DNA from: Plantibacter flavus
Lineage (GTDB): Bacteria > Actinomycetota > Actinomycetes > Actinomycetales > Microbacteriaceae
Assembly: GCF_900177615.1 (NCBI RefSeq)
Contig: NZ_FXAP01000007.1
Location: 109,886 to 173,885 of the forward strand
Length of the DNA stretch: 64,000 nt
Direction of reading: 5' to 3'
Position 1 is the stretch's first letter. Each line of letters begins with the position of its first letter. The notes below the pieces were generated by a model that was given only the letters and a program-made list of their open reading frames with translations, was not told where the DNA came from and made no database searches. The position numbers were made by a program, and so were the translations under genes. Below, piece after piece: positions 1 to 64,000 of the stretch.

Positions 1-1
1 C

Positions 2-802
2 GCGATCCTCGTCGACGAGAACGACGTCGGAACTTTCATCGACCGCGCCGCAAACCTGAAGGCGATCATCACCAACGACGTCATCTCCATCAACCGCAAG
101 CACAAGACTCCCATCGCCTATCAGTTCTGGGGGTTCATGGTCCAATGCCTGAACGAGTTCCCGCGCATCAAGGACAAGTCCGAGTCGTTCTATCGGCGGC
201 AGCTGTTTGTGCCGTTCACGAAGAGCTTCACCGGCGCTGAGAAGCGCTACATCAAGGACGACTACGTCGGGCGCGACGACGTGCTGCAGTACGTGCTCCA
301 CCGCGTGCTGCACATGAACTACTACACGCTCTCGGAGCCCGAGGCAACGAAAAACGTCCTCGAGGAGTACAAGGGCTTCAACGACCCGGTGCGCTCGTTC
401 TGGACCGAGTTCGAGGAAGCATTCGTCTGGGACCTCGTCCCCTTCGCCTACCTCTACGACCTGTACAAGGCATGGTTCGCGAAGACGAACCCGTCCGGCT
501 CACCGATCGGACGCATCGTGTTCGTGAAGGATCTGCTGGCGATCGTGCACAAGTCGACGCTCTGGCATTGCGCCGATCAGCGCCAGCAGGTGCGACCGGG
601 GAAGATGATGGATAGCCCTGAACCCCTCACCGCACGCTTCGACCTGAAAGACTGGATGAACCAGGCGTACACGGGCAGTGATCCCTTGAGGAAGTCCACC
701 GTGCACCCGCTGTCATCGAGCTATCGAGGCCTGCAGCGGACCAACACCCCGCCGGCAGCGGCGGGCGCAGTGTCGGCACCTGGAGGCGGATCCACGACGT
801 AG
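2..802 (+). CDS. C-terminal part of a D5/P4-type primase-helicase (SF3 helicase); 5' end outside window
   Basis: The frame is open from base 2, before the first ATG at 137, so this is a gene truncated by the window edge. The visible 266 residues begin with a stretch matching the end of phage/plasmid SF3 helicase domains: a segment ending in ISINRKHK is followed by FWGFMVQCLNEFPRIKDKS and FYRRQLFVPF. In D5/P4-family proteins this is the sensor region followed by the arginine-containing FxRR segment after the Walker motifs. Walker A and B themselves would lie upstream. Known family role: ATP-driven unwinding at the replication fork, often fused to a primase. A DNA polymerase gene follows after a hairpin, supporting a replication role. 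The last 60 residues are Ser/Pro/Ala-rich and look disordered. An N-terminal primase domain cannot be judged from here. Confidence 0.8.
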   Translation, partial: AILVDENDVGTFIDRAANLKAIITNDVISINRKHKTPIAYQFWGFMVQCLNEFPRIKDKSESFYRRQLFVPFTKSFTGAEKRYIKDDYVGRDDVLQYVLHRVLHMNYYTLSEPEATKNVLEEYKGFNDPVRSFWTEFEEAFVWDLVPFAYLYDLYKAWFAKTNPSGSPIGRIVFVKDLLAIVHKSTLWHCADQRQQVRPGKMMDSPEPLTARFDLKDWMNQAYTGSDPLRKSTVHPLSSSYRGLQRTNTPPAAAGAVSAPGGGSTT

Positions 803-815
803 CAACCAACCCCAA

Positions 816-845
816 CCGGGCGCACTGAGAGATCGGTGCGCCCGG
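816..845 (+). terminator. GC-rich hairpin after the helicase gene
   Basis: Inverted repeat with 10-bp arms (ccgggcgcac / gtgcgcccgg) and a 10-nt loop, 14 bases after the helicase stop and about 60 bases before the polymerase start. No U-tract follows, as is common for actinobacterial hairpins. It may terminate transcription or stabilise a processed 3' end. Confidence 0.6.
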
Positions 846-908
846 CACAGGCGTGCATCCGCATGCCCGAGACCCACACCCCAAGACACCAGAGGAAGGA
901 GCCGGCAG

Positions 909-3900
909 ATGTCGCAATCCACGCAGGCACCCCACCCGATCAAGCAGGCCGTAACCGCCAAGACGGCGAACTTCCTCTACTACGACATCGAGTCACTGAA
1001 CAACGTCTTCTCGCTGTGCGCCTACTCGCCCCGCACCAACTCGGTGGAGGTGTTCTTCCTGGTCGATCCCGTGGAGGGTTCGTCGCTGACCGAGGAGCTC
1101 CGCGCGCATCCGTTCAGCACCAAGCTCGCCGCCGAGAGGATCATCGCCGAAAACCCGGCCTTCCAGGTAGTCGATGATCTGAAGCGCACGATCAACTTCC
1201 ACGACCTCTCGACCTGGCTGGGCAACTACGCGCTCGCGCAGCTGTTCGGAGTGAGCGACGCAGACTCCGTCAACGACCCCGATTCGAAGTCGCAATTCAC
1301 CAACCATCTCCGCCCGGTTTGCGACACCGACCCCGGTTACGATCCATTCCTGCGGCACCCCTATTTCGTCGGCTACAACTCGTTCAGCTACGACACGACG
1401 ATGCTTGCGGCGTACTTCTTGGAGGCGCTCAGCCACCTGCCCAAGGCGCTCGCGCAGAAGCAGGCCGCCGACTACGGGTTCCAGCCGCCGAAGGCCAGCA
1501 TCATGCGAACCCACAACGACGAGCTGTTCAAGGACACGTACATCTCGTACATGCCGCGCTACCTCGTCGAGGGTTCCGTCGCCCAGGGCAAGCGCTGGAA
1601 CTCCATTCCGAACAAGATCCGCCAGGCGATGATCAACTCGGGTCGCCACATCGACGCCGCGCGCCTCAACGAGGCGCAGCAGTTCGTCGGCCTCAAGCGT
1701 CTGCTCGGCGGTCTCGGGAGACAGATCATGGAGAGCGACAAGCTCGGTGCACACAACGCCACGGTGGAGACGGTGCGGGATCTCTACGACCTGCTCGCCT
1801 ACAACGTGTCTGACGTCGTGGGACTCGCGAAACTGTTCCAGCACCCCACGTTCTCGTCGGCGTTCGACCTCAAGAAGGGTCTGATCGACGAGTACCCGGA
1901 GACGATCTACGAGCGATCGAAGTTCTCCTCCGCGCCGAACATCAGCCCGAAGGCTGTGAGGAAGGGGCGCCTGACGCCGGATTCGTCGTCAGCGAAGCTC
2001 GTGGGGCTGATCCTGAGCCCGTATGGCCACCTGAACGACATCCGGGGCGTGAGCTTCATGTACCCCTCCGAGATGGTCGCCAAGGAGCGTGGCATCGAGC
2101 GGGTGAACGTCCTCGACGAGTGCCGAACGTTCTTCTACGACGGTGTCAGCGATCCTGCGGCACGAGCCCAGTTCGACCTCGTCTACGCGTACTACAAGTC
2201 GATCGAGGGGAAGAACTTCAACGCCTCGGAGGAGTACGCCGACACCTATCCTGACGGCGATCGCGCGCATGTGCTCTCGGAGATCCCGAAGGCGCCCAAC
2301 AACCTGCCGTACTTCCACGCAGACGGTTCGCCGTCGACCTGCTTCGCCACCTTCTCCACCGGTGGCATTCACGGCGCCGAGGCGGACTGGGGAGCCTACG
2401 GCGAGGAGCTCCTCGCCTGGTCGGAGAACGAGCAGCTGCTCGCCGACGTGAAGGCTGCATACCCCGACCCGCTCGTGGTGCGCACCACCAAGGGTGGTGT
2501 GACGCTGCCGAATGGTCGAGTGGTGCAACACGGTGAGGTCCTGACAGCCAAGGCGACCATCAAGGCGCTCACCGCTCGCTCCGAAGCCATTGCGGCGCTC
2601 GGTGCGAACCCGTCCCCGGAGCAGCTCGACGCCATCGAGCAGCAGTACGTGGGCGCCGGATACAAGCCCGCGAAGCCGCGACCCGAGCTCTTCGAGCAGA
2701 AGGTCGATGGCTCAACGAAGCTGAAGCCGAAGTATGCGTTCACCTCGATGGCCCGCGCCATCCACGAGGACTTCACCAGCTACTACCCGAACATGCTCCG
2801 CAACATGAGCGCGTTCTACAACGCGGACCTCGGTGAGGACCGCTACGCGAAGATCCTCGCCGACAAGGACCGCTATGGGCGAGAGATGAAGATACCGGGA
2901 CTGAGCCCTGAGGAGAAGACCCACCTGGGTGTGCTCCGCAATGGGACCAAGCTCATCCTGAACTCGGCATCCGGTGCAGGTGACACCACGCACACGACCC
3001 CGATCCGGGTCAACAACGCCATCATCTCGATGCGCATCATCGGTCAACTCTTCTCCTGGCGTATTGGCCAGGCGCAGACCTTGGCCGGCGCCCGGATCAT
3101 CTCCACGAATACCGACGGTCTCTACTCGGTCCTCGACGAGGAGACCAACAACCGTGTGCTCGCCGAGCAGCAGGCGCTGATCAACGTGGAGATCGAGCCC
3201 GAGCCACTGATCATCGTGAGCAAGGACTCGAACAACCGTCTGGAGCTCGAGGTCCCCGAGGACGACTCGACGCCGGTGTGGGAAGCGAAGATCGTCTCCG
3301 CATCGGGTGGAACACTCGCGTGCCACCAGGAGCCACAGCCCACGAAGAGCCTCGCCCACCCGGCGGTGCTCGACTGGGCGCTGGCAAGGTACCTCCGCTA
3401 CGCGGCCGGCGCATACGTGCCGAGCTGGAGGACCGACCCGATCAGCCTGGCCGAGCCACTGGACCGCCGTCTCGGCAAGCAACTCCTGCTCGAGGCGGCA
3501 CGTGACAGCGACCCTGTACTGGCAGCCCGCCTGTTCCAGAACGTCGTTGTCGCCTCCAACGGCAAGGTGACGATCCCGTTCGCGTCGGACCCCGTCGACC
3601 CCTCGAGCGACGACCAGGACACCGTCGTGAACCCACGGACCATCCAGCACTACAACCGGATGTTCATCGTGCACGAGGGCAAGCCCGGGGCGGTATCGCT
3701 TCGGGCCGCTGGTGCCTGGGTCGTGAATGCTGCGTCCAAGATCCGTCGCAGCCGCGACGGTGTGGCGCCGGTGCACACCGATCCCGTGGCAATGGGGATC
3801 CTGAAGGCGAATGGCTTCGCCAGGGACCGACTAGACGCCCAGACGAACAACCGAGTGTTGCTGCCCGAGGATCAGGACGTCGCCGTACGCAAGATCACGG

Positions 3901-4136
3901 GTATTGACCCGGCGTGGAACATCCTCATCGAGAACGGCGATCTGCTGTGCATGGGTGAGGACAGGCTCCGGGACCTGCTCGGGTGCCTGGACCTGGATGT
4001 CTACCTCGACATGCTGGCCAGCACCTACGAGAAGAACTGGAAGAACAGCGCGGCTGACGCCGGCGTGGCGGGCGACGTGCTCGCTGAGTCGTCGTCTCAA
4101 GACGACGAGCTCGCAGAAGACGGCATCGCCGCATAG
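909..4136 (+). CDS. Family B DNA polymerase with 3'-5' exonuclease domain
   Basis: A 1075-aa replicative polymerase. Exonuclease motifs are visible in order: Exo I YYDIES (D26, E28), Exo II GYNSFSYD (N157, D162) and Exo III YNVSD (Y298, D302). Polymerase motifs follow: A, DFTSYYP (D621); B, KLILNSASG (K681); and C, STNTDGLYS (D736). Motif C reads NTDG rather than the common DTDS, so only one of its two usual acidic residues remains, a form I believe occurs in divergent viral and mobile-element polymerases. About 300 residues separate Exo III from motif A, longer than in minimal phage enzymes. No clear protein-priming TPR1/TPR2 signature was recognised. The start is chosen from AAGGAG seven bases before the ATG. 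It follows the replicative helicase and probably works with it and the primase at 11.1 kb. Confidence 0.85.
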   Translation: MSQSTQAPHPIKQAVTAKTANFLYYDIESLNNVFSLCAYSPRTNSVEVFFLVDPVEGSSLTEELRAHPFSTKLAAERIIAENPAFQVVDDLKRTINFHDLSTWLGNYALAQLFGVSDADSVNDPDSKSQFTNHLRPVCDTDPGYDPFLRHPYFVGYNSFSYDTTMLAAYFLEALSHLPKALAQKQAADYGFQPPKASIMRTHNDELFKDTYISYMPRYLVEGSVAQGKRWNSIPNKIRQAMINSGRHIDAARLNEAQQFVGLKRLLGGLGRQIMESDKLGAHNATVETVRDLYDLLAYNVSDVVGLAKLFQHPTFSSAFDLKKGLIDEYPETIYERSKFSSAPNISPKAVRKGRLTPDSSSAKLVGLILSPYGHLNDIRGVSFMYPSEMVAKERGIERVNVLDECRTFFYDGVSDPAARAQFDLVYAYYKSIEGKNFNASEEYADTYPDGDRAHVLSEIPKAPNNLPYFHADGSPSTCFATFSTGGIHGAEADWGAYGEELLAWSENEQLLADVKAAYPDPLVVRTTKGGVTLPNGRVVQHGEVLTAKATIKALTARSEAIAALGANPSPEQLDAIEQQYVGAGYKPAKPRPELFEQKVDGSTKLKPKYAFTSMARAIHEDFTSYYPNMLRNMSAFYNADLGEDRYAKILADKDRYGREMKIPGLSPEEKTHLGVLRNGTKLILNSASGAGDTTHTTPIRVNNAIISMRIIGQLFSWRIGQAQTLAGARIISTNTDGLYSVLDEETNNRVLAEQQALINVEIEPEPLIIVSKDSNNRLELEVPEDDSTPVWEAKIVSASGGTLACHQEPQPTKSLAHPAVLDWALARYLRYAAGAYVPSWRTDPISLAEPLDRRLGKQLLLEAARDSDPVLAARLFQNVVVASNGKVTIPFASDPVDPSSDDQDTVVNPRTIQHYNRMFIVHEGKPGAVSLRAAGAWVVNAASKIRRSRDGVAPVHTDPVAMGILKANGFARDRLDAQTNNRVLLPEDQDVAVRKITGIDPAWNILIENGDLLCMGEDRLRDLLGCLDLDVYLDMLASTYEKNWKNSAADAGVAGDVLAESSSQDDELAEDGIAA

Positions 4137-4165
4137 TCGCCCGAATCCACAGGCCGCAATCGCCA

Positions 4166-4205
4166 CACGAAGGGGCTCTGGCAACCCAGCCAGGGCCCCT
4201 TCGTG
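4166..4205 (+). terminator. Strong hairpin after DNA polymerase
   Basis: Arms of 16 bp (4166-4181 and 4190-4205) with one G-T pair and an 8-nt loop lie about 30 bases after the polymerase stop and 39 bases before the next start. There is no U-tract. Confidence 0.65.
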
Positions 4206-4243
4206 CACCATCCAAACACCCGTCCTGAGATTGAGAGCCCCCG

Positions 4244-4528
4244 ATGCAGAAGCAGCAGCAGAAGACCCAGATCAACGACATCGGTGATGTCCTCCCCTTC
4301 ATCGGATCGTCCGTCGTCGTCACCGCCCCGCTGGCTCACCAGACGGCGGTCGTCGCGGCCGGAGTCCTGACCTACATCACCGAGGTGACAGACCGCAACG
4401 GCACAGGCGAGTTCCTCGACCTGGTGTTCCAAGGTGCCGTCACCGGGCATTACGACCCGCTCGTGCGCATCGACTGGAACAACTGGGACGGAGAGGAGCA
4501 CACGGCGCCAACCATTCAGCGGATCTAG
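4244..4528 (+). CDS. Hypothetical protein, 94 aa
   Basis: Family not recognised. The protein begins with a Gln-rich stretch (QKQQQKTQ), then alternates hydrophobic and polar residues as in a small beta-barrel. Examples are SSVVVTAP, GVLTYITEV and FLDLVFQGAV, ending in WNNWDGEEHTAP. No membrane segment or cysteine is present. It lies just after the polymerase hairpin and begins the next small-gene series. It is probably a small accessory protein of the replication region, but the position is the only evidence for that. Confidence 0.6.
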   Translation: MQKQQQKTQINDIGDVLPFIGSSVVVTAPLAHQTAVVAAGVLTYITEVTDRNGTGEFLDLVFQGAVTGHYDPLVRIDWNNWDGEEHTAPTIQRI

Positions 4529-4608
4529 TCAGCCCGGCTGGCAGACACGACCGAAACGAACCAGCTCACCAACTGTCCAGATTCCATCGCAGAAAGCGAG
4601 ACCCTTCC

Positions 4609-5169
4609 ATGAGCACCACTTCTCCACACGGTGAGACTGCCAGTCCGCCACCATTCGACGGAGCTGAAGCCGAGCTTGGGGTGATCGCCAGCTGCATGGC
4701 GGAAGACCGCAGCAACGACTGGTCCGAGGAAGTGAGGACATTGGCCACGATCGAGGCCGAGATCACCTCGGTGCGCCACGAACTCCAGCGCTACCGCAGA
4801 GCCTTCGGACCGATCGACGGCATCGAGACCGTCAAGCGCTACGCCGACCTCGGCGAGTTCACGGCCGCAGCACTCGGGTCCAACACGGAGTGGCCCGGAG
4901 CGGAGCCGCTGGAGTGGATCGATGAGCACTGGGGGAAGCTAAGCCCCATCGGCATCGGCGATCAGACTCCTGAAGACCTCGTCCACTGGCGGGCGATCGC
5001 CGACCGGCTCGGCATCGAGCACAACGGCGAGCCCGTCGAGGTCTGCTCGGTCGATGAGTGCAGCGGACTCGTCCCCGCGGACATGCTCACCACGGTCTGC
5101 CCGCAGCACGAAGAGGACGAGGCACCCGACGTCGCCACTATCCCCGGATACGCCACCACGACGACCTGA
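4609..5169 (+). CDS. Hypothetical protein, 186 aa
   Basis: Not recognised. The N-terminal third is helical and charged, with heptad-like spacing around residues 44-64. The C-terminal part has a possible metal-binding cluster, VCSVDECSGL then TVCPQHEEDE (CxxxxC...CxxH), near residues 146-170. The protein is acidic overall and ends in a Thr run. It is followed after 15 bases by the next gene, so the two are probably co-transcribed. The ribosome site before the ATG is weak (GAAAGCGAG). Confidence 0.6.
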   Translation: MSTTSPHGETASPPPFDGAEAELGVIASCMAEDRSNDWSEEVRTLATIEAEITSVRHELQRYRRAFGPIDGIETVKRYADLGEFTAAALGSNTEWPGAEPLEWIDEHWGKLSPIGIGDQTPEDLVHWRAIADRLGIEHNGEPVEVCSVDECSGLVPADMLTTVCPQHEEDEAPDVATIPGYATTTT

Positions 5170-5184
5170 CCCGAAAGAGATCCC

Positions 5185-5691
5185 ATGACTCTCCATCGAA
5201 CCCTCGCCACGATCAGCACCGTGCTCGCTGATGGCGACCTCGAACCCCTGGACAAGATCCAGGAGCTGAACCGAATCACCGCCCGAGCACAGGCTGACGC
5301 GCAAGACAATGCGGTCACGATGGCCACGAAGCGCCCCGAGGAGGTCTTGCGCGACGTCGTCGGAGTCGGTGCACTGTCAGGGCTCCCACCTGCCGGCTTC
5401 GCACCGCTCGTCAAGCCTGTCATCGATCGTCTGCCCAAGCTGTTCGACAGCTTGATGGCCGCGCCCATCGATCGCGGGTACTTCGACGAGTTCCAAAACG
5501 TGCCCGGCGTGTCGGCCCTCGAGCAGCGCGCGCTGCTTGATCTCCTCGCTCGCTACGACGAGACGATCGCCAACCACGACGCTCTCACCGACTCCGAAAA
5601 GGAGGACGTGAAGGTCTACGAACGCCACGAAGACACGCTGCTGGCCTTCACCTCCGAGTTCGCCGACGCCATCCGAAAGGCCCTCGCATGA
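5185..5691 (+). CDS. Hypothetical helical protein, 168 aa
   Basis: Not recognised. Predicted to be mostly alpha-helical, with a central hydrophobic stretch (VVGVGALSGLPPAGFAPLV) that is too Pro/Gly-rich for a convincing membrane helix. The C-terminal half is rich in Asp, Glu and Leu. Its stop overlaps the next start by four bases (ATGA), so translation is probably coupled. AAGAGA precedes the ATG at a suitable distance. Confidence 0.6.
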   Translation: MTLHRTLATISTVLADGDLEPLDKIQELNRITARAQADAQDNAVTMATKRPEEVLRDVVGVGALSGLPPAGFAPLVKPVIDRLPKLFDSLMAAPIDRGYFDEFQNVPGVSALEQRALLDLLARYDETIANHDALTDSEKEDVKVYERHEDTLLAFTSEFADAIRKALA

Positions 5692-6173
5692 GCCCCTTTG
5701 ACCACGAATCCGCGAAGCTCTCCCGAGCGAAGAACCCCCGCCTGACCGTCTTCGACACCGGTGAGGTACTCGAGGCTCAGCCGCAGCCCATCAACACCGC
5801 GACGACCACAGAACAGATGGGGTGGGTCGACTTCGAGAACGACGAGAGCGCGACCATTCTCAGCATCCGAGTCTCTCCCTCGGGCACTCAAGAGGACACG
5901 ACGGTCATCAACTTCGACTCCCTCGCCGACGGTCGGATCGAGATCCAGCGGTTGGGTGCCACTGTCTGGTCAGGCGAAGCCTTCAACGATCCGAACCAGA
6001 ACACCGATCCCACCACGGTCGGCGACCTCGATGGATCACCCGACGCGGCCAACTGGCTGAGCCCCGGCCACGTCCTCGATGCGAGCGAGGTCGCGTACCT
6101 CCGCAGCCTCCGACTGCCGGCCGACGCAGGACCCTCCGCCGTCGACGGGCGAGTGACGGATGTCCATGGGTAA
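5688..6173 (+). CDS. Hypothetical protein, 161 aa
   Basis: Not recognised. The middle third is beta-strand-like (MGWVDFENDESATILSIRVS, then TTVINFDS and GRIEIQRL), followed by a loop rich in Asp and Asn and a helical end. The start overlaps the previous stop (ATGA), and the 3' end overlaps the VRR-NUC gene by 14 bases. This places it in one translationally linked unit with a nuclease, but no direct functional clue is visible. Confidence 0.6.
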   Translation: MSPFDHESAKLSRAKNPRLTVFDTGEVLEAQPQPINTATTTEQMGWVDFENDESATILSIRVSPSGTQEDTTVINFDSLADGRIEIQRLGATVWSGEAFNDPNQNTDPTTVGDLDGSPDAANWLSPGHVLDASEVAYLRSLRLPADAGPSAVDGRVTDVHG

Positions 6174-6480
6174 GCCCGAAAACTACGTCGAGTCGTACCT
6201 GTACAGCCGGGTGAGAGCGAGCGGCGGCCTCTGCCTGAAGTTCATGTCCTCGATCAGCGGCGTCCCCGACCGGATCGTCATCCTCGCCGGGCGCACGGTC
6301 TTCGTTGAGACGAAGGCTCTAGGGAAGAAGCCGCGGAAGCTCCAGCTGGTCCGCTTCAACGAGATGCGCGTGGCCGGCGCTGACGTGCGCGTCATCGACT
6401 CTAGAGAACTCGTCGAGGAACTCATCAGCGAGCTGCTGGCGTCGTCGTCTGGCTCCTCAACCCTCCGCGCAGTCGCGTAG
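6160..6480 (+). CDS. VRR-NUC domain nuclease, stand-alone (106 aa)
   Basis: A compact PD-(D/E)xK-type nuclease. The protein shows the VRR-NUC pattern: an N-terminal Glu (E7 region, VESYLYSRVRASGG), a Lys in CLKFMS, then GVPDRIVILAGRTVFVETKA with the catalytic Asp (PDR) and ExK (ETK). It continues with LQLVRFNEMRVAGADVRVIDS, the strand-helix end of the fold. Known family role: structure-specific DNA cleavage in phages and in FAN1-like repair proteins. The single domain has no fused partner. The second ATG at 6166 is an alternative start; the GAGTGACGG before 6160 supports the first. It probably processes replication or recombination intermediates of this element. Confidence 0.82.
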   Translation: MSMGKPENYVESYLYSRVRASGGLCLKFMSSISGVPDRIVILAGRTVFVETKALGKKPRKLQLVRFNEMRVAGADVRVIDSRELVEELISELLASSSGSSTLRAVA

Positions 6481-6604
6481 AGCCACCCGCAGAATCGCGA
6501 CAGAACCGATACGGCGCCAGGCGGCGCACCACTGGTGTGGCACAGAACGGTCCACCACGCCGACCACAACCACGGGTTTGCAGACCCACAGAAGGGATAC
6601 ACCT

Positions 6605-6952
6605 ATGCCTGCTTCGAGCAGCACAGACACCAACACCGCTGAGCTCACGACCGTCGTGTTCAGCAAGAACGACTGCCCCGCATGCACGAGCACCAAGCGT
6701 CAGTTCACGAACAAGGGTCTGCCATTCGTGGAGATCAACGTCGAGCTCGACACCGCGCCCCGCGACGAGTTCGGGGGTCTCACGCCCCTGGAGCACGTCA
6801 TCGAGAACTACGGACGCCAGATGCCGGTCGTCGTCGTCACCGACGACCTCGACCAGGACGACGCCTGGTCCGGTGCCCGACCTGACAAGATCTTCGGCAC
6901 GATCGCCCGCTTCCGAGACGCCGGCCTCCTGATCGACATTGTCCCGGAGTGA
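6605..6952 (+). CDS. Glutaredoxin/NrdH-like thiol redoxin
   Basis: A small thioredoxin-fold protein of 115 aa. It has strand TTVVFSKNDCPAC with the redox motif CPAC (C24, C27), then STKRQFTNKGLPFVEINVE, the helix and strand that follow in NrdH and glutaredoxins. The cis-Pro region is RQMPVVVV. NrdH-type proteins reduce ribonucleotide reductase and are common in actinophages. The C-terminal segment is longer than NrdH and includes an acidic loop (TDDLDQDDAW). The start at 6605 is chosen because GAAGGG precedes it; an in-frame ATG at 6578 has no such site. No ribonucleotide reductase gene is visible here. Confidence 0.8.
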   Translation: MPASSSTDTNTAELTTVVFSKNDCPACTSTKRQFTNKGLPFVEINVELDTAPRDEFGGLTPLEHVIENYGRQMPVVVVTDDLDQDDAWSGARPDKIFGTIARFRDAGLLIDIVPE

Positions 6953-7376
6953 GCCGGCCGGTTCGGTCGAGATCGCCCACCTCTGCACACAGTTCCTCGC
7001 GAACGACCGCGACGCTCAGGGGTGGGCGTTCCTGTACCCGAACGAGGAGTCATGGGAGTCCCCAGACTGCGATGAGATGAGCGAGCGCTTCCTGCGCTTC
7101 GCTCGTGAGCTCGGCTTCGACGGCGTCCTGGTGCGAGCGGAATCCGCCGCAGAGGGAGAGCACTGGTTCACGGTCGTTCAGCCGGCACACGCCGGGGAAC
7201 CAGTGGCGATCGACTGGACGGCTCGTCAGTTCCACAACGCAGGTCACCCCGCGCCACCGACGGATCCGCTACTCATCCCGTGCCCGCTGGTCTTCCCTTG
7301 GCCATCGGACTACCCCCTCGACATCGTCGACTTCAAACGCATGGGACAAGCGTCCACGCCTGCGAGACAGTCCTGA
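6939..7376 (+). CDS. Hypothetical protein with papain-fold-like C-terminal pattern
   Basis: A 145-aa protein with no ATG or GTG near the start. TTG at 6939 is the only upstream in-frame initiator, giving a 14-base overlap with the redoxin gene. Residues 65-92 read EHWFTVVQPAHAGEPVAIDWTARQF in outline: a His, then a strand, then an IDWTARQF-like block. This resembles small papain-like (NlpC/transglutaminase-like) proteins in which the His and Asp belong to a triad. A possible nucleophile is the single Cys in SPDCDEMSERF (about residue 44), which opens a helix as expected for that fold. This is a pattern match by eye; enzymatic function is not established. Confidence 0.5.
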   Translation: MSRSEPAGSVEIAHLCTQFLANDRDAQGWAFLYPNEESWESPDCDEMSERFLRFARELGFDGVLVRAESAAEGEHWFTVVQPAHAGEPVAIDWTARQFHNAGHPAPPTDPLLIPCPLVFPWPSDYPLDIVDFKRMGQASTPARQS

Positions 7377-7424
7377 CGTCACAACGTCCGAAGCCCCCCC
7401 CCCCGCTCAGAGAGGAGTCTCACC

Positions 7425-8915
7425 ATGGCGTTCACCATGCCAACCCTGCTGCCGCACCAAGACATCGTCTGCGAGTGGATCGTCCAGCACGCGAAGTGCG
7501 GGATCTTCCTCACGATGGGCGGAGGGAAGTCGCTCAGCACCCTGACGGCGCTCGCGCGGATTCGACCCGCTGGCCACATTCTCGTGGTTGCCCCCATCAA
7601 CATCGCCCGGTCGACCTGGATCGACGAGATCGTGAAGTGGGGCTTCCCGCTGCGCGTTCGGAGTCTCATCGTCAACGAGCGGGACAAGAAGCTCAGTCGT
7701 GCCAAGCGGCTCGAGCGCTACAAGGCCATCTTCTCCGAACCGCCCACGATGTACTTCATCAACGTCGACCTCATCGACGACCTGGTGAAGAACATGCCCC
7801 GCATGCAGGTGAACGGGCAGGAAGAGATCCAATGGCCGTTCCAGACCGTGATCGTGGACGAGTCGCAGACGCTCAAAAGCCCGACCGGTACACGCTTCCA
7901 GGCGCTGCAGATTGTCGCGCCGGCGACGGTGCGATTCATCGAGCTCACCGGCACACCGACACCGAACGGTCTGATTGATCTCTGGAGTCAGATGTTCCTC
8001 CTGGACGGTGGCCTCGCCCTCGGGCGAACCTTCCAGGAGTACGTCGACCGCTTCTTCAAGCCCGCCCTGATCGTCAACAACGTCGTCCGCCGGTGGGAAC
8101 CTCGACCTGGGGCCGAGGATGAGATCTACGCTCGGGTGCGGCACAAGGTCATGAGCGCCCAGAACACCAGCATCCCGATGCCGGAGGTGTCGAACGAGAT
8201 CGTGAACGTCACTCTGGACAGCGACACCCTCCAGGCATACAAGGACTTCACGCGGGACCTGGTGCTGGACCTCGCCAGCCCCGACCCGAACAACCCGGGA
8301 ACCCTGACGATCACCGCCGACAACGCGGCGATCCTCTACGGGAAGCAGCTGCAGTTCGCCTCGGGCACGATGTACGTCGACGACCAGAAGAACTACGCGG
8401 TCATCCACGAGGAGAAGCTGGCGATGACGGACTACCTCGTTCGGAACAACGGGGGATCACCCGTCCTCATCGCCTACCGCTACAAGTCGGACCTGAAGCA
8501 GCTCCTGCGGCATCTCGGTGCTGCAGGGCACGACGTCAGGGCGTTCGATGGAAGCCGAGGCATGATCGCGGCCTGGAACGCAGGGCAGATCCCGGTCATG
8601 CTGGTTCAGCCCGCAAGTGCGGGACACGGCCTGAATCTCCAGGACGGTGGCCGCACCTTGATCTGGTACTCGCTTCCCGACTCCCTCGAGCACTATCAGC
8701 AGACCAACGCCCGTCTCGCGCGCATGGGGCAGAAGCACCCGGTGCAGATCTGGCGACTGGTGACCAAGGGGACGCGCGACGAGAAGATGCCTCGGATGCT
8801 CGAGCGTAAGCACCTCGTTCAGCTTGGTCTCCTCGACGCGGTCCGCGTCGAAGTGCTCGACGTCGCTGACGACATCCGCGAACTCCTCGGCGATCTGGAC
8901 CTGATCAACATCTAG
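7425..8915 (+). CDS. SNF2-like SF2 helicase/translocase
   Basis: A 496-aa DEAD/SNF2-type ATPase. Motifs: Walker A LTMGGGKS (31-36), motif Ia VVAPINI, motif II VDESQ (D145-Q148, a DEAH variant), motif III LTGTP (174-178), motif V QPASAGHGLNLQ, and motif VI QTNARLARMGQ (about 426-436). This is the usual phage SNF2 helicase length with no accessory DNA-binding domain. The Q-to-MGGGKS spacing and the terminal RxxRxGQ are classic for the family, which translocates on duplex DNA. The start is supported by AGAGAGGAG before the ATG. A run of 11 C lies 20 bases upstream of the start. The gene ends at a bidirectional hairpin shared with the convergent LysM gene. Confidence 0.88.
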   Translation: MAFTMPTLLPHQDIVCEWIVQHAKCGIFLTMGGGKSLSTLTALARIRPAGHILVVAPINIARSTWIDEIVKWGFPLRVRSLIVNERDKKLSRAKRLERYKAIFSEPPTMYFINVDLIDDLVKNMPRMQVNGQEEIQWPFQTVIVDESQTLKSPTGTRFQALQIVAPATVRFIELTGTPTPNGLIDLWSQMFLLDGGLALGRTFQEYVDRFFKPALIVNNVVRRWEPRPGAEDEIYARVRHKVMSAQNTSIPMPEVSNEIVNVTLDSDTLQAYKDFTRDLVLDLASPDPNNPGTLTITADNAAILYGKQLQFASGTMYVDDQKNYAVIHEEKLAMTDYLVRNNGGSPVLIAYRYKSDLKQLLRHLGAAGHDVRAFDGSRGMIAAWNAGQIPVMLVQPASAGHGLNLQDGGRTLIWYSLPDSLEHYQQTNARLARMGQKHPVQIWRLVTKGTRDEKMPRMLERKHLVQLGLLDAVRVEVLDVADDIRELLGDLDLINI

Positions 8916-8935
8916 AACGCGTCCGGAAACAGCGT

Positions 8936-8964
8936 AGAGACCCCCTCGAGTCGAGGGGGTCTCT
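8936..8964. terminator. Bidirectional hairpin between convergent genes
   Basis: A near-perfect palindrome with 14-bp arms (agagaccccctcga / tcgagggggtctct) separated by one base. It lies between the 3' ends of the SNF2-like helicase (+) and the LysM protein (-), so it can serve both strands. Confidence 0.75.
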
Positions 8965-8978
8965 GCGAGAGCGATGTG

Positions 8979-9470
8979 TCAGCCGAACGCCGGCGTCGCG
9001 TCGGCGGAGGCCGGGTCGGGTGCTGGAGGAATGTAGATGAACGGTACCCGCAGCACTGCCCCTTCGGAGATGACGTTCACGTCGCGCACCGCGTTGTAGT
9101 TGGCGATGTAGTCGATACTCATCCCGAACCGCGCAGACAGGTCTGTGAGGGTGTCACCCTCCTGGATCACGTAGATCTCATCAACCGGTTCTGGAACCGG
9201 GTTCTGATCGCTGTCGCGATCCGGGGGTGTTACCGAATCGTCTGTGTCCGGTGTTGGGCTCACGCTCATAGTCGGCACAGCCTGTGCGGCACGGGCATCC
9301 GCGATCGCGGACATCGTGTTCGCGGCGCCCAGGCCACCAACCAACAGGACGCCCAGCAGCACGGCCGCAGATGCTCCACCGGCGATCATCGGGCCTCGAC
9401 CGAACCCCTTCCCGAGGTACGTGCGAGCACGACCGGAGGGCCGTGGTTCGGTATTCGATTCGCCGGCCAT
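8979..9470 (-). CDS. Membrane-anchored LysM-domain protein
   Basis: A 163-aa cell-envelope protein. After a basic, disordered cytoplasmic start there is one hydrophobic segment at about residues 28-48 (IAGGASAAVLLGVLLVGG). A Pro/Asp/Ser-rich linker follows, then a LysM domain near 99-145: YVIQEGDTLTDLSARFGMS, IANYN and VLRVPF. LysM domains bind the glycan strands of peptidoglycan. Topology is inferred as N-in with LysM outside. This is the only - strand gene in the first 32 kb. Its upstream region carries the same 14-base box as two right-arm genes (see 9524-9544), so it is likely regulated with the conjugation module and may help organise the envelope for transfer. Confidence 0.85.
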   Translation of the reverse strand: MAGESNTEPRPSGRARTYLGKGFGRGPMIAGGASAAVLLGVLLVGGLGAANTMSAIADARAAQAVPTMSVSPTPDTDDSVTPPDRDSDQNPVPEPVDEIYVIQEGDTLTDLSARFGMSIDYIANYNAVRDVNVISEGAVLRVPFIYIPPAPDPASADATPAFG

Positions 9471-9523
9471 TCGGGACGCCCTTTCGCGGTGTCTACTTGG
9501 TGATCGAGAACAACGCGCAACAG

Positions 9524-9544
9524 TCGTTTTTCCTCGTTTCCCAG
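9524..9544 (-). promoter_or_regulatory. Element regulon motif upstream of the LysM gene
   Basis: Read on the - strand: CTGGGAAACGAG followed directly by GAAAAACGA, ending 53 bases before the LysM start. The 14-mer ACGAGGAAAAACGA is identical at 54098-54111 and 63709-63722, and the palindrome-like half matches CTNRTWWAYNAG with one mismatch. A promoter or operator role is inferred from position and recurrence. Confidence 0.6.
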
Positions 9545-9642
9545 TGTAATCCGAGATACCCTAGGAACCAAGCAGGTCCCGCAGGGGCAGCAACACCCAC
9601 CACAAGAAACCACGCAGAAACCTCAAAGAAAGCAGGCTCATC

Positions 9643-10710
9643 ATGGGCATCCCCGCAGAGCGACTCCGTGAGGGCCAGCAGGTCCTCGTCCGCGGCAACA
9701 TCTCCTTCTCCCGTCTCGCCAGCCTCGTCGAGGGTGAGGCGCTGGCTCGCAGCATCGAGCAGGCCAAGAGCCGAGGCTCGCTCTACCCGACCAAGGTCCC
9801 CCACACGACGATCAACATCGTCAACGCGCGCGTCGTCCCCGGCGACCCTACCAACCCGACCCTCGAAGAGCAGTTCGTCAACGAGAAGATCTTCCCGGTG
9901 AAGAAGGGCGAGAACGCCGGGAAGCCCGGCTTCGGCCTCGACAGCAAGTCGACCTACCTGCCGACCATCCTCGAGCCGGACCCGGAGCACGAGGGTCAGT
10001 ACCGCCAGGTCGTCCTCGAGCGAGACCTCGCAAGCGGCCTCGACGTCACCATCGTGATCAACATCTTCAAGAACGGTGATTTCGAGAAGCGTGGCCTCGG
10101 TCTGCAGCAGGTCGTCCTCCACGAAGAGCTCCGGTACTTCGCCTCCGGCGTGAGCGCGGCCCAGCTGGCTGCTCGCGGCATCGTCGTCCACGGAGACGTC
10201 AAGCCGGTCACGGGCGTCGCGGCTGGCCCCGTCGCCGGCGCCGCCGCGCCGCAGGCAGCCGTCGCAGCTGCGCCGGTGGAGTACCCCGCCAACACCGTCG
10301 CCGACCCGCGTGGCTACGCGGCACCCATGCCGGGTGCCCAGGGCACGTTCCCGGCGCCGGCAGCGCAGTCGTTCCCGGTGAGCGCGCCCCTGGTGCAGAC
10401 TGCACCGGCGGCGCAGGCGTTCCCGCAGGCCGCACCGGCCGCCGCACTGGCCGCTCAGCAGTTCCCCGTCAGCGCTCCGGTCCAGGCTCCCGCGCCGGCG
10501 GCCGCCACCGTCGCTGCCCCGGTCGAGTCGCCCGAGGAGACGATCGCTCGTCTGCAGCAGCAGCTCGCCGAGCAGGCCGCAGCGCAGAACGGATCCGGTG
10601 GCGCATCTGCGTTCGACGCGGCCGCGCCCGCGGCGGCGCCCACCGCGGTCGGCGGATCGAGCCCCTGGGACGTCGCCGGCCTCGTCGGGGCTGGTTCGTA
10701 CCAGGGCTAG
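9643..10710 (+). CDS. Possible single-stranded DNA-binding protein with long Ala/Pro/Gln tail
   Basis: A 355-aa protein of two parts. Residues 1-190 are beta-rich and charged (QQVLVRGNISFSRL, VPHTTINIVNARVVP, RQVVLERDLASGLDVTIVIN), compatible with an OB-type fold. Residues about 190-340 are a low-complexity Ala/Pro/Gln linker. It contains repeats around SFPVSAP and QFPVSAP and a short Gln-rich helix (ARLQQQLAEQAAAQ). A short conserved-looking tip follows, SSPWDVAGLVG. This body-linker-tip layout is typical of SSB proteins, but no SSB signature was recognised, so the call is tentative. It lies between a SNF2 helicase and a primase, and a very strong hairpin follows. A scaffold role is an alternative. 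Confidence 0.45.
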   Translation: MGIPAERLREGQQVLVRGNISFSRLASLVEGEALARSIEQAKSRGSLYPTKVPHTTINIVNARVVPGDPTNPTLEEQFVNEKIFPVKKGENAGKPGFGLDSKSTYLPTILEPDPEHEGQYRQVVLERDLASGLDVTIVINIFKNGDFEKRGLGLQQVVLHEELRYFASGVSAAQLAARGIVVHGDVKPVTGVAAGPVAGAAAPQAAVAAAPVEYPANTVADPRGYAAPMPGAQGTFPAPAAQSFPVSAPLVQTAPAAQAFPQAAPAAALAAQQFPVSAPVQAPAPAAATVAAPVESPEETIARLQQQLAEQAAAQNGSGGASAFDAAAPAAAPTAVGGSSPWDVAGLVGAGSYQG

Positions 10711-10720
10711 AACCAACCAG

Positions 10721-10760
10721 CGCAGAAGGGCCCGGGGCATTCGCCCCGGGCCCTTCTGCG
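10721..10760 (+). terminator. Very strong hairpin
   Basis: Perfect 18-bp arms (10721-10738 and 10743-10760) with a 4-base loop (attc), directly after the stop of the preceding gene and 29 bases before the next start. No U-tract follows. Confidence 0.75.
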
Positions 10761-10789
10761 TACTCACCCCAACCCAACGAAGGAATCCC

Positions 10790-11095
10790 ATGACGACGCC
10801 CATCGGTACACCCGCCGCGAATGCGATCGCTCCTGCCACTGTGTCTGGCATGGTCACCGTCCACATGACCGAAGTGATCGTCACCAGCTACGAACTGCCC
10901 GCCGCGGACTTCACTGCCCTCGGACTCACCGGTTCGGCTGGTGAACGTGCAGAACCGTACGATGAGAAGGCGATCCTTGCCGGTATCGAACAGCTCGACG
11001 AGCTCGAGCCGCTGGTGATGGCCAGCATCGCCGACCACGAACCGGGCGAGTACTCCGTCGTCGAGCGCACGATCACCCTCACCGCTTCCCAGTAG
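10790..11095 (+). CDS. Hypothetical protein, 101 aa
   Basis: Not recognised. An Ala/Thr-rich start is followed by beta-like segments (SGMVTVHMTEVIVTSYEL), an acidic helix and a strand at the end (YSVVERTITLT). There is no membrane segment. CGAAGGA precedes the ATG at 10790, which decides this start over upstream in-frame codons lying inside the hairpin. It is followed after 21 bases by the primase gene and is probably in the same transcript. Confidence 0.6.
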   Translation: MTTPIGTPAANAIAPATVSGMVTVHMTEVIVTSYELPAADFTALGLTGSAGERAEPYDEKAILAGIEQLDELEPLVMASIADHEPGEYSVVERTITLTASQ

Positions 11096-11116
11096 AAACC
11101 TCCGAGAAAGCTCCTC

Positions 11117-12100
11117 ATGCCGAACACGACCACAGCAGATCTCTACGCGGCGTTCCCGGCCTTCTACGACAACAGCCTCATCGGGGCAATCGCCGATGTC
11201 GCCCGGTGGACGGTCTCCGACAGCGACAAGATGCCCATCAACATGCGTAACCTCATGGCTGGTGGCCCGATCTGGGGCGCTCATGAGATCAGCGATCAGT
11301 GCCTGGTCACTCTCGATGAGATGACGAGCTTCCTCCCCAACGCCGCCAACAACGCCTTCTACCTGCGAGCACAGACCGATGGCTTCGTCGTGCTGGACAT
11401 CGAGCCGAGCTGCCCACCGGAAGTCGCCGCTGCGCTGCTCGGGATTCCGAGCCTCTACTCCGAGCTGTCGATGAGCGGGAACGGATACCACCTCGCGCTC
11501 CCCTTGCCGGCGAACTTCTGGGACTTCCCCATCGCCAGCACCAAACGAGTGCTCCGCCACGAGCACGGCTGGTACGAGATCCTGCTCGATCACTGGGTCA
11601 CCTTCACCAGGTCTGAGATTCCGGACGACAGACGCCCTGTCCAGGACTTCACGCCAGGCGCCTGGGAGGCGCTCTACGCGTCGCTCGCCAAGGATGCCGT
11701 TGAAGCACCGACGACAGGGTTCGACATGTCGTCCGAGCGACCCGATGTTCCGAACATCGAGAAGATCCTCGAGCTCATGACCCGACGCCCACTCGAGAAG
11801 ACCCTCGACGACTTCCGCGGCGACTCGTCTCGATACGAGTTCTCAACGCTCGGTGTGCTGTACAACCGACTGCGTCCGATCCTCGTGGCTATGCGGGATG
11901 TGGCGCCTGACGCCGTCTACGACGACGGCGTCCAAGCCTGGCTTGTCTACGAGGCCGCATCTCAGCTGCTGCCTCCCCGGGACAAGCACGAGGAGATGCG
12001 CAACGGTCTGCCCTTGCTGCTGAACGCCGCAGTCGCCCTCGTGGCCCGACGTCTCGGCGACAAAGCTGACGAAGAAGCTCGCAACACTTCAGAACGGTAG
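11117..12100 (+). CDS. Archaeo-eukaryotic-type primase (Prim-Pol/AEP-like)
   Basis: A 327-aa protein carrying the three AEP motifs at the expected order and spacing. Motif I is GFVVLDIEP (D94, E96; metal ligands), motif II is SMSGNGYHLALP (H125; sxH nucleotide-binding pattern) and motif III is WYEILLDHWVTFTR (E153, H159, then the VTFT strand). Helices rich in charged residues form the last 130 residues, perhaps the helical cap domain of mobile-element Prim-Pols. Known family role: de novo primer synthesis and sometimes DNA polymerisation. Here it is separate from the SF3 helicase at the left edge instead of fused to it. The start is supported by GAGAAAG before the ATG. Confidence 0.72.
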   Translation: MPNTTTADLYAAFPAFYDNSLIGAIADVARWTVSDSDKMPINMRNLMAGGPIWGAHEISDQCLVTLDEMTSFLPNAANNAFYLRAQTDGFVVLDIEPSCPPEVAAALLGIPSLYSELSMSGNGYHLALPLPANFWDFPIASTKRVLRHEHGWYEILLDHWVTFTRSEIPDDRRPVQDFTPGAWEALYASLAKDAVEAPTTGFDMSSERPDVPNIEKILELMTRRPLEKTLDDFRGDSSRYEFSTLGVLYNRLRPILVAMRDVAPDAVYDDGVQAWLVYEAASQLLPPRDKHEEMRNGLPLLLNAAVALVARRLGDKADEEARNTSER

Positions 12101-12141
12101 CCCGTGGGTTGCCGATCTGGCCGACCCCGAAATGAGACCAG

Positions 12142-12540
12142 ATGACAACCGAGCAACACCTCATAGCGATCGTGGAATCCGTCGCCCAGGCTATCCACGA
12201 CGACGAGATGGGTCGTGGGTCCTGGGACGACTACGGCTGCTGGACCATCAACACCGACACGGTGCACGAGGAGTACCGCTCGCGCGCACGTGCCGCGCTG
12301 GACGCGATTCCGGGCCTGCGTCTGGAGGAGCAGGTCCGCGTCACCTATCGCCACGACGGCCGATCCGGCGAAGCCCTCGGTCCGAGCGTCGACGCCATCG
12401 TCAAACGCGTCGAGAACGTCGGGCTGCAGCGATACGTCAGCGCAGAGGTGCTGATCGACAAGGTCGAGCGACAGATGGTGCTCACCGCCCTCACACCGTG
12501 GATCACCGATCGCACCAACCAGACGCGGTCACACGGCTGA
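12142..12540 (+). CDS. Hypothetical protein, 132 aa
   Basis: Not recognised. The first half is acidic and helical, with an aromatic loop (GSWDDYGCWTINTDTVHEEY). The second half has alternating strands and helices (LEEQVRVTYRHDGR, then VDAIVKRVENVGLQRYV). A small alpha/beta domain is likely. It is preceded by a short gap after the primase and followed by a 106-base gap without a gene. The ribosome site is poor. Confidence 0.55.
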   Translation: MTTEQHLIAIVESVAQAIHDDEMGRGSWDDYGCWTINTDTVHEEYRSRARAALDAIPGLRLEEQVRVTYRHDGRSGEALGPSVDAIVKRVENVGLQRYVSAEVLIDKVERQMVLTALTPWITDRTNQTRSHG

Positions 12541-12646
12541 GCCACGCATCGCAGACGGCGACGGCTGGTCACGTGGCCAAACCCCCATATCGACGCACCC
12601 GCGGTACAACACCCTCAACCCAGATGCCGAACGAAGGACACCGATC

Positions 12647-13234
12647 ATGACTACCCTGACCACCGTCGATGAGATCAACGCGTACTTCGAGTCGACCGTA
12701 TACGCGGCATCGTCGACGACGAATTTCGTCACAGCGCTGAACGCGGCCGGCGACCCGTTGATCCTCTGGGAGGACGAAGACGGGAACGTCTGCTTCCAGG
12801 GGGTCCCCTGGGCTCAAGACGAGGCGGGCGCGACCGTCGACCCGAACCGCGGCACCCTCCACGAAGAATCGAGCGCACTGCCGCTGACCGTACTTCATCC
12901 ACTCACGGGAGCGAACGATGCCGCGATCGAGTGGGAGACGGGGCAACCAAACGGCACCGGTGAGATCGAAGCATCCACGGAACGCGACTGGTATACGGAC
13001 TCGCGGGTCACCCACCGGCGCCTCGTCACCCGAGGGCCGTGGCTGCCTGCGCCCGCTGGCATAACCGCGCCCAAGTCAACGACCGATGGACCAGTGCACT
13101 GGATTGGAGACGCGCCCACCAGTCTCCACGGCAACGGGGCGACATCGTTCAAGCGGACGACCCGTAGCCCCATCGAAGTCACCTGCGGGCTGTGTCTCAA
13201 CCTGCTGGCTCGAGATGAGCCGAGCGAGTCATGA
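12647..13234 (+). CDS. Hypothetical protein, 195 aa
   Basis: Not recognised. Residues 1-60 look like a compact alpha/beta domain (FVTALNAAGDPLILWEDEDG). The rest is polar, and the end holds a CxxC pair (TCGLCLNLL), which may bind zinc. GAAGGA lies before the ATG at 12647. It overlaps the next gene by four bases (ATGA), so it belongs to the coupled small-gene run from 12.6 to 14.7 kb. Confidence 0.6.
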   Translation: MTTLTTVDEINAYFESTVYAASSTTNFVTALNAAGDPLILWEDEDGNVCFQGVPWAQDEAGATVDPNRGTLHEESSALPLTVLHPLTGANDAAIEWETGQPNGTGEIEASTERDWYTDSRVTHRRLVTRGPWLPAPAGITAPKSTTDGPVHWIGDAPTSLHGNGATSFKRTTRSPIEVTCGLCLNLLARDEPSES

Positions 13235-13446
13235 GTGTTCGGATCTCGCTCAAGAATGCCGAGATCGACGTGCTCTACGACTTGCAGGACGGAGATTCAG
13301 TCGGGTCGCCGGAACACCCGGACTACGGCGTACTCATGGGAATCGTGGACAAGGTGGCACGCGCCGACCAGCGGCCGTCCCAGGGGTCACCCGGTCTCGG
13401 TCTGGTCGACAGCGAAGCGTGCGACTCGGAGGTACATCGTGGCTAG
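13231..13446 (+). CDS. Hypothetical protein, 71 aa
   Basis: Not recognised. It starts with a strand-like RISLKNAEIDVLYDLQDGD and has a Gly/Pro-rich second half. It starts inside the previous stop (ATGA) and overlaps the next GTG start by 8 bases. These overlaps are the main support for it being translated. Confidence 0.5.
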   Translation: MSVRISLKNAEIDVLYDLQDGDSVGSPEHPDYGVLMGIVDKVARADQRPSQGSPGLGLVDSEACDSEVHRG

Positions 13447-13858
13447 GACAAGGCGTGACATCGCGCTGCGCATGGCTCGCGAGATCGACCCGACCGGCGC
13501 GCCGGAGGATGACGACTACATCGACGACTGGGAGCCGGGGCACACGGTCTGCGGTGGTCACGGCGACCCCGGCTGCTCAGGCTGCTGGATGCACGACTAC
13601 GACGAGGGCGATTCATTCGAATCCATGGACTCACTTGAGTTCCACCGCCTCGTGAGCGAGCAAATCGAGAGCAACGTCCGACTTCTCGTGCTCGCCAGCG
13701 GTGTCACCCTGCCCGAGTACCAGGCAGATGTGGACGGGATCATCGCCGCGCTCGCGACGGGTGCAGTCACAGTCGCTCTGCAGCACGGCCTGGTGACCCC
13801 GATACCGATCGATTCAACGAAGGAGGGACACCGTGGCTCAGAAGCTCCGCGTCGCTGA
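13439..13858 (+). CDS. Hypothetical Cys-rich acidic protein, 139 aa
   Basis: Not recognised. The GTG at 13439 is preceded by GGAGG at ideal spacing, which decides this start. Residues 37-55 hold a Cys/His/Gly cluster (VCGGHGDPGCSGCWMHDYDE; CxxxH...CxxC), suggesting a zinc-binding knuckle. The second half is helical and acidic (QIESNVRLLVLASGVTLPEY). The next gene begins before this one ends, overlapping by 26 bases. Confidence 0.6.
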   Translation: MARTRRDIALRMAREIDPTGAPEDDDYIDDWEPGHTVCGGHGDPGCSGCWMHDYDEGDSFESMDSLEFHRLVSEQIESNVRLLVLASGVTLPEYQADVDGIIAALATGAVTVALQHGLVTPIPIDSTKEGHRGSEAPRR

Positions 13859-14108
13859 ACAGGACGGAGATGTCATCGTGCTCGGAACGGACCAGATTCG
13901 CGAGGCAGCTGACTTCGCCGGCCTCGACAACGACAAGGGCATCCACTGGGACGCCTCTCACGGCGGCCTGCTCGCCCGGAGGAACGGGCGCTGGGTGTTC
14001 CGGAGCGAAGACCGGCCACCGAAGGATGCCCGACCCGGCGTAATGTTCACGTCCGTTCGCAAACCAATCGACCCGGATCAGGAGCGTCATGGAAGGATTG
14101 CCGAATGA
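13833..14108 (+). CDS. Hypothetical protein, 91 aa
   Basis: Not recognised. A small beta-rich domain with strand-turn patterns (DGDVIVLGTDQIREA, GGLLARRNGRWVFRSED), followed by a basic tail. AAGGAGGG before the GTG at 13833 gives strong support for the start. Its stop overlaps the next ATG (ATGA). Confidence 0.6.
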   Translation: MAQKLRVAEQDGDVIVLGTDQIREAADFAGLDNDKGIHWDASHGGLLARRNGRWVFRSEDRPPKDARPGVMFTSVRKPIDPDQERHGRIAE

Positions 14109-14260
14109 GCGTGTGGATACTCCTGCGAGACGACCCGTTCGGGAACGGCGACATTCAGTCAGTGCACTCGTCACAGGAACGCGCCGACGCAGCCCTACTC
14201 GCCGCGCAACGACCGGGCGAATCGTTCACCGTGGAGGAATGGCCCGTCGACGGGGTCTAG
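14105..14260 (+). CDS. Small protein, 51 aa
   Basis: A short gene starting within the stop of the previous one (ATGA at 14105). The protein reads MSVWILLRDDPFGNGDIQSV and continues HSSQERADAALLAAQRPGES to a C-terminal EEWPVDGV. This strand-loop-helix-strand pattern, with a Trp near the start and an 'SSQERADAAL' helix, resembles small unknown proteins common in actinophages. Too short for a firm family call. Overlap and length of the pattern support translation. Confidence 0.55.
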   Translation: MSVWILLRDDPFGNGDIQSVHSSQERADAALLAAQRPGESFTVEEWPVDGV

Positions 14261-14351
14261 AGACCGTCGTTGAACTAGCGGGTGGCGCTTCGTGACGGCC
14301 GTTCGTGACTTCGGAGCTCAACGCAATGCAAGCCTCTGGAGAATCGCCGTC

Positions 14352-14549
14352 GTGACGATCGCCTGTGATGGGCCGCATGCGCACGGCACTCAGCCGGCCG
14401 GTATTCGATCAGTCAGTGCCGCCGAAGGGCGGAAGGCCGCTCGGCTACAGGGATGGGCTGTCGCCGTGAAGAACCCGGGTGGCAAGCCCCGCGACTTCTG
14501 CCCCGAGCACCACGGTAACCCGAACAGTTCGAAGGATGGACATGGCTGA
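14352..14549 (+). CDS. Small zinc-binding-like protein, 65 aa
   Basis: The GTG at 14352, with TGGAG upstream, gives MTIACDGPHAHG at the start and RDFCPEHHG near the end. That is a C..H..H / C..HH set that could bind one metal ion. Between them is a helix with AAEGRKAARLQGW, a layout seen in small phage zinc proteins. A longer form from the GTG at 14292 (85 aa) is possible but adds no recognisable sequence. It overlaps the next ATG by 8 bases. Confidence 0.5.
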   Translation: MTIACDGPHAHGTQPAGIRSVSAAEGRKAARLQGWAVAVKNPGGKPRDFCPEHHGNPNSSKDGHG

Positions 14550-14688
14550 ACGCCCACGTGACCTGTCGCAGCGCGAGCTTGACGACCTCATCCACGAGCT
14601 GATCCTCGCGGGTAGGGAAGATACGCCGGAGTTTCTCCGAGCGTTCAAGGAAGACGAGCGACGCAGTGAGGAAGCCGACCGTGGCTGA
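14542..14688 (+). CDS. Small charged helical protein, 48 aa
   Basis: The ATG at 14542 follows GAAGGA at proper spacing and overlaps the preceding stop. The sequence MAERPRDLSQRELDDLIHEL continues as a charged amphipathic helix with AFKEDERRSEEADRG at the end. Nearly all residues are helix formers. The role is unknown; small acidic regulators or inhibitors often look like this. Confidence 0.5.
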   Translation: MAERPRDLSQRELDDLIHELILAGREDTPEFLRAFKEDERRSEEADRG

Positions 14689-14803
14689 ACCGACAAAGGC
14701 GAAGGCATCTACCGCGACGAATGCAGGATGGGGCTCGGGACTCACCGTCCGTGCGACCCACGCTGCACTGCGCACACCTCCTAGAACATGGTCGCAGCAG
14801 TGA
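14681..14803 (+). CDS. Possible 40-aa open frame
   Basis: A GTG at 14681, overlapping the previous gene, follows GAGGAAG at 7 bases. It opens a 40-codon frame (MAEPTKAKASTATNAGWGSG onward) ending at 14803. Composition is Ala/Thr/Arg-rich with no family resemblance. Support is only the ribosome site and the overlap pattern of this operon; it may not be a gene. Confidence 0.25.
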   Translation: MAEPTKAKASTATNAGWGSGLTVRATHAALRTPPRTWSQQ

Positions 14804-14818
14804 CCAACTAGGTCACTG
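14798..14818. promoter_or_regulatory. Inverted repeat, possible operator
   Basis: CAGTGACC aacta GGTCACTG, 8-bp perfect arms with a 5-base spacer, sits in a 130-base gap before the gene at 14934. No hairpin-plus-U pattern is present, so protein binding is more likely than termination. Confidence 0.35.
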
Positions 14819-14933
14819 ACGCGCGCCAACCCCGGCGTGCCACATCCCTCAGCCCGACGCTTCGGCGGAGGGCTCATTGGCGCGCCCGAAAACGGGTGCC
14901 GCCGTCTCACCCCCACCGAAACCAGGAGGCAGC

Positions 14934-15422
14934 ATGCCAGACACATCTGCGACAGCGGTCCTCGAAGAACCGCCGATCGAGACCGCGGACGACTTCGACG
15001 ACAAGATCGTCCACGTCATCGAGAGCCGGTACCACTACCGCGACGATGACAACTACCCGGTCGTCAAAGACGAGATCCAGGTCGACGAAGGATGGTTCTC
15101 CACCCCCGAGTCGGCTCAGGCCCGATGCGACTACCTCAACACCCGGCACATCGCTGGATACAACGCCAGCGTCGACGCTGCTCGACGCGCACATGAGGCC
15201 AAGATCCAGCGGGCGGAGCTCGCCAACCAGGAAGCCGCCGTCATCCGCGCGGCCGGCCTGAACAAGGCCGATGTGCGGGTACCTCCCCCATTCGTGGCGG
15301 AGAGCCTCGCCAGCTTCAGGAGCGGAACCAGCTACACGGTCTACGAGGTCGTCGAGATCAAGCACTCCGACCACGATGGCCTCGCTCGCGCGGCCGGGGT
15401 CGTGTTCCCGCCCAAGGAGTAA
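14934..15422 (+). CDS. Hypothetical protein, 162 aa
   Basis: Not recognised. AGGAGG before the ATG at 14934 decides the start. The first 30 residues are acidic, then a DDNYPVVKDEIQVDEGWFST segment leads into a long charged helix (ARRAHEAKIQRAELANQEAAV). A beta-like C-terminal part, TSYTVYEVVEIKHSDHDGLA, follows. The central helix could mediate coiled-coil contacts. It ends before a 341-base gene-free stretch, so it is probably the last gene of its unit. Confidence 0.6.
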   Translation: MPDTSATAVLEEPPIETADDFDDKIVHVIESRYHYRDDDNYPVVKDEIQVDEGWFSTPESAQARCDYLNTRHIAGYNASVDAARRAHEAKIQRAELANQEAAVIRAAGLNKADVRVPPPFVAESLASFRSGTSYTVYEVVEIKHSDHDGLARAAGVVFPPKE

Positions 15423-15435
15423 CCCGACCGAGAAC

Positions 15436-15461
15436 GGGCGCCGCAGAGATCTGCGGCGCCC
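15436..15461 (+). terminator. GC-rich hairpin
   Basis: Arms of 11 bp (gggcgccgcag / ctgcggcgccc) with a 4-base loop, 14 bases after the preceding stop. It marks the end of the 10.8-15.4 kb small-gene unit. Confidence 0.65.
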
Positions 15462-15763
15462 ACCACTGCGTGAGCATCAGAGGTCATGCGCTCTGGCCCT
15501 GGCGGGGGGGGCCAGAGCGGCCGCGCAGCGCGCAGCCGGGGGATCTTGCGACGGCCGGACCAGGGGCGTATGCCCTGCCCGGCACGACGCCGAACGAAGA
15601 GCCCTTCGTCTGCAGCGGCGTCCGTCGGCGTCCCGAAAATCTGAAACCCAGAACCCCTGTTCGTCGATGCCTTCGGTGTCCGACGAGCCGAAACCCAACT
15701 GTCGCAACGAGGGCATCGCCCGACGTCGCTCAGCCACTCGATCCAAGACAAGGAATCCCGCTC
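15462..15763. other. Gene-free structured region upstream of the MoxR-like gene
   Basis: About 300 bases with no convincing gene. An open frame crosses it in the MoxR frame, but the residues are compositionally odd (Arg/Pro/Cys-rich). It has no ribosome site until CAAGGAAT before 15764. Two further inverted repeats are visible. One is at 15490-15518 (gctctggccc / gggccagagc, around a run of 8 G). The other is at 15586-15622 (gacgccg / cggcgtc, enclosing cgaag / cttcg). It may hold a long 5' leader with RNA structure or the promoter of the MoxR-VWA unit. Confidence 0.45.
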
Positions 15764-16996
15764 ATGAAGCTCGACGCCACCCTCAGCGACATCCTCAAGT
15801 ACGACCTCGAAGTCGGCGCCGTTCCCGCCATGATGGGCGAGCCCGGCATCGGCAAGTCCTCATTCGTCGACACCCTCGCCATGAGCATGGGGACGAAGGC
15901 GTTCACCCTGGCGTGCAACCAGCTCGCCGACAAGGCCGACCTGACCGGCGGCCGTCTCGTGCCCACCGCCGACGGCAAGAGCTACCGCCAGGTGTTCTAC
16001 CCGCACGAGGTCATCCAGGAGGCCATCCAGTACGCCGAAGCGAACCCGCGCGAGTGGCCCATCCTGTTCCTCGACGAGATCAACCGGTCCACCAGCGATG
16101 TGACATCGGCAGCCCTCTCGCTGCCGACCATGCGCAAGATCGGATCGTCCCCGCTCCCGAAGAACCTGCGCATCGTGGTCGCCGGCAACGACAAGGGCAA
16201 CGTCACCACCCTCGACGAAGCGTCGCTCAGCCGCTTCGCCGTCTACCGTGTCGAGCCCGATGCGCAGACGCTCATCGGCATCCTCGGCAGCGAGATCAAC
16301 GAGTGGGTCAAGGCGGTCCTGATCAAGTTCCCGAACCTCGTCTTCGCCAAGGGGTTGCCGACCACGGTCCTCGTGGACGGGACCGACCCCGACGACGACT
16401 CAGCCGCAACCTACAGCGACCTGCTCGACGCCGGCGAGGAGATGCTGCAGCTCACCACGCCCCGAACGATCCACGGGATCAGCCGCTGGTTGAACGTGGT
16501 GCCGAGGGACAAGCTGCTCGAGTACCTGCAGACCACCGTCATCAACGACGGCACCGAGTCCACGCTGCTCTCGGACATCATCGTCGCCCACATCGGCAAC
16601 ACGGACTTCGCCGCACACCTCCTGTCCGAGGTGGCCTCCGGGATCACTTCTGGCAACACCGGTCAGAACCAGTCCCTCACCGCGCCGAAGCCCAACTGCT
16701 ACGCCGACCTCAAGGCCGCGTCGACCGTGACCGACCTCGAGGCGCTCATCCTGTCGCTCACCGACAACGAGCGTTCCGGCTCGCTGGTCTATGCCCTCTT
16801 CGAGCGTGCCAACAACAAGGTCCTGATCGAGCAGCTCGCGCAGCACACGGACGCGCTCCAGGGTGACCACAACCGCACCCTCGTGCAGCTCGCGGCACAG
16901 TCCATGCTCGACGAGGACAACGTCTCCGTGCTGTTCGGCACGACCACGGACGTCGGGAAGTCCACGCAGATGATGATCAGCGCGTTCATGTCCTGA
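15764..16996 (+). CDS. MoxR-like AAA+ ATPase
   Basis: A 410-aa AAA+ protein. Walker A is MMGEPGIGKSS (25-33), Walker B is ILFLDEIN (100-107), sensor 1 is VVAGND (N142) and the arginine-finger region is EASLSRF (R157). MoxR ATPases pair with VWA-domain proteins to remodel or activate targets, and such a VWA protein is encoded next. The C-terminal 200 residues are helical and not recognised. The start at 15764 is favoured over upstream in-frame codons because CAAGGAAT precedes it and MKLDATLSDIL reads as a natural N-terminus. The target on this element is unknown; replication or packaging complexes are possibilities. Confidence 0.82.
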   Translation: MKLDATLSDILKYDLEVGAVPAMMGEPGIGKSSFVDTLAMSMGTKAFTLACNQLADKADLTGGRLVPTADGKSYRQVFYPHEVIQEAIQYAEANPREWPILFLDEINRSTSDVTSAALSLPTMRKIGSSPLPKNLRIVVAGNDKGNVTTLDEASLSRFAVYRVEPDAQTLIGILGSEINEWVKAVLIKFPNLVFAKGLPTTVLVDGTDPDDDSAATYSDLLDAGEEMLQLTTPRTIHGISRWLNVVPRDKLLEYLQTTVINDGTESTLLSDIIVAHIGNTDFAAHLLSEVASGITSGNTGQNQSLTAPKPNCYADLKAASTVTDLEALILSLTDNERSGSLVYALFERANNKVLIEQLAQHTDALQGDHNRTLVQLAAQSMLDEDNVSVLFGTTTDVGKSTQMMISAFMS

Positions 16997-17010
16997 TCCG
17001 CCATTCACGA

Positions 17011-17046
17011 CCAGAGGGTCGCCGCGCAACGCCGGCGACCCTCTGG
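17011..17046 (+). terminator. Hairpin between the MoxR and VWA genes
   Basis: Perfect 13-bp arms (ccagagggtcgcc / ggcgaccctctgg) with a 10-base loop, 14 bases after the MoxR stop and 45 bases before the VWA start. There is no U-tract. Because the two products should act together, it may attenuate transcription or separate transcripts without fully stopping it. Confidence 0.6.
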
Positions 17047-17090
17047 TTGCACCCATCCCTTCCACTCCAACACGACATCTAGGAGGAGCC

Positions 17091-18779
17091 GTGACGCTCA
17101 CACTCAGCGGACAGAAGCCCGCCATCCTCAGCCCGGTTCACGCCCTCCCGATCAACGGTGACTACGACCCGATCCCGGCCATCCGCGACTCCATCGTCAA
17201 GCCCTTCTTCGAGCCGCTCACGAATGGTGGATCGGTGACGATCGTCGACCAGCAGAACCGCCGCCGCGACGAAGACTCGATCCTCGCCACACTGATGCAG
17301 ACCGTCGGAGCGAGCGTCAACCCGCAGGCCGAAGCCGAGATCATGTCCCTGCTCGCGCAGGGACTCGTGAACTACGACCAGAACACCAGCCTGCTCGTGA
17401 ATGAGATGTACGTCGTCCAGGCCGCGCATGCGCATCGGATGCCGAATCCCGGCCCGAAGACCATCTACACCGCCGCGCACGACATCATTCCCGCGGCCAG
17501 GAACCTTCTGGCCGGGAACGCCAAGGACGACGGCGCGTTGCTCGCCAGCATCGCCTACACCTACTCCCCTGAGGCGCTCGGTTTCTGGTTCCAGTCCTCG
17601 GCCGACTTCGACGACTTCAAGGTGTGGCTCGCACAACAGACCTCGGCGCTATCCGCGGTGCTGCCCGCAGACACGGTGAACCTCCTCAACCGCTTCGCCC
17701 AGACGAACCTGGTCGAGCTCGTCGAGGGCTACGTGCTCCGCGCGAACGACTGGGACGGTAACGAGGAGTTCTCCTTCGCGCGCGTCATCGTCCACATGCT
17801 GATGCAGTACCAACAGCAGAACCGTGCCAACTGGGGAGCACAACAGCTGGTGGGTACGTTGCCGTTCACAATCTCGGAGCTCTTCCTCCCGCGCACCATC
17901 ATCCTCGTCAACGTCGAAGCCCACGGGCGGGCGACGCCGAAGAAGGTCGACAACGAGTGGCGACTGATCAACCTGTCGATCGCCCAGCCGGTAAAGGTCA
18001 TCTCGAACAAGTCACTGAGCAAACTCACCGCGGCCCCCCGTGCCGCAGCCAAGGCTGCGGCGAAGGCCACGGCCGCTCAGAGCGCCCGCAACCAGCAGAA
18101 CGCTCGGTCGGCGAAGATCACGTTCAAGAAGCAGCCCCCGACGACCATCGACATCCTCACGAAACTTCTCCGTGTGCTGAAGCACATGAAGGAAGTGTCG
18201 CGGTCGATGAACGTGTTCAAGAAGACCAGGTCATCCTTCGCGAAGGCTAACCGCCGCGACCCCGACGACTACAACCGTCCGGGCAAGATCACGTCGACGC
18301 ACTTCCTCCCGGATCTGCACGCGTTCATCGACACCTCGGGCTCCATCTCCGAGGCGAACTACCAGCAGGCCGTCTTCATGCTGATCAAGCTGGCGAAGCG
18401 TCTGAACGTCGACCTGTACTTCAACTCGTTCTCGCACGTCCTCTCGCAAGAGGTGGTGCTGCGAACGAAGGACAAGTCGATCACCAGGATCTGGCAGGAG
18501 TTCCGGAAGGTGCCCAAGGTCACGGGGGCCACCGAATTCAAGCAGGTCTGGGATTACATCAACGCGTCCGAGACGCGGAAGCGCAGACTTTCGCTCATGG
18601 TCACCGACTTCGAGTGGGACCCGCCGGTTCAGCGGGTCGAGCACCCGCGGAACCTGTACTACGCACCCTGCTCGAGCATGGACTGGGATTCGATCGTGGA
18701 TTCCGCCACGTCGTTCGCGAAGACCATGCGACACATCGAGCCGGCCATCGGCCAGCGACTCATCGGTCTGGTCGCCTGA
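17091..18779 (+). CDS. VWA-domain protein, partner of the MoxR-like ATPase
   Basis: 562 aa, with a C-terminal von Willebrand A domain from about residue 405. The MIDAS motif is FIDTSGSIS (D414, S416, S418), the second metal-site Thr lies in VTGATEF and the Asp in MVTDFEW, all in the expected order. Residues 1-300 are mainly helical and not recognised. Residues 300-400 form a basic, Ala/Lys-rich segment (AAAKAAAKATAAQ, then KKTRSSFAKANRRD) that could touch nucleic acid. AGGAGGAG before the GTG decides the start. In known MoxR-VWA pairs the VWA protein delivers substrate to the ATPase. Confidence 0.8.
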   Translation: MTLTLSGQKPAILSPVHALPINGDYDPIPAIRDSIVKPFFEPLTNGGSVTIVDQQNRRRDEDSILATLMQTVGASVNPQAEAEIMSLLAQGLVNYDQNTSLLVNEMYVVQAAHAHRMPNPGPKTIYTAAHDIIPAARNLLAGNAKDDGALLASIAYTYSPEALGFWFQSSADFDDFKVWLAQQTSALSAVLPADTVNLLNRFAQTNLVELVEGYVLRANDWDGNEEFSFARVIVHMLMQYQQQNRANWGAQQLVGTLPFTISELFLPRTIILVNVEAHGRATPKKVDNEWRLINLSIAQPVKVISNKSLSKLTAAPRAAAKAAAKATAAQSARNQQNARSAKITFKKQPPTTIDILTKLLRVLKHMKEVSRSMNVFKKTRSSFAKANRRDPDDYNRPGKITSTHFLPDLHAFIDTSGSISEANYQQAVFMLIKLAKRLNVDLYFNSFSHVLSQEVVLRTKDKSITRIWQEFRKVPKVTGATEFKQVWDYINASETRKRRLSLMVTDFEWDPPVQRVEHPRNLYYAPCSSMDWDSIVDSATSFAKTMRHIEPAIGQRLIGLVA

Positions 18780-18810
18780 CCTGACCCGGCCACTTCGGCC
18801 AAGACCAGCG

Positions 18811-18872
18811 AACAGCCCCGATTCGGTCGCTCGGCCCTCCACACGGAGGACGAGCACCGAGTCGGGGCTGTT
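18811..18872 (+). terminator. Long two-part hairpin
   Basis: Outer arms aacagccccgattcggt (18811-18827) and accgagtcggggctgtt (18856-18872) pair with one mismatch; a smaller stem lies inside. It ends in TTT and lies 33 bases before the next start. Confidence 0.6.
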
Positions 18873-18905
18873 TGCAGTCTCACTCACGAGAGGAAATCGA
18901 CCACC

Positions 18906-20846
18906 ATGGGTCTCCAGAACTATTCGAACCCAAGCGACGACGACGACACCAACGGTGGCATGGGCGGATTCGGCGGGCCCGGTTCACCCGGGCTGCCCCC
19001 GATGTCGGGGATCACCGGCGCCATGACCGACATCTCGGACATGCTCATCGACTACAACGAGCGGTTCAAGGGCGCAACGCCGGCCCTCTTCCGTGACGCG
19101 CTCATCGCTCAGAGCATCTCCGTCCTCATCGGCAAGGCCAAGCCGAACCCTCTGCTCGTCGGACCTGCCGGCGTGGGAAAGACCCGCATCGTCGAAGAGA
19201 TCGCCCGCAGCATCGCCGTTCAGAGCCCGCTCATCCCTGCGCAGCTCGCCGGGAGTACGGTCTACGAACTGCCACTGAGCAACCTCGTCGCTGGCGCGGG
19301 CGTCGTAGGGCAGCTCGAGGAACGCGTCGCAGCCCTCGTCGACTTCGCGACGGACAAGCGCAACAACGCCATCCTCTTCATCGACGAGATCCACATGCTC
19401 CAGGACAGCCACGACCCCATCTACAAGAAGGTCGCCCAGATCTTGAAGCCGGCTCTCGCGCGTGGCGACATGCGCCTCATCGGCTCGACCACGATGAACG
19501 AGGCCAAGTCGTTCGACGACGACCCCGCGTTCGCGCGTCGCTTCTCCCGTCTCGTCGTCGACGAGCTGACCCGCGAGCAGACGATCGACGTCCTGTTCGC
19601 AGCGCGAGGCGGGTTCCTGTCGCACTACAAGAACAAGGTCTCGGTCTCGGATGACGTTCTGACCAAGGTGGCTGTGATCGCCGACGAGAACTCCCGCGCG
19701 TCGACGCACCGTCCCGATAACGCGCTCACCCTGCTCGACCGGGCAATGGCCGACACGGTGGTCGCTCACTCGAGCGCACTGGCGACTGCGCAGGCGGCGA
19801 ACAACGCCGCCGTCGCGACCGCGTTGCAGAGTGTCACGACTCTGCCGTTGGGCGAGTCGAAGCTCCGGTCCGTGGCCGTCCGTCTCATGACCGGCATGGC
19901 CACCAAGGAACCCTTCGACGAGGCCCGAGTCCTGTCCAAGCTCGACCGCATCAAGGGGCAGGACTCGATCGTCACTGAGCTGATCGATGCGCTGCGGCGT
20001 GACGATCTCGGAGCCTTCCCCCGGAAGCGCCCCATGGCGTGGATGTTCGCCGGCCCCTCGGGCGTCGGCAAGACCGAAGCGTCGAAGATCATCGCCCAGG
20101 AGCTCACGAACCAGCCCCCGATCATCCTCAACATGGGTGAGTACAACATGGAGCACGATGCATCGCGCCTCATCGGTTCGGGCCCGGGGTATGCGGGGAG
20201 CGAGTCCAGCAGGGAGCTGCCATTCGACACCCTCGAGTCAAACCCCTACCGCGTGATCCTGCTCGACGAGGTGGAGAAGGCGCACCGGGTGATCCACCGA
20301 CTGTTCCTGACGGCCCTCGACGAGGGCTGGATGCGGATGGCCAACGGCAAGGTGGTCGACTTCTCCAAGACGATCATCATCGCGACAACGAACGCTGCTC
20401 GGGACTCCATCAGCAAGAACCCCGTCGGATTCTCGACGGCACCCGAGCGCCAGCCGCTCACCCGCCAAGAGCTGACGAAGGCGCTGCAGGAGCACTTCGA
20501 GCCTGAGTTCCTGGGTCGCTTCTCGAAGTTGATCGCGTTCGCACCGCTGTCGCGAGACACCTTCACGGACATCTTGGTAGCTAGCTACGAGCGGGAGCTC
20601 GACCGCATCGCACTGTCCGATCCTCGAACCGCCGCACTGGTGGCTCGTCCGATCGACGTCGATGTGCTGGAGGCCGCCGTCACCGCGTCGTACCTGCCTG
20701 ACCAGGGAGCGCGCCCGGCCGAGCAGGCGGCTCGGACGCTCATCGAAGACGCGGTCCTGGCCGTCCGATTCCCGAGCGCACCGACCACACCCGGCAGCAC
20801 CGGGTCGGGTATCGCCTCGGACCTCGAGGGGCCCGTCGACGAGTAG
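18906..20846 (+). CDS. ClpA/ClpB-like double AAA+ ATPase (left-arm copy)
   Basis: 646 aa with two AAA+ modules. Module 1 has Walker A LLVGPAGVGKT (83-93) and Walker B ILFIDEIHML (156-165). Module 2 has Walker A FAGPSGVGKTEAS (381-393) and Walker B VILLDEVEKA (450-459), with sensor 1 ATTNAA and PEFLGRFSKLIAF carrying the arginine finger. It is shorter than ClpA (about 750 aa): the Clp N-domain is missing and is replaced by an acidic, Gly-rich 40-residue start. No ClpP-binding IGF/L loop was recognised, so it may remodel proteins rather than feed a protease. A second double-AAA+ protein is encoded at 56.6 kb. Confidence 0.85.
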   Translation: MGLQNYSNPSDDDDTNGGMGGFGGPGSPGLPPMSGITGAMTDISDMLIDYNERFKGATPALFRDALIAQSISVLIGKAKPNPLLVGPAGVGKTRIVEEIARSIAVQSPLIPAQLAGSTVYELPLSNLVAGAGVVGQLEERVAALVDFATDKRNNAILFIDEIHMLQDSHDPIYKKVAQILKPALARGDMRLIGSTTMNEAKSFDDDPAFARRFSRLVVDELTREQTIDVLFAARGGFLSHYKNKVSVSDDVLTKVAVIADENSRASTHRPDNALTLLDRAMADTVVAHSSALATAQAANNAAVATALQSVTTLPLGESKLRSVAVRLMTGMATKEPFDEARVLSKLDRIKGQDSIVTELIDALRRDDLGAFPRKRPMAWMFAGPSGVGKTEASKIIAQELTNQPPIILNMGEYNMEHDASRLIGSGPGYAGSESSRELPFDTLESNPYRVILLDEVEKAHRVIHRLFLTALDEGWMRMANGKVVDFSKTIIIATTNAARDSISKNPVGFSTAPERQPLTRQELTKALQEHFEPEFLGRFSKLIAFAPLSRDTFTDILVASYERELDRIALSDPRTAALVARPIDVDVLEAAVTASYLPDQGARPAEQAARTLIEDAVLAVRFPSAPTTPGSTGSGIASDLEGPVDE

Positions 20847-20858
20847 TAGCAGATCCCG

Positions 20859-20891
20859 GGTGGGGCGAGAGGCGACACCTTTCGCCCCACC
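20859..20891 (+). terminator. GC-rich hairpin
   Basis: Arms ggtggggcgaga (20859-20870) and tttcgccccacc (20880-20891) pair with one wobble pair. It lies between the AAA+ gene and the small Cys-rich gene, without a U-tract. Confidence 0.55.
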
Positions 20892-20925
20892 AAACCGTCA
20901 CTTCCGAGCAGAAAGAGAGAGTTCC

Positions 20926-21267
20926 ATGCTCGACCGAACCTACCCATCCGGCTCGACGCTCTCCTCCCCAGTTCGGGAGCGTCACAACGCTGAACGAGTG
21001 AGCTTCCGCATCTGCGCAATGGATGACGCTCACGGAGAAGACGTGCCCTTCGCGGCCGTCGTCGCCACGATCACGAGCCCTGCGCACGGCACAGCGGAGC
21101 ATCCTCGCGGCACCTGGCAGTCCGGTATCCCGCTGTGTCAATCCTGCAGCGACCGGTACCAGCAGGAGATGCCCTTCGGCTTTTACATGGTCGATCGCGT
21201 CCTGCCGATGATCTGCCAGAACTGCGGGCTCCCCTCCCCGTGCAACGACTGCGACGACACCGACTAG
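20926..21267 (+). CDS. Small Cys-rich (zinc-binding) protein, 113 aa
   Basis: The second half has three Cys pairs in order: LCQSCSDRY (CxxC), ICQNCGLP (CxxC) and PCNDCDDTD (CxxC). This suggests two zinc knuckles or one treble-clef-like domain. Residues 30-60 contain strand-like VSFRICAMDD and VVATITSPAHG. The start at 20926 is chosen for the GAAAGAGAGAG upstream. A short acidic tail ends the protein. No family was recognised; nucleic-acid binding or an adaptor role is possible. Confidence 0.6.
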   Translation: MLDRTYPSGSTLSSPVRERHNAERVSFRICAMDDAHGEDVPFAAVVATITSPAHGTAEHPRGTWQSGIPLCQSCSDRYQQEMPFGFYMVDRVLPMICQNCGLPSPCNDCDDTD

Positions 21268-21367
21268 GGCGTCGCCCCCGCTGGCTCACCCCTGAGACCA
21301 CCAGCACGCCCCCCATACGCACAGCCATCACGCCCTCGGGCACAAATAACCAGAGAGAAGCCCAGCG

Positions 21368-24343
21368 ATGCCAATTCAGCTCGATGACCTCACCGCACTG
21401 TCCTCCGCTCCCGCGGTCAAGGCCCTGACTCCGAAGTACTTCAGCAGCGAGCTGACTGGCTCCGGGAAGGGTGTTGGTCTGCTCAACAAGGGCGTCCGTC
21501 CCGGTTCGTACCCGCTCGGCTCCAGCCGTGCGACCATGTCCGCTGCCGATGTCACCACGAAGACGAAGAGCACCGGCAGCAGCGTCACCAAGTTCACGGT
21601 CCCACTGCACCCACTCGCGCAGTACTCCGTCGAGCACAACGCGGCGAAGGGGCTCAGCTACGCCGTTCCCTTCGACACCGACCGCTTCGAGGTCACCGCC
21701 CACGCGACGGCACTCGACTTCGACGTGTTCCTGGATCTGACCCCGCAGGGGCTGACCCTCCACAAGGACGAGAGCGGCGACAAGATCGTCAAGGACCTCA
21801 ACATCCTCTACCGCATGGAGATCTACGTCCTGGCCAAGAACTCGGGCTCCGATCGCGTTCGCATGGTCTCCACTGCTCCTCCGAAGGGGCAGAGCGCCTT
21901 CGGCGCCGGCGACGAGTTCACGATGGCTCGGTGGAGCTTCGCGCCGCTCGATGACGCGCAGGAGTTCATCAAGGATGCCACCCAGTGGCTCGCTGCGCGC
22001 GCCGCAGGCGTCTTCGTCGACACCGACGAGCTGGCCGAGTGGATGACCAACTACGACGTCCACGAGCGCATCTGCCGTCTCGCCGCCGTGTGGGAGGGTG
22101 AAGAGGTCGCGGACCTCCTGTCCCAGCACATCAGCGACCTGTTCGCCAACGGCACGCCGGACTCCACGACGCTGAACCACCTCGCGATTCAGCTGCGCTA
22201 CCTCGAGACGTACAACATCTCGCTGTCGGCCTACCGTGCCATCCACACGACGATCAACAGCGTCTGCGCGCCCGACGTCGCGAACAGCCTCAGCAAGCAG
22301 AACCTCAACCTGCTGATGTCGCACACGCTCGAGCACCTGAGCACGATGAAGGGTCAGCTGTCCGTCCCGCCGGCAGGCCAGTCCACCAACTGGGTCATGC
22401 CGGCCCACTTCTCCGCCCAGCAGCGCGCAGCGATCTCCACCCCGGAGCCGCTGACGCTCGTCCAGGCCGGCGCCGGTACCGGGAAGTCGACTGTGATCTT
22501 GGGGCGCATCCAGCACCTCGCTTCACAGGGCGTCAACCCGGCCGACATCGCGGTCCTCTCGTTCACCAACGCGGCCGCCGACAACATCACGGAGAAGAAC
22601 CCCGCCGTGAAGTCGATGACCATCGCGCGGATGATCCACGACATCTACTCGCTGAACCACCCGACCCACGAACTGTCCTCGATCGACACGATCCTGAACA
22701 GCATCGAGATCTACTTCCCGACCAGCGACATCGGTCGCTCGTTCCGCAAGGTCATGATGGAGGTGGACAAGCTCTCCGCGGGGTCGATGACGTTGCTCAA
22801 CGCGTTCGTCGAGAAGTACCAGACCGAGGTTCTGGAGATGCTCAACCGCATCCGCCAGACCTGCCTCGAGCTGGAGATCGTGATCGCGTACCAGCAGATC
22901 GACACGATGATCGAGCCGCCGAACGTCTCGTCGAAGTTCCTCATCATCGACGAGGTGCAGGACAACTCGATCTTCGAGTTCATCTACCTGCTGAAGTACG
23001 TCGCAAAGCACCGCGAGAACATGTTCATCGTCGGCGACGCATCGCAGACGCTGTACGAGTTCCGTGCGTCGAACCCGAAGGCGCTGAACGCGCTGGAGGA
23101 GTCGGGCGTCTTCTCGACGTTCCAGCTGACGACGAACTACCGGAGCAACCAGGAGATCCTGGACTTCGCCAACGTGCACCTCGCGGACATCGAGGCGAAC
23201 CTCGCTGCGCAGCTGCGCCTGCAGGCCAACTCCCTGCTCGTGCCCACGGCAACCTCCTTCCGGGAGAAGGTCAAGCTGAACTACCTCCACTACCAGCGAC
23301 TCACGGAGTTCCGTGGGGACCTGCCGAGCCACATCGCCGTCGACGTGCGTCCGTACATCGAGGCGAGCCTGGCTCGTGGTGAGCAGGTGGCGTTCCTGGC
23401 GTACTCACGTCAGGAAGTCGCCATCATCGAGGAGAAGTTGCAGCAGATGTTCCCCCAGGAGGCGGTGGCGAACCTCGTCAGCAGCCGTGTCTACCCGACC
23501 ACGGTGTTCTCCCAGTACATCAAGCTGTTCTGGAACGACGTGCTCCAGGTCGACCCGGCGGACGCCGCGTTCGTGATCCACAAGGGGATCAACGACAACC
23601 TCGCCCAGCTCACCCGGCAGGCCGACAAGGCTGCTGGCGCGGTGGCGAAGATGACGTCCGAGTGGTGGGTTGCCAGCGCGCCCGACATCAACGGGTGGGT
23701 GGGTCTGTACCAGCACGGCCAGCTGTCCGCGGATGCGTTCTTCGAGCGCCTCCAGGAGAACGTCCTCGGCTACGAGATCCGTCACAACGGCATCAAGCAG
23801 TCGCTGATGAACCAGAAGAACCGTGAGCGCAAGGAGAAGAACCTCAACGCGAAGGGGAAGCTCGTCGTGAGCACCATCCACGGCGCCAAGGGCTTGGAGT
23901 TCGACAACGTCGTGGTCGTGCACAAGTACGACGCGTCGATGAAGGAGGCCGACAAGCGCATGTTCTACGTCGCCTTCACCCGGGCGATGAAGAGCATGTA
24001 CGTGCTCTCCTACGGCACGGTGCCGAAGCCCCGCATCGAGAGCGACTACGAGCTGATCGTGGGCGCCCTCGAGAAACGCGACGCACTCACCACGCTGCGC
24101 GACCAGGGTGTCGACACCGACGCTCTGTCGGACGACGAAGTCGAAGCGGCGATCGCCGTGATGATGGCCGCGTCTTCGGATGCATCGGTGGAGATCACCA
24201 TCACCGACGACCAGGCCACCGAGGCACTGGCCGGCTTCACAGAGGCGATCGCGCGCCTGGAGGCAGAAGCAGAAGGAGAGACGGCCGGCGACGGCCCCAA
24301 CCCCCTCGCAGACGCGTCCGCGTTCACCGCGGCGGCCGCCTGA
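21368..24343 (+). CDS. UvrD/Rep-like SF1 helicase with a large unknown N-terminal region
   Basis: 991 aa. The helicase begins near residue 345: the Q-motif region is HFSAQQRAAI, Walker A is VQAGAGTGKST (365-375) and motif Ia is VLSFTNAAA. Walker B is LIIDEVQD (525-532), motif III is VGDASQTLYEF, motif IV is LTTNYRSN, motif V is STIHGAKGLEFDNVVV and motif VI is FYVAFTRAM. These are complete, so it should be an active 3'-5' translocase of the UvrD type. Residues 1-340 match nothing I recognise; they mix beta-rich (20-170) and helical (190-330) parts and precede the helicase without a linker. The last 60 residues are acidic. The gene lies alone between hairpins. Confidence 0.88.
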   Translation: MPIQLDDLTALSSAPAVKALTPKYFSSELTGSGKGVGLLNKGVRPGSYPLGSSRATMSAADVTTKTKSTGSSVTKFTVPLHPLAQYSVEHNAAKGLSYAVPFDTDRFEVTAHATALDFDVFLDLTPQGLTLHKDESGDKIVKDLNILYRMEIYVLAKNSGSDRVRMVSTAPPKGQSAFGAGDEFTMARWSFAPLDDAQEFIKDATQWLAARAAGVFVDTDELAEWMTNYDVHERICRLAAVWEGEEVADLLSQHISDLFANGTPDSTTLNHLAIQLRYLETYNISLSAYRAIHTTINSVCAPDVANSLSKQNLNLLMSHTLEHLSTMKGQLSVPPAGQSTNWVMPAHFSAQQRAAISTPEPLTLVQAGAGTGKSTVILGRIQHLASQGVNPADIAVLSFTNAAADNITEKNPAVKSMTIARMIHDIYSLNHPTHELSSIDTILNSIEIYFPTSDIGRSFRKVMMEVDKLSAGSMTLLNAFVEKYQTEVLEMLNRIRQTCLELEIVIAYQQIDTMIEPPNVSSKFLIIDEVQDNSIFEFIYLLKYVAKHRENMFIVGDASQTLYEFRASNPKALNALEESGVFSTFQLTTNYRSNQEILDFANVHLADIEANLAAQLRLQANSLLVPTATSFREKVKLNYLHYQRLTEFRGDLPSHIAVDVRPYIEASLARGEQVAFLAYSRQEVAIIEEKLQQMFPQEAVANLVSSRVYPTTVFSQYIKLFWNDVLQVDPADAAFVIHKGINDNLAQLTRQADKAAGAVAKMTSEWWVASAPDINGWVGLYQHGQLSADAFFERLQENVLGYEIRHNGIKQSLMNQKNRERKEKNLNAKGKLVVSTIHGAKGLEFDNVVVVHKYDASMKEADKRMFYVAFTRAMKSMYVLSYGTVPKPRIESDYELIVGALEKRDALTTLRDQGVDTDALSDDEVEAAIAVMMAASSDASVEITITDDQATEALAGFTEAIARLEAEAEGETAGDGPNPLADASAFTAAAA

Positions 24344-24382
24344 CCTCAGGTCGGTCGATAGCAAGCAACACCACTACACCCG

Positions 24383-24423
24383 CAACACGGAGGGCGATCC
24401 AATCAAGGTCGCCCTCCGTGTTG
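24383..24423 (+). terminator. Strong hairpin after the UvrD-like gene
   Basis: Perfect 15-bp arms (caacacggagggcga / tcgccctccgtgttg) with an 11-base loop, 40 bases after the stop and 41 bases before the next GTG. A short T-containing stretch (ttcc) follows. Confidence 0.7.
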
Positions 24424-24463
24424 TTCCACCCTCAGAACCACCCCCAAATCCAAGGAGACCCTC

Positions 24464-25036
24464 GTGACTGTCAACACCATCGACAAGCGGGGCACCGGCC
24501 CGACCCGTGTGTACGAGACGGCATACCGAGCACTCGTCCTCGACGAGGAACAGGTCGTGCTCGACGCGAGTTTCGAGCACGCATCCGCCCGACGATCGGC
24601 CATCGTGGACCTGCTCCTGAGCAATCACGATGAGGTCCCATCCGCGGACGTCGACGACGTCCGCGCGCCGTTCGGCGGCGCCGATGCGGACGCCGCGACC
24701 GCCCAGGTCGTCGCGCTGTTCGTCGACGCCGGCGCCGACATCAACTGCTACCTCAGCGAAGCGCAAGTCGATGTAGGACCGCTCGTCATGTACAGCGCCT
24801 TCACCGACTTCGGGACCGGCGAGCTCAGCATCGAGCACTACGGGACCGCCGAGGAACGACTCAGCGCACTGAGGGACCGCGCCGGAATCTTCACCGACGA
24901 CGAAGAGTACTTCCTCGCCGCCGACGAAGAGACGTGCTCAACCGCCATCGAGATGGCCCTGTCGCCGACCCGCGGCCGCCTGTACCTCGTCGAAGCCACG
25001 CGCGATCCTGCCGATGGCAGCTACTGCACCATCTGA
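24464..25036 (+). CDS. Hypothetical acidic protein, 190 aa
   Basis: Not recognised. It is acidic with alternating helices and strands (ARRSAIVDLLLSNHD; TAQVVALFVDAGADINCYL). The Asp/Ala-rich middle (SADVDDVRAPFGGADADAAT) is probably a loop. CAAGGAGA before the GTG at 24464 supports the start. It is followed after 15 bases by the proposed antitoxin gene and so belongs to the same short operon as the MazF-like gene. Confidence 0.55.
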   Translation: MTVNTIDKRGTGPTRVYETAYRALVLDEEQVVLDASFEHASARRSAIVDLLLSNHDEVPSADVDDVRAPFGGADADAATAQVVALFVDAGADINCYLSEAQVDVGPLVMYSAFTDFGTGELSIEHYGTAEERLSALRDRAGIFTDDEEYFLAADEETCSTAIEMALSPTRGRLYLVEATRDPADGSYCTI

Positions 25037-25051
25037 GCCGAGGAGGCCACC

Positions 25052-25366
25052 ATGAAGCACCTGATGTTGATCGAAGACGGTTCCAGCTTGGAGAACAGCC
25101 TGCACCTCAGCGATCGCACCCGAGCCGCGCGCCTGATCGACCTTCTCCGCTCCGGGGACCTCGGTGACTCGGTCGCCAGCGACGCCAATGAGGCGCTGAT
25201 CGAGGCAGATCTCGAAGCAGCCGCCGCGGACTACCCCGAAGGAGTGTCCGCGCAACACCCGCGCCCAGAAGACTACGTGGACACTCTCCGCGACGTTCTC
25301 TCAGACCGAGGCATCGACATGTACCTCGATGACCTCGACGCCCCGACGGAGGTGAGCACCGCATGA
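25052..25366 (+). CDS. Acidic 104-aa protein, possible antitoxin of the MazF-like toxin
   Basis: A small, strongly acidic helical protein (TRAARLIDLLRSGDLGDSV; EALIEADLEAAAADYPEG; LSDRGIDMYLDDLD). Its stop overlaps the MazF-like start (ATGA), and GAGGAGG precedes its ATG. Position, size and charge are those of an antitoxin. However, no ribbon-helix-helix or AbrB DNA-binding pattern typical of MazE/PemI antitoxins is visible. The antitoxin call is therefore inference from context; it could simply be an unrelated small phage-type protein. Confidence 0.4.
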   Translation: MKHLMLIEDGSSLENSLHLSDRTRAARLIDLLRSGDLGDSVASDANEALIEADLEAAAADYPEGVSAQHPRPEDYVDTLRDVLSDRGIDMYLDDLDAPTEVSTA

Positions 25367-26043
25367 CCACGAGTCCACCAAAGCCATCGGACCTCGTCAG
25401 AACGGCCGCATCGAAGCAATCACCCAGGACGGTCGTGCCGTCGCTGCGTCATCGGCGCGGCGACATCTGGATGGTGAACGCCGACCCCGGCAATCCCGCC
25501 GTCGGAACGGAGATCTGGAGCAACCGCCCCGCGATCATCGTCTCGAACAACGTGATGAACTCCAGCGCTGGCTTCGCCCTGATCGTGTACCTGTCGACGG
25601 CCACGCGCAAGCGCAGCGGGCCGACACATGTGGAGATCCCCGTCGACGACGGCAACGGTCACACCATGGCTCTCGTCGAGCAGGTCCACACCGTGGACGC
25701 CTCGCGACTCCTCCGACACATGGGATCCGTCCCAGCAACCCACATGCGAGAGATCGACGCGGCCCTGACGCTGTCGATGAGCATCGGTCGCAATCCAGAT
25801 ACGCACAACGCGTTCCGGAAGTGGGAGGAACACATCAAGCTCCACGGCATCAACATCGCCAAGGAGATCGATGCCCTCGCCGGGAACACCGTCGACCAGC
25901 GCATCCAAGCGCTGTCCAAGGCGCTCGAGCTCACAGCCATCGCCGCGGACGCCTGGCGGGACCTGTACGAAAACTCGCAGGCGCACCCATCCGCGATGCA
26001 TGACGTCGCTCAGGCACTGCACGGGAGTCCCTTCAAGGCCTAG
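25363..26043 (+). CDS. MazF/PemK-like endoribonuclease toxin with C-terminal extension
   Basis: 226 aa. Residues 30-145 follow the MazF pattern: RRGDIWMVNADPGNPAVGTE, then NRPAIIVSNNVMNSS, FALIVYLSTATRKR, ALVEQVHTVDASRL and HMGSVPATHMREIDAAL. The conserved GD, the RP..IVSN strand, the ST loop and the LxEQVxTVD segment are all present. MazF-type proteins cut mRNA at short motifs. The usual length is about 110 aa; here a 30-aa lead and an 80-aa helical C-terminal domain are added, which is unusual. It overlaps the upstream acidic protein gene by four bases and is followed by a hairpin. Confidence 0.75.
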   Translation: MTTSPPKPSDLVRTAASKQSPRTVVPSLRHRRGDIWMVNADPGNPAVGTEIWSNRPAIIVSNNVMNSSAGFALIVYLSTATRKRSGPTHVEIPVDDGNGHTMALVEQVHTVDASRLLRHMGSVPATHMREIDAALTLSMSIGRNPDTHNAFRKWEEHIKLHGINIAKEIDALAGNTVDQRIQALSKALELTAIAADAWRDLYENSQAHPSAMHDVAQALHGSPFKA

Positions 26044-26045
26044 CT

Positions 26046-26083
26046 TCGCAGCCCCGCTCGCAAAAGATCGGGCGGGGCTGCGA
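26046..26083 (+). terminator. Strong hairpin after the MazF-like gene
   Basis: 15-bp arms (tcgcagccccgctcg / cgggcggggctgcga) with one wobble pair and an 8-base loop, starting 3 bases after the stop. Confidence 0.65.
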
Positions 26084-26093
26084 CAATGCGGAT

Positions 26094-28244
26094 ATGGATG
26101 CGCCCGGCAACGATCTGACCAAGTCAGTTCTACGGACTCGCGCCATTGCCTGGCAGTACTTCTCCGATAGGCACGGTCACCGTCCCACCTCAGACGGAGG
26201 CCAACTCGACGAACAGGTGCTCCACAGGTGGATGCGAGAAGTACACGAGTTGCGTTCTCAGGGCAGCCTAAGTGCCGAGGATCAACAACTTCTAGATGAG
26301 GTCGCGCCTGACTGGGCGCGGACCCGTGGACGATCGGAGGAATCTCTCACGCGCCTCCGGTCCCGAATCGAAGAGTGGTCGGAGTTCGTCTCGATCCACG
26401 CGGTCGATCCACGCGGACATCGTTCCAATCCGAACGCTGAGCGCCGCCTTCATTCCTGGCTACTGACACTCCAGCTTGCCGATACGCGCGGGGCCGTAGA
26501 CCCCGAGTTTCGAGAGATTCTCGACGCTGAAGCCCCCTGGTGGCGCACCAGGATTGCCCCAACACAGCCCGCAAGCTCGGCCGCGCCCCGGCGTGAGACC
26601 CCGCTCATCATCCATGCGGCTCCGCCGGAGACTGCTGGGTCCTTCACGCTCGGCTACGCCGAGTGGCCAGCCGAAGGGCTCTCTGCTACACAGAGATCCA
26701 GCCTACTGATGCTCGCGCAGTGGCTAGCATTCACCCTTCATCACGGGCGAACACCCAGAAACACCCCCCTCGATGATGAAGACATCGAACGTCGCCTCGC
26801 CCAATGGATGGCTCGCATGCGCTCCGAGTTTCGTCGCGGGGCCCTGCACCCGGCGGTAATCGCAGCCCTCGATGCCGCGGTAAGCGGGTGGGCGAACACC
26901 CCTAGGCGTGGTCGCCCACCGAAGACGGCTACGACCGAGGTGGTCAGCCGGCGATCACCATCTCGAAGAGACTCGCCGTCCGACGTCGTCGAAATTGAGC
27001 GGAGCTGGATCGAACACTCACCCGGCATGAGCGCGTTGAACTCCCTGATCGATCGGAAGATGGCTGGCGCATTCGACCACCTCACCGTCCGCCATCAATC
27101 CAGTCTCCTGAGGTTCGCCGACTGGGTCGACTTCACACGCACACATGGTCGACAACCAGGGAATGCGCGTCTGGTCTCAGCACAAGAGGCGCGCCTCTAC
27201 GAGTGGATGCGGGTGCTCAGGCGCGCCCGCAATAGAGGTGAACTCGACCCTGCAGTCCAAACCTCCTTTGACGACATCGCTCCAGAGTGGATCGAAGCCC
27301 GGAGTGTGGGTCGCCCACGATGGGTGCCCACAGAAGACGGTGAAGGCCGACAAGTTCCACGACCTCACGTCCTGACCGCAAACGTTGCAACACACAAACC
27401 CCGCGCTGCGGCATACGCTGAGTTCATCGCTCTGCACAACCACAGACCGTTCAGCACAGCGGAAGACAGCGCCGAGTTGAGCATGGCTCGATGGTTCGCG
27501 AAGAAGCGCACGCAGTTGATCGAAGGCAAACTACACCCGGCTGTCCGCGCGGCGATCTCCGATGAACTTCCTGGTTGGGATTCAACCAGCGGCATGCTCG
27601 CATTCGAGATCGCAGCGACGTCCGATTTCCACGAAAGACTCGGGCAACTCGAGGCGTACATCAACGAACACGACGGACAACGCCCACCCAGGAATCGGAT
27701 GCCTGAGACGCCCGGATATTGGCTCGCTGAACAGAAGGACCTCTTCAGAATGGGGAACCTCGACCATACGCGCAAAAGGGCGCTCGACAATGTCCTCTCT
27801 CGTGGCTGGCACAGACCTCAAGCCGACATCGACTGGTCCACAGCCCTTGACTCGCTGGTGACGTTCGTTTCCACGAATGGACACTTCCCGCGCCGTGCCG
27901 CTGAGAGCGATAGATCCGAGCTCAAACTGGAGCAATGGTTGCGGCGCCAGCGAGCACATCTGCGGACCGGGGACCTGAGTCGACAACGCAGTGACGCGTT
28001 GCGACGCGCAGTGCCCGGGTGGGATGAACCGAAGCTCATGGCTACATGGACCCGTTCCCTCCACGAAGTCGTGGAGTTCTACGCCGCACATCGGCAACTT
28101 CCCCGGGCAACGGCGGGCCATCCGTACAACTGGCTGGCGTACCAGCGCAGCAGACACAAAGCTGGCTTGCTGAGCGAGGCCCAAGTCGCCATGATCGATG
28201 CGGCTGCGCCCGGATGGCGACCTGACGACCTGACTGAGCCGTAG
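26094..28244 (+). CDS. Eight-repeat helicase-associated (HA) domain protein
   Basis: 716 aa built almost entirely from about eight degenerate repeats of 65-80 residues, each with the HA (PF03457-like) pattern. The pattern is a Trp/Leu-led helix, an HG..P turn, 'Wl...R....G.L' and an ending in 'ld...PgW'. Clear copies include HRWMREVHELRSQGSLSAED, WMARMRSEFRRGALHPAV, WMRVLRRARNRGELDPAV, WFAKKRTQLIEGKLHPAV and WLRRQRAHLRTGDLSRQR. HA domains normally hang on the C-terminus of actinobacterial SF2 helicases and are thought to bind DNA; here no helicase domain is present. Codons such as CTA, CAA and AGA are commoner than in neighbours, suggesting recent arrival. The start is close to the preceding hairpin, with no clear ribosome site. 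Confidence 0.75.
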   Translation: MDAPGNDLTKSVLRTRAIAWQYFSDRHGHRPTSDGGQLDEQVLHRWMREVHELRSQGSLSAEDQQLLDEVAPDWARTRGRSEESLTRLRSRIEEWSEFVSIHAVDPRGHRSNPNAERRLHSWLLTLQLADTRGAVDPEFREILDAEAPWWRTRIAPTQPASSAAPRRETPLIIHAAPPETAGSFTLGYAEWPAEGLSATQRSSLLMLAQWLAFTLHHGRTPRNTPLDDEDIERRLAQWMARMRSEFRRGALHPAVIAALDAAVSGWANTPRRGRPPKTATTEVVSRRSPSRRDSPSDVVEIERSWIEHSPGMSALNSLIDRKMAGAFDHLTVRHQSSLLRFADWVDFTRTHGRQPGNARLVSAQEARLYEWMRVLRRARNRGELDPAVQTSFDDIAPEWIEARSVGRPRWVPTEDGEGRQVPRPHVLTANVATHKPRAAAYAEFIALHNHRPFSTAEDSAELSMARWFAKKRTQLIEGKLHPAVRAAISDELPGWDSTSGMLAFEIAATSDFHERLGQLEAYINEHDGQRPPRNRMPETPGYWLAEQKDLFRMGNLDHTRKRALDNVLSRGWHRPQADIDWSTALDSLVTFVSTNGHFPRRAAESDRSELKLEQWLRRQRAHLRTGDLSRQRSDALRRAVPGWDEPKLMATWTRSLHEVVEFYAAHRQLPRATAGHPYNWLAYQRSRHKAGLLSEAQVAMIDAAAPGWRPDDLTEP

Positions 28245-28268
28245 AGCCCCAACGAATCTGCACTGATT

Positions 28269-28300
28269 AGACACCCCTTCACACCGAAGGGGTGTCTTTT
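28269..28300 (+). terminator. Intrinsic terminator with U-tract
   Basis: Perfect 12-bp arms (agacaccccttc / gaaggggtgtct), a 5-base loop and a following TTTT. This is the clearest classical intrinsic terminator of the window, 24 bases after the HA-repeat gene. Confidence 0.85.
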
Positions 28301-28329
28301 CGTGCGCCGAAAAACACGAAGGACTCCTC

Positions 28330-29085
28330 ATGCTAAAGAAGCTGCTCGAAGCCAACACCGGTGGCGGCCGTCGACGCGTCCCCCAGGTCTTCGCAGACTT
28401 CTGCGAGCTGACGGCCATCACGTTCCGGAACGCTGTCGACCTGCACAGGCACGACGCCCGCGAGTCTCGTCACGCGGAGATCCTCGCCAGCTACTCGGAC
28501 GACGAAGTCGCCAGGTTCCCGCAGATGATCGCCGAGCTCATCCTCGAGTTCGAGAAGGGATTCGGCGACCACCTTGGCCACTTGTACATGTCCCTCGACC
28601 TCGGCAACGAGTCGTTGGGGCAGTACTTCACTCCCTACTCGGTCTCATCTTTGTTGGCCAAGATGACCATCGGAGAGCAGACAACGGCCCTCGATAACCA
28701 GCCCTTCATCACGCTCCACGAGCCGTCCTGCGGCAGCGGCGGCATGATCGTCGCATTCGCGGAGGCGATGGACTCGGTTGGACTCAACTACCAACGACGG
28801 GTCCATGTGACGGCCGTCGATCTGGACCAGACCGCGGTGCACATGACGTACGTCGCGCTCACGCTGCTGCACATGCCCGCCGTCGTCGTCCACGGCAACA
28901 CCCTCACGCTCGAGGAGTTCGACGTCTGGCCTACGCCGGCGCATGTTCTCGGCAGCTGGGAAACCAAGCTCCGGACCCACAGGTCCACCCAACGCGCTGG
29001 AGAGACGCCGACCTCGGCAGCGTCTTCAGCCGCCGAAGCACCCCCTGCACCCATGACTGACGACCCAGATCGGAGTGCCGCGTGA
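28330..29085 (+). CDS. HsdM/N6-methylase-like SAM-binding protein without an NPPY motif
   Basis: 251 aa. Residues 90-190 match the N-terminal half of type I M subunits: LGQYFTPYSVSSLLAKM (the QYFTP element), LHEPSCGSGGMIVAFAEAM (SAM-binding motif I, EPsCGSGG), VTAVDLDQTAVHMTYVALTL and VVHGNTLTL. The next expected motif, (D/N)PPF/Y for catalysis, is absent; the chain reads FDVWPTPAHVLGSWE and ends in a Ser/Ala/Pro tail. Either the fold is kept for SAM binding without adenine methylation, or the DVWPTPA segment substitutes for the active loop. GACTCCTC gives only a weak ribosome site. It overlaps the next gene by four bases. No restriction subunit is nearby. Confidence 0.7.
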   Translation: MLKKLLEANTGGGRRRVPQVFADFCELTAITFRNAVDLHRHDARESRHAEILASYSDDEVARFPQMIAELILEFEKGFGDHLGHLYMSLDLGNESLGQYFTPYSVSSLLAKMTIGEQTTALDNQPFITLHEPSCGSGGMIVAFAEAMDSVGLNYQRRVHVTAVDLDQTAVHMTYVALTLLHMPAVVVHGNTLTLEEFDVWPTPAHVLGSWETKLRTHRSTQRAGETPTSAASSAAEAPPAPMTDDPDRSAA

Positions 29086-29402
29086 GCGAGACGAAGAGAC
29101 CACCCATCCGCGGCAACTACGCCGCGACGAAGCTGAAGAACGACCTCGTACGCCTCGACCCCGAGCTGCAGGTCGAGCTGAAGAACGTCCGCATCAACGG
29201 CTCCCTCCAGGGATGCTCCGGATTCGTCACGAACCCTCGCACGGGCAAGATCGCCTACATCTGCACCGACCGCAACAACATGGCGACCACACGAGCGCTC
29301 TACCGCTCGGCCAAGCACACCAGGGACTTTACCGGTGGGACGAACCGATTCGCCACCTACGACGACCTCTCCCAGTCAGTCGTCGAGCTGCTGCGCAGCT
29401 GA
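29082..29402 (+). CDS. Conserved small protein, 106 aa (paralogue of 35005-35295)
   Basis: Not recognised as a named family, but clearly related to the protein at 35005-35295. Both share TKLKN, a P-L-E-L-N-R pattern, NGS-(L/F)-(Q/E)-GCSGFVT, P-TGK-(I/V)-AY, ALYR/AMYR and RDFTGG-NRF. The GCSGFV and RDFTGG blocks are probably structural. Residues 30-80 look beta-rich. It starts at a GTG overlapping the methylase-like stop (GTGA). The presence of two copies on one element suggests a useful but unknown small function. Confidence 0.65.
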   Translation: MSETKRPPIRGNYAATKLKNDLVRLDPELQVELKNVRINGSLQGCSGFVTNPRTGKIAYICTDRNNMATTRALYRSAKHTRDFTGGTNRFATYDDLSQSVVELLRS

Positions 29403-29458
29403 GAAGGCTGTCACGCAGCACCCATCGAAGCATCCATCTCTACGAACGGAGGCTCCCC

Positions 29459-29788
29459 GTGAGCGAATTCTGGATCGGCCTGCTCATCATCCCCGGGCTC
29501 GCAATCATCGCGCTGCTCCTGTGGATGGCTCTGTCGCTCGCAAGCTGGATGTGGAAGCGCCTGCATTGGGCGATGCTGCGGCGCGTCGATGTCGATCGCA
29601 ACCTCTACACGCTGCGCTTCGGCGCCTCGGCCGATGCGCCGGAGAAGCCCGAGTACCTCGACGCCGCCAACCGCTTCCGAGATGCACTGCTCGACACCCC
29701 CCGTTTCCACACCCTGGCCGGCCTCGGGTGGATGGTGCTCATCGTCCGAGAGCAGCGCCGAGACCCCAAGAACGGACCACGCCCATGA
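29459..29788 (+). CDS. Small membrane protein, 109 aa
   Basis: One strong N-terminal membrane segment at about residues 5-33 (FWIGLLIIPGLAIIALLLWM, then ALSLASWMW), followed by a basic cytoplasmic part with WKRLHWAMLRRVDVDRN and a polar domain to the end. AACGGAGG before the GTG at 29459 fixes the start. It overlaps the next ATG (ATGA). The role is unknown. Confidence 0.6.
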   Translation: MSEFWIGLLIIPGLAIIALLLWMALSLASWMWKRLHWAMLRRVDVDRNLYTLRFGASADAPEKPEYLDAANRFRDALLDTPRFHTLAGLGWMVLIVREQRRDPKNGPRP

Positions 29789-30261
29789 CCAGCTCTCCCC
29801 GCCACGTCAGCGACCGCCTGCGCGACATCGTCAGCGACCACGGGAGTGGTGGGCTCTCCGCGGACGAGATCGCAACGATCAAATCGTCCGCCGAGGCGCT
29901 CGTCACTCTCGCCGGCGATCGCGATCGCGCCCAGCGAACCGTCACTGACGCTCTCGAGGCCATGCCCGTCCACGGAAAACTCTTCCCCCGCCGCGGAGCA
30001 TTCTTCGCCGCCGCCGACGTCGACAAGGTCAGAGCCATCCTGATTGCGCACGATTCCGCGTCAGAGCCTCTGGATACGATGGTCGCGGACGACGGACCGA
30101 CGTGCGTGCAGTGCGGCCATCCCTGGTCCGAACACCGCAACGTCGTCGGATGTCTCCACACGGCCTGCGCCTGCAGCACCGATGCCGACGAGTCGACCTA
30201 CGCTTGGCTCGCCGGCGAGTTCAACGCCTCCCCGCGTCCACTGAAAGGGTCAGCGTCATGA
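29785..30261 (+). CDS. Hypothetical protein with zinc-finger-like end, 158 aa
   Basis: Not recognised. The N-terminal 100 residues are helical (ADEIATIKSSAEALVTLAGD; RAQRTVTDALEAM). Residues 111-134 hold CVQCGHPWSEHRNVVGCLHT and then CAC, a CxxC...H...C...C set typical of short zinc-binding patches in actinobacterial small proteins. It is coupled to both neighbours through four-base overlaps. Confidence 0.6.
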   Translation: MTSSPRHVSDRLRDIVSDHGSGGLSADEIATIKSSAEALVTLAGDRDRAQRTVTDALEAMPVHGKLFPRRGAFFAAADVDKVRAILIAHDSASEPLDTMVADDGPTCVQCGHPWSEHRNVVGCLHTACACSTDADESTYAWLAGEFNASPRPLKGSAS

Positions 30262-30497
30262 GTACCAACACAGACCGAACGATCCACGGATGGACGGCTG
30301 ACGGCAGCGAGATCGTCCGATACGACCGCTCAGGCAAGTGGTACATCGAACCCCTCCCCGCCGCACCGGGGAAACGGCTGCAGGTGTCCCTCGCCGACGC
30401 CGTCGCCGCTGCTCTCCTCGGGAAGCACGCGCTGGGACGTCCCGGTGGATCAATGTTCGACGCCAAGATCCGCAAGCAGCTGGACACAACCCGATGA
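30258..30497 (+). CDS. Hypothetical protein, 79 aa
   Basis: Not recognised. A WTADGSEIVRYDRSGKWYIE beta-hairpin pattern (repeated aromatic/Gly turns) is followed by a helix (VSLADAVAAALLGKHAL). A small single-domain protein. It starts in the previous stop (ATGA) and overlaps the next ATG. Confidence 0.55.
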   Translation: MSTNTDRTIHGWTADGSEIVRYDRSGKWYIEPLPAAPGKRLQVSLADAVAAALLGKHALGRPGGSMFDAKIRKQLDTTR

Positions 30498-31018
30498 AGC
30501 GCCAGACGCATCTTCGGCGCCTGCCGATCGCCACGATGGCCGGTCGGGGCAACTCTTTCTACGCGCGATGGGGCCGCCTCGAGGTCACGCCCGGTTACAT
30601 CGCGATGTTCACTCGGCGGATCCACGTCACCCTGACCGTGGACCGACCCGGACTCTCCGACGCAGCACGACGGCGGTTGGCCTTCGCGTCGTTCTGCACG
30701 TCGTTCACAGCACTCTCCATCATGACCGCCCTCGCCATGATGGTCGGATATTTCGGTGGTATCTGGCTTGGTGCATTCGTAGTGGCCGTCTTCGTCGCGT
30801 TCTGGGCAGCGGGCGCGCTGCCCGTGTGGCACCTCATGGGTCAGAGCCGGCGGATCCGCGTCGTGGTCATTCCGCCTGGTGTCTTCAGTGGCGACGGAGA
30901 CGCGTTCGCACGCCTCGCTGCCGATCTCGACGCGCTTGACGAGCGGACGGACCTCGACACGATCGGGTACGAAGTCGAGTGCTGGAGGATCTACAACGAG
31001 CTACCTGAGCGTCGCTGA
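30494..31018 (+). CDS. Membrane protein with two transmembrane helices, 174 aa
   Basis: Two adjacent hydrophobic segments at about residues 66-86 (FASFCTSFTALSIMTALAMM) and 88-112 (YFGGIWLGAFVVAVFVAFWA), with short loops. A basic N-terminal part and an acidic C-terminal cytoplasmic part (GDAFARLAADLDALDERTDL) surround them. No signal peptide is seen. It is the last gene of the coupled set from 29.1 kb. No family was recognised. Confidence 0.6.
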   Translation: MKRQTHLRRLPIATMAGRGNSFYARWGRLEVTPGYIAMFTRRIHVTLTVDRPGLSDAARRRLAFASFCTSFTALSIMTALAMMVGYFGGIWLGAFVVAVFVAFWAAGALPVWHLMGQSRRIRVVVIPPGVFSGDGDAFARLAADLDALDERTDLDTIGYEVECWRIYNELPERR

Positions 31019-31097
31019 GGTGGACACTCTCCGGGCGGCTCGCCGGACGACCACTGGACAGGTCGAGCTCCATCCCGGGACTCAGGAAGGACGTCAG

Positions 31098-31277
31098 ATG
31101 ACACCTGGCAGCAACGAAGAGAGCGACCGCGTCGAGCACTTTCGTGTCGACGTCGAGACGTACCGACGCCTGAACCCATCGGCACCCTACGAGGTGGCTT
31201 CGCAGGCCGTCATGGACCTCACCTACCCCCAGCTCAAGAGCATGCGCGCGGAGCAACCGACAAGAACATCGCGCTGA
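31098..31277 (+). CDS. Small protein, 59 aa
   Basis: AGGAAGGA before the ATG at 31098 supports translation. The protein is polar with one helix (APYEVASQAVMDLTYPQL) and no recognised motif. The frame continues upstream without a better start. Confidence 0.45.
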   Translation: MTPGSNEESDRVEHFRVDVETYRRLNPSAPYEVASQAVMDLTYPQLKSMRAEQPTRTSR

Positions 31278-31395
31278 TCACTTCAGCCTGAGCTACGACG
31301 CGTCTCATCCAGGCGGGTCGAGCAATGACTCACGACCGTAAGTCCATCCAGCGTTTGCGGCCGATCAGCCGCGCGCCAACGAACGGAGAACCACC

Positions 31396-31779
31396 ATGCG
31401 ACCCGAACTCAAGACCGGCGTCAACGTCGACCCCGTGAACGTCAACGCCGGCCTCCGGATGGCCGCCACCCTCGGATACAGCGACAGCCAGGCCCAGATG
31501 GTGGCCGAACACTCGCTCCTCCGTTGGAAGCGCGGCGAGGAAGAGAGCGGCGAGAAGCTGTGGCTCAGCGAGTACCCGCGCGATCTCACCTCGTGGAAGG
31601 CGATCCTCGCCGCGGCGATCGTCACGCCTGAGCCGAGGTCCGCAGACCTCATCACCTGCACGGGCGCCGCATCCTGCATCGCTCCCCTGCACATCCACGG
31701 CTGCTTCGCCGACGTCGAGCAGGGAAGCTGCAACCTGGCTTCTGAGCACGTGAGCGTTGCTCCGGCAGAACAGGCATGA
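31396..31779 (+). CDS. Hypothetical protein, 127 aa
   Basis: Not recognised. The first 60 residues are helical with a charged middle (LLRWKRGEEESGEKLWLSEY). Residues 88-110 carry Cys residues (LITCTGAASCIAPLHIHGC, then SCN), possibly binding a metal ion with the His pair. ACGGAGAA precedes the ATG. It is followed closely by the Lsr2-like gene and is probably co-expressed with it. Confidence 0.55.
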   Translation: MRPELKTGVNVDPVNVNAGLRMAATLGYSDSQAQMVAEHSLLRWKRGEEESGEKLWLSEYPRDLTSWKAILAAAIVTPEPRSADLITCTGAASCIAPLHIHGCFADVEQGSCNLASEHVSVAPAEQA

Positions 31780-31798
31780 TCACTGGGAGGATGGGGAG

Positions 31799-32014
31799 AT
31801 GGCCAAGCGAACCGTAGTCACGCTCGTCGACGACATCGACGGAACAGAGATCGCACCTGGAGCCGGCGACACCGTCCGCTTCGGTATCGACGGCCGCAAC
31901 TTCGAAATCGACCTCCGTGAGGAAACCGCCGCGGAGCTGCGCGAGCAGCTGCGCCCATTCGTTGAGGCCGGCCGCCGCGTCGTCATCCCGCGTACCCGCC
32001 GACGCCGCCCCTAG
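31799..32014 (+). CDS. lsr2: Lsr2-like protein reduced to the oligomerisation domain
   Basis: 71 aa. It starts MAKRTVVTLVDDIDGTEIAP, continues VRFGIDGRNFEIDL and AAELREQLRPFVEAGRRV, and ends in PRTRRRRP. This is the canonical N-terminal domain of Lsr2, which forms dimers and higher oligomers. Full-length Lsr2 (about 110 aa) continues through a linker to a helical domain with an RGR hook that binds AT-rich DNA. Here that domain is missing: the chain stops after a short Arg run that may give weak, non-specific DNA contact. GGGAGG before the ATG at 31799 sets the start. By analogy with truncated H-NS variants it could poison host Lsr2 filaments and relieve silencing of this element; that is inference. 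Confidence 0.85.
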   Translation: MAKRTVVTLVDDIDGTEIAPGAGDTVRFGIDGRNFEIDLREETAAELREQLRPFVEAGRRVVIPRTRRRRP

Positions 32015-32058
32015 CCAGCGCTCGTTACCCGCGGTTACCGCCGCGTCCCACTGGGACG

Positions 32059-32349
32059 TTAAGCGACGCGCACCGATAGAACCGTCCGCTCGGTCCCGGC
32101 AAGATCCATCAGGCGAGCAAGTGCCGCACTGTAGTCCGGACCCTCTGCCTCGAGCATTTCAACGACCACCGAGCGGAACGACGCCGTGCCGACCAGGAGC
32201 CCGTCAACTCGACCCCTCCCGCGAACCTGCACCAGCTGGTGTCCGACCGGAGTCAGGGCGACCACATCCGCGCGGAGCGCTTCGACGTCCTCGCCCGAGA
32301 CCTCGATGTCGACAACTGAGCGAGCACGAACCGGAGCTACAACCTTCAC
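32059..32349 (-). CDS. Hypothetical protein, 96 aa
   Basis: Not recognised. A small alpha/beta protein (ARSVVDIEVSGEDVEALRAD; GRVDGLLVGTASFRSVVVEM) starting at a GTG. It is on the strand opposite to the surrounding operon and is the first gene of the 32.0-34.7 kb islet. It begins 10 bases after the stop of the next upstream islet gene, so the two are probably co-transcribed. Confidence 0.5.
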   Translation of the reverse strand: MKVVAPVRARSVVDIEVSGEDVEALRADVVALTPVGHQLVQVRGRGRVDGLLVGTASFRSVVVEMLEAEGPDYSAALARLMDLAGTERTVLSVRVA

Positions 32350-32358
32350 GCACCTAGC

Positions 32359-32943
32359 CTACGAGTTGTCGGTCTCGTTCGGATCCATGGCCAGCTGACC
32401 GGCTCGCCCGATCGAGGCCCGCACCTCCTCAGCTGTCCAGATATCGGACCGCCACCGGGAGAGGGCTCCGCCCAGCACGCCAAGAGCTTGCATCTGGCGC
32501 TTGCTGTCGAGAGAGCCTCGAATCTGATCGTAAGAACGGAGGGCGTCGAGCATGATCTCTTGATCCCCCCGGCGGGCGCGTACCTGAGCAACCTCCAGCA
32601 ACATCATCATCGTGAGATGGTCGGCCTCCGGCGGTTCCTCTTGCGGCGATGTATGCGACGCCATGTTCACGAAGTGATCGATCTTCGCATTGTGGGCACG
32701 CTTGATCTCAGTGGCCTGCGACGGGAGGTGCTGGAGGATCGCGACCACGGCATCATCGAGCGTGAGCGTGTACTGCTGGCGCCTCTGCCAGCGGAATCCG
32801 AGCCAAATACCGAGAACACCCAATGCGCCACCGAGCCCGGTCGCTATGAGAGTGGCGAAGAAGCTGTTCCAGTTCCAGGAACCGATCGCTTCTGTGACGG
32901 TGCTGATCTGGCAGGCGATGAGATCCGGATCACACGGGCTCAT
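32359..32943 (-). CDS. Single-span membrane protein, paralogue 1 (194 aa)
   Basis: The first 50 residues (LIACQISTVTEAIGSWNWNS, then FFATLIATGLGGALGVLGIW) form one membrane helix near 28-48. They are nearly identical to the start of the protein at 33907-34461. The following cytoplasmic part (about 145 residues, helical, RRQQYTLTLDDAVVAILQHL at its start) shares only patchy similarity with the paralogue, including 'R.YD/RLID' and 'SLGDWRS/ALSRWRS'-like blocks near the end. So a conserved anchor carries a diverged sensor or effector domain. Function unknown. Confidence 0.6.
   Translation of the reverse strand: MSPCDPDLIACQISTVTEAIGSWNWNSFFATLIATGLGGALGVLGIWLGFRWQRRQQYTLTLDDAVVAILQHLPSQATEIKRAHNAKIDHFVNMASHTSPQEEPPEADHLTMMMLLEVAQVRARRGDQEIMLDALRSYDQIRGSLDSKRQMQALGVLGGALSRWRSDIWTAEEVRASIGRAGQLAMDPNETDNS
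32852..32935. repeat. Direct repeat, copy 1 (84 bp)
   Basis: About 84 bases near the 5' end of the membrane-protein gene recur at 34370-34454 with roughly five differences. The sequences outside diverge strongly. The match covers the encoded IACQISTVTEAIGSWNWNSF region. Confidence 0.8.
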
Positions 32944-33234
32944 GCGTGAACCACTGAGAACGTCTCACGATTCATCTTCGGAATCCCCCGATGTCGAGAT
33001 ACGCAAGCAAGGATGTCAAGACATGTTCTGGCACAAATCTATCCTTGCAGGTCAACGCCGAGCGGAACGGTCTCATTCAGGTGGCCCCGTCGACGCTGCA
33101 CAACGATACGGCTCGATGTGGGGTATCGACACGACGACTCCGCCAGTGGTGCGTTCGCAAACGATCGCGAGGCGCTCTGCAGCCACAGTTCGCAGAACAA
33201 CTCGGGTACGCCGATTCGCGATAGCGTTCCTCGC

Positions 33235-33873
33235 ATGGAAGAGCAGTCGGAGGCGTCTGTGGCGATGGCGATGAGCGAACTCGGGCACGCTGCCATTCGA
33301 GATGCGTACAGAGCGGTGTTCCGCGCGGAACAGACTGTCGAGCGTGTCATGCAGGATGCGGTGCTTGCATGCGCTCAACAGTCCATGGTGGCCGGGGACA
33401 TCTCGAGGCGTCTCCAGCTCCCTCGATCCACCGTCCGCCGCATACTCAGAACAAGCGAAGCCGAGAGACACCACCACCAGGCAGTGGAAGGGCCTGCAGC
33501 AGCAATCTGGTCAGCACTCGGCGTCCCGACTGTCTTCGAGACACGATCGAATCGGCGTAGTCGATCCCAACGCCTCACCGCACGGCGTGAACGCCGTTCT
33601 CGGGTCCAAGGAATGCGGGCGGCCCTACCTGAGATGTGGGGCGCCAAAGCGACGATCTCGTTTGAAACGGAACAGGGAGAGATTGCAGCGGTCCGAGTTT
33701 TCTGGGTGAGCCCCCAGCTGGACGATGCGGAGGCTCTCGACGACGCGATCCGGTCTTTCGAGCTCGGGTATGTGGGTCTGGGCTGGGAGTCGACCCTCGA
33801 CATGGCTAACCGCTGCGTCACCTTTAGGCGGCCGCAGGTGGGACCGTCGCTCGCGCCAAACGCCACGGCCTAA
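33235..33873 (+). CDS. Putative HTH DNA-binding protein, 212 aa
   Basis: The ATG at 33235 begins MEEQSEASVAMAMSELGHAA. Residues 44-66 read MVAGDISRRLQLPRSTVRRIL, a helix-turn-helix in which a short turn (LQLP) joins the helices, as in MarR- or recombinase-type HTH units. The rest includes a helical, Arg-rich linker (RSNRRSRSQRLTARRERRSR) and a C-terminal alpha/beta part (ATISFETEQGEIAAVRVFWV). There is no strong ribosome site. It is divergent from the membrane-protein gene at 32943 across a 291-base gap with no clear gene, so it may regulate the islet. The longer in-frame form from 33013 has unlike composition and was not used. Confidence 0.5.
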   Translation: MEEQSEASVAMAMSELGHAAIRDAYRAVFRAEQTVERVMQDAVLACAQQSMVAGDISRRLQLPRSTVRRILRTSEAERHHHQAVEGPAAAIWSALGVPTVFETRSNRRSRSQRLTARRERRSRVQGMRAALPEMWGAKATISFETEQGEIAAVRVFWVSPQLDDAEALDDAIRSFELGYVGLGWESTLDMANRCVTFRRPQVGPSLAPNATA

Positions 33874-33906
33874 CCGGCGATCCGGTGGGCACGCGTGGCT
33901 TCAATG

Positions 33907-34461
33907 TCACCGATACCGCCGAATCTTGATCCTAAGCTCGGCGAGCGAGTCTTGCGCCTCATCCCGAGTGATCTCCCCCGAGCGCCAATCACCCAGGCTG
34001 TTTCTGACACCGTTCAGCAAAATAGCGCGGAGGAAGGGAACGTCGACTTGGTCGATCAACCGGACAGACGTCCTCGCGAACGAGATCACAGCTCGGTCGC
34101 GCGGCCTCGCGTACACCTCTGAAATCTGAAGACGCGAATCGATCTCAGCAAACGCGGAACGACTAGCCACGCCAAGCTTGCCGCGCATGCCACCCTCGTT
34201 CCGAGAGGCGTATCTGGTGAAAACCAACTCGTGGTGATTCAGAAACTGCTCGAGAATTCCTATGACGTGCCCGTCCAGTCTCTCCCGATACCGGCGACGC
34301 TCTTGCAACCAGAATCCGAGCCAGACTGCCGCAAGGCCAATGACTCCACCAATTGTGGTGGCGATAACGGTGGCGAAGAAGCTGTTCCAGTTCCAGGACC
34401 CAATCGCTTCTGTGACGGTGCTGATCTGGCATGCGATGAGCTCCGGATTACACATACTCAC
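33907..34461 (-). CDS. Single-span membrane protein, paralogue 2 (184 aa)
   Basis: It starts GTG AGT ATG (MSMCNPELIACQISTVTEAI) and shares its anchor with the protein at 32359-32943. The membrane helix is at about residues 28-48 (FFATVIATTIGGVIGLAAVW). The remaining soluble part (YRERLDGHVIGILEQFLNHH onward) differs. Its GTG overlaps the stop of the SRAP remnant (GTGA), so it may be translated by coupling to it. An alternative start is the ATG two codons later. Confidence 0.6.
   Translation of the reverse strand: MSMCNPELIACQISTVTEAIGSWNWNSFFATVIATTIGGVIGLAAVWLGFWLQERRRYRERLDGHVIGILEQFLNHHELVFTRYASRNEGGMRGKLGVASRSAFAEIDSRLQISEVYARPRDRAVISFARTSVRLIDQVDVPFLRAILLNGVRNSLGDWRSGEITRDEAQDSLAELRIKIRRYR
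34370..34454. repeat. Direct repeat, copy 2 (85 bp)
   Basis: The partner of 32852-32935, about 94% identical by eye. The two copies are in the same orientation 1.5 kb apart and flank the HTH gene, so recombination between them could delete or invert gene content of the islet. Confidence 0.8.
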
Positions 34462-34688
34462 GACAGTGGCTCAATCAGCTGGGGACCCTTGTTGCGAACG
34501 TTGTTGACGTCCCTCGAAACCTCGTAGTGCTCTAGGTCGTGCGCCACGGCGAAGCTCTCCCTGTCCAACAGCTGCAGCAGTTCCTCCGGGCCCAGGTGGT
34601 CACCGAGCCAGTCGTCGTACCCATCAGGGGTGAAGCAGGCCGGCATCCGGTCGTGCACTTCATCCGCGACCACGTATCTCCCGCACAT
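34458..34688 (-). pseudogene. Internally deleted SRAP (YedK/HMCES-type) gene
   Basis: 76 codons. It starts with the diagnostic N-terminus MCGRYVVA (catalytic Cys2 of the SRAP family, which crosslinks abasic sites). It then jumps directly to the C-terminal block VHDRMPACFTPDGYDDWL and a VSRDVNNVRNKGPQLIEPL ending, where functional proteins have the HDRMP and VS..VN elements after about 130 further residues. The middle, including most of the active-site strands, is missing without a frameshift. It can hardly be active, although Cys2 and the His of HDRMP remain. It overlaps the downstream membrane-protein gene (GTGA), so it may persist as a translated leader. Confidence 0.7.
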
Positions 34689-34783
34689 GCGCTCAGCCTA
34701 GGTCCAGCTTCAACCGGCCCGCCAGCGTCGTGCGCGAACACCCCCACTGCCCTTGAACGAACCTGTCGCCGAACGGACCCTTC

Positions 34784-35008
34784 ATGACCCATCGCAAACC
34801 CATCGCAGACAGCTGCACGGGATCAATCCTCTGCCCCGTTGATGGACATACCACCGCGAAAACACGCGGGAGAGTTACGACGTTCGCGCACACACCGCTG
34901 ACGACCGGTCAGCGGAAGACCATCAGGGAGCGTCGGGCCGCCGAGCGCGTCGCTGCTCAGACCAAGCCTGAACCGAACCCCACAGACTCTGAAGGCGTCC
35001 CATCGTGA
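34784..35008 (+). CDS. Hypothetical basic protein, 74 aa
   Basis: Not recognised. It is basic in the middle (RKTIRERRAAERVAAQ helix) with a Cys/His-poor start. Its stop overlaps the GTG of the next gene (GTGA), which is the main sign that it is translated. The ribosome site is poor. Confidence 0.4.
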   Translation: MTHRKPIADSCTGSILCPVDGHTTAKTRGRVTTFAHTPLTTGQRKTIRERRAAERVAAQTKPEPNPTDSEGVPS

Positions 35009-35295
35009 CGATCCTCACCATGACGAAGCTGAAGAACGCGATCGTCAAGATCATCCCCGACCTGGAGATCGAGCTCCGGAACCTCCGCCTGAACGGATCC
35101 TTCGAAGGATGCTCAGGCTTCGTCACGAGTCCCGTGACGGGCAAGGTCGCATACGTCAGCACCGACACCCACCTCAGCGAGGCGAGTACGGCGATGTACC
35201 GCACGGCGACGATCAGCCGTGACTTCACGGGTGGCTTCAACCGCTTCACGGGATACGCCGAGCTCCCGCAACCCATCGTCGACCTCGTCCGGTAG
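35005..35295 (+). CDS. Conserved small protein, 96 aa (paralogue of 29082-29402)
   Basis: It shares the TKLKN, NGSFEGCSGFVT, TGKVAYVSTD, AMYRTAT and RDFTGGFNRF blocks with the 29.1 kb gene, at about half identity over the whole length. The N-terminus is shorter. A GTG start overlaps the upstream stop. This copy follows the islet directly, so the islet inserted near or beside a duplicated gene. The function is unknown. Confidence 0.65.
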   Translation: MTILTMTKLKNAIVKIIPDLEIELRNLRLNGSFEGCSGFVTSPVTGKVAYVSTDTHLSEASTAMYRTATISRDFTGGFNRFTGYAELPQPIVDLVR

Positions 35296-35386
35296 CCAGA
35301 CGGATCTCGACACCGCCCTTCCCTGCCTGACGTTCTCGGCCGGCGGAGCCCTCCGTTTCACTACCTGCGAGAAAGCGAACCCCGAC

Positions 35387-36505
35387 ATGACGGCAGTCAC
35401 CCGAACCCGACCAGCGCCTGAGAACCCCTATGCGCGTATCTACGCGGAGTTCCTCGAACAGACGAAGGACCACGTCCTGACCGTCACGGTCGACGACGGC
35501 CTCAACCGCCAGATGCACGTTGGTGCACCCGGGACGAACATCTGGTCCTTCGGCGTCGTGACCTGGCCGAATTACCTGGTGACAGTCGGTGACATCGCCG
35601 ATGGATTCGTCTTCTCTCGCATCAACGACATGCTCGACTTCTTCGACTGCCGTGGAAGCGAAGGCTACTACTCCGACGGGGCCAGCTGTATTGATGCTGC
35701 CTACTGGGCGCAGAAGCTCGTCGGATCGCGAGACGTCCGCCACTACAGCGAAGCCGCCTTCCTGGCCAGCGTCAAGGACCACCTGCGCGACCACGAGGAC
35801 ATCGGTGACGACGCGCAAGCCGAGTACGAGAAGATCGTCGCGATCGCCAGGACGGTGTGCGCGCGTAACGGCGTCGACTTCGAGGAGTACCTGACTGAGC
35901 TGCGCTCATCGGGAGCCGCTCCGAACCTCGAACTCGCGGCAGATGCTGAAGAACTCGAGTACTTCGGCCTGCCAATCCCCGAGCAGACCCCTGCCTCCCG
36001 AGCTGCGAGCATCCTCGCGGACGCAGCCTTCCACCGCGACACGGAGCAGGAGGCGAGGGACTGGCTGAGCGACTCCGAAGGCGTAGAGCTGTTCGGTCCA
36101 GACACCTGGGAGTGGGACCTTCGCGAACTCGACGTCCACTTCCTCTACACCTGCTTCGCTTTGGAGCTGACGGTGCGCCTCTGGCGGGAGTACGAGACGA
36201 CGCCGGCCGCCGTCGAGCGACGCGACCCGAGTCGGGCATACGTGCTCGTCGAGGGAGGTGTCGTGCAGAACGCCCCACTCCTGCCGGTGTACGACATGGA
36301 CCTTCTCAAGGAGCAGGACTCGGTCGAGGCCGCGCATGAAGCGCTCGAGTTGTACGAGCGAATCATCAAGCACTCCGAGGCGAAGCAGTCCCTTCCGCGT
36401 GAGCTGAAGGATCTCGCCGCCATGGTCCGCGCCGGCGGCTGCGCTGAAGACGTCCAGGCCCTGAACAAGTACGAATCGACGAAGACGAAAGGACGCGCAG
36501 CATGA
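35387..36505 (+). CDS. Hypothetical protein, 372 aa
   Basis: Not recognised by name. It resembles unknown actinophage proteins with an N-terminal beta-rich module (HVLTVTVDDGLNRQMHVGAP, NIWSFGVVTWPNYLVTVGDI, DGFVFSRINDMLDFFD) and a helical C-terminal half. The ATG at 35387 with GAGAAAGCG upstream is preferred to earlier in-frame codons that lie in the 3' part of the preceding gene. There is no membrane segment. It is coupled (ATGA) to the next gene. It is one of the longest unknown proteins of the left arm, and the beta module deserves structure prediction. Confidence 0.6.
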   Translation: MTAVTRTRPAPENPYARIYAEFLEQTKDHVLTVTVDDGLNRQMHVGAPGTNIWSFGVVTWPNYLVTVGDIADGFVFSRINDMLDFFDCRGSEGYYSDGASCIDAAYWAQKLVGSRDVRHYSEAAFLASVKDHLRDHEDIGDDAQAEYEKIVAIARTVCARNGVDFEEYLTELRSSGAAPNLELAADAEELEYFGLPIPEQTPASRAASILADAAFHRDTEQEARDWLSDSEGVELFGPDTWEWDLRELDVHFLYTCFALELTVRLWREYETTPAAVERRDPSRAYVLVEGGVVQNAPLLPVYDMDLLKEQDSVEAAHEALELYERIIKHSEAKQSLPRELKDLAAMVRAGGCAEDVQALNKYESTKTKGRAA

Positions 36506-36960
36506 CGAACACACTCCCCCAGCTCGAGCTGGACGAGGTCCGAGCGCTCGTCGACTTCGCCGAGCGCGGGTACACGCGCGAGCTCGGCGCCATCGACGTG
36601 CGACACGCGTACAGCGATGCCGAGCTGACCCAGATGCGTGAACGGTTCAGCCACGTCCAAAGTGGCATAGGCGCGCTGCGGTCCTGGCTCAATGAGCCGA
36701 GTCCAGACGTGATGCCTCAGCGGCCGGCTACCCACATCCCGATCGCGCTCCAGAGGACGATGGGCAGCGTGATCGGTCACGATGACTACGCTGCCTACGT
36801 GCTCGACGGGCAGCGTGCGACTGAGGCGCCCGGGGGTGATGACTGGCACGACGTCGTCGCTCTTGTTTCGACGGAGCGCTCCGCGATGATCCTGAAGTTC
36901 ACGCAGGGTCCTGACCAGACGGTCGAGCATCGCGTTCTCGCCGAGGGTGTCTCGCTGTGA
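36502..36960 (+). CDS. Hypothetical protein, 152 aa
   Basis: Not recognised. The first 70 residues are helical (ELDEVRALVDFAERGYTREL; ELTQMRERFSHVQSGIGAL), then a polar linker leads to a strand-rich end (WHDVVALVSTERSAMILKF). It starts in the previous stop (ATGA) and overlaps the next GTG. Confidence 0.55.
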   Translation: MTNTLPQLELDEVRALVDFAERGYTRELGAIDVRHAYSDAELTQMRERFSHVQSGIGALRSWLNEPSPDVMPQRPATHIPIALQRTMGSVIGHDDYAAYVLDGQRATEAPGGDDWHDVVALVSTERSAMILKFTQGPDQTVEHRVLAEGVSL

Positions 36961-37691
36961 CGGGTCGAGACAAGGAGGTCCCTGTCGTGGTGGAGCAGGA
37001 TCCTCACGACGGAACAGTCGAGACCCACCCGGCTTTCGGTGTCGCGTCGGCGAGCCGAAGCCACGGCACCGGTCGGGTGCTGTTCCAGAGCGACCTCCTC
37101 CATCAGGAGTCGGTGACGCTCACGATCTCGACGGCCTCCCGACACCGCCGCCTCGGTGGTGACAGCACGTTCCCGCGCACATCTCTCGTCGAAGTCGAGA
37201 TGAGTCTTGCCCAGTGGGGAGCACTCGTGTCGTCCGTTGGGATCGGAACGGGTGTCCCCGTGACGATCCGCAGGACTGAGACGACCCCGTTCGTCGCCCG
37301 GCTGCGGTACGCGCCGAGGATCCAAGCCAGCTTGGACGAAGTGTCGGGGACGGTCAGCAATCTCCTCGAGCGAGCAAGGGAGACCCTCGCTCAGCTCGAA
37401 GAGGCCATCGAGGGCAAGCGCGGCGTTCGAGCAATTCGCGACGCTCTGAGGACCCACAGTTCCTCGATCGAGGCCGCCCCGTCGAACGCCGAGTTCGCGG
37501 TGAAGTCCATGAAGAGGGCCGCGGAGACCATCACCGGTCAGGCGCGAGCCGACATCGAAGCGCAGATCCTCGCCGCGAGCCAGGCCACAGGCCTTGGTGC
37601 ATCAGTCGCACTGCCAGGGATCGACATGCCCCACGGGCAAATGCTCCAGGACGGCTCCCCGGCCGCCGACGCTCCAGCCGACTTCGTCTGA
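36957..37691 (+). CDS. Hypothetical coiled-coil protein, 244 aa
   Basis: Not recognised. The N-terminal half is beta-rich (ESVTLTISTASRHRRLGGD; TSLVEVEMSLAQWGALVSSV). Residues 125-160 form a likely coiled coil (VSNLLERARETLAQLEEAIE), and residues 175-205 a second helix. The C-terminus is Ala/Asp/Pro-rich. It starts at a GTG overlapping the upstream stop (GTGA). A hairpin follows, ending this three-gene unit. Confidence 0.55.
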   Translation: MTGRDKEVPVVVEQDPHDGTVETHPAFGVASASRSHGTGRVLFQSDLLHQESVTLTISTASRHRRLGGDSTFPRTSLVEVEMSLAQWGALVSSVGIGTGVPVTIRRTETTPFVARLRYAPRIQASLDEVSGTVSNLLERARETLAQLEEAIEGKRGVRAIRDALRTHSSSIEAAPSNAEFAVKSMKRAAETITGQARADIEAQILAASQATGLGASVALPGIDMPHGQMLQDGSPAADAPADFV

Positions 37692-37701
37692 GCTCGGCCC
37701 T

Positions 37702-37738
37702 GCTGGCACGGGGGTGGTAACCCCACTCCCGTGCCAGC
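37702..37738 (+). terminator. Strong hairpin
   Basis: Arms of 16 bp with one G-T pair (gctggcacgggggtgg / ccactcccgtgccagc), 10 bases after the stop. Confidence 0.7.
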
Positions 37739-37834
37739 GCTCGAACGACCCCGCACACCCAGCATCTGGTGACACTTCCAACAAGCATTCCGACGCTGCC
37801 ACGCTGCACACCGACTGAGCCCAGGAGGCACGGC

Positions 37835-38689
37835 ATGACTAGTCCCGCACCAACCGCAGTAGCGGTTGCCCCCATCAACCATCTCGCACTCCCCTTGCAG
37901 TACCCGCTCGCGCGCATCTCAGATCTGAGCCCGGACGCTCGATCGATCCATCGAGTCGTGCGCCGGCGCTGGAGCCCGGTGCTCGACCGCGACGTGTTCG
38001 AATTGCGGAGCGGCATCCGCCACGTGAGCCGGGAGGAAGCCGCGGTCTTCACCCCGACGCCTCGGATGATGACGGCCATCCGCGAACTCGAATCACAGCG
38101 CCTGGCTTACTACTCCTCCGAGTACGGCCACCAGCTGAACGTTGTTCCCGTCTCGAAGTGTTACACCTACGCCCAAGGGCGCGGTTCCCAGTTCATCGAA
38201 GTGCACCTCGTGGGTGAGCATCAGAACGACTCATCGCTCCTCGCCGTCATCATCGGTGGTGAGCTCGAGACCCGGGAGAGTCCAGGCGGCGCCCACGAAA
38301 CCGTGATCAGAGCTCGCCACGAGAACGCCACGGATGTCGAGCACGACTCGAGCTCGACGGCGATCCTGTCCATGCGGAACATGTCGCAACCTCGGTTCCC
38401 CAACGACGGTCAGATGGAGTTCACGGCGGCGCTGACCTCGGCTCTGCTGTACCCGATCGATGTCGACCCGCTCCTCGCCGACGACGGCTCCAGCCGGCCG
38501 GGTGCGAGCTGCACAGACTGTGACACCCCTCACCCCTTCGCGCCATACGCGCCACCGGCCGTCGACGGCCTCCCTGGAACGCGTCTGGTATCAGTCCGCG
38601 CACGACCGATGAGGTCCTACCTCGTGGCCGAGCCTCCTGCGCACCGAGCGCCAGACCAGCCCATCAACTCCGAAAGCGAGATCGCATGA
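37835..38689 (+). CDS. Hypothetical protein, 284 aa
   Basis: Not recognised. Residues 30-170 alternate strands and helices (VLDRDVFELRSGIRHVSREE; SSEYGHQLNVVPVSKCYTYA; SQFIEVHLVGEHQNDSSLLA). The last 60 residues include a CTDCDTPHPFAPY patch and a basic/Pro-rich end. CAGGAGG before the ATG at 37835 fixes the start. Its stop overlaps the MazG-like start (ATGA). Confidence 0.55.
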   Translation: MTSPAPTAVAVAPINHLALPLQYPLARISDLSPDARSIHRVVRRRWSPVLDRDVFELRSGIRHVSREEAAVFTPTPRMMTAIRELESQRLAYYSSEYGHQLNVVPVSKCYTYAQGRGSQFIEVHLVGEHQNDSSLLAVIIGGELETRESPGGAHETVIRARHENATDVEHDSSSTAILSMRNMSQPRFPNDGQMEFTAALTSALLYPIDVDPLLADDGSSRPGASCTDCDTPHPFAPYAPPAVDGLPGTRLVSVRARPMRSYLVAEPPAHRAPDQPINSESEIA

Positions 38690-39349
38690 CCGCCCAGATG
38701 CTCGACTACTGTCTGCCGATGCAGCGCTCCGTCGCCCTCTTCCATGACCGGTTCGAACACCCCAATAGCATCGGTTCCCCCCCGCCCGTTGCCCGCAGAT
38801 CGCATCGCTCTGCGTCTCTCCCTCATCCGTGAGGAAGGTATCGAGGAGTTGCGGGACGCGCTGCAGCGAAACAGCACACCGCTGGTCATCGATGCGCTGA
38901 TCGACACGGTCTACGTGTCGTTGGGCACCCTCGTCGAGATGGGTGCCGAAGCAGACCCGGAGCTGTTGCGCGTTGCCGTGCAGACCCCGAACCCGGAACG
39001 GCCGCTGCGCGTGCTCGCTTCCCGCTATCTCGCCGCGAACGACGGCCGCCTGCGAAGTCTCAAGCAGGACCTCCATGCGCAGAACGAGCGTGTCGCGGCG
39101 TACTCGCTCAACGTGATCGCCGGACGCGCCATCCAGGTCCTCAACCAGGCCGGAATCGATGCCACCCCCTTCTTCGACGAGATCCACCGCGCGAACATGT
39201 CGAAGCTCGGTGCCGACGGCCTCCCCGTCCGCTCCCGCGGGTGGGAGCTCGACAACGCTCCTGCCGGGAAGTCGCTGAAGGGGCCAAACTACGTCGCGCC
39301 GGACGTCGCCGGCGTCTATTTCCAGCTGTACCCCGACATGACGCACTAG
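38686..39349 (+). pseudogene. MazG-like nucleotide pyrophosphohydrolase gene, frameshifted
   Basis: The start at 38686 (ATGA overlap) gives MTAQMLDYCLPMQRSVALFH and DRFEHPNSIGSPPP, then runs out of frame. The sequence continues one base later as LPADRIALRLSLIREEGIEE, VIDALIDTVYVSLGTLVEMG, FFDEIHRANMSKL and KGPNYVAPDVAGV. Together these make the standard phage MazG-like protein: FH..F.HP start, R..LI.EE (metal-binding Glu), D.L.D..YV, and the FDE.HR.NM / KGPNY end. The switch falls at a run of seven C (38776-38782); removing one C restores a single frame of about 220 aa. It is either a real inactivation, a sequencing error at the homopolymer, or programmed +1 slippage. The family hydrolyses NTPs, often in stress control. 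Confidence 0.75.
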
Positions 39350-39362
39350 TACCCCACCCTCG

Positions 39363-39404
39363 CCCGAGTGGTTGCGCGGCCCCAGGCCGGCGCAACCACT
39401 CGGG
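39363..39404 (+). terminator. Strong hairpin
   Basis: Perfect 14-bp arms (cccgagtggttgcg / cgcaaccactcggg) around a 14-base GC loop, 13 bases after the MazG-like stop and 21 bases before the next start. Confidence 0.7.
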
Positions 39405-39425
39405 TCTTCCTCACAGGAGCCCTTC

Positions 39426-39815
39426 ATGCCCGATCACTCGCTGCAGACTCAGATCCTCACCCGCCGGCAGTACATGCACGACCGCGTCGTGTCCCACGAG
39501 GACTACTACCGTCAGTTCGTCACCGCCGACACCATCCGGGTCGTCGACCAGGTCTTCAGTCTCGAGCGCCTCACCGCCGCCCTCGAAAACGATCGCAACC
39601 TCAACAGCATCCCGCTCGCAGACTGGGATGCCGCGACCTTCGTCGAACTGCGGGCCTGGCCAGGTGACACTCGCTTCCGTGCCACCCTGCCGTTCAACCG
39701 TTCGGTCGCCGCCGGCGCTGGGGAGAGCATCACTCGAGCCACCATCACCTGCATCGCGAAGTGCGCAGCGAAGCTTCTGGTTCTCCAACGACACACGCAC
39801 CTCGCGCCCGCATGA
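39426..39815 (+). CDS. Hypothetical protein, 129 aa
   Basis: Not recognised. It is helical at the start with many aromatic/charged residues (RRQYMHDRVVSHEDYYRQF), then a beta-like part (TRFRATLPFNRSV) and a helix with Cys (TCIAKCAAKLLVLQ). CACAGGAG before the ATG at 39426 decides the start. It is coupled (ATGA) to the next gene. Confidence 0.55.
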   Translation: MPDHSLQTQILTRRQYMHDRVVSHEDYYRQFVTADTIRVVDQVFSLERLTAALENDRNLNSIPLADWDAATFVELRAWPGDTRFRATLPFNRSVAAGAGESITRATITCIAKCAAKLLVLQRHTHLAPA

Positions 39816-40582
39816 GCGCTGGACACGCTCACCCATCAACCTCAGAATCGGACACCAGACGCATGAACTCCCAACAGGCCCCTGTAGTCGACGAACTCAC
39901 GACTGCTCGCGACGCCGTCGTCGAAGCCGTTCGAACGTATCGCCTCCGCGTCGAGGCAGTGGGCTCGATCGAGGGGGTACCGATCGGCTCCACGACCGCG
40001 GACGGACCATACTCGCAGCGATACCGCATGGGCGACCATGACGTGCGGCGGCTCATGCGAGAGGACCCGGTGCTCGCGGCCGCGGCCGATGCCGACCGGC
40101 CGGTGCTCGAGCAGCTGCTGCTCAGCTCCTCGCCTCACTGGGAGGATCGCGTCCGAGCTGCGGCATTGGAGCGGCACCTGAGATCGTCAATCAGGCTCCC
40201 CGACGGCTTCCCGTGCATCTACGAGCCCGCTGACTCACCTCGCAACGCCGGCCTTCTCCGCCCTCGGGACGAGGTCTGGGTGGCATCGCCCGACGTGAAC
40301 ATGCTCAATGAGCTGCTTCCGCTGTACCAGGAGCTCTGGACCGCCTACGAGGACCAGTGGCCCCATTCGCCGAACCGGGTCTTCGTCGTCGGCCGGCTCG
40401 ACGGTGTCTCACCGACGAGCGTGTACCGACCCGGCACCACTCCGGGAACCATCCTGGGCGACACGATGCTCACGCACTCAGACATGTATCGGAGAGCGCC
40501 AGCCCATCTCAAGCACCACCACCCGCTTCACGATCAGTGGGCTGCTGCGAGGAGCGCCAGCGGGTCCACCTCCGAACCCTGA
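39812..40582 (+). CDS. Hypothetical protein, 256 aa
   Basis: Not recognised. A likely helical N-terminal half (ARDAVVEAVRTYRLRVEAVG; RRLMREDPVLAAAADADRP) is followed by an alpha/beta part (DEVWVASPDVNMLNELLPLY; SPNRVFVVGRLDGVSPTSVY). The start is taken at the ATGA overlap; the second ATG at 39863 is an alternative. No motif reveals a function. Confidence 0.5.
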   Translation: MSAGHAHPSTSESDTRRMNSQQAPVVDELTTARDAVVEAVRTYRLRVEAVGSIEGVPIGSTTADGPYSQRYRMGDHDVRRLMREDPVLAAAADADRPVLEQLLLSSSPHWEDRVRAAALERHLRSSIRLPDGFPCIYEPADSPRNAGLLRPRDEVWVASPDVNMLNELLPLYQELWTAYEDQWPHSPNRVFVVGRLDGVSPTSVYRPGTTPGTILGDTMLTHSDMYRRAPAHLKHHHPLHDQWAAARSASGSTSEP

Positions 40583-40595
40583 ACAGGAGATCAAC

Positions 40596-40889
40596 GTGAC
40601 ACAGACCACGAACGAGCCCTCGCAGATCGAGACCACGGTCCTGGACGCGAGAGTTCAGCTCACCGTCGCTCCGAGGACAGGTCAATCCCTCGAGGATGCG
40701 GCGGCCGAGATGCTCCGCCTCTTCACGGATTACGTCAGCCGGCCCGACAGCGCCTTCCTCCAGGACTATGGTGCGAACCTCCTTGCGATCACACGACACC
40801 GAGCAGACCCGTCGAACCCAGCGCCGTCCTGGGGCGGCTACGAGGGCCCGTTCGTCATCAGGTCAGGCGTCAGCGTCAGTGCTGGCTGA
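40596..40889 (+). CDS. Hypothetical protein, 97 aa
   Basis: Not recognised. ACAGGAGA before the GTG at 40596 sets the start. A strand-rich first half (IETTVLDARVQLTVAP) is followed by a helix (LEDAAAEMLRLFTDYVS). It is the last + strand gene before the convergence point with the right arm. Confidence 0.55.
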   Translation: MTQTTNEPSQIETTVLDARVQLTVAPRTGQSLEDAAAEMLRLFTDYVSRPDSAFLQDYGANLLAITRHRADPSNPAPSWGGYEGPFVIRSGVSVSAG

Positions 40890-40904
40890 GCGCACCGCAC
40901 ACCG

Positions 40905-40936
40905 AGAAGCCCCGAGGGATCACTCCCTCGGGGCTT
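40905..40936. terminator. Bidirectional hairpin at the junction of the two arms
   Basis: Perfect 14-bp arms (gaagccccgaggga / tccctcggggcttc) with a 4-base loop, followed by GTCTTTCC. It lies between the convergent ends of the left-arm operon and the HU-like gene. Confidence 0.8.
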
Positions 40937-40971
40937 CGTCTTTCCGCACGGCTGTGTCGCCAGAAGCGCCG

Positions 40972-41517
40972 CTACTCGCCCATGAGTTCGCGACGCGCTG
41001 CCTCGGCGGCGGCTTTCGCGGCTGCTTCGGCCGCTTCGGCCGCGCGTTGCTCGCGCCGTTCACGCCGCCGCTGCTGCGCGGGGGTCTCGTCGTTGATGCT
41101 GGGTCCGACCTTCCGGTAGACCTTGCGGTTCACCGCGCTCGTGGCGGAGAACTTCAAGACGGCGTAGTTGTTGACCTTGGTCGAGCCGTCCTGGTCCGCG
41201 AACTGGACGCGGTGACCCTTGTGGCCCTGCGCGTAGAAGCGACCGAAGCCTGTCAGCGTGACGGGAATACCCTCGCCGACGGAGGCGAGGATCTGCGCGA
41301 TCATCTCCTCGTACAGCTTCGTTGCGACGCTGTAGGGGATCCCGGTCTCGTGGGCTACTCGGGCAAGAAGCTGCCGTTTGGCCAAGCGCGGAGCTCGGGC
41401 GTTCTCGTCTGTCGACTCACCGTCCTCGTTCTCCTCCGACTCGTCCACGATGTCGGGGACTCCCTCTGGGTCGGTTGCGTCAGCAACGCCTGTTTCGCGA
41501 TCTGCGCTCTTCATCAT
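40972..41517 (-). CDS. HU/IHF-like DNA-binding protein with acidic start and Ala-rich tail
   Basis: 181 aa. Residues 44-135 follow the HU fold: LAKRQLLARVAHETGIPYSV, then ATKLYEEMIAQILASVGEGI, PVTLTGFGRFYAQGHKGHRV (the GFG turn before the DNA-gripping arm) and FSATSAVNRKVYRKVG. HU proteins bend and compact DNA as dimers. Two additions are unusual: a 40-residue acidic start (DESEENEDGESTDE) and a charged, Ala-rich helical tail (REQRAAEAAEAAAKAAAEA) resembling the Ala/Lys tails of actinobacterial HupB. GGAGACAGGA precedes the ATG at 41517; an ATG one codon later is an alternative. It is the last gene of the right-arm - strand series. Confidence 0.82.
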   Translation of the reverse strand: MMKSADRETGVADATDPEGVPDIVDESEENEDGESTDENARAPRLAKRQLLARVAHETGIPYSVATKLYEEMIAQILASVGEGIPVTLTGFGRFYAQGHKGHRVQFADQDGSTKVNNYAVLKFSATSAVNRKVYRKVGPSINDETPAQQRRRERREQRAAEAAEAAAKAAAEAARRELMGE

Positions 41518-41562
41518 TTGTCCTGTCTCCACCTGGTTCTGCTTGCTGTCAGTCGTGTGCGA

Positions 41563-41595
41563 GGCACCCCGGCCGAGCAATCCGGCTGGGGTGCC
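41563..41595 (-). terminator. Hairpin after the gene at 41621-41965
   Basis: 13-bp arms (ggcaccccggccg / cggctggggtgcc) with one G-T pair, downstream of the small - strand gene and upstream of the HU-like gene. Confidence 0.65.
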
Positions 41596-41620
41596 CCGGT
41601 GGCTGTGTTGCGCGAGTGAG

Positions 41621-41965
41621 CTAGTAGCCCATCTCGCGATCCGGTGACGACGCGGGTGCGTCGTTCTCGAAGAACCGGGTCCGTGTTTCGGTGAGCTCGA
41701 CGCGCTCCTTGCGCCCATCACGCTCGGCGCGACGCTGGGCGTTGGCCTCGCCGGTCATCTGTGCGTTGATGGAGCGCTCGGCCATACCGATCATCGGAGC
41801 TGCAGACTGGGATGCCAGCCCCTTCGCCGTCAGACCGTTCCGTGCGCCTTCCATCTGCTCGTCAGATGCCGCCTTCATCTTGTTCCACCGTTCCCGGTCT
41901 TCGTTTGTCACGAAACCGAACATCGACGTTACCTCTGCCTCGCTGGGAAGCCCCGTAATGTCCAT
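41621..41965 (-). CDS. Hypothetical protein, 114 aa
   Basis: Not recognised. It is highly polar and helical (NEDRERWNKMKAASDEQMEG; AERSINAQMTGEANAQRRAE), probably disordered or coiled. AGGAAGGGG before the ATG fixes the start. It is bounded by hairpins or spacers and probably has its own transcript. A degenerate copy of the regulon motif lies just upstream (41986-42000). Confidence 0.55.
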   Translation of the reverse strand: MDITGLPSEAEVTSMFGFVTNEDRERWNKMKAASDEQMEGARNGLTAKGLASQSAAPMIGMAERSINAQMTGEANAQRRAERDGRKERVELTETRTRFFENDAPASSPDREMGY

Positions 41966-41985
41966 GTTGTACCCCTTCCTAAATG

Positions 41986-42000
41986 GGTGTTTACCCTCGT
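41986..42000 (-). promoter_or_regulatory. Degenerate copy of the ACGAGG..AAAC box
   Basis: On the - strand it reads ACGAGGGTAAACACC, 20 bases before the gene at 41621-41965. It matches the ACGAGGAAAAACGA box at about 10 of 14 positions but lacks a good palindrome half. Weak evidence. Confidence 0.25.
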
Positions 42001-42064
42001 ACGTGCGGTTGTAAAGCAGTTTCTAGGGCGGTCTCACCCGTGATCCTAGTGGGTGGACAATTGA

Positions 42065-44248
42065 TCACCCCAGGTTGAAGTCCACATCCTGAAGAGGTGT
42101 AGCGTCATCCCTACCCAAGCCGGTGAAGCCGCCGGTCTCCACCTCGTTGTAGTGCTGGTTTACGAGCGCACGACGGACTCTCGACGCGGTGCCTGTCAGG
42201 GCGACCGTTTGGTCGTATGCGGCGGCTGAGGAGACCTTCCCTGCCCCTCCTGTGATGGCCTCCTGCGCTTGCTGCTGCGCCGAAGCTGAACCGGCAACGT
42301 CCAGTTCGCGGCCAGCCGCCCGCTCTGGCGCCGACGTGATCGCGCGCCGGTTGGCACCCGCTCCAAGCTGTCCGATGTCCCCCACCAACTCGCCGTCGAT
42401 GATGCCGTCAACCGGGAGAGCGTCCTCCACGTCGCCGGCGTACACCATCTCCTCCACCGCCCCTCGAGTTCGTGCCCGTTCGGGCGAGGGGTCCTGCCTC
42501 GTGCCCGCCGCACCTGCCGGACGAGCGCTCGGCCGCCGCGGGGCTCCGCTCGTCGACGGACCTGGCGATCGCGGGGTGGCGCGCGCTGCTTGCGGAGCTC
42601 CGTTCGTGCCGGATCCGCTGGCCGCTTGTGCGCCGAGGTCGTTGTACCGACGGATCGCTTCGGCAACGTCCTCGCGCCAGTTCTCCCCGTACTGAGCGGC
42701 CCATTGAGCACCCATCTCGGGGTTCAATCGATGAGTGGTCTCAACGGCGTCCACGTACGCGGCCGTGTACGCGAAACGCTGCTCCTCACCCGACAGGCCA
42801 TCGTCCGACATCGACGCGAACATCGTTCGCGCCTTCGAGAAGCGCGTGCGCGTGGCCGGGTCCTCGAGCTGGTCGACGACGTCAGGGTACTTTGACGCCG
42901 ACGACGCCACGACGTACTGGGAAAGGGCGTCATTCAGCTCGCCGACGGAGGTCGCTGTGGCCATCTCGGCCGCGAGCGTCTCTGCGATGAGCACCCGGTG
43001 TTCGCTGATGCTCGCGGGCGGCCGAAGACGGAACGACCCCGACGAAATAGTCCGCCCCTCGTAGGAGTCGACGAAGTCACCAGTCCACACGGTCGCGCGC
43101 TCGACACCTCCTTCGAGGAACACCTCCCTGGGCTCGCTCTTGGCGAATCGACCGTGACCGAGCTCGCTGAAGACACTCGCGAGCTGCGGCTCTCGTGCCA
43201 CCCGCTGACCGACGATCACGCGCATCGAACGGGACACGTCCTCGCGGCGGATCCCGTCGTCGTCGACGTACTCGTAGAGGGCTGAAAGTGCCGAGTCGTA
43301 GCGGTCACGCACGGACGATGGATCCACGCCCGGTCGACGCATGTCGGCGTAGGCGGCTTCGGCCAGGGCAACCTCGGTCATGGCTGCGCTCTCGGCCGTG
43401 AACGGTAGGCGGTGGCCACGTTCGGCGAAGGCGATCTTGTCCAGGCGACGTTGCCACTTCGACGACAGCTGGTCGGCACGACCCTTGCTCGCGAGCTTGT
43501 CCAGCTTGCCGAGCGCCTTCCCGTCCTTCTTGTCACCCCTGTTGGCGATGCGCTCACGAATTACGTCGCCCATCTGATCGGCGAAGGACCCGAGCTGGGT
43601 GCGGAAGTTGGGCGAGAGCATCCACATCGACGCACCCATACCGAGGACCGATGCCACCGTCTGTGTGCTGATGCCCTGCTGGAGCGGTTGGACGCACTGG
43701 AGCACCATCATGGACGCGTATACCTGATGCATACCGCTCAGCTGCTTACGCTGCGTCTGCTTGGTCTCAGCAACACCCAGGATGCCCGACTGCACGAGGC
43801 TCGCCATGTACTGCTCGCCGGCGCGCGCGGTGTCGAGCTTCAGTCGTGTGAGCGGATCAGCGCGGGCCTCTCGTTCGAGCTTCGCGCGGTCAGCGCGGGC
43901 CTGCTTCTCCTCGGCAGCCTGTGCCCTGGTCGCCTGGTGCTGTTCGTCGCGACGGGCCCGCCCATCCTGTCGCTCACGCACGCGTTCGCCTGAACGGCCG
44001 GCTGCATCACGGACGGCGTCTGCCGGTTGGGTGAAGAGCGTGTCCCGCACTCCGTTGTCGCGAATACTGCGTGCCGCGCGAGTGGCCGAACGGGCGCCCT
44101 GAGAGAAGCTCGTTCGCACGCGGTCACCGAGTGCTGGGCTCGGCTCGATTACTTCCGCATCGAGAACATCGTCACCGTGAGAAGCGCCTTCCGGCGCCAC
44201 TTCGGCATCGTAGATCGGGATGTTCAACTTGCGACTCTGGTCTGCCAT
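42065..44248 (-). CDS. Large unknown protein, 727 aa
   Basis: Not recognised. The first 110 residues are low-complexity and basic. Residues 95-150 are a charged helix (RRDEQHQATRAQAAEEKQAR). Residues 185-225 hold a moderately hydrophobic region (QVYASMMVLQCVQPLQQGIS, TVASVLGMGASMWML), possibly membrane-associated or buried. The middle is helical (residues 250-520), and the C-terminal 200 residues are Pro/Ala/Ser-rich with an acidic patch. GGAGG lies seven bases before the ATG at 44248, so this start is preferred to the ATG two codons upstream. It carries the regulon motif 52 bases upstream and directly follows the RNA polymerase gene on the same strand. A structural or scaffold role in transfer is possible. 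Confidence 0.6.
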   Translation of the reverse strand: MADQSRKLNIPIYDAEVAPEGASHGDDVLDAEVIEPSPALGDRVRTSFSQGARSATRAARSIRDNGVRDTLFTQPADAVRDAAGRSGERVRERQDGRARRDEQHQATRAQAAEEKQARADRAKLEREARADPLTRLKLDTARAGEQYMASLVQSGILGVAETKQTQRKQLSGMHQVYASMMVLQCVQPLQQGISTQTVASVLGMGASMWMLSPNFRTQLGSFADQMGDVIRERIANRGDKKDGKALGKLDKLASKGRADQLSSKWQRRLDKIAFAERGHRLPFTAESAAMTEVALAEAAYADMRRPGVDPSSVRDRYDSALSALYEYVDDDGIRREDVSRSMRVIVGQRVAREPQLASVFSELGHGRFAKSEPREVFLEGGVERATVWTGDFVDSYEGRTISSGSFRLRPPASISEHRVLIAETLAAEMATATSVGELNDALSQYVVASSASKYPDVVDQLEDPATRTRFSKARTMFASMSDDGLSGEEQRFAYTAAYVDAVETTHRLNPEMGAQWAAQYGENWREDVAEAIRRYNDLGAQAASGSGTNGAPQAARATPRSPGPSTSGAPRRPSARPAGAAGTRQDPSPERARTRGAVEEMVYAGDVEDALPVDGIIDGELVGDIGQLGAGANRRAITSAPERAAGRELDVAGSASAQQQAQEAITGGAGKVSSAAAYDQTVALTGTASRVRRALVNQHYNEVETGGFTGLGRDDATPLQDVDFNLG

Positions 44249-44299
44249 CAGCATGCCTCCATACGCCTCAGTCGACGCCGTGCCGACGTTCGCAGTTTA

Positions 44300-44311
44300 C
44301 TGGTTTATCAG
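44300..44311 (-). promoter_or_regulatory. Regulon palindrome upstream of the 727-aa protein gene
   Basis: The - strand reads CTGATAAACCAG, matching CTNRTWWAYNAG, 52 bases before the start. It sits inside a wider inverted repeat: CGCAGT on one side and ACTGCG on the other. TTGACT directly overlaps its upstream edge. Confidence 0.65.
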
Positions 44312-44347
44312 TCAATACTGCGAATTTTCGGCCTCGGGCTGAACGCA

Positions 44348-44382
44348 CAAGAACCCCCTGTCACCTCGACAGGGGGTTCTTG
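44348..44382 (-). terminator. Strong hairpin after the RNA polymerase gene
   Basis: Perfect 15-bp arms (caagaaccccctgtc / gacagggggttcttg) with a 5-base loop, 10 bases beyond the polymerase stop. It separates the polymerase transcript from the next gene's promoter region. Confidence 0.8.
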
Positions 44383-44392
44383 CTTCTCGCGC

Positions 44393-47300
44393 CTACGGCT
44401 GGAAGTCCTCCACCAACTCGGAGGAGGTGTCCGCAGCTGCGGCCGTGAAGACCGGGCGAGCCCGCGGGGCACGAACCGTCGTCGCCACCGGTGATCGGCG
44501 CCCTTCGCCTCGTGCACGAGCGCGAGCGTCATGGGCCGACAGCACGTCGCGGTTGACGAGCAGCTTCACGTCAGGTGCTTCGACTTCGAGACCCGCCTCG
44601 GTCGCCTTCTCCCAATCGGAGATCGCCCGCTGGTTGCTCCGGACGGCGTACGGTGCGAAGTGACCGTTCTCCGATCCGGAGAAGATGTTCTCTCGCGCCG
44701 TGGCCGCGGCCAGGACATCATCGAAGGTGCCACCGTAGGCCAGGCGGTCCATGGTCGAACCGAGGCCCTCCAGGCTCTTGTCCTCGGGGTCCTCGATGTC
44801 AACGATCAGGCCAGTCGGTCCGGTGAGGGCCGCCGCGACCTTGTCCACGTTGCCAGTGTTGACCGACACGTTGAGACCATCCTTCGCCGTGTACAGGTCC
44901 AGGAACTGGGCCTTCCACGTCTCCGTGTCCGCCTGGAGCTCCTGTCCGTTGTCGTCGCGCGCCACCATCCACTCACGGTTGCCATCCGCGCCCGGCGACA
45001 CCTCCAGCTTGCGGCCCTTCCACAGTGCCCGAGCCGGGCCCATCAGCATGTTGTACTTCTGCCGGGCCTCCTCGGGGTCGTGCTTCGCCTGCAGCACGGA
45101 CTGGGTCACCGGGTACGTGAGCTCGAGCACCGCCTTCAGGTCGCCGTTGCGGAGTGCCTTCACACCGCGCTGGGAGAAGGTCCCTGCGATACCGGTTCCG
45201 TGCGACTTCACCGCCGTCGCCATCATCACGCCTTCGTCCTCAGCGCGTGTGTGCTGCGTGTCGCCGAGATCGACCATCGTGACTGGGTCGACGCCCAGGT
45301 GTCGGCAGTAGTCGCCGATCTTGCTCATCGAACCCTTGGCGCCAGTATCGATGCACGCCTCGATCACGCTCTTCACGTGGTCGCCGGCCTCGCCGAAGCG
45401 CAGGATCGCGTCACCGTACTGGCCCTGCATCGCTTCCCGGTAGTAGTCAGACAGGTTGCCGACGAGTTCGTGTCGGTGCTCCCATGCTGTCGCCTGGTCA
45501 ATGCTGCCCTCCTCAAGGTCACTCTGGACCTCGTTGGCCCGCATCTTCAAGTCCGCGAACTGCTGAGCGAGCTCTGGTGCCACGAACTGACTCACCTTCA
45601 CGTCCAAGGAGTCCTGCATCGCCAGCGGGTGCAGCATGTCGTCACCGAACTGTCCGAGGTCGAGGAGATTGGCCTCCACGGTCAGCTTCTGCATCGCCTG
45701 GGCTCGCGCAGCGTCGCTGGTCAACCGCACCACGGCGACCGAATCTCCGTCGAAGTCTCCGTCGAAGCACTTGTCCATGACCGGGTTGATGGCCACACCG
45801 GTGAGGCGCTCGTCAACGCGCACCCGCAGGTAGCGCACGCCGGCGTCACGAAGCACCGGGTCACGCCAGACGAGCGCGTAGTCGTTGTCCTCCAACCCGA
45901 GAGCCTCGGCCATGGCCGGCCCAACAGCGAGCTGGTCGACATCCAGACGAGGGTCGCTCGTCCAGACTGCCGTGGCCGAGTTGGGGAGGCGGGAAGACAT
46001 CAGCCCCTCCTTGAACACGTTGCGCTTCCCAGAGAAACGCTTGTGCTTGAGATCGTCCGTGATCGTGTCGAACGCGGCCTGTGCACGCCGCGGAGCCTCC
46101 GCGACCTGCGCCTCGAGCGCGTTACGGCGATCGGGAGTGAGCGCTTCGCCGTTGCGGGTGAGCTCGTCCTTGGCGAAGCGGTACCGGGTCGCCATCTCGT
46201 ACACGGCCAGGTACTGGTTCGTGTAGTCGTGCGCCGTGCTCTGCCCGTCGTCGAGATCCTGACCACTGCGGAGGTGCGAGCTCATCACCGGCAGCTTCCA
46301 CGTGGTGTCCGTGGCCGTGGGAATCCGCTCACCTGTCGGGAAACGGAGTGGGAAGGGCAGCTCCAGGTCGCCACCGCGATCACCGATCAACTGACCGAAG
46401 TCAGCCTTCATCTTGCCGGCGTTCAGCGTCCCCCGAGCGGTGATCTCCAACTCAGGCATCGGGAACAGCCGACGCTCGGAACCCTCTGCCATGTCGTCGT
46501 AGCCGACGCGCATCGTGCCGTCCGGTTCCATGTCGAGGCCCATCGTCACGAGCATCTCGCGGAAGTTGGCCACCGCCGAGTTGTTGGGTCCGTAGAACTC
46601 ACTCATCACCTGGTCGCATCCCTGGGACCCCAGAGCCCACGCGAGCTGACTCGACGCCTTGCGGCCACGCCCCTCCCGCAGTGCAGCCTCGTCGTAGACG
46701 CGGGTGCCGCGTTCGACGTCCTTGTGGGTCACGACGAGGCGCATCTTGCCCATCGTGTCCTTCGTCGTCCCCTTCCACGGGAGCGCCAAATCGCCAGGCT
46801 CCTGCATGAGTTCACGGGCAGTACCCCCGTTGAACCGCGAGACGGCGGAGAAGGGGCTCATGACTACGTCCAGCTCGGGGTTCATCTTGAAGACCTGGAC
46901 GGCGTAGTTCATGTTCTGATCGGTTGCGTCGAAGTCCTCCCCCGCGACTGCGTCGCGATCGACGACAAGCGAGATGACGCCCTTGTTACCGTGCATGTCG
47001 CTGAGCTTGTCGCCCGGGACCAACGAACGAGCGGAGCCGTCGGCGCCACGGATCGCGTGCTTCTCAGCGAAGTCCTTGCTGACGACCATCGGGTCATCAG
47101 CGGTCCATCCGCCGAAGGTCATCATCGCCACTCCAACAGGCTCGGTCACGGCGGCCGCGTTCAAGAGGTTCGAGGCCGACATCTGCTGACGGTCGTACGG
47201 GTCGAACTTCATCATCTCGGTCTCCGGCAGCTTCATGAGCGGCGCGCGGTCGTCGAGGTCTGTGCTTTGGATGATCTTCCCTGTCGAGGCGTCGACCGTT

Positions 47301-49975
47301 GCACCCTCGACCAGGTACCGGGTGATGCCCTGGTAGACAGCGCCGTTGGTCATCACTGGGTCGAAGAATCCGTCGCCCTCTTCGGTCATGATCGCCATGT
47401 TGCGACCACCGGTCAGGACCCACGCGTCGAAGCGGTTGTCGTTGGCCGGGTCCGCCGCCTGCGCGGAGTTCTCTGCGCGCCACGCAGCGTGCACAGTTGA
47501 GCCAGATGCGATCTCGCTCGGGTAGCGGACTCGACGCGCCTCCGTGGCGAGTATCGCGTTCACCCACTGCTCGTCGAGACCTTCCGCCGCTGAACGCTCG
47601 ATGAAGTCGGCTTCGTGGCGCACGTCGTAGAGACGGCGGTAGACGCTGTTCAGCGAGGTGGGCTCCCCGACCTCGGTGCGCATGACGAGCATGTCATTGG
47701 CGATCTGGTACTCGATCTGATCGGTCATCGTCTGCTCGTAGCCGCGGAGCAGCGTCCGCTCTTCGACGCTCAGTTCCTCGCCAGCCCGCTGTGAAGAGAT
47801 GCGCGCTTCGTAGCCGGGGACGAACAGGTAGTTGTCGCCGCCGGCGAACCGCGTCACGACCTCTCCGTGCTCACCACGACCGAACAACTGACCGATCTGG
47901 CCCTGGACCACCTCGCGGGCGCCCGTGCGACCGAATCGTTCGGCTGTCCACGAGGCGATGCCCTGGTCGTCGATCTCCAGGCTCGTCACGTGGCCACCGT
48001 TGCGCTCGATGGCTAGACCGATCACCGCACCCATGGCGCTGACGAAGGGATCCGGGTGCATGTTCGGCTCGACGGAGGCATCCCGGTTGAACTGGACCAG
48101 GCGGTCCTTGACAGCGGTGGCGTAGAAACTGGACCCCATCAGCTCGTCGCCGGTGATGCCCGTGACACGCAGCGCTGCGACGATGTTCGCGTTGTTGCGC
48201 CAGGTCCCGAACTCGCTCGTCATGTGCTTCGCGACTCGGACCGGGTCGAAGCGTCGGGTGACGATCTCTCCATCGAGGAGAACGTGATCGTGTTGCTCGA
48301 AGGATCCGATGAGCTCGTCGACGACATCGGCCGCGTGATCGCGTACCTTCTGTTCGCCCGAGCCGACGTAGGCCAGGTCGCCCACGAGCAGGTCGTGGAT
48401 GGCACGTGACTCGTCCGAATCGACCTGGAGCTCGCCGATGACACCGACCTTGGCCTGGTACTCCTCCTCGGTTGCGCCGGAGCGAAGCAGCGTCGTCTGC
48501 GCCCCTCGAAGAACATCCCAGTACGAGCGCTGAATGGCTGACACCTCAGCATCGCCACTGAACTCAGGGAACCACTCACCGGCGGCCGCTGCCTCGGCGT
48601 GCTCCTCGTGCTCGCGCACCAGACGGTCGACCTCAAGCGACGCGGCGAGGTTCTCACGTGCACTGGTGACTGACTCCAGCAGGTACTCCTCGCCGCGCTC
48701 TGCATCGGCGAAGAAACGCGCCGTTGCTGTCCGTGCACTGGCCGAACGCCGAACGAGCACCTTCGCACCGGGCTCGGGGATCTTGCCGTCGACGAGCAAG
48801 TCGCCCACGACGGACATCGACGCTCGGTCGTTCTTCGTGAAGTATGCGTCCTGAACCTCGACCGGAACGCGACGCCCCTGCTGGCGGCTCCACTCGACCT
48901 CCGTGTGGACGCCGACCTCACCGACCAACCCCTTGCCGTCGAAGCGCTCCACGGGCTTACCCTGCGCGACCCGCAGCAATGCGACCGCTTCGGATGCCGA
49001 CGGAGTGTAGGGCAGCGTCTTCTGGGACCCGTCTGCCTTCACGTTCGTCGAGTAGTAGGTTGAGACGCCATCGTCGTAGACGCGGCCGACGAAGTGCTCG
49101 TTCTCACGCAGCTCCGTGAGCCGCACCGAGATCTTGGTCCCCTCGATCTCGGCCTTGATCTGACCGGGGTTCCGATCGCGACTGACGGTGTACCCGACTC
49201 CCTGGGCGCGGAGTTCGTCAAGGATTGCAGCTGAGCGGCCGAGCGCATCGGCCGTCATGAATCGTCGGGGGTTCAGCGACCCGTCCTGGTTGCGTGCGCC
49301 TTCGATGACCCAGCTGCGTACATGGCGGTACTCCTGCTCGCTCATCCGGGACATCAGCTCGGTGATGCCGCTGGCGTCGTCGTGGCTGTAGGCCTCCCCC
49401 GCTTCGACGGGCTTCCCGTCCTCACCCAGGGAGTAGATGCGCAGCTGGTCCGTCCGCAGCTCTCCGAGACGGCTCACATCCCCTCCTGCGAACTGCTCGA
49501 TCTCGTTGTCGAGGAGGTACCGAGGCTGCGACCCCGCCTGCTTCATCGTGCTCCGGACGGCCCATCGCTGGTCGTAGGGCGAGACGGGCAGTCGCGCTCC
49601 GGCGACGCCGGTGTTCGGTTGCACGACTGTCACGCCGTCCGCGCCCTTGCGGGTGAACCCTGCGATATCGAAGAATGCGTCCTTCATCTGCACGTAGGCA
49701 GGAGACGCGGGGCTCGTGTCGGCGAAGATGCCGGGGTAGCCCCGAACGTTCTCCTGCATCGTCTCCTCGATGGCCCGGAGGACCGGCGGGATGCCGAGGT
49801 CTCCATCCGCGATCGAGCGACCCTCAGCTGCGAGCCGCTGCTCGACCTTCGATCGCAGGTCTCGAGCGGCGGAGACCATGATGACCTTCCCCGTCGCGTC
49901 CTGTGTGCGCTCGATCGTCTGCTGGAACAGGTGCTCGTACAGGTATCGGCGCATCCCCGGGCTTCGTGGATCCAT
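44393..49975 (-). CDS. Single-chain multisubunit-type RNA polymerase (fused beta/beta-prime core)
   Basis: 1860 aa. A beta-type half is visible first: GWTADDPMVVSKDF (956-969) matches the beta 'GYN.EDA.VIS' block. VPGDKLSDMHGNKGV (986-1000) has the two active-site lysines (K990, K998), and MSPFSAVSRFNGG (1039-1051) follows. The beta-prime half comes next: GKRNVFKEGLMSSRLPNS (1316-1333), then GVAINPVMDKCFDGDFDGDS (1393-1412), whose DFDGD (D1407, D1409, D1411) is the Mg-binding triad. LAMQDSLDVK (1451-1460) and a bridge-helix-like SVIEACIDTGAKGSMSKIGD (1536-1555) follow, with trigger-loop-like sequence near 1580-1630. The 850-residue N-terminus is unrecognised. No alpha, omega or sigma homologue is present. 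AAGGGGGAAC precedes the ATG. Known single-chain relatives include SP-beta YonO; from memory, a divergent one lies in a Corynebacterium prophage. It presumably transcribes element genes. Confidence 0.9.
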   Translation of the reverse strand: MDPRSPGMRRYLYEHLFQQTIERTQDATGKVIMVSAARDLRSKVEQRLAAEGRSIADGDLGIPPVLRAIEETMQENVRGYPGIFADTSPASPAYVQMKDAFFDIAGFTRKGADGVTVVQPNTGVAGARLPVSPYDQRWAVRSTMKQAGSQPRYLLDNEIEQFAGGDVSRLGELRTDQLRIYSLGEDGKPVEAGEAYSHDDASGITELMSRMSEQEYRHVRSWVIEGARNQDGSLNPRRFMTADALGRSAAILDELRAQGVGYTVSRDRNPGQIKAEIEGTKISVRLTELRENEHFVGRVYDDGVSTYYSTNVKADGSQKTLPYTPSASEAVALLRVAQGKPVERFDGKGLVGEVGVHTEVEWSRQQGRRVPVEVQDAYFTKNDRASMSVVGDLLVDGKIPEPGAKVLVRRSASARTATARFFADAERGEEYLLESVTSARENLAASLEVDRLVREHEEHAEAAAAGEWFPEFSGDAEVSAIQRSYWDVLRGAQTTLLRSGATEEEYQAKVGVIGELQVDSDESRAIHDLLVGDLAYVGSGEQKVRDHAADVVDELIGSFEQHDHVLLDGEIVTRRFDPVRVAKHMTSEFGTWRNNANIVAALRVTGITGDELMGSSFYATAVKDRLVQFNRDASVEPNMHPDPFVSAMGAVIGLAIERNGGHVTSLEIDDQGIASWTAERFGRTGAREVVQGQIGQLFGRGEHGEVVTRFAGGDNYLFVPGYEARISSQRAGEELSVEERTLLRGYEQTMTDQIEYQIANDMLVMRTEVGEPTSLNSVYRRLYDVRHEADFIERSAAEGLDEQWVNAILATEARRVRYPSEIASGSTVHAAWRAENSAQAADPANDNRFDAWVLTGGRNMAIMTEEGDGFFDPVMTNGAVYQGITRYLVEGATVDASTGKIIQSTDLDDRAPLMKLPETEMMKFDPYDRQQMSASNLLNAAAVTEPVGVAMMTFGGWTADDPMVVSKDFAEKHAIRGADGSARSLVPGDKLSDMHGNKGVISLVVDRDAVAGEDFDATDQNMNYAVQVFKMNPELDVVMSPFSAVSRFNGGTARELMQEPGDLALPWKGTTKDTMGKMRLVVTHKDVERGTRVYDEAALREGRGRKASSQLAWALGSQGCDQVMSEFYGPNNSAVANFREMLVTMGLDMEPDGTMRVGYDDMAEGSERRLFPMPELEITARGTLNAGKMKADFGQLIGDRGGDLELPFPLRFPTGERIPTATDTTWKLPVMSSHLRSGQDLDDGQSTAHDYTNQYLAVYEMATRYRFAKDELTRNGEALTPDRRNALEAQVAEAPRRAQAAFDTITDDLKHKRFSGKRNVFKEGLMSSRLPNSATAVWTSDPRLDVDQLAVGPAMAEALGLEDNDYALVWRDPVLRDAGVRYLRVRVDERLTGVAINPVMDKCFDGDFDGDSVAVVRLTSDAARAQAMQKLTVEANLLDLGQFGDDMLHPLAMQDSLDVKVSQFVAPELAQQFADLKMRANEVQSDLEEGSIDQATAWEHRHELVGNLSDYYREAMQGQYGDAILRFGEAGDHVKSVIEACIDTGAKGSMSKIGDYCRHLGVDPVTMVDLGDTQHTRAEDEGVMMATAVKSHGTGIAGTFSQRGVKALRNGDLKAVLELTYPVTQSVLQAKHDPEEARQKYNMLMGPARALWKGRKLEVSPGADGNREWMVARDDNGQELQADTETWKAQFLDLYTAKDGLNVSVNTGNVDKVAAALTGPTGLIVDIEDPEDKSLEGLGSTMDRLAYGGTFDDVLAAATARENIFSGSENGHFAPYAVRSNQRAISDWEKATEAGLEVEAPDVKLLVNRDVLSAHDARARARGEGRRSPVATTVRAPRARPVFTAAAADTSSELVEDFQP

Positions 49976-50043
49976 TGGAGTTCCCCCTTGGTTCAGGCTG
50001 GTTGAAACCGGCCTCGGTAAGTGTTGCTATCCCCCTCACTATA

Positions 50044-50065
50044 TCGGTTTTGGCTGGTAAATCAG
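50044..50065 (-). promoter_or_regulatory. Regulon motif upstream of the RNA polymerase gene
   Basis: The - strand reads CTGATTTACCAG, then CCAAAACCGA and a TATAGT hexamer, 69-90 bases before the polymerase start. The palindrome plus AAAAC box fits the shared motif. The polymerase gene thus shares its upstream signal with the coupling protein and AAA+ genes. TATAGT could be a host-type -10 element. Confidence 0.65.
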
Positions 50066-50071
50066 GCGATT

Positions 50072-53000
50072 CTAAACGTCTCGATCGCGCATTGCGAGCA
50101 TCATGGCGCGCTCGAACTCGCCGCCGGCGACCGAGCTCCAGCCGTCCAGCGAAGCCAGGAACTCGTAGAACTCCGGTGTCACCTGGTAGCCGACCAGGCT
50201 CTGCAGATCGTCCTCGCTGTACACCCGCGCACCCGGGTCCTTGGCGGCCGCATTCAGCTGGCGCAGTGACTCGGACTCATCGAGCTTGTCGATGTACAAG
50301 GTCTGACCGTCGGCCGATCGGAGAGAACCCCCGCTACCTACGCTGAAGTGCGCGAAGTCCCGCTCCATGTAGGAGCGCGTCGCCTTGTACGCCTCGGCGA
50401 TCTCACGGTCGAGTGGGCCGTCGAGCGCGCGACCGTCGGCCCGGACGAGCATCTCCCGGCTGATCTGTCCACCAGCGAACAGCAGGGCTTGCCTAACGGC
50501 GGCGTCGGCTTGTGCCGCCTGAGCAGCAGCCTTCATCTCGAGATCTGCCTCCCAGTCACCGTTCGCGTAGAAGCCCTCGGGGGCATCGTCCAGGTCGACC
50601 TCCTCCGCGTCCAGTCCCGTCTCCTCTGCCACACTCTCGCGGAGCGATGCGTCAACGAGTTCCATGACCTCGTCGCTGTACACGTCAGGATCGAGCCGGG
50701 CGATGTCGACGTCCTTGTAGTCGTAGGCCTCCTGGTAGATGACCTTGCAGCCCACGGCGTTCTCCGCCTGCAGCATGCGCTTGGCGAGCATCTTGTCGAA
50801 GTCCGGCTGGTTCAGCCGCACATCGAAGTCCAGGGCCGAGCTGAGTGTCGGGATGGTCTGCAGCGTGTACTCGTGGCCCGGGTGGACGATGGTGTCCTTG
50901 AACAGACGCCATGACATCGGCAGGATCGTTTCGTTTCGGTTCCACACGGGTGAGTCGCCGGCGCGGAACACGATGCTGTTGCGTTCGGAGATATACGCCA
51001 TGTCGTTGTAGCTGATGACCGGCTCCTCCTTCGTGTTCATCGTGTAGGAGACCTTGCCCTCAACGTTGAGCCCCTTGATCATCCGCTCGGTGTCCTTGGT
51101 CACCGTCTTCGAATCGCGGTACGTCCGGTGCGTGGTGCCCGACATCTTCTGCAGAGTGTCGAGCATCGAGTCGTCGGTGCTCTTCAGGAAGACGATGTTG
51201 GAGGTGTTGCCCTGGACGATCTTGTCGACCGACTCGCCGTAGACGTCGCGAAGCTGCTGCAGCGTCTGCAGGATGATCGTGAACTGCTGCTCCTGGCCGA
51301 GGCCGATCGAGAGCATCGTTTCGAAGCCGGAGATTCCGTGACCCTCGGACTGAAGGTTGCCGAGCTCGTCGAGCATGAACCGGGTCTTGTAGAGCGGCTT
51401 CTGATTGCTCTTGGTCATGTACGACTTGTCGAAGTTGAGGTCGACGAGCTGCTTCACGAGGATCAGGATGAGCTTCGCGTACTTCATCAGGTGCGGCGGC
51501 GTCACGAGGAACACGACCTTCGGCTTCTCCGAATAGCGAACCATGTTGGAGATGATCGCCTGCGCCTCACCAAGCTCCTTCTCCGGCAGACCCGCGGTGA
51601 TGTTCGTCAGACGCATCTGTGGGTAGGTCGTGTGAGCCGGAACGAACTTGCCGGACGCCTCGTCGCGCCGCAGTTCCACGAGCAGACCGTTCTTCACGAT
51701 CTTCTCGCTGGTGACGGGGTCGGTGATGAAGTACCGACCGTTGAGGGAGGTCTGGTAGTCCTTCGTGAATCGGAAGTGGAACGTGCGGATGAGCATGCCG
51801 GTCTGAGCGTTCACGAGCCGAAGACGGAGGTATGCGACGTCGGTGGCGAACTTGCCCTGGAAGTAGTAGCGCGCCCATCCCTCGCGCGACACGATGTCCT
51901 CGTGTTCGAAGTCGGCGCCGAGGTTGGTCTCGAAGCCGGCGTCCGCGAACGCATCCCACTTCACCTGCGCCCCGATGAGGTGGTCGCGCTTGAGGTAGTT
52001 CATCCCGAACCGGACACCCATCCGCCGAGGGAAGGACAGTCCCCCGAGATCCACGTTCTGGGACGGTGCGCCGGAAGTCAGCGTCGAGATCGTCGGGTCC
52101 GTGAAGAAGGACATGGCGGTGATCGCGATCCCGTAGACCGACGCGAGCATCTTCTCCGCGGCACCCATGGCGCGCAGGGCGTTGTCGGCGTTGCTCACGA
52201 GGGTGCGCATCGAGTTCTGCGGTAGCCCACCGGTCGCGTTGAAGAAGAGCGTCAGCATGTCCAACTCGTCCTTGTCCTCCCAGAGGAACGCCTTCCGCAG
52301 AGCGACCTCGCGCTCCGCCTCGTACTCGTCCTCCTGGAAGTCGTCGCCCTGCGGGTCTCCGAACTCGCCTCGCTTCGCCCGCGCTTCCAGCAGCTTCAGG
52401 GGGTTCTTCATCTTCTTGGCGGTTAGCTGAACGAAGAGCTGGTAGCAGTTGTAGAGCGTCACCGTCCCCCACATCTCGTCGAGCCGGCGGTCGAGGATCT
52501 TCGGGTCCATATTGGTTCGTGAGGCGAAGGCGCGAAGTTCACGCTCCTCCTCGAGGTAGTAGTCGATGAGGCCGTAGGCGGCTCGCTTGAAGGCGTTGTT
52601 CGCGGCGTTCGGCCACACGGGGTCCTCGCCGCCGTCCATGGGGAAGAACACGTCGGCGATGTTCTCGACGTACAGCGCGCACTTGGTGGCGTCACCCTCG
52701 CGAGCGGCGTCGGCTGCCATCCCCAGTGGGTTGTAGATGTCGGTCTTCATCGCGTTGATCAGGTTGAACTGCACGACCTGGAAGCCACGCATCGTCGCCG
52801 CCACGTAGTTCTTGACGAGCAGCTCACCCTTGGGGTCGTTGATCACCATGTTGTTGGGCCGCTTCTCCCGCAGCCACATGTCGATGACCGGCTCGATGTA
52901 GGTCTGCCCCTTGCCACCGCGGGTGATGGCGAGCACCATGGTGTTCACCGGCGCGGTGTCGACCAGGTACGCGCCTCCGGGGCGCTGCACCTCGTACTCA

Positions 53001-54079
53001 GGCATCGTCCAATCGCTGTTGATCAGGTCCGCGACCGTCTTGAACTTGCCGAGCTTGTCGCGGTCCGATCCGTCCGCGTTGTACGGGATGACACTCGTGT
53101 CGTAGGTCTTCCGAAGCGTCTTCCCCTCCGGGATCCCCGAGGCGTCGAAGAGTGCGTCGCCGAAAGCCTCGTCGATCATCGGCATCGATCGGGTGATGGC
53201 GGCCTCGTTCTCATCCCGGAGGATCTCACCCTTGAGGTATTCGACGTCGCCGTCGTCGTCGAGAAGATCCTTGTCAGCTCGGACAGCCAGGTCGACCTTC
53301 CGGAGCCCTTTGTTGGTGATCATCACGTGGCTGATCATCGAGCTGAGCTGGACGCTCGAGTGCGCGCCGGCGTCGGGGAACCAGTCGAACTTCCGCATGA
53401 CCTCGTTCGGCAGGGCGATGTGCTGGTCACCTTGGTACTGGTTGATGTCCTGGGTGTCATTCATGAGGTTCTGAGCGTCGAGGTTGCGCATCAGGATTGG
53501 GTGCAGGATCCCAAAGGTGAGCAGCCCCGCGAGAGCTGAGACGAGGAGTTTCCAGATGTCGAACGTCAGCAGCTGTCCCGGGAAGTCGGAAGCCGGCGCC
53601 ATCACGACTTTGGCGCCGCCGTCGACCCCGTCCGGTTCGCTGGCGGCCGCTTGCATCGTGGTCCACCACTCCGGCGGATTCTCGATGGCCTCCTCCTCGG
53701 TCTTGTAACAGGGCTGATCGAGCATCGCCTCACCGTTGGCGTCGGTGATCTGGTAGCAGTGGAAGACCGTTGAGCCGTTGACCTGCGCGATCTTGTAGTA
53801 GGCCGGTGTTCCGCTGATCCCGCCGCTGTTGAAGATCGGTCCGGCGACAACGATGAGCAAGGCCACGGCTGAGAACACACCCCACGTCAGCACGGCGACG
53901 ACTCCCGCCACGATGAGGGACACCGTGGTGCGACTCGTCCTGGTCTGTAGACCGTCGATGTTCGACCGGTCCAGTTGCTGGTCCTCGAACACGTCACGGT
54001 TGCGGAGGGTCTGTTCCGCGGTGCGGCCCGAGAGCTTCTCCCAGTTGGATGCCTTCGGGTGAGTCGACTTCTTAGCCAC
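50072..54079 (-). CDS. TraG/VirD4-like type IV coupling protein
   Basis: 1335 aa, a conjugation ATPase. Two membrane helices near the start (about 52-80 and 172-194) bracket an external loop with a Cys pair. The P-loop is ITRGGKGQT (385-393), a coupling-protein variant. NNMVINDPKGELL (409-421) is the Walker B-like block of VirD4/TraG ('DPKGEL'), and RFMLDELGNLQSEGHG (D904, E905) is the second conserved acidic motif. LGQEQQFTIILQTLQQLRDV follows, as in the family. These proteins hand relaxase-DNA to the secretion channel. The C-terminal 190 residues are acidic and extra. The start is a GTG without a clear Shine-Dalgarno site, only 19 bases from the regulon motif. No terminator separates it from the polymerase gene downstream, so both may share a transcript. 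Confidence 0.88.
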   Translation of the reverse strand: MAKKSTHPKASNWEKLSGRTAEQTLRNRDVFEDQQLDRSNIDGLQTRTSRTTVSLIVAGVVAVLTWGVFSAVALLIVVAGPIFNSGGISGTPAYYKIAQVNGSTVFHCYQITDANGEAMLDQPCYKTEEEAIENPPEWWTTMQAAASEPDGVDGGAKVVMAPASDFPGQLLTFDIWKLLVSALAGLLTFGILHPILMRNLDAQNLMNDTQDINQYQGDQHIALPNEVMRKFDWFPDAGAHSSVQLSSMISHVMITNKGLRKVDLAVRADKDLLDDDGDVEYLKGEILRDENEAAITRSMPMIDEAFGDALFDASGIPEGKTLRKTYDTSVIPYNADGSDRDKLGKFKTVADLINSDWTMPEYEVQRPGGAYLVDTAPVNTMVLAITRGGKGQTYIEPVIDMWLREKRPNNMVINDPKGELLVKNYVAATMRGFQVVQFNLINAMKTDIYNPLGMAADAAREGDATKCALYVENIADVFFPMDGGEDPVWPNAANNAFKRAAYGLIDYYLEEERELRAFASRTNMDPKILDRRLDEMWGTVTLYNCYQLFVQLTAKKMKNPLKLLEARAKRGEFGDPQGDDFQEDEYEAEREVALRKAFLWEDKDELDMLTLFFNATGGLPQNSMRTLVSNADNALRAMGAAEKMLASVYGIAITAMSFFTDPTISTLTSGAPSQNVDLGGLSFPRRMGVRFGMNYLKRDHLIGAQVKWDAFADAGFETNLGADFEHEDIVSREGWARYYFQGKFATDVAYLRLRLVNAQTGMLIRTFHFRFTKDYQTSLNGRYFITDPVTSEKIVKNGLLVELRRDEASGKFVPAHTTYPQMRLTNITAGLPEKELGEAQAIISNMVRYSEKPKVVFLVTPPHLMKYAKLILILVKQLVDLNFDKSYMTKSNQKPLYKTRFMLDELGNLQSEGHGISGFETMLSIGLGQEQQFTIILQTLQQLRDVYGESVDKIVQGNTSNIVFLKSTDDSMLDTLQKMSGTTHRTYRDSKTVTKDTERMIKGLNVEGKVSYTMNTKEEPVISYNDMAYISERNSIVFRAGDSPVWNRNETILPMSWRLFKDTIVHPGHEYTLQTIPTLSSALDFDVRLNQPDFDKMLAKRMLQAENAVGCKVIYQEAYDYKDVDIARLDPDVYSDEVMELVDASLRESVAEETGLDAEEVDLDDAPEGFYANGDWEADLEMKAAAQAAQADAAVRQALLFAGGQISREMLVRADGRALDGPLDREIAEAYKATRSYMERDFAHFSVGSGGSLRSADGQTLYIDKLDESESLRQLNAAAKDPGARVYSEDDLQSLVGYQVTPEFYEFLASLDGWSSVAGGEFERAMMLAMRDRDV

Positions 54080-54097
54080 TGTTACGCACCATGCCTA

Positions 54098-54130
54098 TCG
54101 TTTTTCCTCGTTTACAAGGGAATATGAACC
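54098..54130 (-). promoter_or_regulatory. Regulon motif upstream of the coupling-protein gene
   Basis: On the - strand: TTCATATT, seven bases, then CTTGTAAACGAG and GAAAAACGA. It combines the upstream box of the sites at 56.6 and 59.7 kb with the gene-side box of the sites at 9.5 and 63.7 kb, linking the two subclasses. Its edge is only 19 bases from the GTG. Confidence 0.7.
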
Positions 54131-54144
54131 ACCCTATACGCAGA

Positions 54145-54183
54145 CTGCAGGGCACGTCACCATGAGGATGACGTGCCCTGCAG
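54145..54183 (-). terminator. Strong hairpin between the coiled-coil gene and the coupling-protein gene
   Basis: Perfect 15-bp arms (ctgcagggcacgtca / tgacgtgccctgcag) with a 9-base loop. With the next hairpin it separates two transcription units on the - strand. Confidence 0.7.
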
Positions 54184-54191
54184 TTGGGGTA

Positions 54192-54232
54192 GACGACGCG
54201 ACCAGGGGATCAGGGACCCTGATCGCGTCGTC
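54192..54232 (-). terminator. Nested hairpin directly after the coiled-coil gene
   Basis: Outer arms gacgacgcga / tcgcgtcgtc enclose gatcaggg / ccctgatc. It begins 8 bases past the stop of the coiled-coil protein gene. Confidence 0.6.
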
Positions 54233-54239
54233 GGTCAGA

Positions 54240-56528
54240 TCAGAGCAACTTGACGGCCGAAACCACGGCCGGGGCGCTCTGTGAGATTGTGGGAGCCTGC
54301 GACGCGCCCCAGGACCATCCGAGGATGACACCCACGGCGAGAGCTGCGATGCCGAGCACGATGACAAGCGTGATCAGGGTGCTGTTGAACCGCTTCTGGT
54401 TCGCAGCCGCACGCTCGAGCTCCTGTGCGGCAGACAGCTTGTCAGCCTCGAGCGTCGTGATCTTGCCGGCGTACTGAGCCTCGTACTGCGCCCCCAGCGC
54501 GGAGAGCTGCGCGGTCAACTGTTCGGCCACGGCGCTGCTCGAACGGGTGCGCTCCTTCTCCAGCGTGATGGCCCCACCCCATTCGGCTTCTCGAGCGGTG
54601 AGCTGGGCGACAGCCTCCTGTCGGACCCGCGTGAGTTCCTCGTTCAGGCGACGCTCGAAGTCCTCTCGCTCGCTACGCATCTCGTTGAGCCTGGCCGTGT
54701 GCTCCTCGCGAAGCTGTGCCACAGACCGGTCACGGCTCAGCTCCTGGGCGAGTGCCATCGCGCGGGCGATGTCTGCTTGACGGTTCTCGTCGATGAACGC
54801 GATGAGGCGGTTGTTCCACCGCTCCAGAAGCTCTCGTTCGCCCTCGCGGAGGACATCCTGGCGCTCCCGCAGAACCTCGAAGATCTGAGTCGTACCGACG
54901 TCCATGTGGACGTTGGCCTCCTTGCGCCGCATCTCCAGGACCGTCTGGCGGTCGTGCTCGTAGCGCTCCTCGAGGCGTCGATCGACCTCGAGTCCGGCCT
55001 CGGCGAGGTCGCGCTCCAGCTTCGGCCGATTCTTGTCCTCGTAGACGCTGCGTGCGTGCGCCGCCGCAGCTTCTGCACGGCTGTCTGCTGCCGCATTGAA
55101 ACGCTCGGTGATCTCACGCCGCTGGTTGGAGATCTCCTGCGGGCCTGCGAGGCGAGCCGCGTCGTAGTCCTTCTTCGCCCCGTCCATCAGGTTGGCGAAC
55201 TGCGAGCCGGGGATCTCGGGCGACACCAGCGTCATCGTCTTCTCGACGTGCATGCTCATCGTGGCAACGAACAGCTCGCGGAGCTGGTCGGCGTTGGCCT
55301 GGTGCACCTGCTGCAGCTCAGCGTTGGCCTGCCGACTCAGCTGGGCCACCTGAGAGCCGAGCCAGTCGGTGGGGTCGTTCGTGATCTCCAGGGTGATCGC
55401 GGCCGCGGATGTCGTGAATGTGCGCTCGAACTCCGCGAGGTCGACGACGAGGTCGAGGTCACTACTGAGGAAGCGACGAGCAATGGTGTCCCGCACCTCG
55501 TCCTCGTCGACGACGCGATCGCGGTTCTGCTCGAGGTACTGGAAGTAGCCGGCAGCCTCTTCGTTTCCGGACGGCTGTTCCGTGCTCGCCGTCAGAGCGG
55601 GTCCGTCAACGATTCCTGTCTCCAGGTCGACGTTCCAGGACGCGTCGAGATCGTCGTTCTCATCCGTCGACGAGAACCCCACGCCCTCGGTCTCGAACTG
55701 CGCCTCGAACGGCTCGAAGTCGTGCGAGTCGTCACCCGAGCTGGCGTCGTCAGCCGCAAGAGCGGAGTAGTCGACCTCGTCATCGCCGCCGCCGAAGGTC
55801 TCTCCCCCGCTCAGGGCGAACACATCCCCCAGAGGGTCGTCCGCCAGCGTCGACGTTGCCGAGCTGGCGGACGGCGTTGATGCGCCGACGAGCGCGAGCT
55901 CCGCCTCAGCAGGGACGACGGAGGTCAGCTCAGGCTCGACGTTGCCGCCGCCCCAAGCCCACACCTCGGGGAGCACAGCCGCGAGGCTGGTCTCACCACG
56001 AGAGAGCTGTACTGCCTCGGCATATGAGGCCGACGTGTCCTGAATGGCGTCCGCGGCCAGTTCGCCGCCGGAGGTGTGGAAGACCGCCCAGAAGTACCGG
56101 GCATCCGTGAGCAGGCGGTACTCGCTCATGCGGTCGAGGGTGTCGACCGTCGGCACGATGCCCAGGAACTCGTCATCGAGCATGGCCTTCGTCGCGACGA
56201 CCTGGATCTTGTCAGCAGCGATGAGTTCGATGATCGAACCCTTGGTGGCGTCGTTCTTCTGCTTCATGCTGAGTCCGCCGATGGCGTCAGCCGACAACAG
56301 CAGACCCACCCACGCGGTGCCGTTGGGGAGCGCGAACGCGTCGTTCCCCTTCAGGAGGTCGATCGCCGCGCCCGGGGCGCTCTCGTTCACGACGCTCGAG
56401 AGGAGCTCCGCTGGCTTGCGCTTCTTCTGCTTCTGCTGGGTGGATGCCGACGCGTTGCGCGCACCGTCTGCAGTGTCGATCGACGCCTCAGCGGTCGACC
56501 CCTTGCTCTTGTTACGACCGAATGCCAT
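54240..56528 (-). CDS. Large coiled-coil protein with C-terminal membrane anchor, 762 aa
   Basis: Family not recognised. A short basic start is followed by an alpha/beta domain (about 35-180), an acidic low-complexity linker (200-310) and a long coiled coil (about 440-700). The coiled coil includes ERYEHDRQTVLEMRRKEANV, REGERELLERWNNRLIAFID and RLNEMRSEREDFERRLNEEL. One membrane helix lies near 725-750 (STLITLVIVLGIAALAVGVI), leaving a short external tail. The start is chosen at 56528 because GGGAGAGGA precedes it; upstream in-frame codons cross the regulon motif. It lies between the coupling-protein and AAA+ genes. A role in anchoring or organising the transfer complex at the membrane is plausible from context. 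Confidence 0.65.
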   Translation of the reverse strand: MAFGRNKSKGSTAEASIDTADGARNASASTQQKQKKRKPAELLSSVVNESAPGAAIDLLKGNDAFALPNGTAWVGLLLSADAIGGLSMKQKNDATKGSIIELIAADKIQVVATKAMLDDEFLGIVPTVDTLDRMSEYRLLTDARYFWAVFHTSGGELAADAIQDTSASYAEAVQLSRGETSLAAVLPEVWAWGGGNVEPELTSVVPAEAELALVGASTPSASSATSTLADDPLGDVFALSGGETFGGGDDEVDYSALAADDASSGDDSHDFEPFEAQFETEGVGFSSTDENDDLDASWNVDLETGIVDGPALTASTEQPSGNEEAAGYFQYLEQNRDRVVDEDEVRDTIARRFLSSDLDLVVDLAEFERTFTTSAAAITLEITNDPTDWLGSQVAQLSRQANAELQQVHQANADQLRELFVATMSMHVEKTMTLVSPEIPGSQFANLMDGAKKDYDAARLAGPQEISNQRREITERFNAAADSRAEAAAAHARSVYEDKNRPKLERDLAEAGLEVDRRLEERYEHDRQTVLEMRRKEANVHMDVGTTQIFEVLRERQDVLREGERELLERWNNRLIAFIDENRQADIARAMALAQELSRDRSVAQLREEHTARLNEMRSEREDFERRLNEELTRVRQEAVAQLTAREAEWGGAITLEKERTRSSSAVAEQLTAQLSALGAQYEAQYAGKITTLEADKLSAAQELERAAANQKRFNSTLITLVIVLGIAALAVGVILGWSWGASQAPTISQSAPAVVSAVKLL

Positions 56529-56551
56529 TGGTCTGTTCCTCTCCCTGATCT

Positions 56552-56580
56552 CCTGGTTTACCAGCATACATGAATGTTTT
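56552..56580 (-). promoter_or_regulatory. Regulon motif upstream of the coiled-coil gene
   Basis: The - strand has AAAACATTCATGTATG, then CTGGTAAACCAG, ending 24 bases before the start. Over 28 bases it matches the site at 59706-59733 at 25 positions. CTGGTAAACCAG is a perfect palindrome apart from its central AA/TT step. Confidence 0.75.
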
Positions 56581-56614
56581 GAGGGGTATCCTGGTCGGTT
56601 TTTCATCGACTGAT

Positions 56615-58387
56615 TCAGCTACTCGGCGGCAGTGCCACCATCACTCGTGCATCGCTCTTCAGGAGCGTCTTCTCCGCGCTCTTCAGCACGCCGTCGATGT
56701 AAACGGAGACGGATCGCTGGCGCGGGTGCTTGTTGATGAACTCCGCTACCCCCGTAGCCACCTCGTCGGTGAGGCGCGCGATCGCGGCTCGTGCACCGCC
56801 GGCGTCGGAGTCGGTGTCCGACTTGTCCTCCACGAGATACTCGATCACGTCGGGGTGGATGAGCACCTTGGTGTTGTGCTTCGTCAACACCTCCTGCACG
56901 AATGCACGCAGCTTCGACGTCACGATCGTGCGCTGGGTGTCTCGTGAAAGGGGTTGGAACGGGACGATCGCATCCAGGCGGCCGAGCAGCTCAGGGGGGA
57001 AGCGATTCTCCCCCTGCGTGCTCGTGATCGAGCGCCGGATCTCTTTCATCTTGTCCTTGAGCTCGGCGCCGGATCCGGTGTCATCGACGTTGTACTGGGC
57101 GATGGTCTTGAAGATCTCCGAACCGGCGTTCGTCGTCAGCACGATGTAGGTGTTCAGGAACGAAACTTGCCGTCCGTTCGCGTCGGAGAGGCGGCCGTCA
57201 TCGAGCACTTGGAGCAGCATGCGGGTGACCAGCGGTGACGCCTTCTCGATCTCGTCCAACAACAGGACCGCGTGTCCCACGTGCCAGACCCGACTCGTCA
57301 GCTCTTTGCGAAAGAGGTCGAGGGATTCGTCTCTGGCGTACTCCGACATGTCGAATCGGATGAGGTGTTCGCGGGCGTCGCCGAACATCAGCTGGGCGAG
57401 CTGTTTCGTGAGCTCGGACTTCCCCACACCAGTCGAGCCGGCGAAGAGGAATGAGGAGGCAGGCTTCGTCTTGTCCTGCAGGTCTGCGACGCACAGCTGG
57501 AGTCGACGGGCGACGGTCGACGTCGCCCAGTCCTGGCTGAACACCTTCGTGTCCAGATCGGCCTTGATCTTGGCCGCGTCAATGCGGAAGGCGACGTTGA
57601 CGCCGACAGACTCCATGAGCACGTCCGCGAGGAGCTGCCGGTCCAGCGGCCGCGCCTGGAACTTGTACCAGCCGACCATGGCGTCAAGGACCAGGATCGA
57701 CTTGCGAGGCTGAGAGGCGGCAGGGACGTAACGCTCGGTGTATTCGTGGATGAGCTCGAAGATGTGGTCGTCGTAGAACTGGTCGGCGACGTCGTATCGC
57801 GCAGCCATACCCTTCATGATTGCCACCGTCGTCGCGCGATCCGGCGGATTCACGATGATGCGCTGCAAACGCTCGACTAGCGGCTGGTTCGGCTTGATGT
57901 ACTCGTCGAACTCATCGTTCGTCGTCGCCGCGATCACGCGGATACCGCGGGCACCTGATGCGGCCAGCACCGGCTTCAGCGCTTCGACCGCGGCACGACT
58001 CAGCTGCACGAGTTGGTGGAACTCATCGATGAAGAGCACCAGCTCGCGCTCCTCCTCAGCGCAGTATCGCTCGGCCTCGTCGAAGAGCGACTTGATCTGT
58101 CCCGCCATCTCATCGGCGTTGTCGACTCGAGCGATCATTCGTGCCAGATCGACCTCGCGGTAGCTGCGGTTGATGTCCTGGAGCATCGCTGCTTGAACGA
58201 GCGCCGTCTTGCCGGACCCCGGAGGGGCGAGCAGAAGAGCGTTGCACAACTCTGGACGGCTCATAGCTGCCATCAGCTGTGCGATCTCGTAGTCTCGCCC
58301 GATGATCTCCCGCTCGGCCGGCAAGAGTGCCGTGCTGAACTCGGCCAAGGTCCTGTAGCGCTCGTTGAGCGTGGTCTCCGTGAACAT
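56615..58387 (-). CDS. ClpA/ClpB-like double AAA+ ATPase (right-arm copy)
   Basis: 590 aa. AAA+ 1: Walker A LLAPPGSGKTAL (52-63), Walker B LVLFIDEFHQL and sensor 1 IAATTND. AAA+ 2: Walker A LFAGSTGVGKSEL, Walker B AVLLLDEIEKA, sensor 1 LTTNAG and arginine finger PPELLGRLDAIVPF. The C-terminal D2-small domain carries LIHPDVIEYLVEDK and GARAAIARLTDE. There is no Clp N-domain and no obvious ClpP-docking tripeptide. It differs strongly from the copy at 18.9 kb, so this is not a recent duplicate. The start at 58387 is chosen because the longer frame runs back through the regulon motif. It is probably a chaperone-like remodeller in the transfer module. Confidence 0.85.
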   Translation of the reverse strand: MFTETTLNERYRTLAEFSTALLPAEREIIGRDYEIAQLMAAMSRPELCNALLLAPPGSGKTALVQAAMLQDINRSYREVDLARMIARVDNADEMAGQIKSLFDEAERYCAEEERELVLFIDEFHQLVQLSRAAVEALKPVLAASGARGIRVIAATTNDEFDEYIKPNQPLVERLQRIIVNPPDRATTVAIMKGMAARYDVADQFYDDHIFELIHEYTERYVPAASQPRKSILVLDAMVGWYKFQARPLDRQLLADVLMESVGVNVAFRIDAAKIKADLDTKVFSQDWATSTVARRLQLCVADLQDKTKPASSFLFAGSTGVGKSELTKQLAQLMFGDAREHLIRFDMSEYARDESLDLFRKELTSRVWHVGHAVLLLDEIEKASPLVTRMLLQVLDDGRLSDANGRQVSFLNTYIVLTTNAGSEIFKTIAQYNVDDTGSGAELKDKMKEIRRSITSTQGENRFPPELLGRLDAIVPFQPLSRDTQRTIVTSKLRAFVQEVLTKHNTKVLIHPDVIEYLVEDKSDTDSDAGGARAAIARLTDEVATGVAEFINKHPRQRSVSVYIDGVLKSAEKTLLKSDARVMVALPPSS

Positions 58388-58422
58388 TCGGCCTGCCTCT
58401 TCAGTTGGGAGCCCCGAAGCGC

Positions 58423-58443
58423 TCGTTTTAGCTGATAAACCAG
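58423..58443 (-). promoter_or_regulatory. Regulon motif upstream of the right-arm AAA+ gene
   Basis: The - strand reads CTGGTTTATCAG, then CTAAAACGA, 36-56 bases before the start. Both palindrome and AAAACGA box are present, as at the polymerase and coupling-protein genes. Confidence 0.7.
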
Positions 58444-58478
58444 GCAAAGCGTACCACGCGGTCTCGGCGTGGCAAGAG

Positions 58479-58523
58479 AATAGGCCATCCCACGGCGGAG
58501 GTGTCCGTGCGGGATGGCCTATT
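58479..58523 (-). terminator. Hairpin after the small acidic gene
   Basis: Perfect 13-bp arms (aataggccatccc / gggatggcctatt) lie downstream of the 106-aa protein gene and upstream of the AAA+ promoter region. Confidence 0.7.
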
Positions 58524-58537
58524 GAGTCCCTGCGTGA

Positions 58538-58858
58538 TCAGTGGTCGATCTCGGACTCATCTACCGGAGGGTGACCGGTATCGCCCGGGCGATCCCCCTC
58601 GACTTCGTCGAAGAGCTCGGGAAATCGGAGAGCGCTTCCCGTCGGAATCGTGACGTCACGCAGCTCTGGGAAGCGATCCATGCGAGCATCACGAGTCGCA
58701 TCGGTCTCAGTGAGACCCTGCTCGGCGTGTTCCAGCACCCCCGCGACGGCGTTGAGTGGCGAGGCGTTTGTCACGCTTGCCCCCGCCTCGAGCTGACCGT
58801 GAGCGATCATCTCGCCAACGTTGAGCCGGAAAGGCGGTTCCTCTCGATGGTCGGTCAT
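58538..58858 (-). CDS. Hypothetical acidic protein, 106 aa
   Basis: Not recognised. A polar, acidic, Pro-containing protein (MTDHREEPPFRLNVGEMIAH; LEHAEQGLTETDATRDARMD), probably largely unstructured. AAGGAG before the ATG at 58858 sets the start; the longer form from 58918 crosses the upstream spacer and was not used. It lies between hairpins and may be co-expressed with the gene at 58956-59594 by read-through. Confidence 0.5.
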   Translation of the reverse strand: MTDHREEPPFRLNVGEMIAHGQLEAGASVTNASPLNAVAGVLEHAEQGLTETDATRDARMDRFPELRDVTIPTGSALRFPELFDEVEGDRPGDTGHPPVDESEIDH

Positions 58859-58902
58859 GTCCACGTTGCTCCTTCGGTTCGTAATGATCTGGTGGGGATA
58901 CG

Positions 58903-58948
58903 CGAAAGACCCCGCCACCCGAGGTGAGTCGGGCGGCGGGGTCTTTCG
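58903..58948 (-). terminator. Strong hairpin after the 212-aa protein gene
   Basis: Perfect 14-bp arms (cgaaagaccccgcc / ggcggggtctttcg), 8 bases past the stop of the gene at 58956-59594. Confidence 0.75.
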
Positions 58949-58955
58949 GCCCCTG

Positions 58956-59594
58956 CTAGCCGAGTTCCGGCTGGTCCGCGGCGGGGGCGCCGGCGGCCAC
59001 GGTGGCGAGTTCCGGCTTCGCGACGCGGGGCTTGCGAGCGGTCTTCGGCTTCGCGGGCGCCGCGGAAGCCGCTTCGGCCGGCGCGGCCTCAGCGGCGACA
59101 GCGGGGGCAGCTGCTGCCTTCGCGTCCTTGGCGGCCTTCATGCTGGCGAAGATCTGAGTCCGGATGTCCTGGCCGGCGGCGTTGGGCTCCACGGAGAGCT
59201 CCGAAGGTGCGAGGGTCTTCGAGTTCGCGATCAGCTCGCCGTTGTTGATGAGCAGATCCGCCTTGACGCCGTAGATCTTGCCGACGACCGTGCCCGCGCT
59301 GTCGGTGAGGTCGGTGACGTTGGCGCCGGCGGCCTCCGAGATCGACGCGAACTGGCTGGCGGTGTAGCGGCTCGAGTTGTTGTAGCCGGTCGGCGACTTC
59401 TCGTCCTTCTTGGACACCAGAGCCAGGGACGTCTGCCCCTTCGCCCGCTTGTCCTCGGGGTGCAGACGCACGTCGAGGTAGTGGGTCGTGACCACACCGT
59501 CCTTGCTGGCGACGCGGTTGTCGTAGCTGATGACGACGAGGTCGACATCCTTCAACGAATTCGCCCCGTGAACTTCCTTGCGCATGTCGACCAT
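58956..59594 (-). CDS. Hypothetical protein with basic Ala-rich tail, 212 aa
   Basis: Not recognised. Residues 1-140 look like a small beta-rich domain (VDLVVISYDNRVASKDGVVT; THYLDVRLHPEDKRAKGQTS; GTVVGKIYGVKADLLINNGE) that could bind nucleic acid. Residues 150-205 are an Ala/Pro/Lys-rich tail (KPKTARKPRVAKPEL) of the type seen in nucleoid and ssDNA-binding proteins. The start at 59594 is supported by AAGGGGGAAC, the same ribosome site as the polymerase gene. The regulon motif lies 113 bases upstream, leaving a long 5' leader. It precedes the AAA+ gene in the direction of transcription. Confidence 0.55.
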   Translation of the reverse strand: MVDMRKEVHGANSLKDVDLVVISYDNRVASKDGVVTTHYLDVRLHPEDKRAKGQTSLALVSKKDEKSPTGYNNSSRYTASQFASISEAAGANVTDLTDSAGTVVGKIYGVKADLLINNGELIANSKTLAPSELSVEPNAAGQDIRTQIFASMKAAKDAKAAAAPAVAAEAAPAEAASAAPAKPKTARKPRVAKPELATVAAGAPAADQPELG

Positions 59595-59705
59595 GTCGTT
59601 CCCCCTTGATGCAGTGGTCCTGAGCCGATCGGCTCGCGGTCCCGGTTGAGTGGTTGGTACTTCCACCGAATCGATCAGTAGAAGATGTGGCAAAAGTACC
59701 ATAAG

Positions 59706-59733
59706 CCTGGTTTATCAGCAAATATGAATGTTT
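59706..59733 (-). promoter_or_regulatory. Regulon motif upstream of the 212-aa protein gene
   Basis: The - strand has AAACATTCATATTTG, then CTGATAAACCAG. The 28-base block agrees with 56552-56580 at 25 positions, and at the distal half with the coupling-protein site. The gap to the start is 111 bases. Confidence 0.75.
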
Positions 59734-59743
59734 CCGGGCCCGA

Positions 59744-61963
59744 CTAGTCTCGTTCCGGCACGATGGTGGCGACGCTTGCGGCCGGCTCAGATTCCGGGTG
59801 GGACAGCAGTACGACCTCGTCGACCTGGGCGGCCAACTCCGCGGCGAGGTTGGCGTCAAGTTGGACCGTCCGGCTCCGGCGGAGGATTGCGCGCTCGCGT
59901 GCGAGCTCGGCGACATGACTGGGAAGCATGCCCGTCCCGTCGTCCGTCATCGTGAGGGCGAGATTGGCCATTGCCCGAACGTCGGAGACCGGCAGTTCCG
60001 CCACCGAGTCGCTCTGGCCGGATGCGACGAGGTAAGCGACCGCGGCGTCCAAAGCAGCGGTGCGCTTCTCGCTCGCCTGCCTGAACGCTCGCAACGTTCG
60101 ATCGCCGACGGCGACGTCCTCGGCAAAGTCGTACCGCATGTGGTGCAGGTCGAGACCTTTGACCTCTTCGAACGGGTACTCGGGAGCAGCGGTGACCTCT
60201 GCAGTGTCTCGCCCAGACGCAGGGTCGCCCGTCACGGCGAGACGAAGCCCCTTGCCCGCGAGCTTCACACGGAGGTCCTCGACCATGCCTGCATACTTCG
60301 CGCGCATTCGGCGCACTCGTTCAGCCAAGACATGCACCGCGCTGGCATCCCCTCGTGCAACCAAGCGGCCGCCGGCCTGCCCATAGACCTCGCGACCGAT
60401 GCGCTCGGCTTCGACCTCGTCTTTGGTTCGCCTCAGCGACTGGTCACGCCTCATCGATTCGAGGGAGATCACCCGCTCTCCGTACTCAGAGACCTCCTGC
60501 CAGTCCTGGTACCAGGTCGCGCTCGGTGGGGTGAAGCTGAGGAAGCTGCGGTACTTGGACGCGCACCTCGCGTGATACTCCTCCTCCTCGAGGTACAGCT
60601 CATAGAGAGCACGGGAGCTGGCTGCAGCCTGTCCCTGGTCATCAGCGGCCTCCCACACCCGGGACATCTCGTGATAGTGCTGGCGCTGCTCCGTGTGGTG
60701 ATCGAGTCGGGAGGCGAACGACCGCAGACGGAAGCCGAAACCGATGATGTCATCGTCGTCAGTCTGGGCGTGTGCCCGCTTCGCGATGACCTCGTAGTCT
60801 GCTCCCATGGCGTCGAGCATCGGTGTGCGTACCCGGAGGGCGTCGTCGGGCAGCGCGCGGAGCAGTCCATAGACCGCGTTCACAGATCGCTCGACGATGC
60901 GGTCCTCCCCCGTCGACACGAGACGGCTCCACTGCTCCTGACTGAGGCTCTCCGCCTCCCGTCGGTGATCGGCATATGCCCGGACCTCGGACATCGCTTG
61001 CGTCATGGGTGAACCGTCACGATCAAGGACTTCTCGAACGATCTGATGCACGACTCGATTCGGCTTGCGCATAGCCTCGTGATTTGTCCCAGCGCGCCAG
61101 AGGCGCCGGTCTTCGGGGAGGCAAGCCAGGAGGAACTGCGGCAGCGACTCACGGAGCATCTGTTGGTGTGCCCAGCGCTTGACGAAGGTCGTGACGTTGC
61201 GTCGTTCGTATCCGATGGCGCTCGTGAGATGGCGCACGACCTGCTTGGCGTCTAACCAAGCGTCTACCCCGCGTCGCAGCAAGCTCTTCGCACGGTCACC
61301 GATCTTGCCTCGCTGTGTTCCATCCGTGGCCATCGAGCCGCGGCCGGCGTCCACCATCGCCAGGTGACAGTGCACGTGCTCGGTATCGACCTGAATGACA
61401 CCGACGTAGCGGAGATCGTCGTAGAGGGTCCGACCCATGCGTGTGAGACCGTGCATCACGGCCAAGCGCAGCTTCATCTGATCAATGTGGCCCCGGTAGT
61501 CGCCGCGCTTCTCGCAGACGAAGTCTTCGGGGATGATGCCGTGCTTGCGGAGGTACTCCTGATCGAACGAGAGCACCGTCTTCATGACGGTGTGCCCACT
61601 CTCGAACAGGCGCTGGATGTCTGCACTCGCTGCGTGCAATTGGTCATGGGACAGTGAGACCTGCCCGTAACCGAACGCAACTCCACCTTGTCCCTGAGCG
61701 TCGGTCATCTTGCGTTTGAGCGTCCCGCGATCGCGTACGGAGACGCTCTCGGTAGCGGCCTCTCTGGCCATGTAACGCATGATGAAGTCGTCGGTGCGTT
61801 GGCGTCGGATGGGTGCGAGTGACTCCGTGGCCAGCTCCCGCGCCATGTACCGGCTCACGAACTCACCGGGGGTCCCGCCGCGGGTGCCTCGCATCTTCCC
61901 ATTGCTCGAGGGCAGTGGGATGGTGAATTCGTTGACGACGACGACGTCCTGCTTCAGACCCAT
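59744..61963 (-). CDS. MobL/MobP-like relaxase, 739 aa
   Basis: A probable conjugative relaxase. Residues 186-206 read YVGVIQVDTEHVHCHLAMVD; the H196-H198-H200 cluster with the preceding strand is the metal-binding motif of MobP/MobL relaxases. GRGSMATDGTQRGKIGDRAK follows, also typical. The nicking Tyr should be near the N-terminus; candidates are the two YMARE tyrosines at 39 and 64. These belong to a striking duplication: FVSRYMARELATES (35-48) and FIMRYMAREAATES (60-73). The C-terminal 500 residues are mainly helical and not recognised. GGGAGG precedes the ATG. With the coupling protein it makes this element potentially self-transmissible or mobilisable; the oriT was not identified. Confidence 0.72.
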   Translation of the reverse strand: MGLKQDVVVVNEFTIPLPSSNGKMRGTRGGTPGEFVSRYMARELATESLAPIRRQRTDDFIMRYMAREAATESVSVRDRGTLKRKMTDAQGQGGVAFGYGQVSLSHDQLHAASADIQRLFESGHTVMKTVLSFDQEYLRKHGIIPEDFVCEKRGDYRGHIDQMKLRLAVMHGLTRMGRTLYDDLRYVGVIQVDTEHVHCHLAMVDAGRGSMATDGTQRGKIGDRAKSLLRRGVDAWLDAKQVVRHLTSAIGYERRNVTTFVKRWAHQQMLRESLPQFLLACLPEDRRLWRAGTNHEAMRKPNRVVHQIVREVLDRDGSPMTQAMSEVRAYADHRREAESLSQEQWSRLVSTGEDRIVERSVNAVYGLLRALPDDALRVRTPMLDAMGADYEVIAKRAHAQTDDDDIIGFGFRLRSFASRLDHHTEQRQHYHEMSRVWEAADDQGQAAASSRALYELYLEEEEYHARCASKYRSFLSFTPPSATWYQDWQEVSEYGERVISLESMRRDQSLRRTKDEVEAERIGREVYGQAGGRLVARGDASAVHVLAERVRRMRAKYAGMVEDLRVKLAGKGLRLAVTGDPASGRDTAEVTAAPEYPFEEVKGLDLHHMRYDFAEDVAVGDRTLRAFRQASEKRTAALDAAVAYLVASGQSDSVAELPVSDVRAMANLALTMTDDGTGMLPSHVAELARERAILRRSRTVQLDANLAAELAAQVDEVVLLSHPESEPAASVATIVPERD

Positions 61964-62000
61964 GTGCGTGCCTCCCGTTCAGCTTGCTGGTGATTCGAAG

Positions 62001-62045
62001 ACGAGGGGCCCGTATGCGAAGCGATGCTTCGATCGGACCCCTCGT
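62001..62045 (-). terminator. Hairpin between relaxase start region and upstream gene
   Basis: 12-bp arms (acgaggggcccg / cggacccctcgt), pairing through a U-G on the transcribed - strand, with an inner gaagc/gcttc stem. It is 26 bases past the stop of the 369-aa protein gene and 38 bases before the relaxase start. Part of an oriT is an alternative explanation. Confidence 0.55.
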
Positions 62046-62070
62046 CGCGTGCCGGTCTGATGCCGGCGGC

Positions 62071-63180
62071 CTACAGGTCGTGCTGAGATTCAGCGGCAGT
62101 CTCGAGGGGCTCTTCCTCCAGCAGCTCGGAGCGAATCCGAGCAGAGCGAACGGCGGCCGTCCGTCGAGCAGCTTGAGCTGTCTCAGCCGATTCCATGGGC
62201 AGTGGGGCGAGCTCGGGATCCGGTTCGCCCAGGTCGAGGAAGCCGTTCTCGTCCACAGCGAGCTCGCCCCCCGCCGCGGGTTCTTGAGGCTGTTCCTGAA
62301 TCGTGTCGGCCGTCTCCTCGGCGCGGTACAGCTCGCCCGACCGCGCTCGCTCGATGGCGGGCGCCACGATCGTGTTGTAGAGCTCCTCAGCACTACCAGG
62401 CGACGGCGCCTCGACCGCAAGGACGGCATCCTCCGTCAACGCCTCGTCGACACGACTCCCTTGGATCTCGGAGACCAAGCGCTCGAATACTCCCGCCGGG
62501 ACGTCGCTGCGCCATTCGCCTCCGTCGTGCGACCGCTCTGGCGCGATCGCACCTGGTCGATACTCCTCGAACTGCACGTCGCTGAAGATGTCGTGGGCGG
62601 ATCCCCCTCGCGCCGGCTCGGACTGCCGTGACACCTCGGCAGCCACGACCGGGGCCTGCTCGTAGTTCGGGAAGTACGACGAGAGGTCGTAGCCGCTGTT
62701 TTGCTCGTCGAGGTCGAGCTCGCTCTGGTTGTGGACGGTCATGAAGACCAGGGGTGGCTGATCCTCCAGCTCTGGTGCGACGATCATGAAGTCTGCGGAA
62801 CCAGGGATGGCCCAGGGGATCCCCGACATCTCTTCAGGGACGCGGAACTGGTCGGTGAAGTACCCCTTGGCGACGAGATCGCCGAGCTGTCGGGGGTTGA
62901 AGTTGTAGAACGCGTCGATCGGGAGTCCCGAACCTCGTCGCAGAACCAGCTCGTCGACGCCGTAGGGCAGTTCGACTTCCGGAACCACCGAGGTGAGTTC
63001 GCCGCGGAGATGTAGGTACGGTCGGAAGTTCTCCTCGGGGCCACCGTGCAACAGCTCCACGAGCTCCACCTCGACGGTGCTCTCCATTGGGACTCCTCGC
63101 AGGGACTCCGAGGCCACCTGGCCATCCTTCATGATTCGGCCGAACCACGGATCGTTGGTCCGCAGGGGTGCAATCTTCAT
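62071..63180 (-). CDS. Hypothetical protein, 369 aa
   Basis: Not recognised. Residues 1-130 are beta-rich (MESTVEVELVELLHGGPEEN; VELPYGVDELVLRRGSGLPI). A central segment, SADFMIVAPELEDQPPLVFM, leads to a long acidic, disordered C-terminal half (Glu, Ala, Pro and Ser). AGGAGA before the ATG at 63180 decides this start against an upstream Arg-rich extension. It directly precedes the relaxase gene on the same strand and may be an accessory of the relaxosome, but no motif supports that specifically. Confidence 0.55.
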   Translation of the reverse strand: MKIAPLRTNDPWFGRIMKDGQVASESLRGVPMESTVEVELVELLHGGPEENFRPYLHLRGELTSVVPEVELPYGVDELVLRRGSGLPIDAFYNFNPRQLGDLVAKGYFTDQFRVPEEMSGIPWAIPGSADFMIVAPELEDQPPLVFMTVHNQSELDLDEQNSGYDLSSYFPNYEQAPVVAAEVSRQSEPARGGSAHDIFSDVQFEEYRPGAIAPERSHDGGEWRSDVPAGVFERLVSEIQGSRVDEALTEDAVLAVEAPSPGSAEELYNTIVAPAIERARSGELYRAEETADTIQEQPQEPAAGGELAVDENGFLDLGEPDPELAPLPMESAETAQAARRTAAVRSARIRSELLEEEPLETAAESQHDL

Positions 63181-63211
63181 CTGTCGTCTCCTGGTCGCTC
63201 TGCGCGGCTGC

Positions 63212-63658
63212 CTAAGCAGCCTTCGTGCTGGTCTTGGTACGTGGGCTCTTGGGTCGGAGTTCTGCCGCACCCATAGCCGGGGGCGCCTCACCCATAGCCG
63301 GGGGCGCCTCACCGAGAGCCCATCGGGATACGGCCTGGACGGCGCGCTTCCGGAGTCGCCACAGGCCGCGCATGAGGAACAGGACGAACGCGAAGAGCAG
63401 CCCGACGAGGAACAGTGCCGGGACGATCCACGCTGACAGCACCGTTTCCACCGGCATGTCGAGGGTCACGCCCGTTCCAGCCTTCACGAAGCCCATCGTC
63501 ATGGGGACGATCTGCACGGCCGAGAAGAACGCGAGGACGTAGTAGGCGAAGATCAACCCGACGAGCGTGACGGTTCGAGTCAGTAGGACCACACCGATCG
63601 GGACGGCCTTCCCCTTCAGTCGGGTGTTCGTGCTCGGTCTGATTTTCAGCGGTCCCAT
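63212..63658 (-). CDS. Small membrane protein with two transmembrane helices, 148 aa
   Basis: Hydrophobic segments at about residues 22-48 (IGVVLLTRTVTLVGLIFAYY) and 72-98 (VLSAWIVPALFLVGLLFAFV), with a short loop of about 25 residues between them. A basic cytoplasmic tail follows, containing a duplicated GEAPPAM unit. AGGAGATGAC before the ATG sets the start. The regulon motif lies 51 bases upstream. It is comparable in layout to small membrane components of conjugation channels, but no family was recognised. Confidence 0.6.
   Translation of the reverse strand: MGPLKIRPSTNTRLKGKAVPIGVVLLTRTVTLVGLIFAYYVLAFFSAVQIVPMTMGFVKAGTGVTLDMPVETVLSAWIVPALFLVGLLFAFVLFLMRGLWRLRKRAVQAVSRWALGEAPPAMGEAPPAMGAAELRPKSPRTKTSTKAA
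63270..63311. repeat. Perfect 21-bp tandem duplication
   Basis: Two identical 21-base units (63270-63290 and 63291-63311) encode GEAPPAM twice in the tail of the small membrane protein. Copy number may vary by slippage without breaking the frame. Confidence 0.9.
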
Positions 63659-63708
63659 GTCATCTCCTGATCGAGTAGTTCTGCTGGGCCAGCATCAGCG
63701 CCCAGTGT

Positions 63709-63735
63709 TCGTTTTTCCTCGTGTATGAGGAAAAG
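63709..63735 (-). promoter_or_regulatory. Regulon motif upstream of the small membrane-protein gene
   Basis: The - strand reads CTCATACACGAG then GAAAAACGA. It is the centre of a longer inverted repeat, TTTTCCTC gtgtat GAGGAAAA on the + strand (63713-63734). It ends 51 bases before the start. The 14-mer ACGAGGAAAAACGA is shared exactly with the 9.5 and 54.1 kb sites. Confidence 0.7.
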
Positions 63736-63752
63736 ACTATCAGCAGACGGCT

Positions 63753-63786
63753 GCGGCCGCCCGTTCCAAAGGAACCGGGCGGCCGC
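63753..63786 (-). terminator. GC-rich hairpin after the gene at the right edge
   Basis: Arms gcggccgcccgttcc and ggaaccgggcggccgc pair with one bulged base and a 3-base loop, 25 bases past the stop of the partial gene. Confidence 0.65.
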
Positions 63787-63810
63787 GGAATCGATGAAGG
63801 TGGGTCGCCC

Positions 63811-64000
63811 CTAGCCTGAGCTGCGAGCGGGTGACATCGACGCGTATCCACTGACGTCGGAGATTGCGCCGTCTCCATCCACTGTCAGGAAGATCGTGGC
63901 GACCCGCACTGCAGTGCCGAGGCCGTCGGAGGACTTCGCCTGGACGTCGACGAGCACGAGGTACCGGTAGTCGAGGCCGTCAACCGACAGCACCCTCGCC
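63811..64000 (-). CDS. C-terminal part of a possible TcpC/VirB8-like transfer protein; 5' end outside window
   Basis: The open frame runs off the right edge; an internal ATG/GTG near 63993 is not a safe start. The visible 62 residues read VLSVDGLDYRYLVLVDVQAK, then AVRVATIFLTVDGDGAISDV and SGYASMSPARSSG. Paired strands with a final 'dv.gY.s..pAR' pattern resemble the end of the NTF2-like external domain of TcpC/VirB8-type conjugation proteins. That is consistent with the neighbouring coupling protein and relaxase. The match is by pattern only. Confidence 0.4.
   Translation of the reverse strand, partial: ARVLSVDGLDYRYLVLVDVQAKSSDGLGTAVRVATIFLTVDGDGAISDVSGYASMSPARSSG

Follow-up and report, generated by a model that had tools for sequence, protein, structure and literature searches.

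A single-chain RNA polymerase homologue in the conjugation module of a large circular Plantibacter flavus plasmid, and its possible role as a transferred protein

The 64,000-nucleotide stretch of Plantibacter flavus DNA analyzed here (the window) contains an 1860-residue reading frame that resembles the two large subunits of cellular RNA polymerase joined in one chain, which raises the question of what such an enzyme does for the element that carries it. The original prediction held that both catalytic barrels lie in this one frame and that, with this enzyme, the element can be transcribed without relying on the host. The frame runs on the minus strand from 49975 to 44393, and the same stretch contains stop codons when read in plus-strand frame 1. 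A 989-aa open frame antisense to the gene (window 44531-47500, plus strand) is likely a by-product of codon usage, because the DNA is 65% GC. The features discussed below are collected in Table 1.

The protein is a single-chain RNA polymerase homologue (hereafter RNAP) with both catalytic signatures, and the first half of the prediction was borne out by Pfam, by profiles, and by invariant residues. The Pfam families RNA_pol_Rpb1_2 (PF00623, E 3.4e-6) and RNA_pol_Rpb2_6 (PF00562, E 5.9e-6) were both matched above their curated cut-offs, and each was present in 20 of 20 diverse aligned members of the family. When the query was aligned with 92 relatives (93 sequences in all, with identities as low as about 24%), K990, K998, and the D1407/D1409/D1411 triad were found at the predicted positions and were invariant, as were the residues G, D, K, D, G, N, and K of the beta-type motif GDKLSDMHGNKGV. 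Using hhalign, this motif paired with GDKLAGRHGNKGV of the host RpoB, and FDGDFDGDS paired with NADFDGDQ of the host RpoC. The comparison with RpoB and RpoC that accompanied the prediction as a proposed check gave E values of 6.8e-8 for the beta segment against host RpoB and 4.9e-10 for the beta-prime segment against RpoC; the crossed pairs (beta segment with RpoC, beta-prime segment with RpoB) gave no alignment, with E values of 0.4 or more. Further blocks begin at residues 1040 (SPFSAVSRFN), 1316 (GKRNVFK), and 1370 (WRDPVLRD). A profile built from 20 sequences of the family matched largest-subunit chains of RNA polymerases in the PDB at E 1.8e-15, the predicted core structure resembled beta'-type subunits, and the best single PDB sequence match was 8h2n (E 2.1e-5). 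From these signatures, we infer that RNAP makes RNA. The N-terminal 600 residues or so, predicted to be folded, had no PDB match and no convincing match was found for them, which does not imply a new fold.

At E<=1e-3, 692 homologues were found among 7992 scored candidates. The closest named relative among the matches listed was from Cryobacterium zhongshanensis (89%), and no Corynebacterium name appeared among the homologue matches listed. Two homologue clusters, P0079 and P0082, comprise 614 and 571 member sequences, and these sizes suggest that some elements carrying the family are very abundant in the sampled metagenomes.

Table 1. Features of the window discussed in the text, with positions counted from its first nucleotide.
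Feature	Position	Strand	Evidence or remark
Single-chain two-barrel RNA polymerase (RNAP) homologue, 1860 aa	44393..49975	-	ATG start; Pfam, alignment, and profile matches
Beta-type active-site motif GDKLSDMHGNKGV, residues 988-1000 (GDK...HGNKGV)	46976..47014	-	Holds K990 and K998
Beta-prime-type active-site motif FDGDFDGDS, residues 1404-1412	45740..45766	-	Holds D1407, D1409, and D1411
N-terminal region of RNAP, about residues 1-600	48176..49975	-	Predicted folded
C-terminal tip of RNAP, last 12 residues (...TSSELVEDFQP); candidate export signal	44396..44431	-	Inferred from tail counts
Shared palindromic motif, core of the site preceding the RNAP gene	50054..50065	-	Motif search
Further motif sites (starts)	44300, 54107, 56553, 58432, 59707, 63718
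VirD4/TraG-type coupling protein (T4CP), 1335 aa, directly upstream of RNAP	50072..54079	-	PF02534 E 3.6e-21; TraG-D_C E 1.4e-12
Coiled protein, hydrophobic C-terminus	54240..56606	-	No Pfam match; orthologues at the same place in related loci
Clp-like double AAA ATPase, conserved upstream neighbor	56615..58447	-	AAA_2 E 2.2e-36
MobL relaxase	59744..61963	-	PF18555 E 2.4e-75
Downstream gene, 729 aa, ends DVDFNLG; candidate co-cargo	42065..44254	-	No Pfam match; tail
Small gene, 114 aa, ends REMGY; candidate co-cargo	41621..41965	-	Tail; no NCBIfam match

The window is the end of contig C6 (173,885 bp) in a genome of 4.30 Mb and 11 contigs. Because its two ends overlap exactly over 95 bp, C6 most likely represents a circular molecule of about 173.8 kb. 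We identify the element as a conjugative plasmid, not a phage, with RNAP encoded in its conjugation module. C6 also encodes a topoisomerase, a lysozyme-domain protein, T2SSE-type secretion ATPases, and an integrase-family protein. Other genes observed on C6 include T2SSF/T2SSE secretion or pilus genes (C6 48412-52378), a 1607-aa protein with antigen I/II-type surface domains (70871-75694, minus strand), and a DNA polymerase III alpha subunit (C6 26768-30559, minus strand); a phage-type DNA polymerase (PHROG E 1.3e-21) lies at window 909-4136 on the plus strand. When nine otherwise unassigned proteins of C6 and the window were scanned against PHROG, the sole matches were to a DNA polymerase and an HNH endonuclease. 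A phage origin was considered and rejected, as none of 50,697 phage records contained a match to the RNAP family and the element carries MobL and a T4CP. A viral collection, scanned with two peptide patterns only, yielded a sole locus (L057), in which pieces of a T4CP lie upstream of RNAP.

Among 72,556 plasmid records, 13 matched the RNAP family, including staphylococcal plasmids of only 55-65 kb. RNAP was found in 1 of 60 related genomes, the window's own, and a T4CP of this type in 2 of the 394 genomes surveyed from the class, one of them again the window's own (too few for statistics); these counts indicate an accessory element. Another extrachromosomal RNA polymerase was observed in Clostridioides difficile, in 12 plasmid records of 96-150 kb (H47-H58): in 11 an RNA polymerase beta subunit gene is annotated, and the twelfth has a match that is not annotated, detected over 56 residues at 50.9% identity with the staphylococcal RNAP.

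The genes around RNAP point to transfer. Fifty loci were compared (6 annotated plasmids, 43 genome contigs, and 1 from the viral collection), of which 3 had no usable upstream sequence by the rule of the script. A T4CP lies upstream of RNAP on the same strand in 41 of the remaining 47, a figure that is not a count of independent events because many loci are close relatives. No called gene separates the two in 39 of these 41 loci, and two genes do so in two staphylococcal loci. No T4CP of this type was found upstream in six loci (L011, L045, L047, L049, L050, and L051), the last three of which have less than 4 kb of upstream sequence. The order ATPase, coiled gene, T4CP, RNAP, downstream gene is conserved in most actinobacterial loci, an orthologue of the downstream gene following RNAP in most of them, and the RNAP gene co-occurs with MobL and the Clp-like ATPase. 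In the search of the 72,556 plasmid records, all 12 with this T4CP (E<=1e-30) also have RNAP; the thirteenth RNAP record, Lactococcus pJM4A, lacks this T4CP, and about 32 kb separate the two genes on Lactococcus pJM1A, where they lie on opposite strands. RNAP and T4CP distances were correlated across 40 loci (r=0.91), a value reached in none of 2000 label shuffles. RNAP is thus encoded together with a relaxase and a T4CP, as a cargo of a conjugative type IV secretion system would be. In one locus, L046 of Arthrobacter sp. Hiyo8 (9986-15585), RNAP, T4CP, and other module genes are split into several frames, through either decay or an assembly error.

One related module lacks the gene. In genome G127 (locus L068, G127:C11:1-18000), positions 5079-17001 encode the T4CP, ATPase, coiled, downstream, small, and HU-like genes, and no RNAP was found in this module, including between the T4CP and the downstream gene; RNAP is therefore dispensable or was lost there. 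The absence of RNAP from a module that is otherwise apparently kept would fit the view that the polymerase fold has been retained for a role in transfer other than RNA synthesis, for example as a structural or nucleic-acid-binding part, and two thirds of the protein do lie outside the neighborhood of the two catalytic motifs. Such a role is nevertheless very improbable given that all catalytic residues are invariant in relatives as distant as those aligned here.

The upstream regions of the module bear on whether RNAP acts in the cell that produces it. A 30-bp imperfect palindrome, about TCGTTTTTC-CTSRTWWACSAG-GAAAAACGA, precedes many genes of C6. With up to two mismatches, the 4.3-Mb genome contains 20 matches at 18 places, all on C6; at three mismatches, 9 of 16 matches fall outside C6, and a backward-read control gave 6 in all. 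Scored with a motif model trained on its own sites, C6 had 51 strand-hits above 15 against none on reversed C6, and 25 sites exceeded a score of 20; by our reading of the table of sites, 13 of these fall in the transfer region. Scores above 15 were reached in 29 of 51 related loci compared with 10 of 51 reversed ones, AT-rich loci being high in both. Sites of the motif also precede the coiled gene in loci L016, L018, and L039, from Streptomyces, Arthrobacter, and Brevibacterium, and the T4CP gene of G127. In the window, the sites at 58432 and 56553 fall inside the long frames of the ATPase and the coiled protein, so that the true ATPase start is probably downstream of its motif and the coiled-gene start of the long frame is probably too far upstream.

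Several transfer genes, RNAP included, each have their own motif site, and this layout, with the confinement of the closest matches to C6 and the concentration of high-scoring sites in the transfer region, would suit a dedicated transcriptase that stays in the donor and reads plasmid genes, above all those for transfer, from element-specific promoters, as YonO does for the late genes of SPbeta. The accessible part of the YonO study (PMC5467207) describes initiation at one late operon, and the catalytic core of RNAP also fits a donor-side role. The motif was itself first favored as a promoter read by RNAP for its one-gene-one-motif layout and was later demoted, being a near-palindrome that is also present in G127, where RNAP is missing. 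By eye, TANNNT boxes overlap the left arm of the motif at many sites, GC-rich hairpins follow several transfer genes in the intergenic gaps, and the staphylococcal gaps contain a different palindrome beside TATAAT. In our reading, the TANNNT boxes would suit a host sigma factor, and the motif would be an operator at host-type promoters, in which case RNAP is probably not the enzyme that expresses the transfer genes. We therefore consider a donor-side transcriptase unlikely. The same observations weakened the predicted independence from host transcription, which the placement of RNAP in a conjugation module and its presence on staphylococcal plasmids of such small size also failed to support.

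The C-terminus of RNAP also bears on its role. After a variable linker, the tips of the family are constant in character (VDDFQL, DDGFEL, SDGFEYGL, and DDYGMGY; GFELEM in one staphylococcal relative). The pattern [FY][EQ][LMYF] occurs near the end of 43 of 173 family proteins, which are not independent of one another, compared with a mean of 0.1% (maximum 1.2%) at 152 upstream pseudo-termini; two looser patterns likewise matched the true ends more often than any pseudo-terminus (40 of 173, with a pseudo-terminus mean of 3.3%, and 85 of 173, with a mean of 7.0%). Because the patterns were chosen after the tails had been inspected, these counts describe the tails and do not constitute a test. 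Net charge in the family is -3.3 over the last 15 residues and +3.2 over residues -60 to -20. Similar tails were found on the products of the next two genes (downstream and small) in several loci, the window's own among them. By gene class, an F/Y-type tail is present on RNAP in 27 of 52 cases and on the downstream gene in 24 of 36, and is rare or absent on the T4CP (1 of 47), the ATPase (0 of 36), and the coiled gene (0 of 34), with 55 of 667 among other genes. None of the 11 called MobL proteins (10 actinobacterial, 1 staphylococcal) has it. In the module of G127, the small gene ends in DDDPEFG and the downstream gene in SSPEFEG; the tip therefore does not need RNAP.

On staphylococcal plasmids, the relaxase and RNAP end alike in three pairs (KDIELEL and KGFELEM, EYEIEL and SGFDLEM, KDIELDI and KDVEMEMS, relaxase first), and in the S. 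aureus record the relaxase ends in HVIEL and RNAP in KIDLQYGQ, which does not match the pattern. Among 315 called genes in eight partly overlapping staphylococcal and lactococcal stretches, a hydrophobic-acidic-hydrophobic end was found on 4 of 4 relaxases, 3 of 4 staphylococcal RNAPs, the lactococcal RNAP, and 7 further genes; two of the relaxases are annotated as mobL and two were assigned by place and length, one of these with a 22% match to the MobL of the window. We propose that the tip is read by the T4CP as an export signal. The tail evidence is equally compatible with any shared partner, and RNAP could instead dock to the T4CP without export and serve the donor relaxosome. Short RNAs that it made there, at the origin of transfer or along the strand being displaced, would then open the DNA or prime replacement synthesis. 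The position of its gene beside the T4CP and the presence of a topoisomerase and a relaxase in the same module agree with such a function. However, the tails resemble those on the relaxases of four staphylococcal plasmids, and the relaxase crosses to the recipient with the DNA, while fixed parts of the machine lack them; a priming or opening factor confined to the donor thus appears rather improbable.

We tentatively favor the reading that RNAP is a protein cargo of the plasmid's type IV secretion channel and that, once in the recipient, it would work on the DNA that arrives there, because it is fixed in the transfer module, had no match in the phage records searched, occurs on small staphylococcal plasmids, and has a terminal tip resembling those of some relaxases. 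Plasmid genes need to be switched on in the recipient before its defenses act; the answers known for such early expression include single-strand promoters read by host RNA polymerase, and transferred primases and other proteins. RNAP, once its tip was recognized by the T4CP, would cross together with the relaxase-bound single strand. In the recipient, it would either begin the transcription of leading-region genes or supply RNA primers for second-strand synthesis, at a stage when the host polymerase could not yet use the incoming DNA; the N-terminal region may hold template or promoter recognition. Its mode of action would resemble that of the polymerases that phage N4, crAss-like phages, and P23-45 inject, and that of the transferred primases of RP4 and R64. 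With some doubt, we extend this to a class of plasmids, from Actinomycetota to Bacillota, that may inject their own RNA polymerase during mating, the T4CP picking up an acidic-hydrophobic C-terminal tip that RNAP has in common with the relaxase or with two co-cargo proteins, so that the entering strand would be transcribed before the recipient's polymerase could do so. Several observations count against transfer of RNAP, namely the MobL proteins without an F/Y-type tail, the S. aureus RNAP end that does not match, the RNAP-less module of G127, the distance between RNAP and T4CP on pJM1A, and the six loci without an upstream T4CP. If the proposal is correct, bringing a polymerase along with the DNA would add to the known solutions for early expression, the tip would give a little-studied Gram-positive transfer system a concrete candidate for its export signal, and a "hypothetical protein" with 692 detected homologues would become a testable component of transfer.

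The class of polymerase has already been named in print: by description rather than by sequence, RNAP is like the "NCgl1702-like" enzymes, single-chain two-barrel RNA polymerases of mobile elements that were grouped with YonO and RNA-dependent RNA polymerases and lack the beta flap insert. The published passage on them makes no mention of conjugation or export, unlike the reading proposed here. The linkage of RNAP to T4CP and MobL, its tail, and the idea of delivery were not found in searches of the open-licence literature, which was covered mostly at the level of titles and the beginnings of abstracts, and the term "RNA polymerase" is absent from the text of PMC5313138 on MobL relaxases. YonO of SPbeta is also a single-chain enzyme distantly homologous to the multisubunit ones, according to the available portion of its report (PMC5467207), but by description it is about half the size of the plasmid RNAP, is prophage-borne, and serves late genes in the producing cell. 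Early transcription of single-stranded plasmid DNA entering the recipient is the problem that Frpo single-strand promoters solve, as summarized in PMC11541004; there, host RNA polymerase and DNA secondary structure are used, whereas a polymerase brought by the plasmid is proposed here. Protein transfer has precedents, since proteins cross along with the F-type plasmid pED208 (PMC8406263, as excerpted), and the conjugally transferred primases of RP4 and R64, together with N4 RNA polymerase, are discussed in the accessible sections of PMC5512222, where N4-like polymerases are described as found only in phages or prophages. Those primases are likewise nucleic-acid polymerases of conjugative plasmids, but their fold is unrelated and their transfer was demonstrated, whereas that of RNAP is proposed from its gene context and tip. 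The best single PDB sequence match, 8h2n, comes from work on the virion RNA polymerase of phage P23-45, which the available text (PMC10770324) describes as fused to the tape measure protein and transcribing pre-early genes. That polymerase shares the two-barrel fold with the plasmid RNAP and is delivered through a phage tail, in contrast to the type IV secretion channel proposed here. If our reading holds, conjugation would be tied to the virion RNA polymerases, and RNAP would be the plasmid counterpart of those that some viruses inject.
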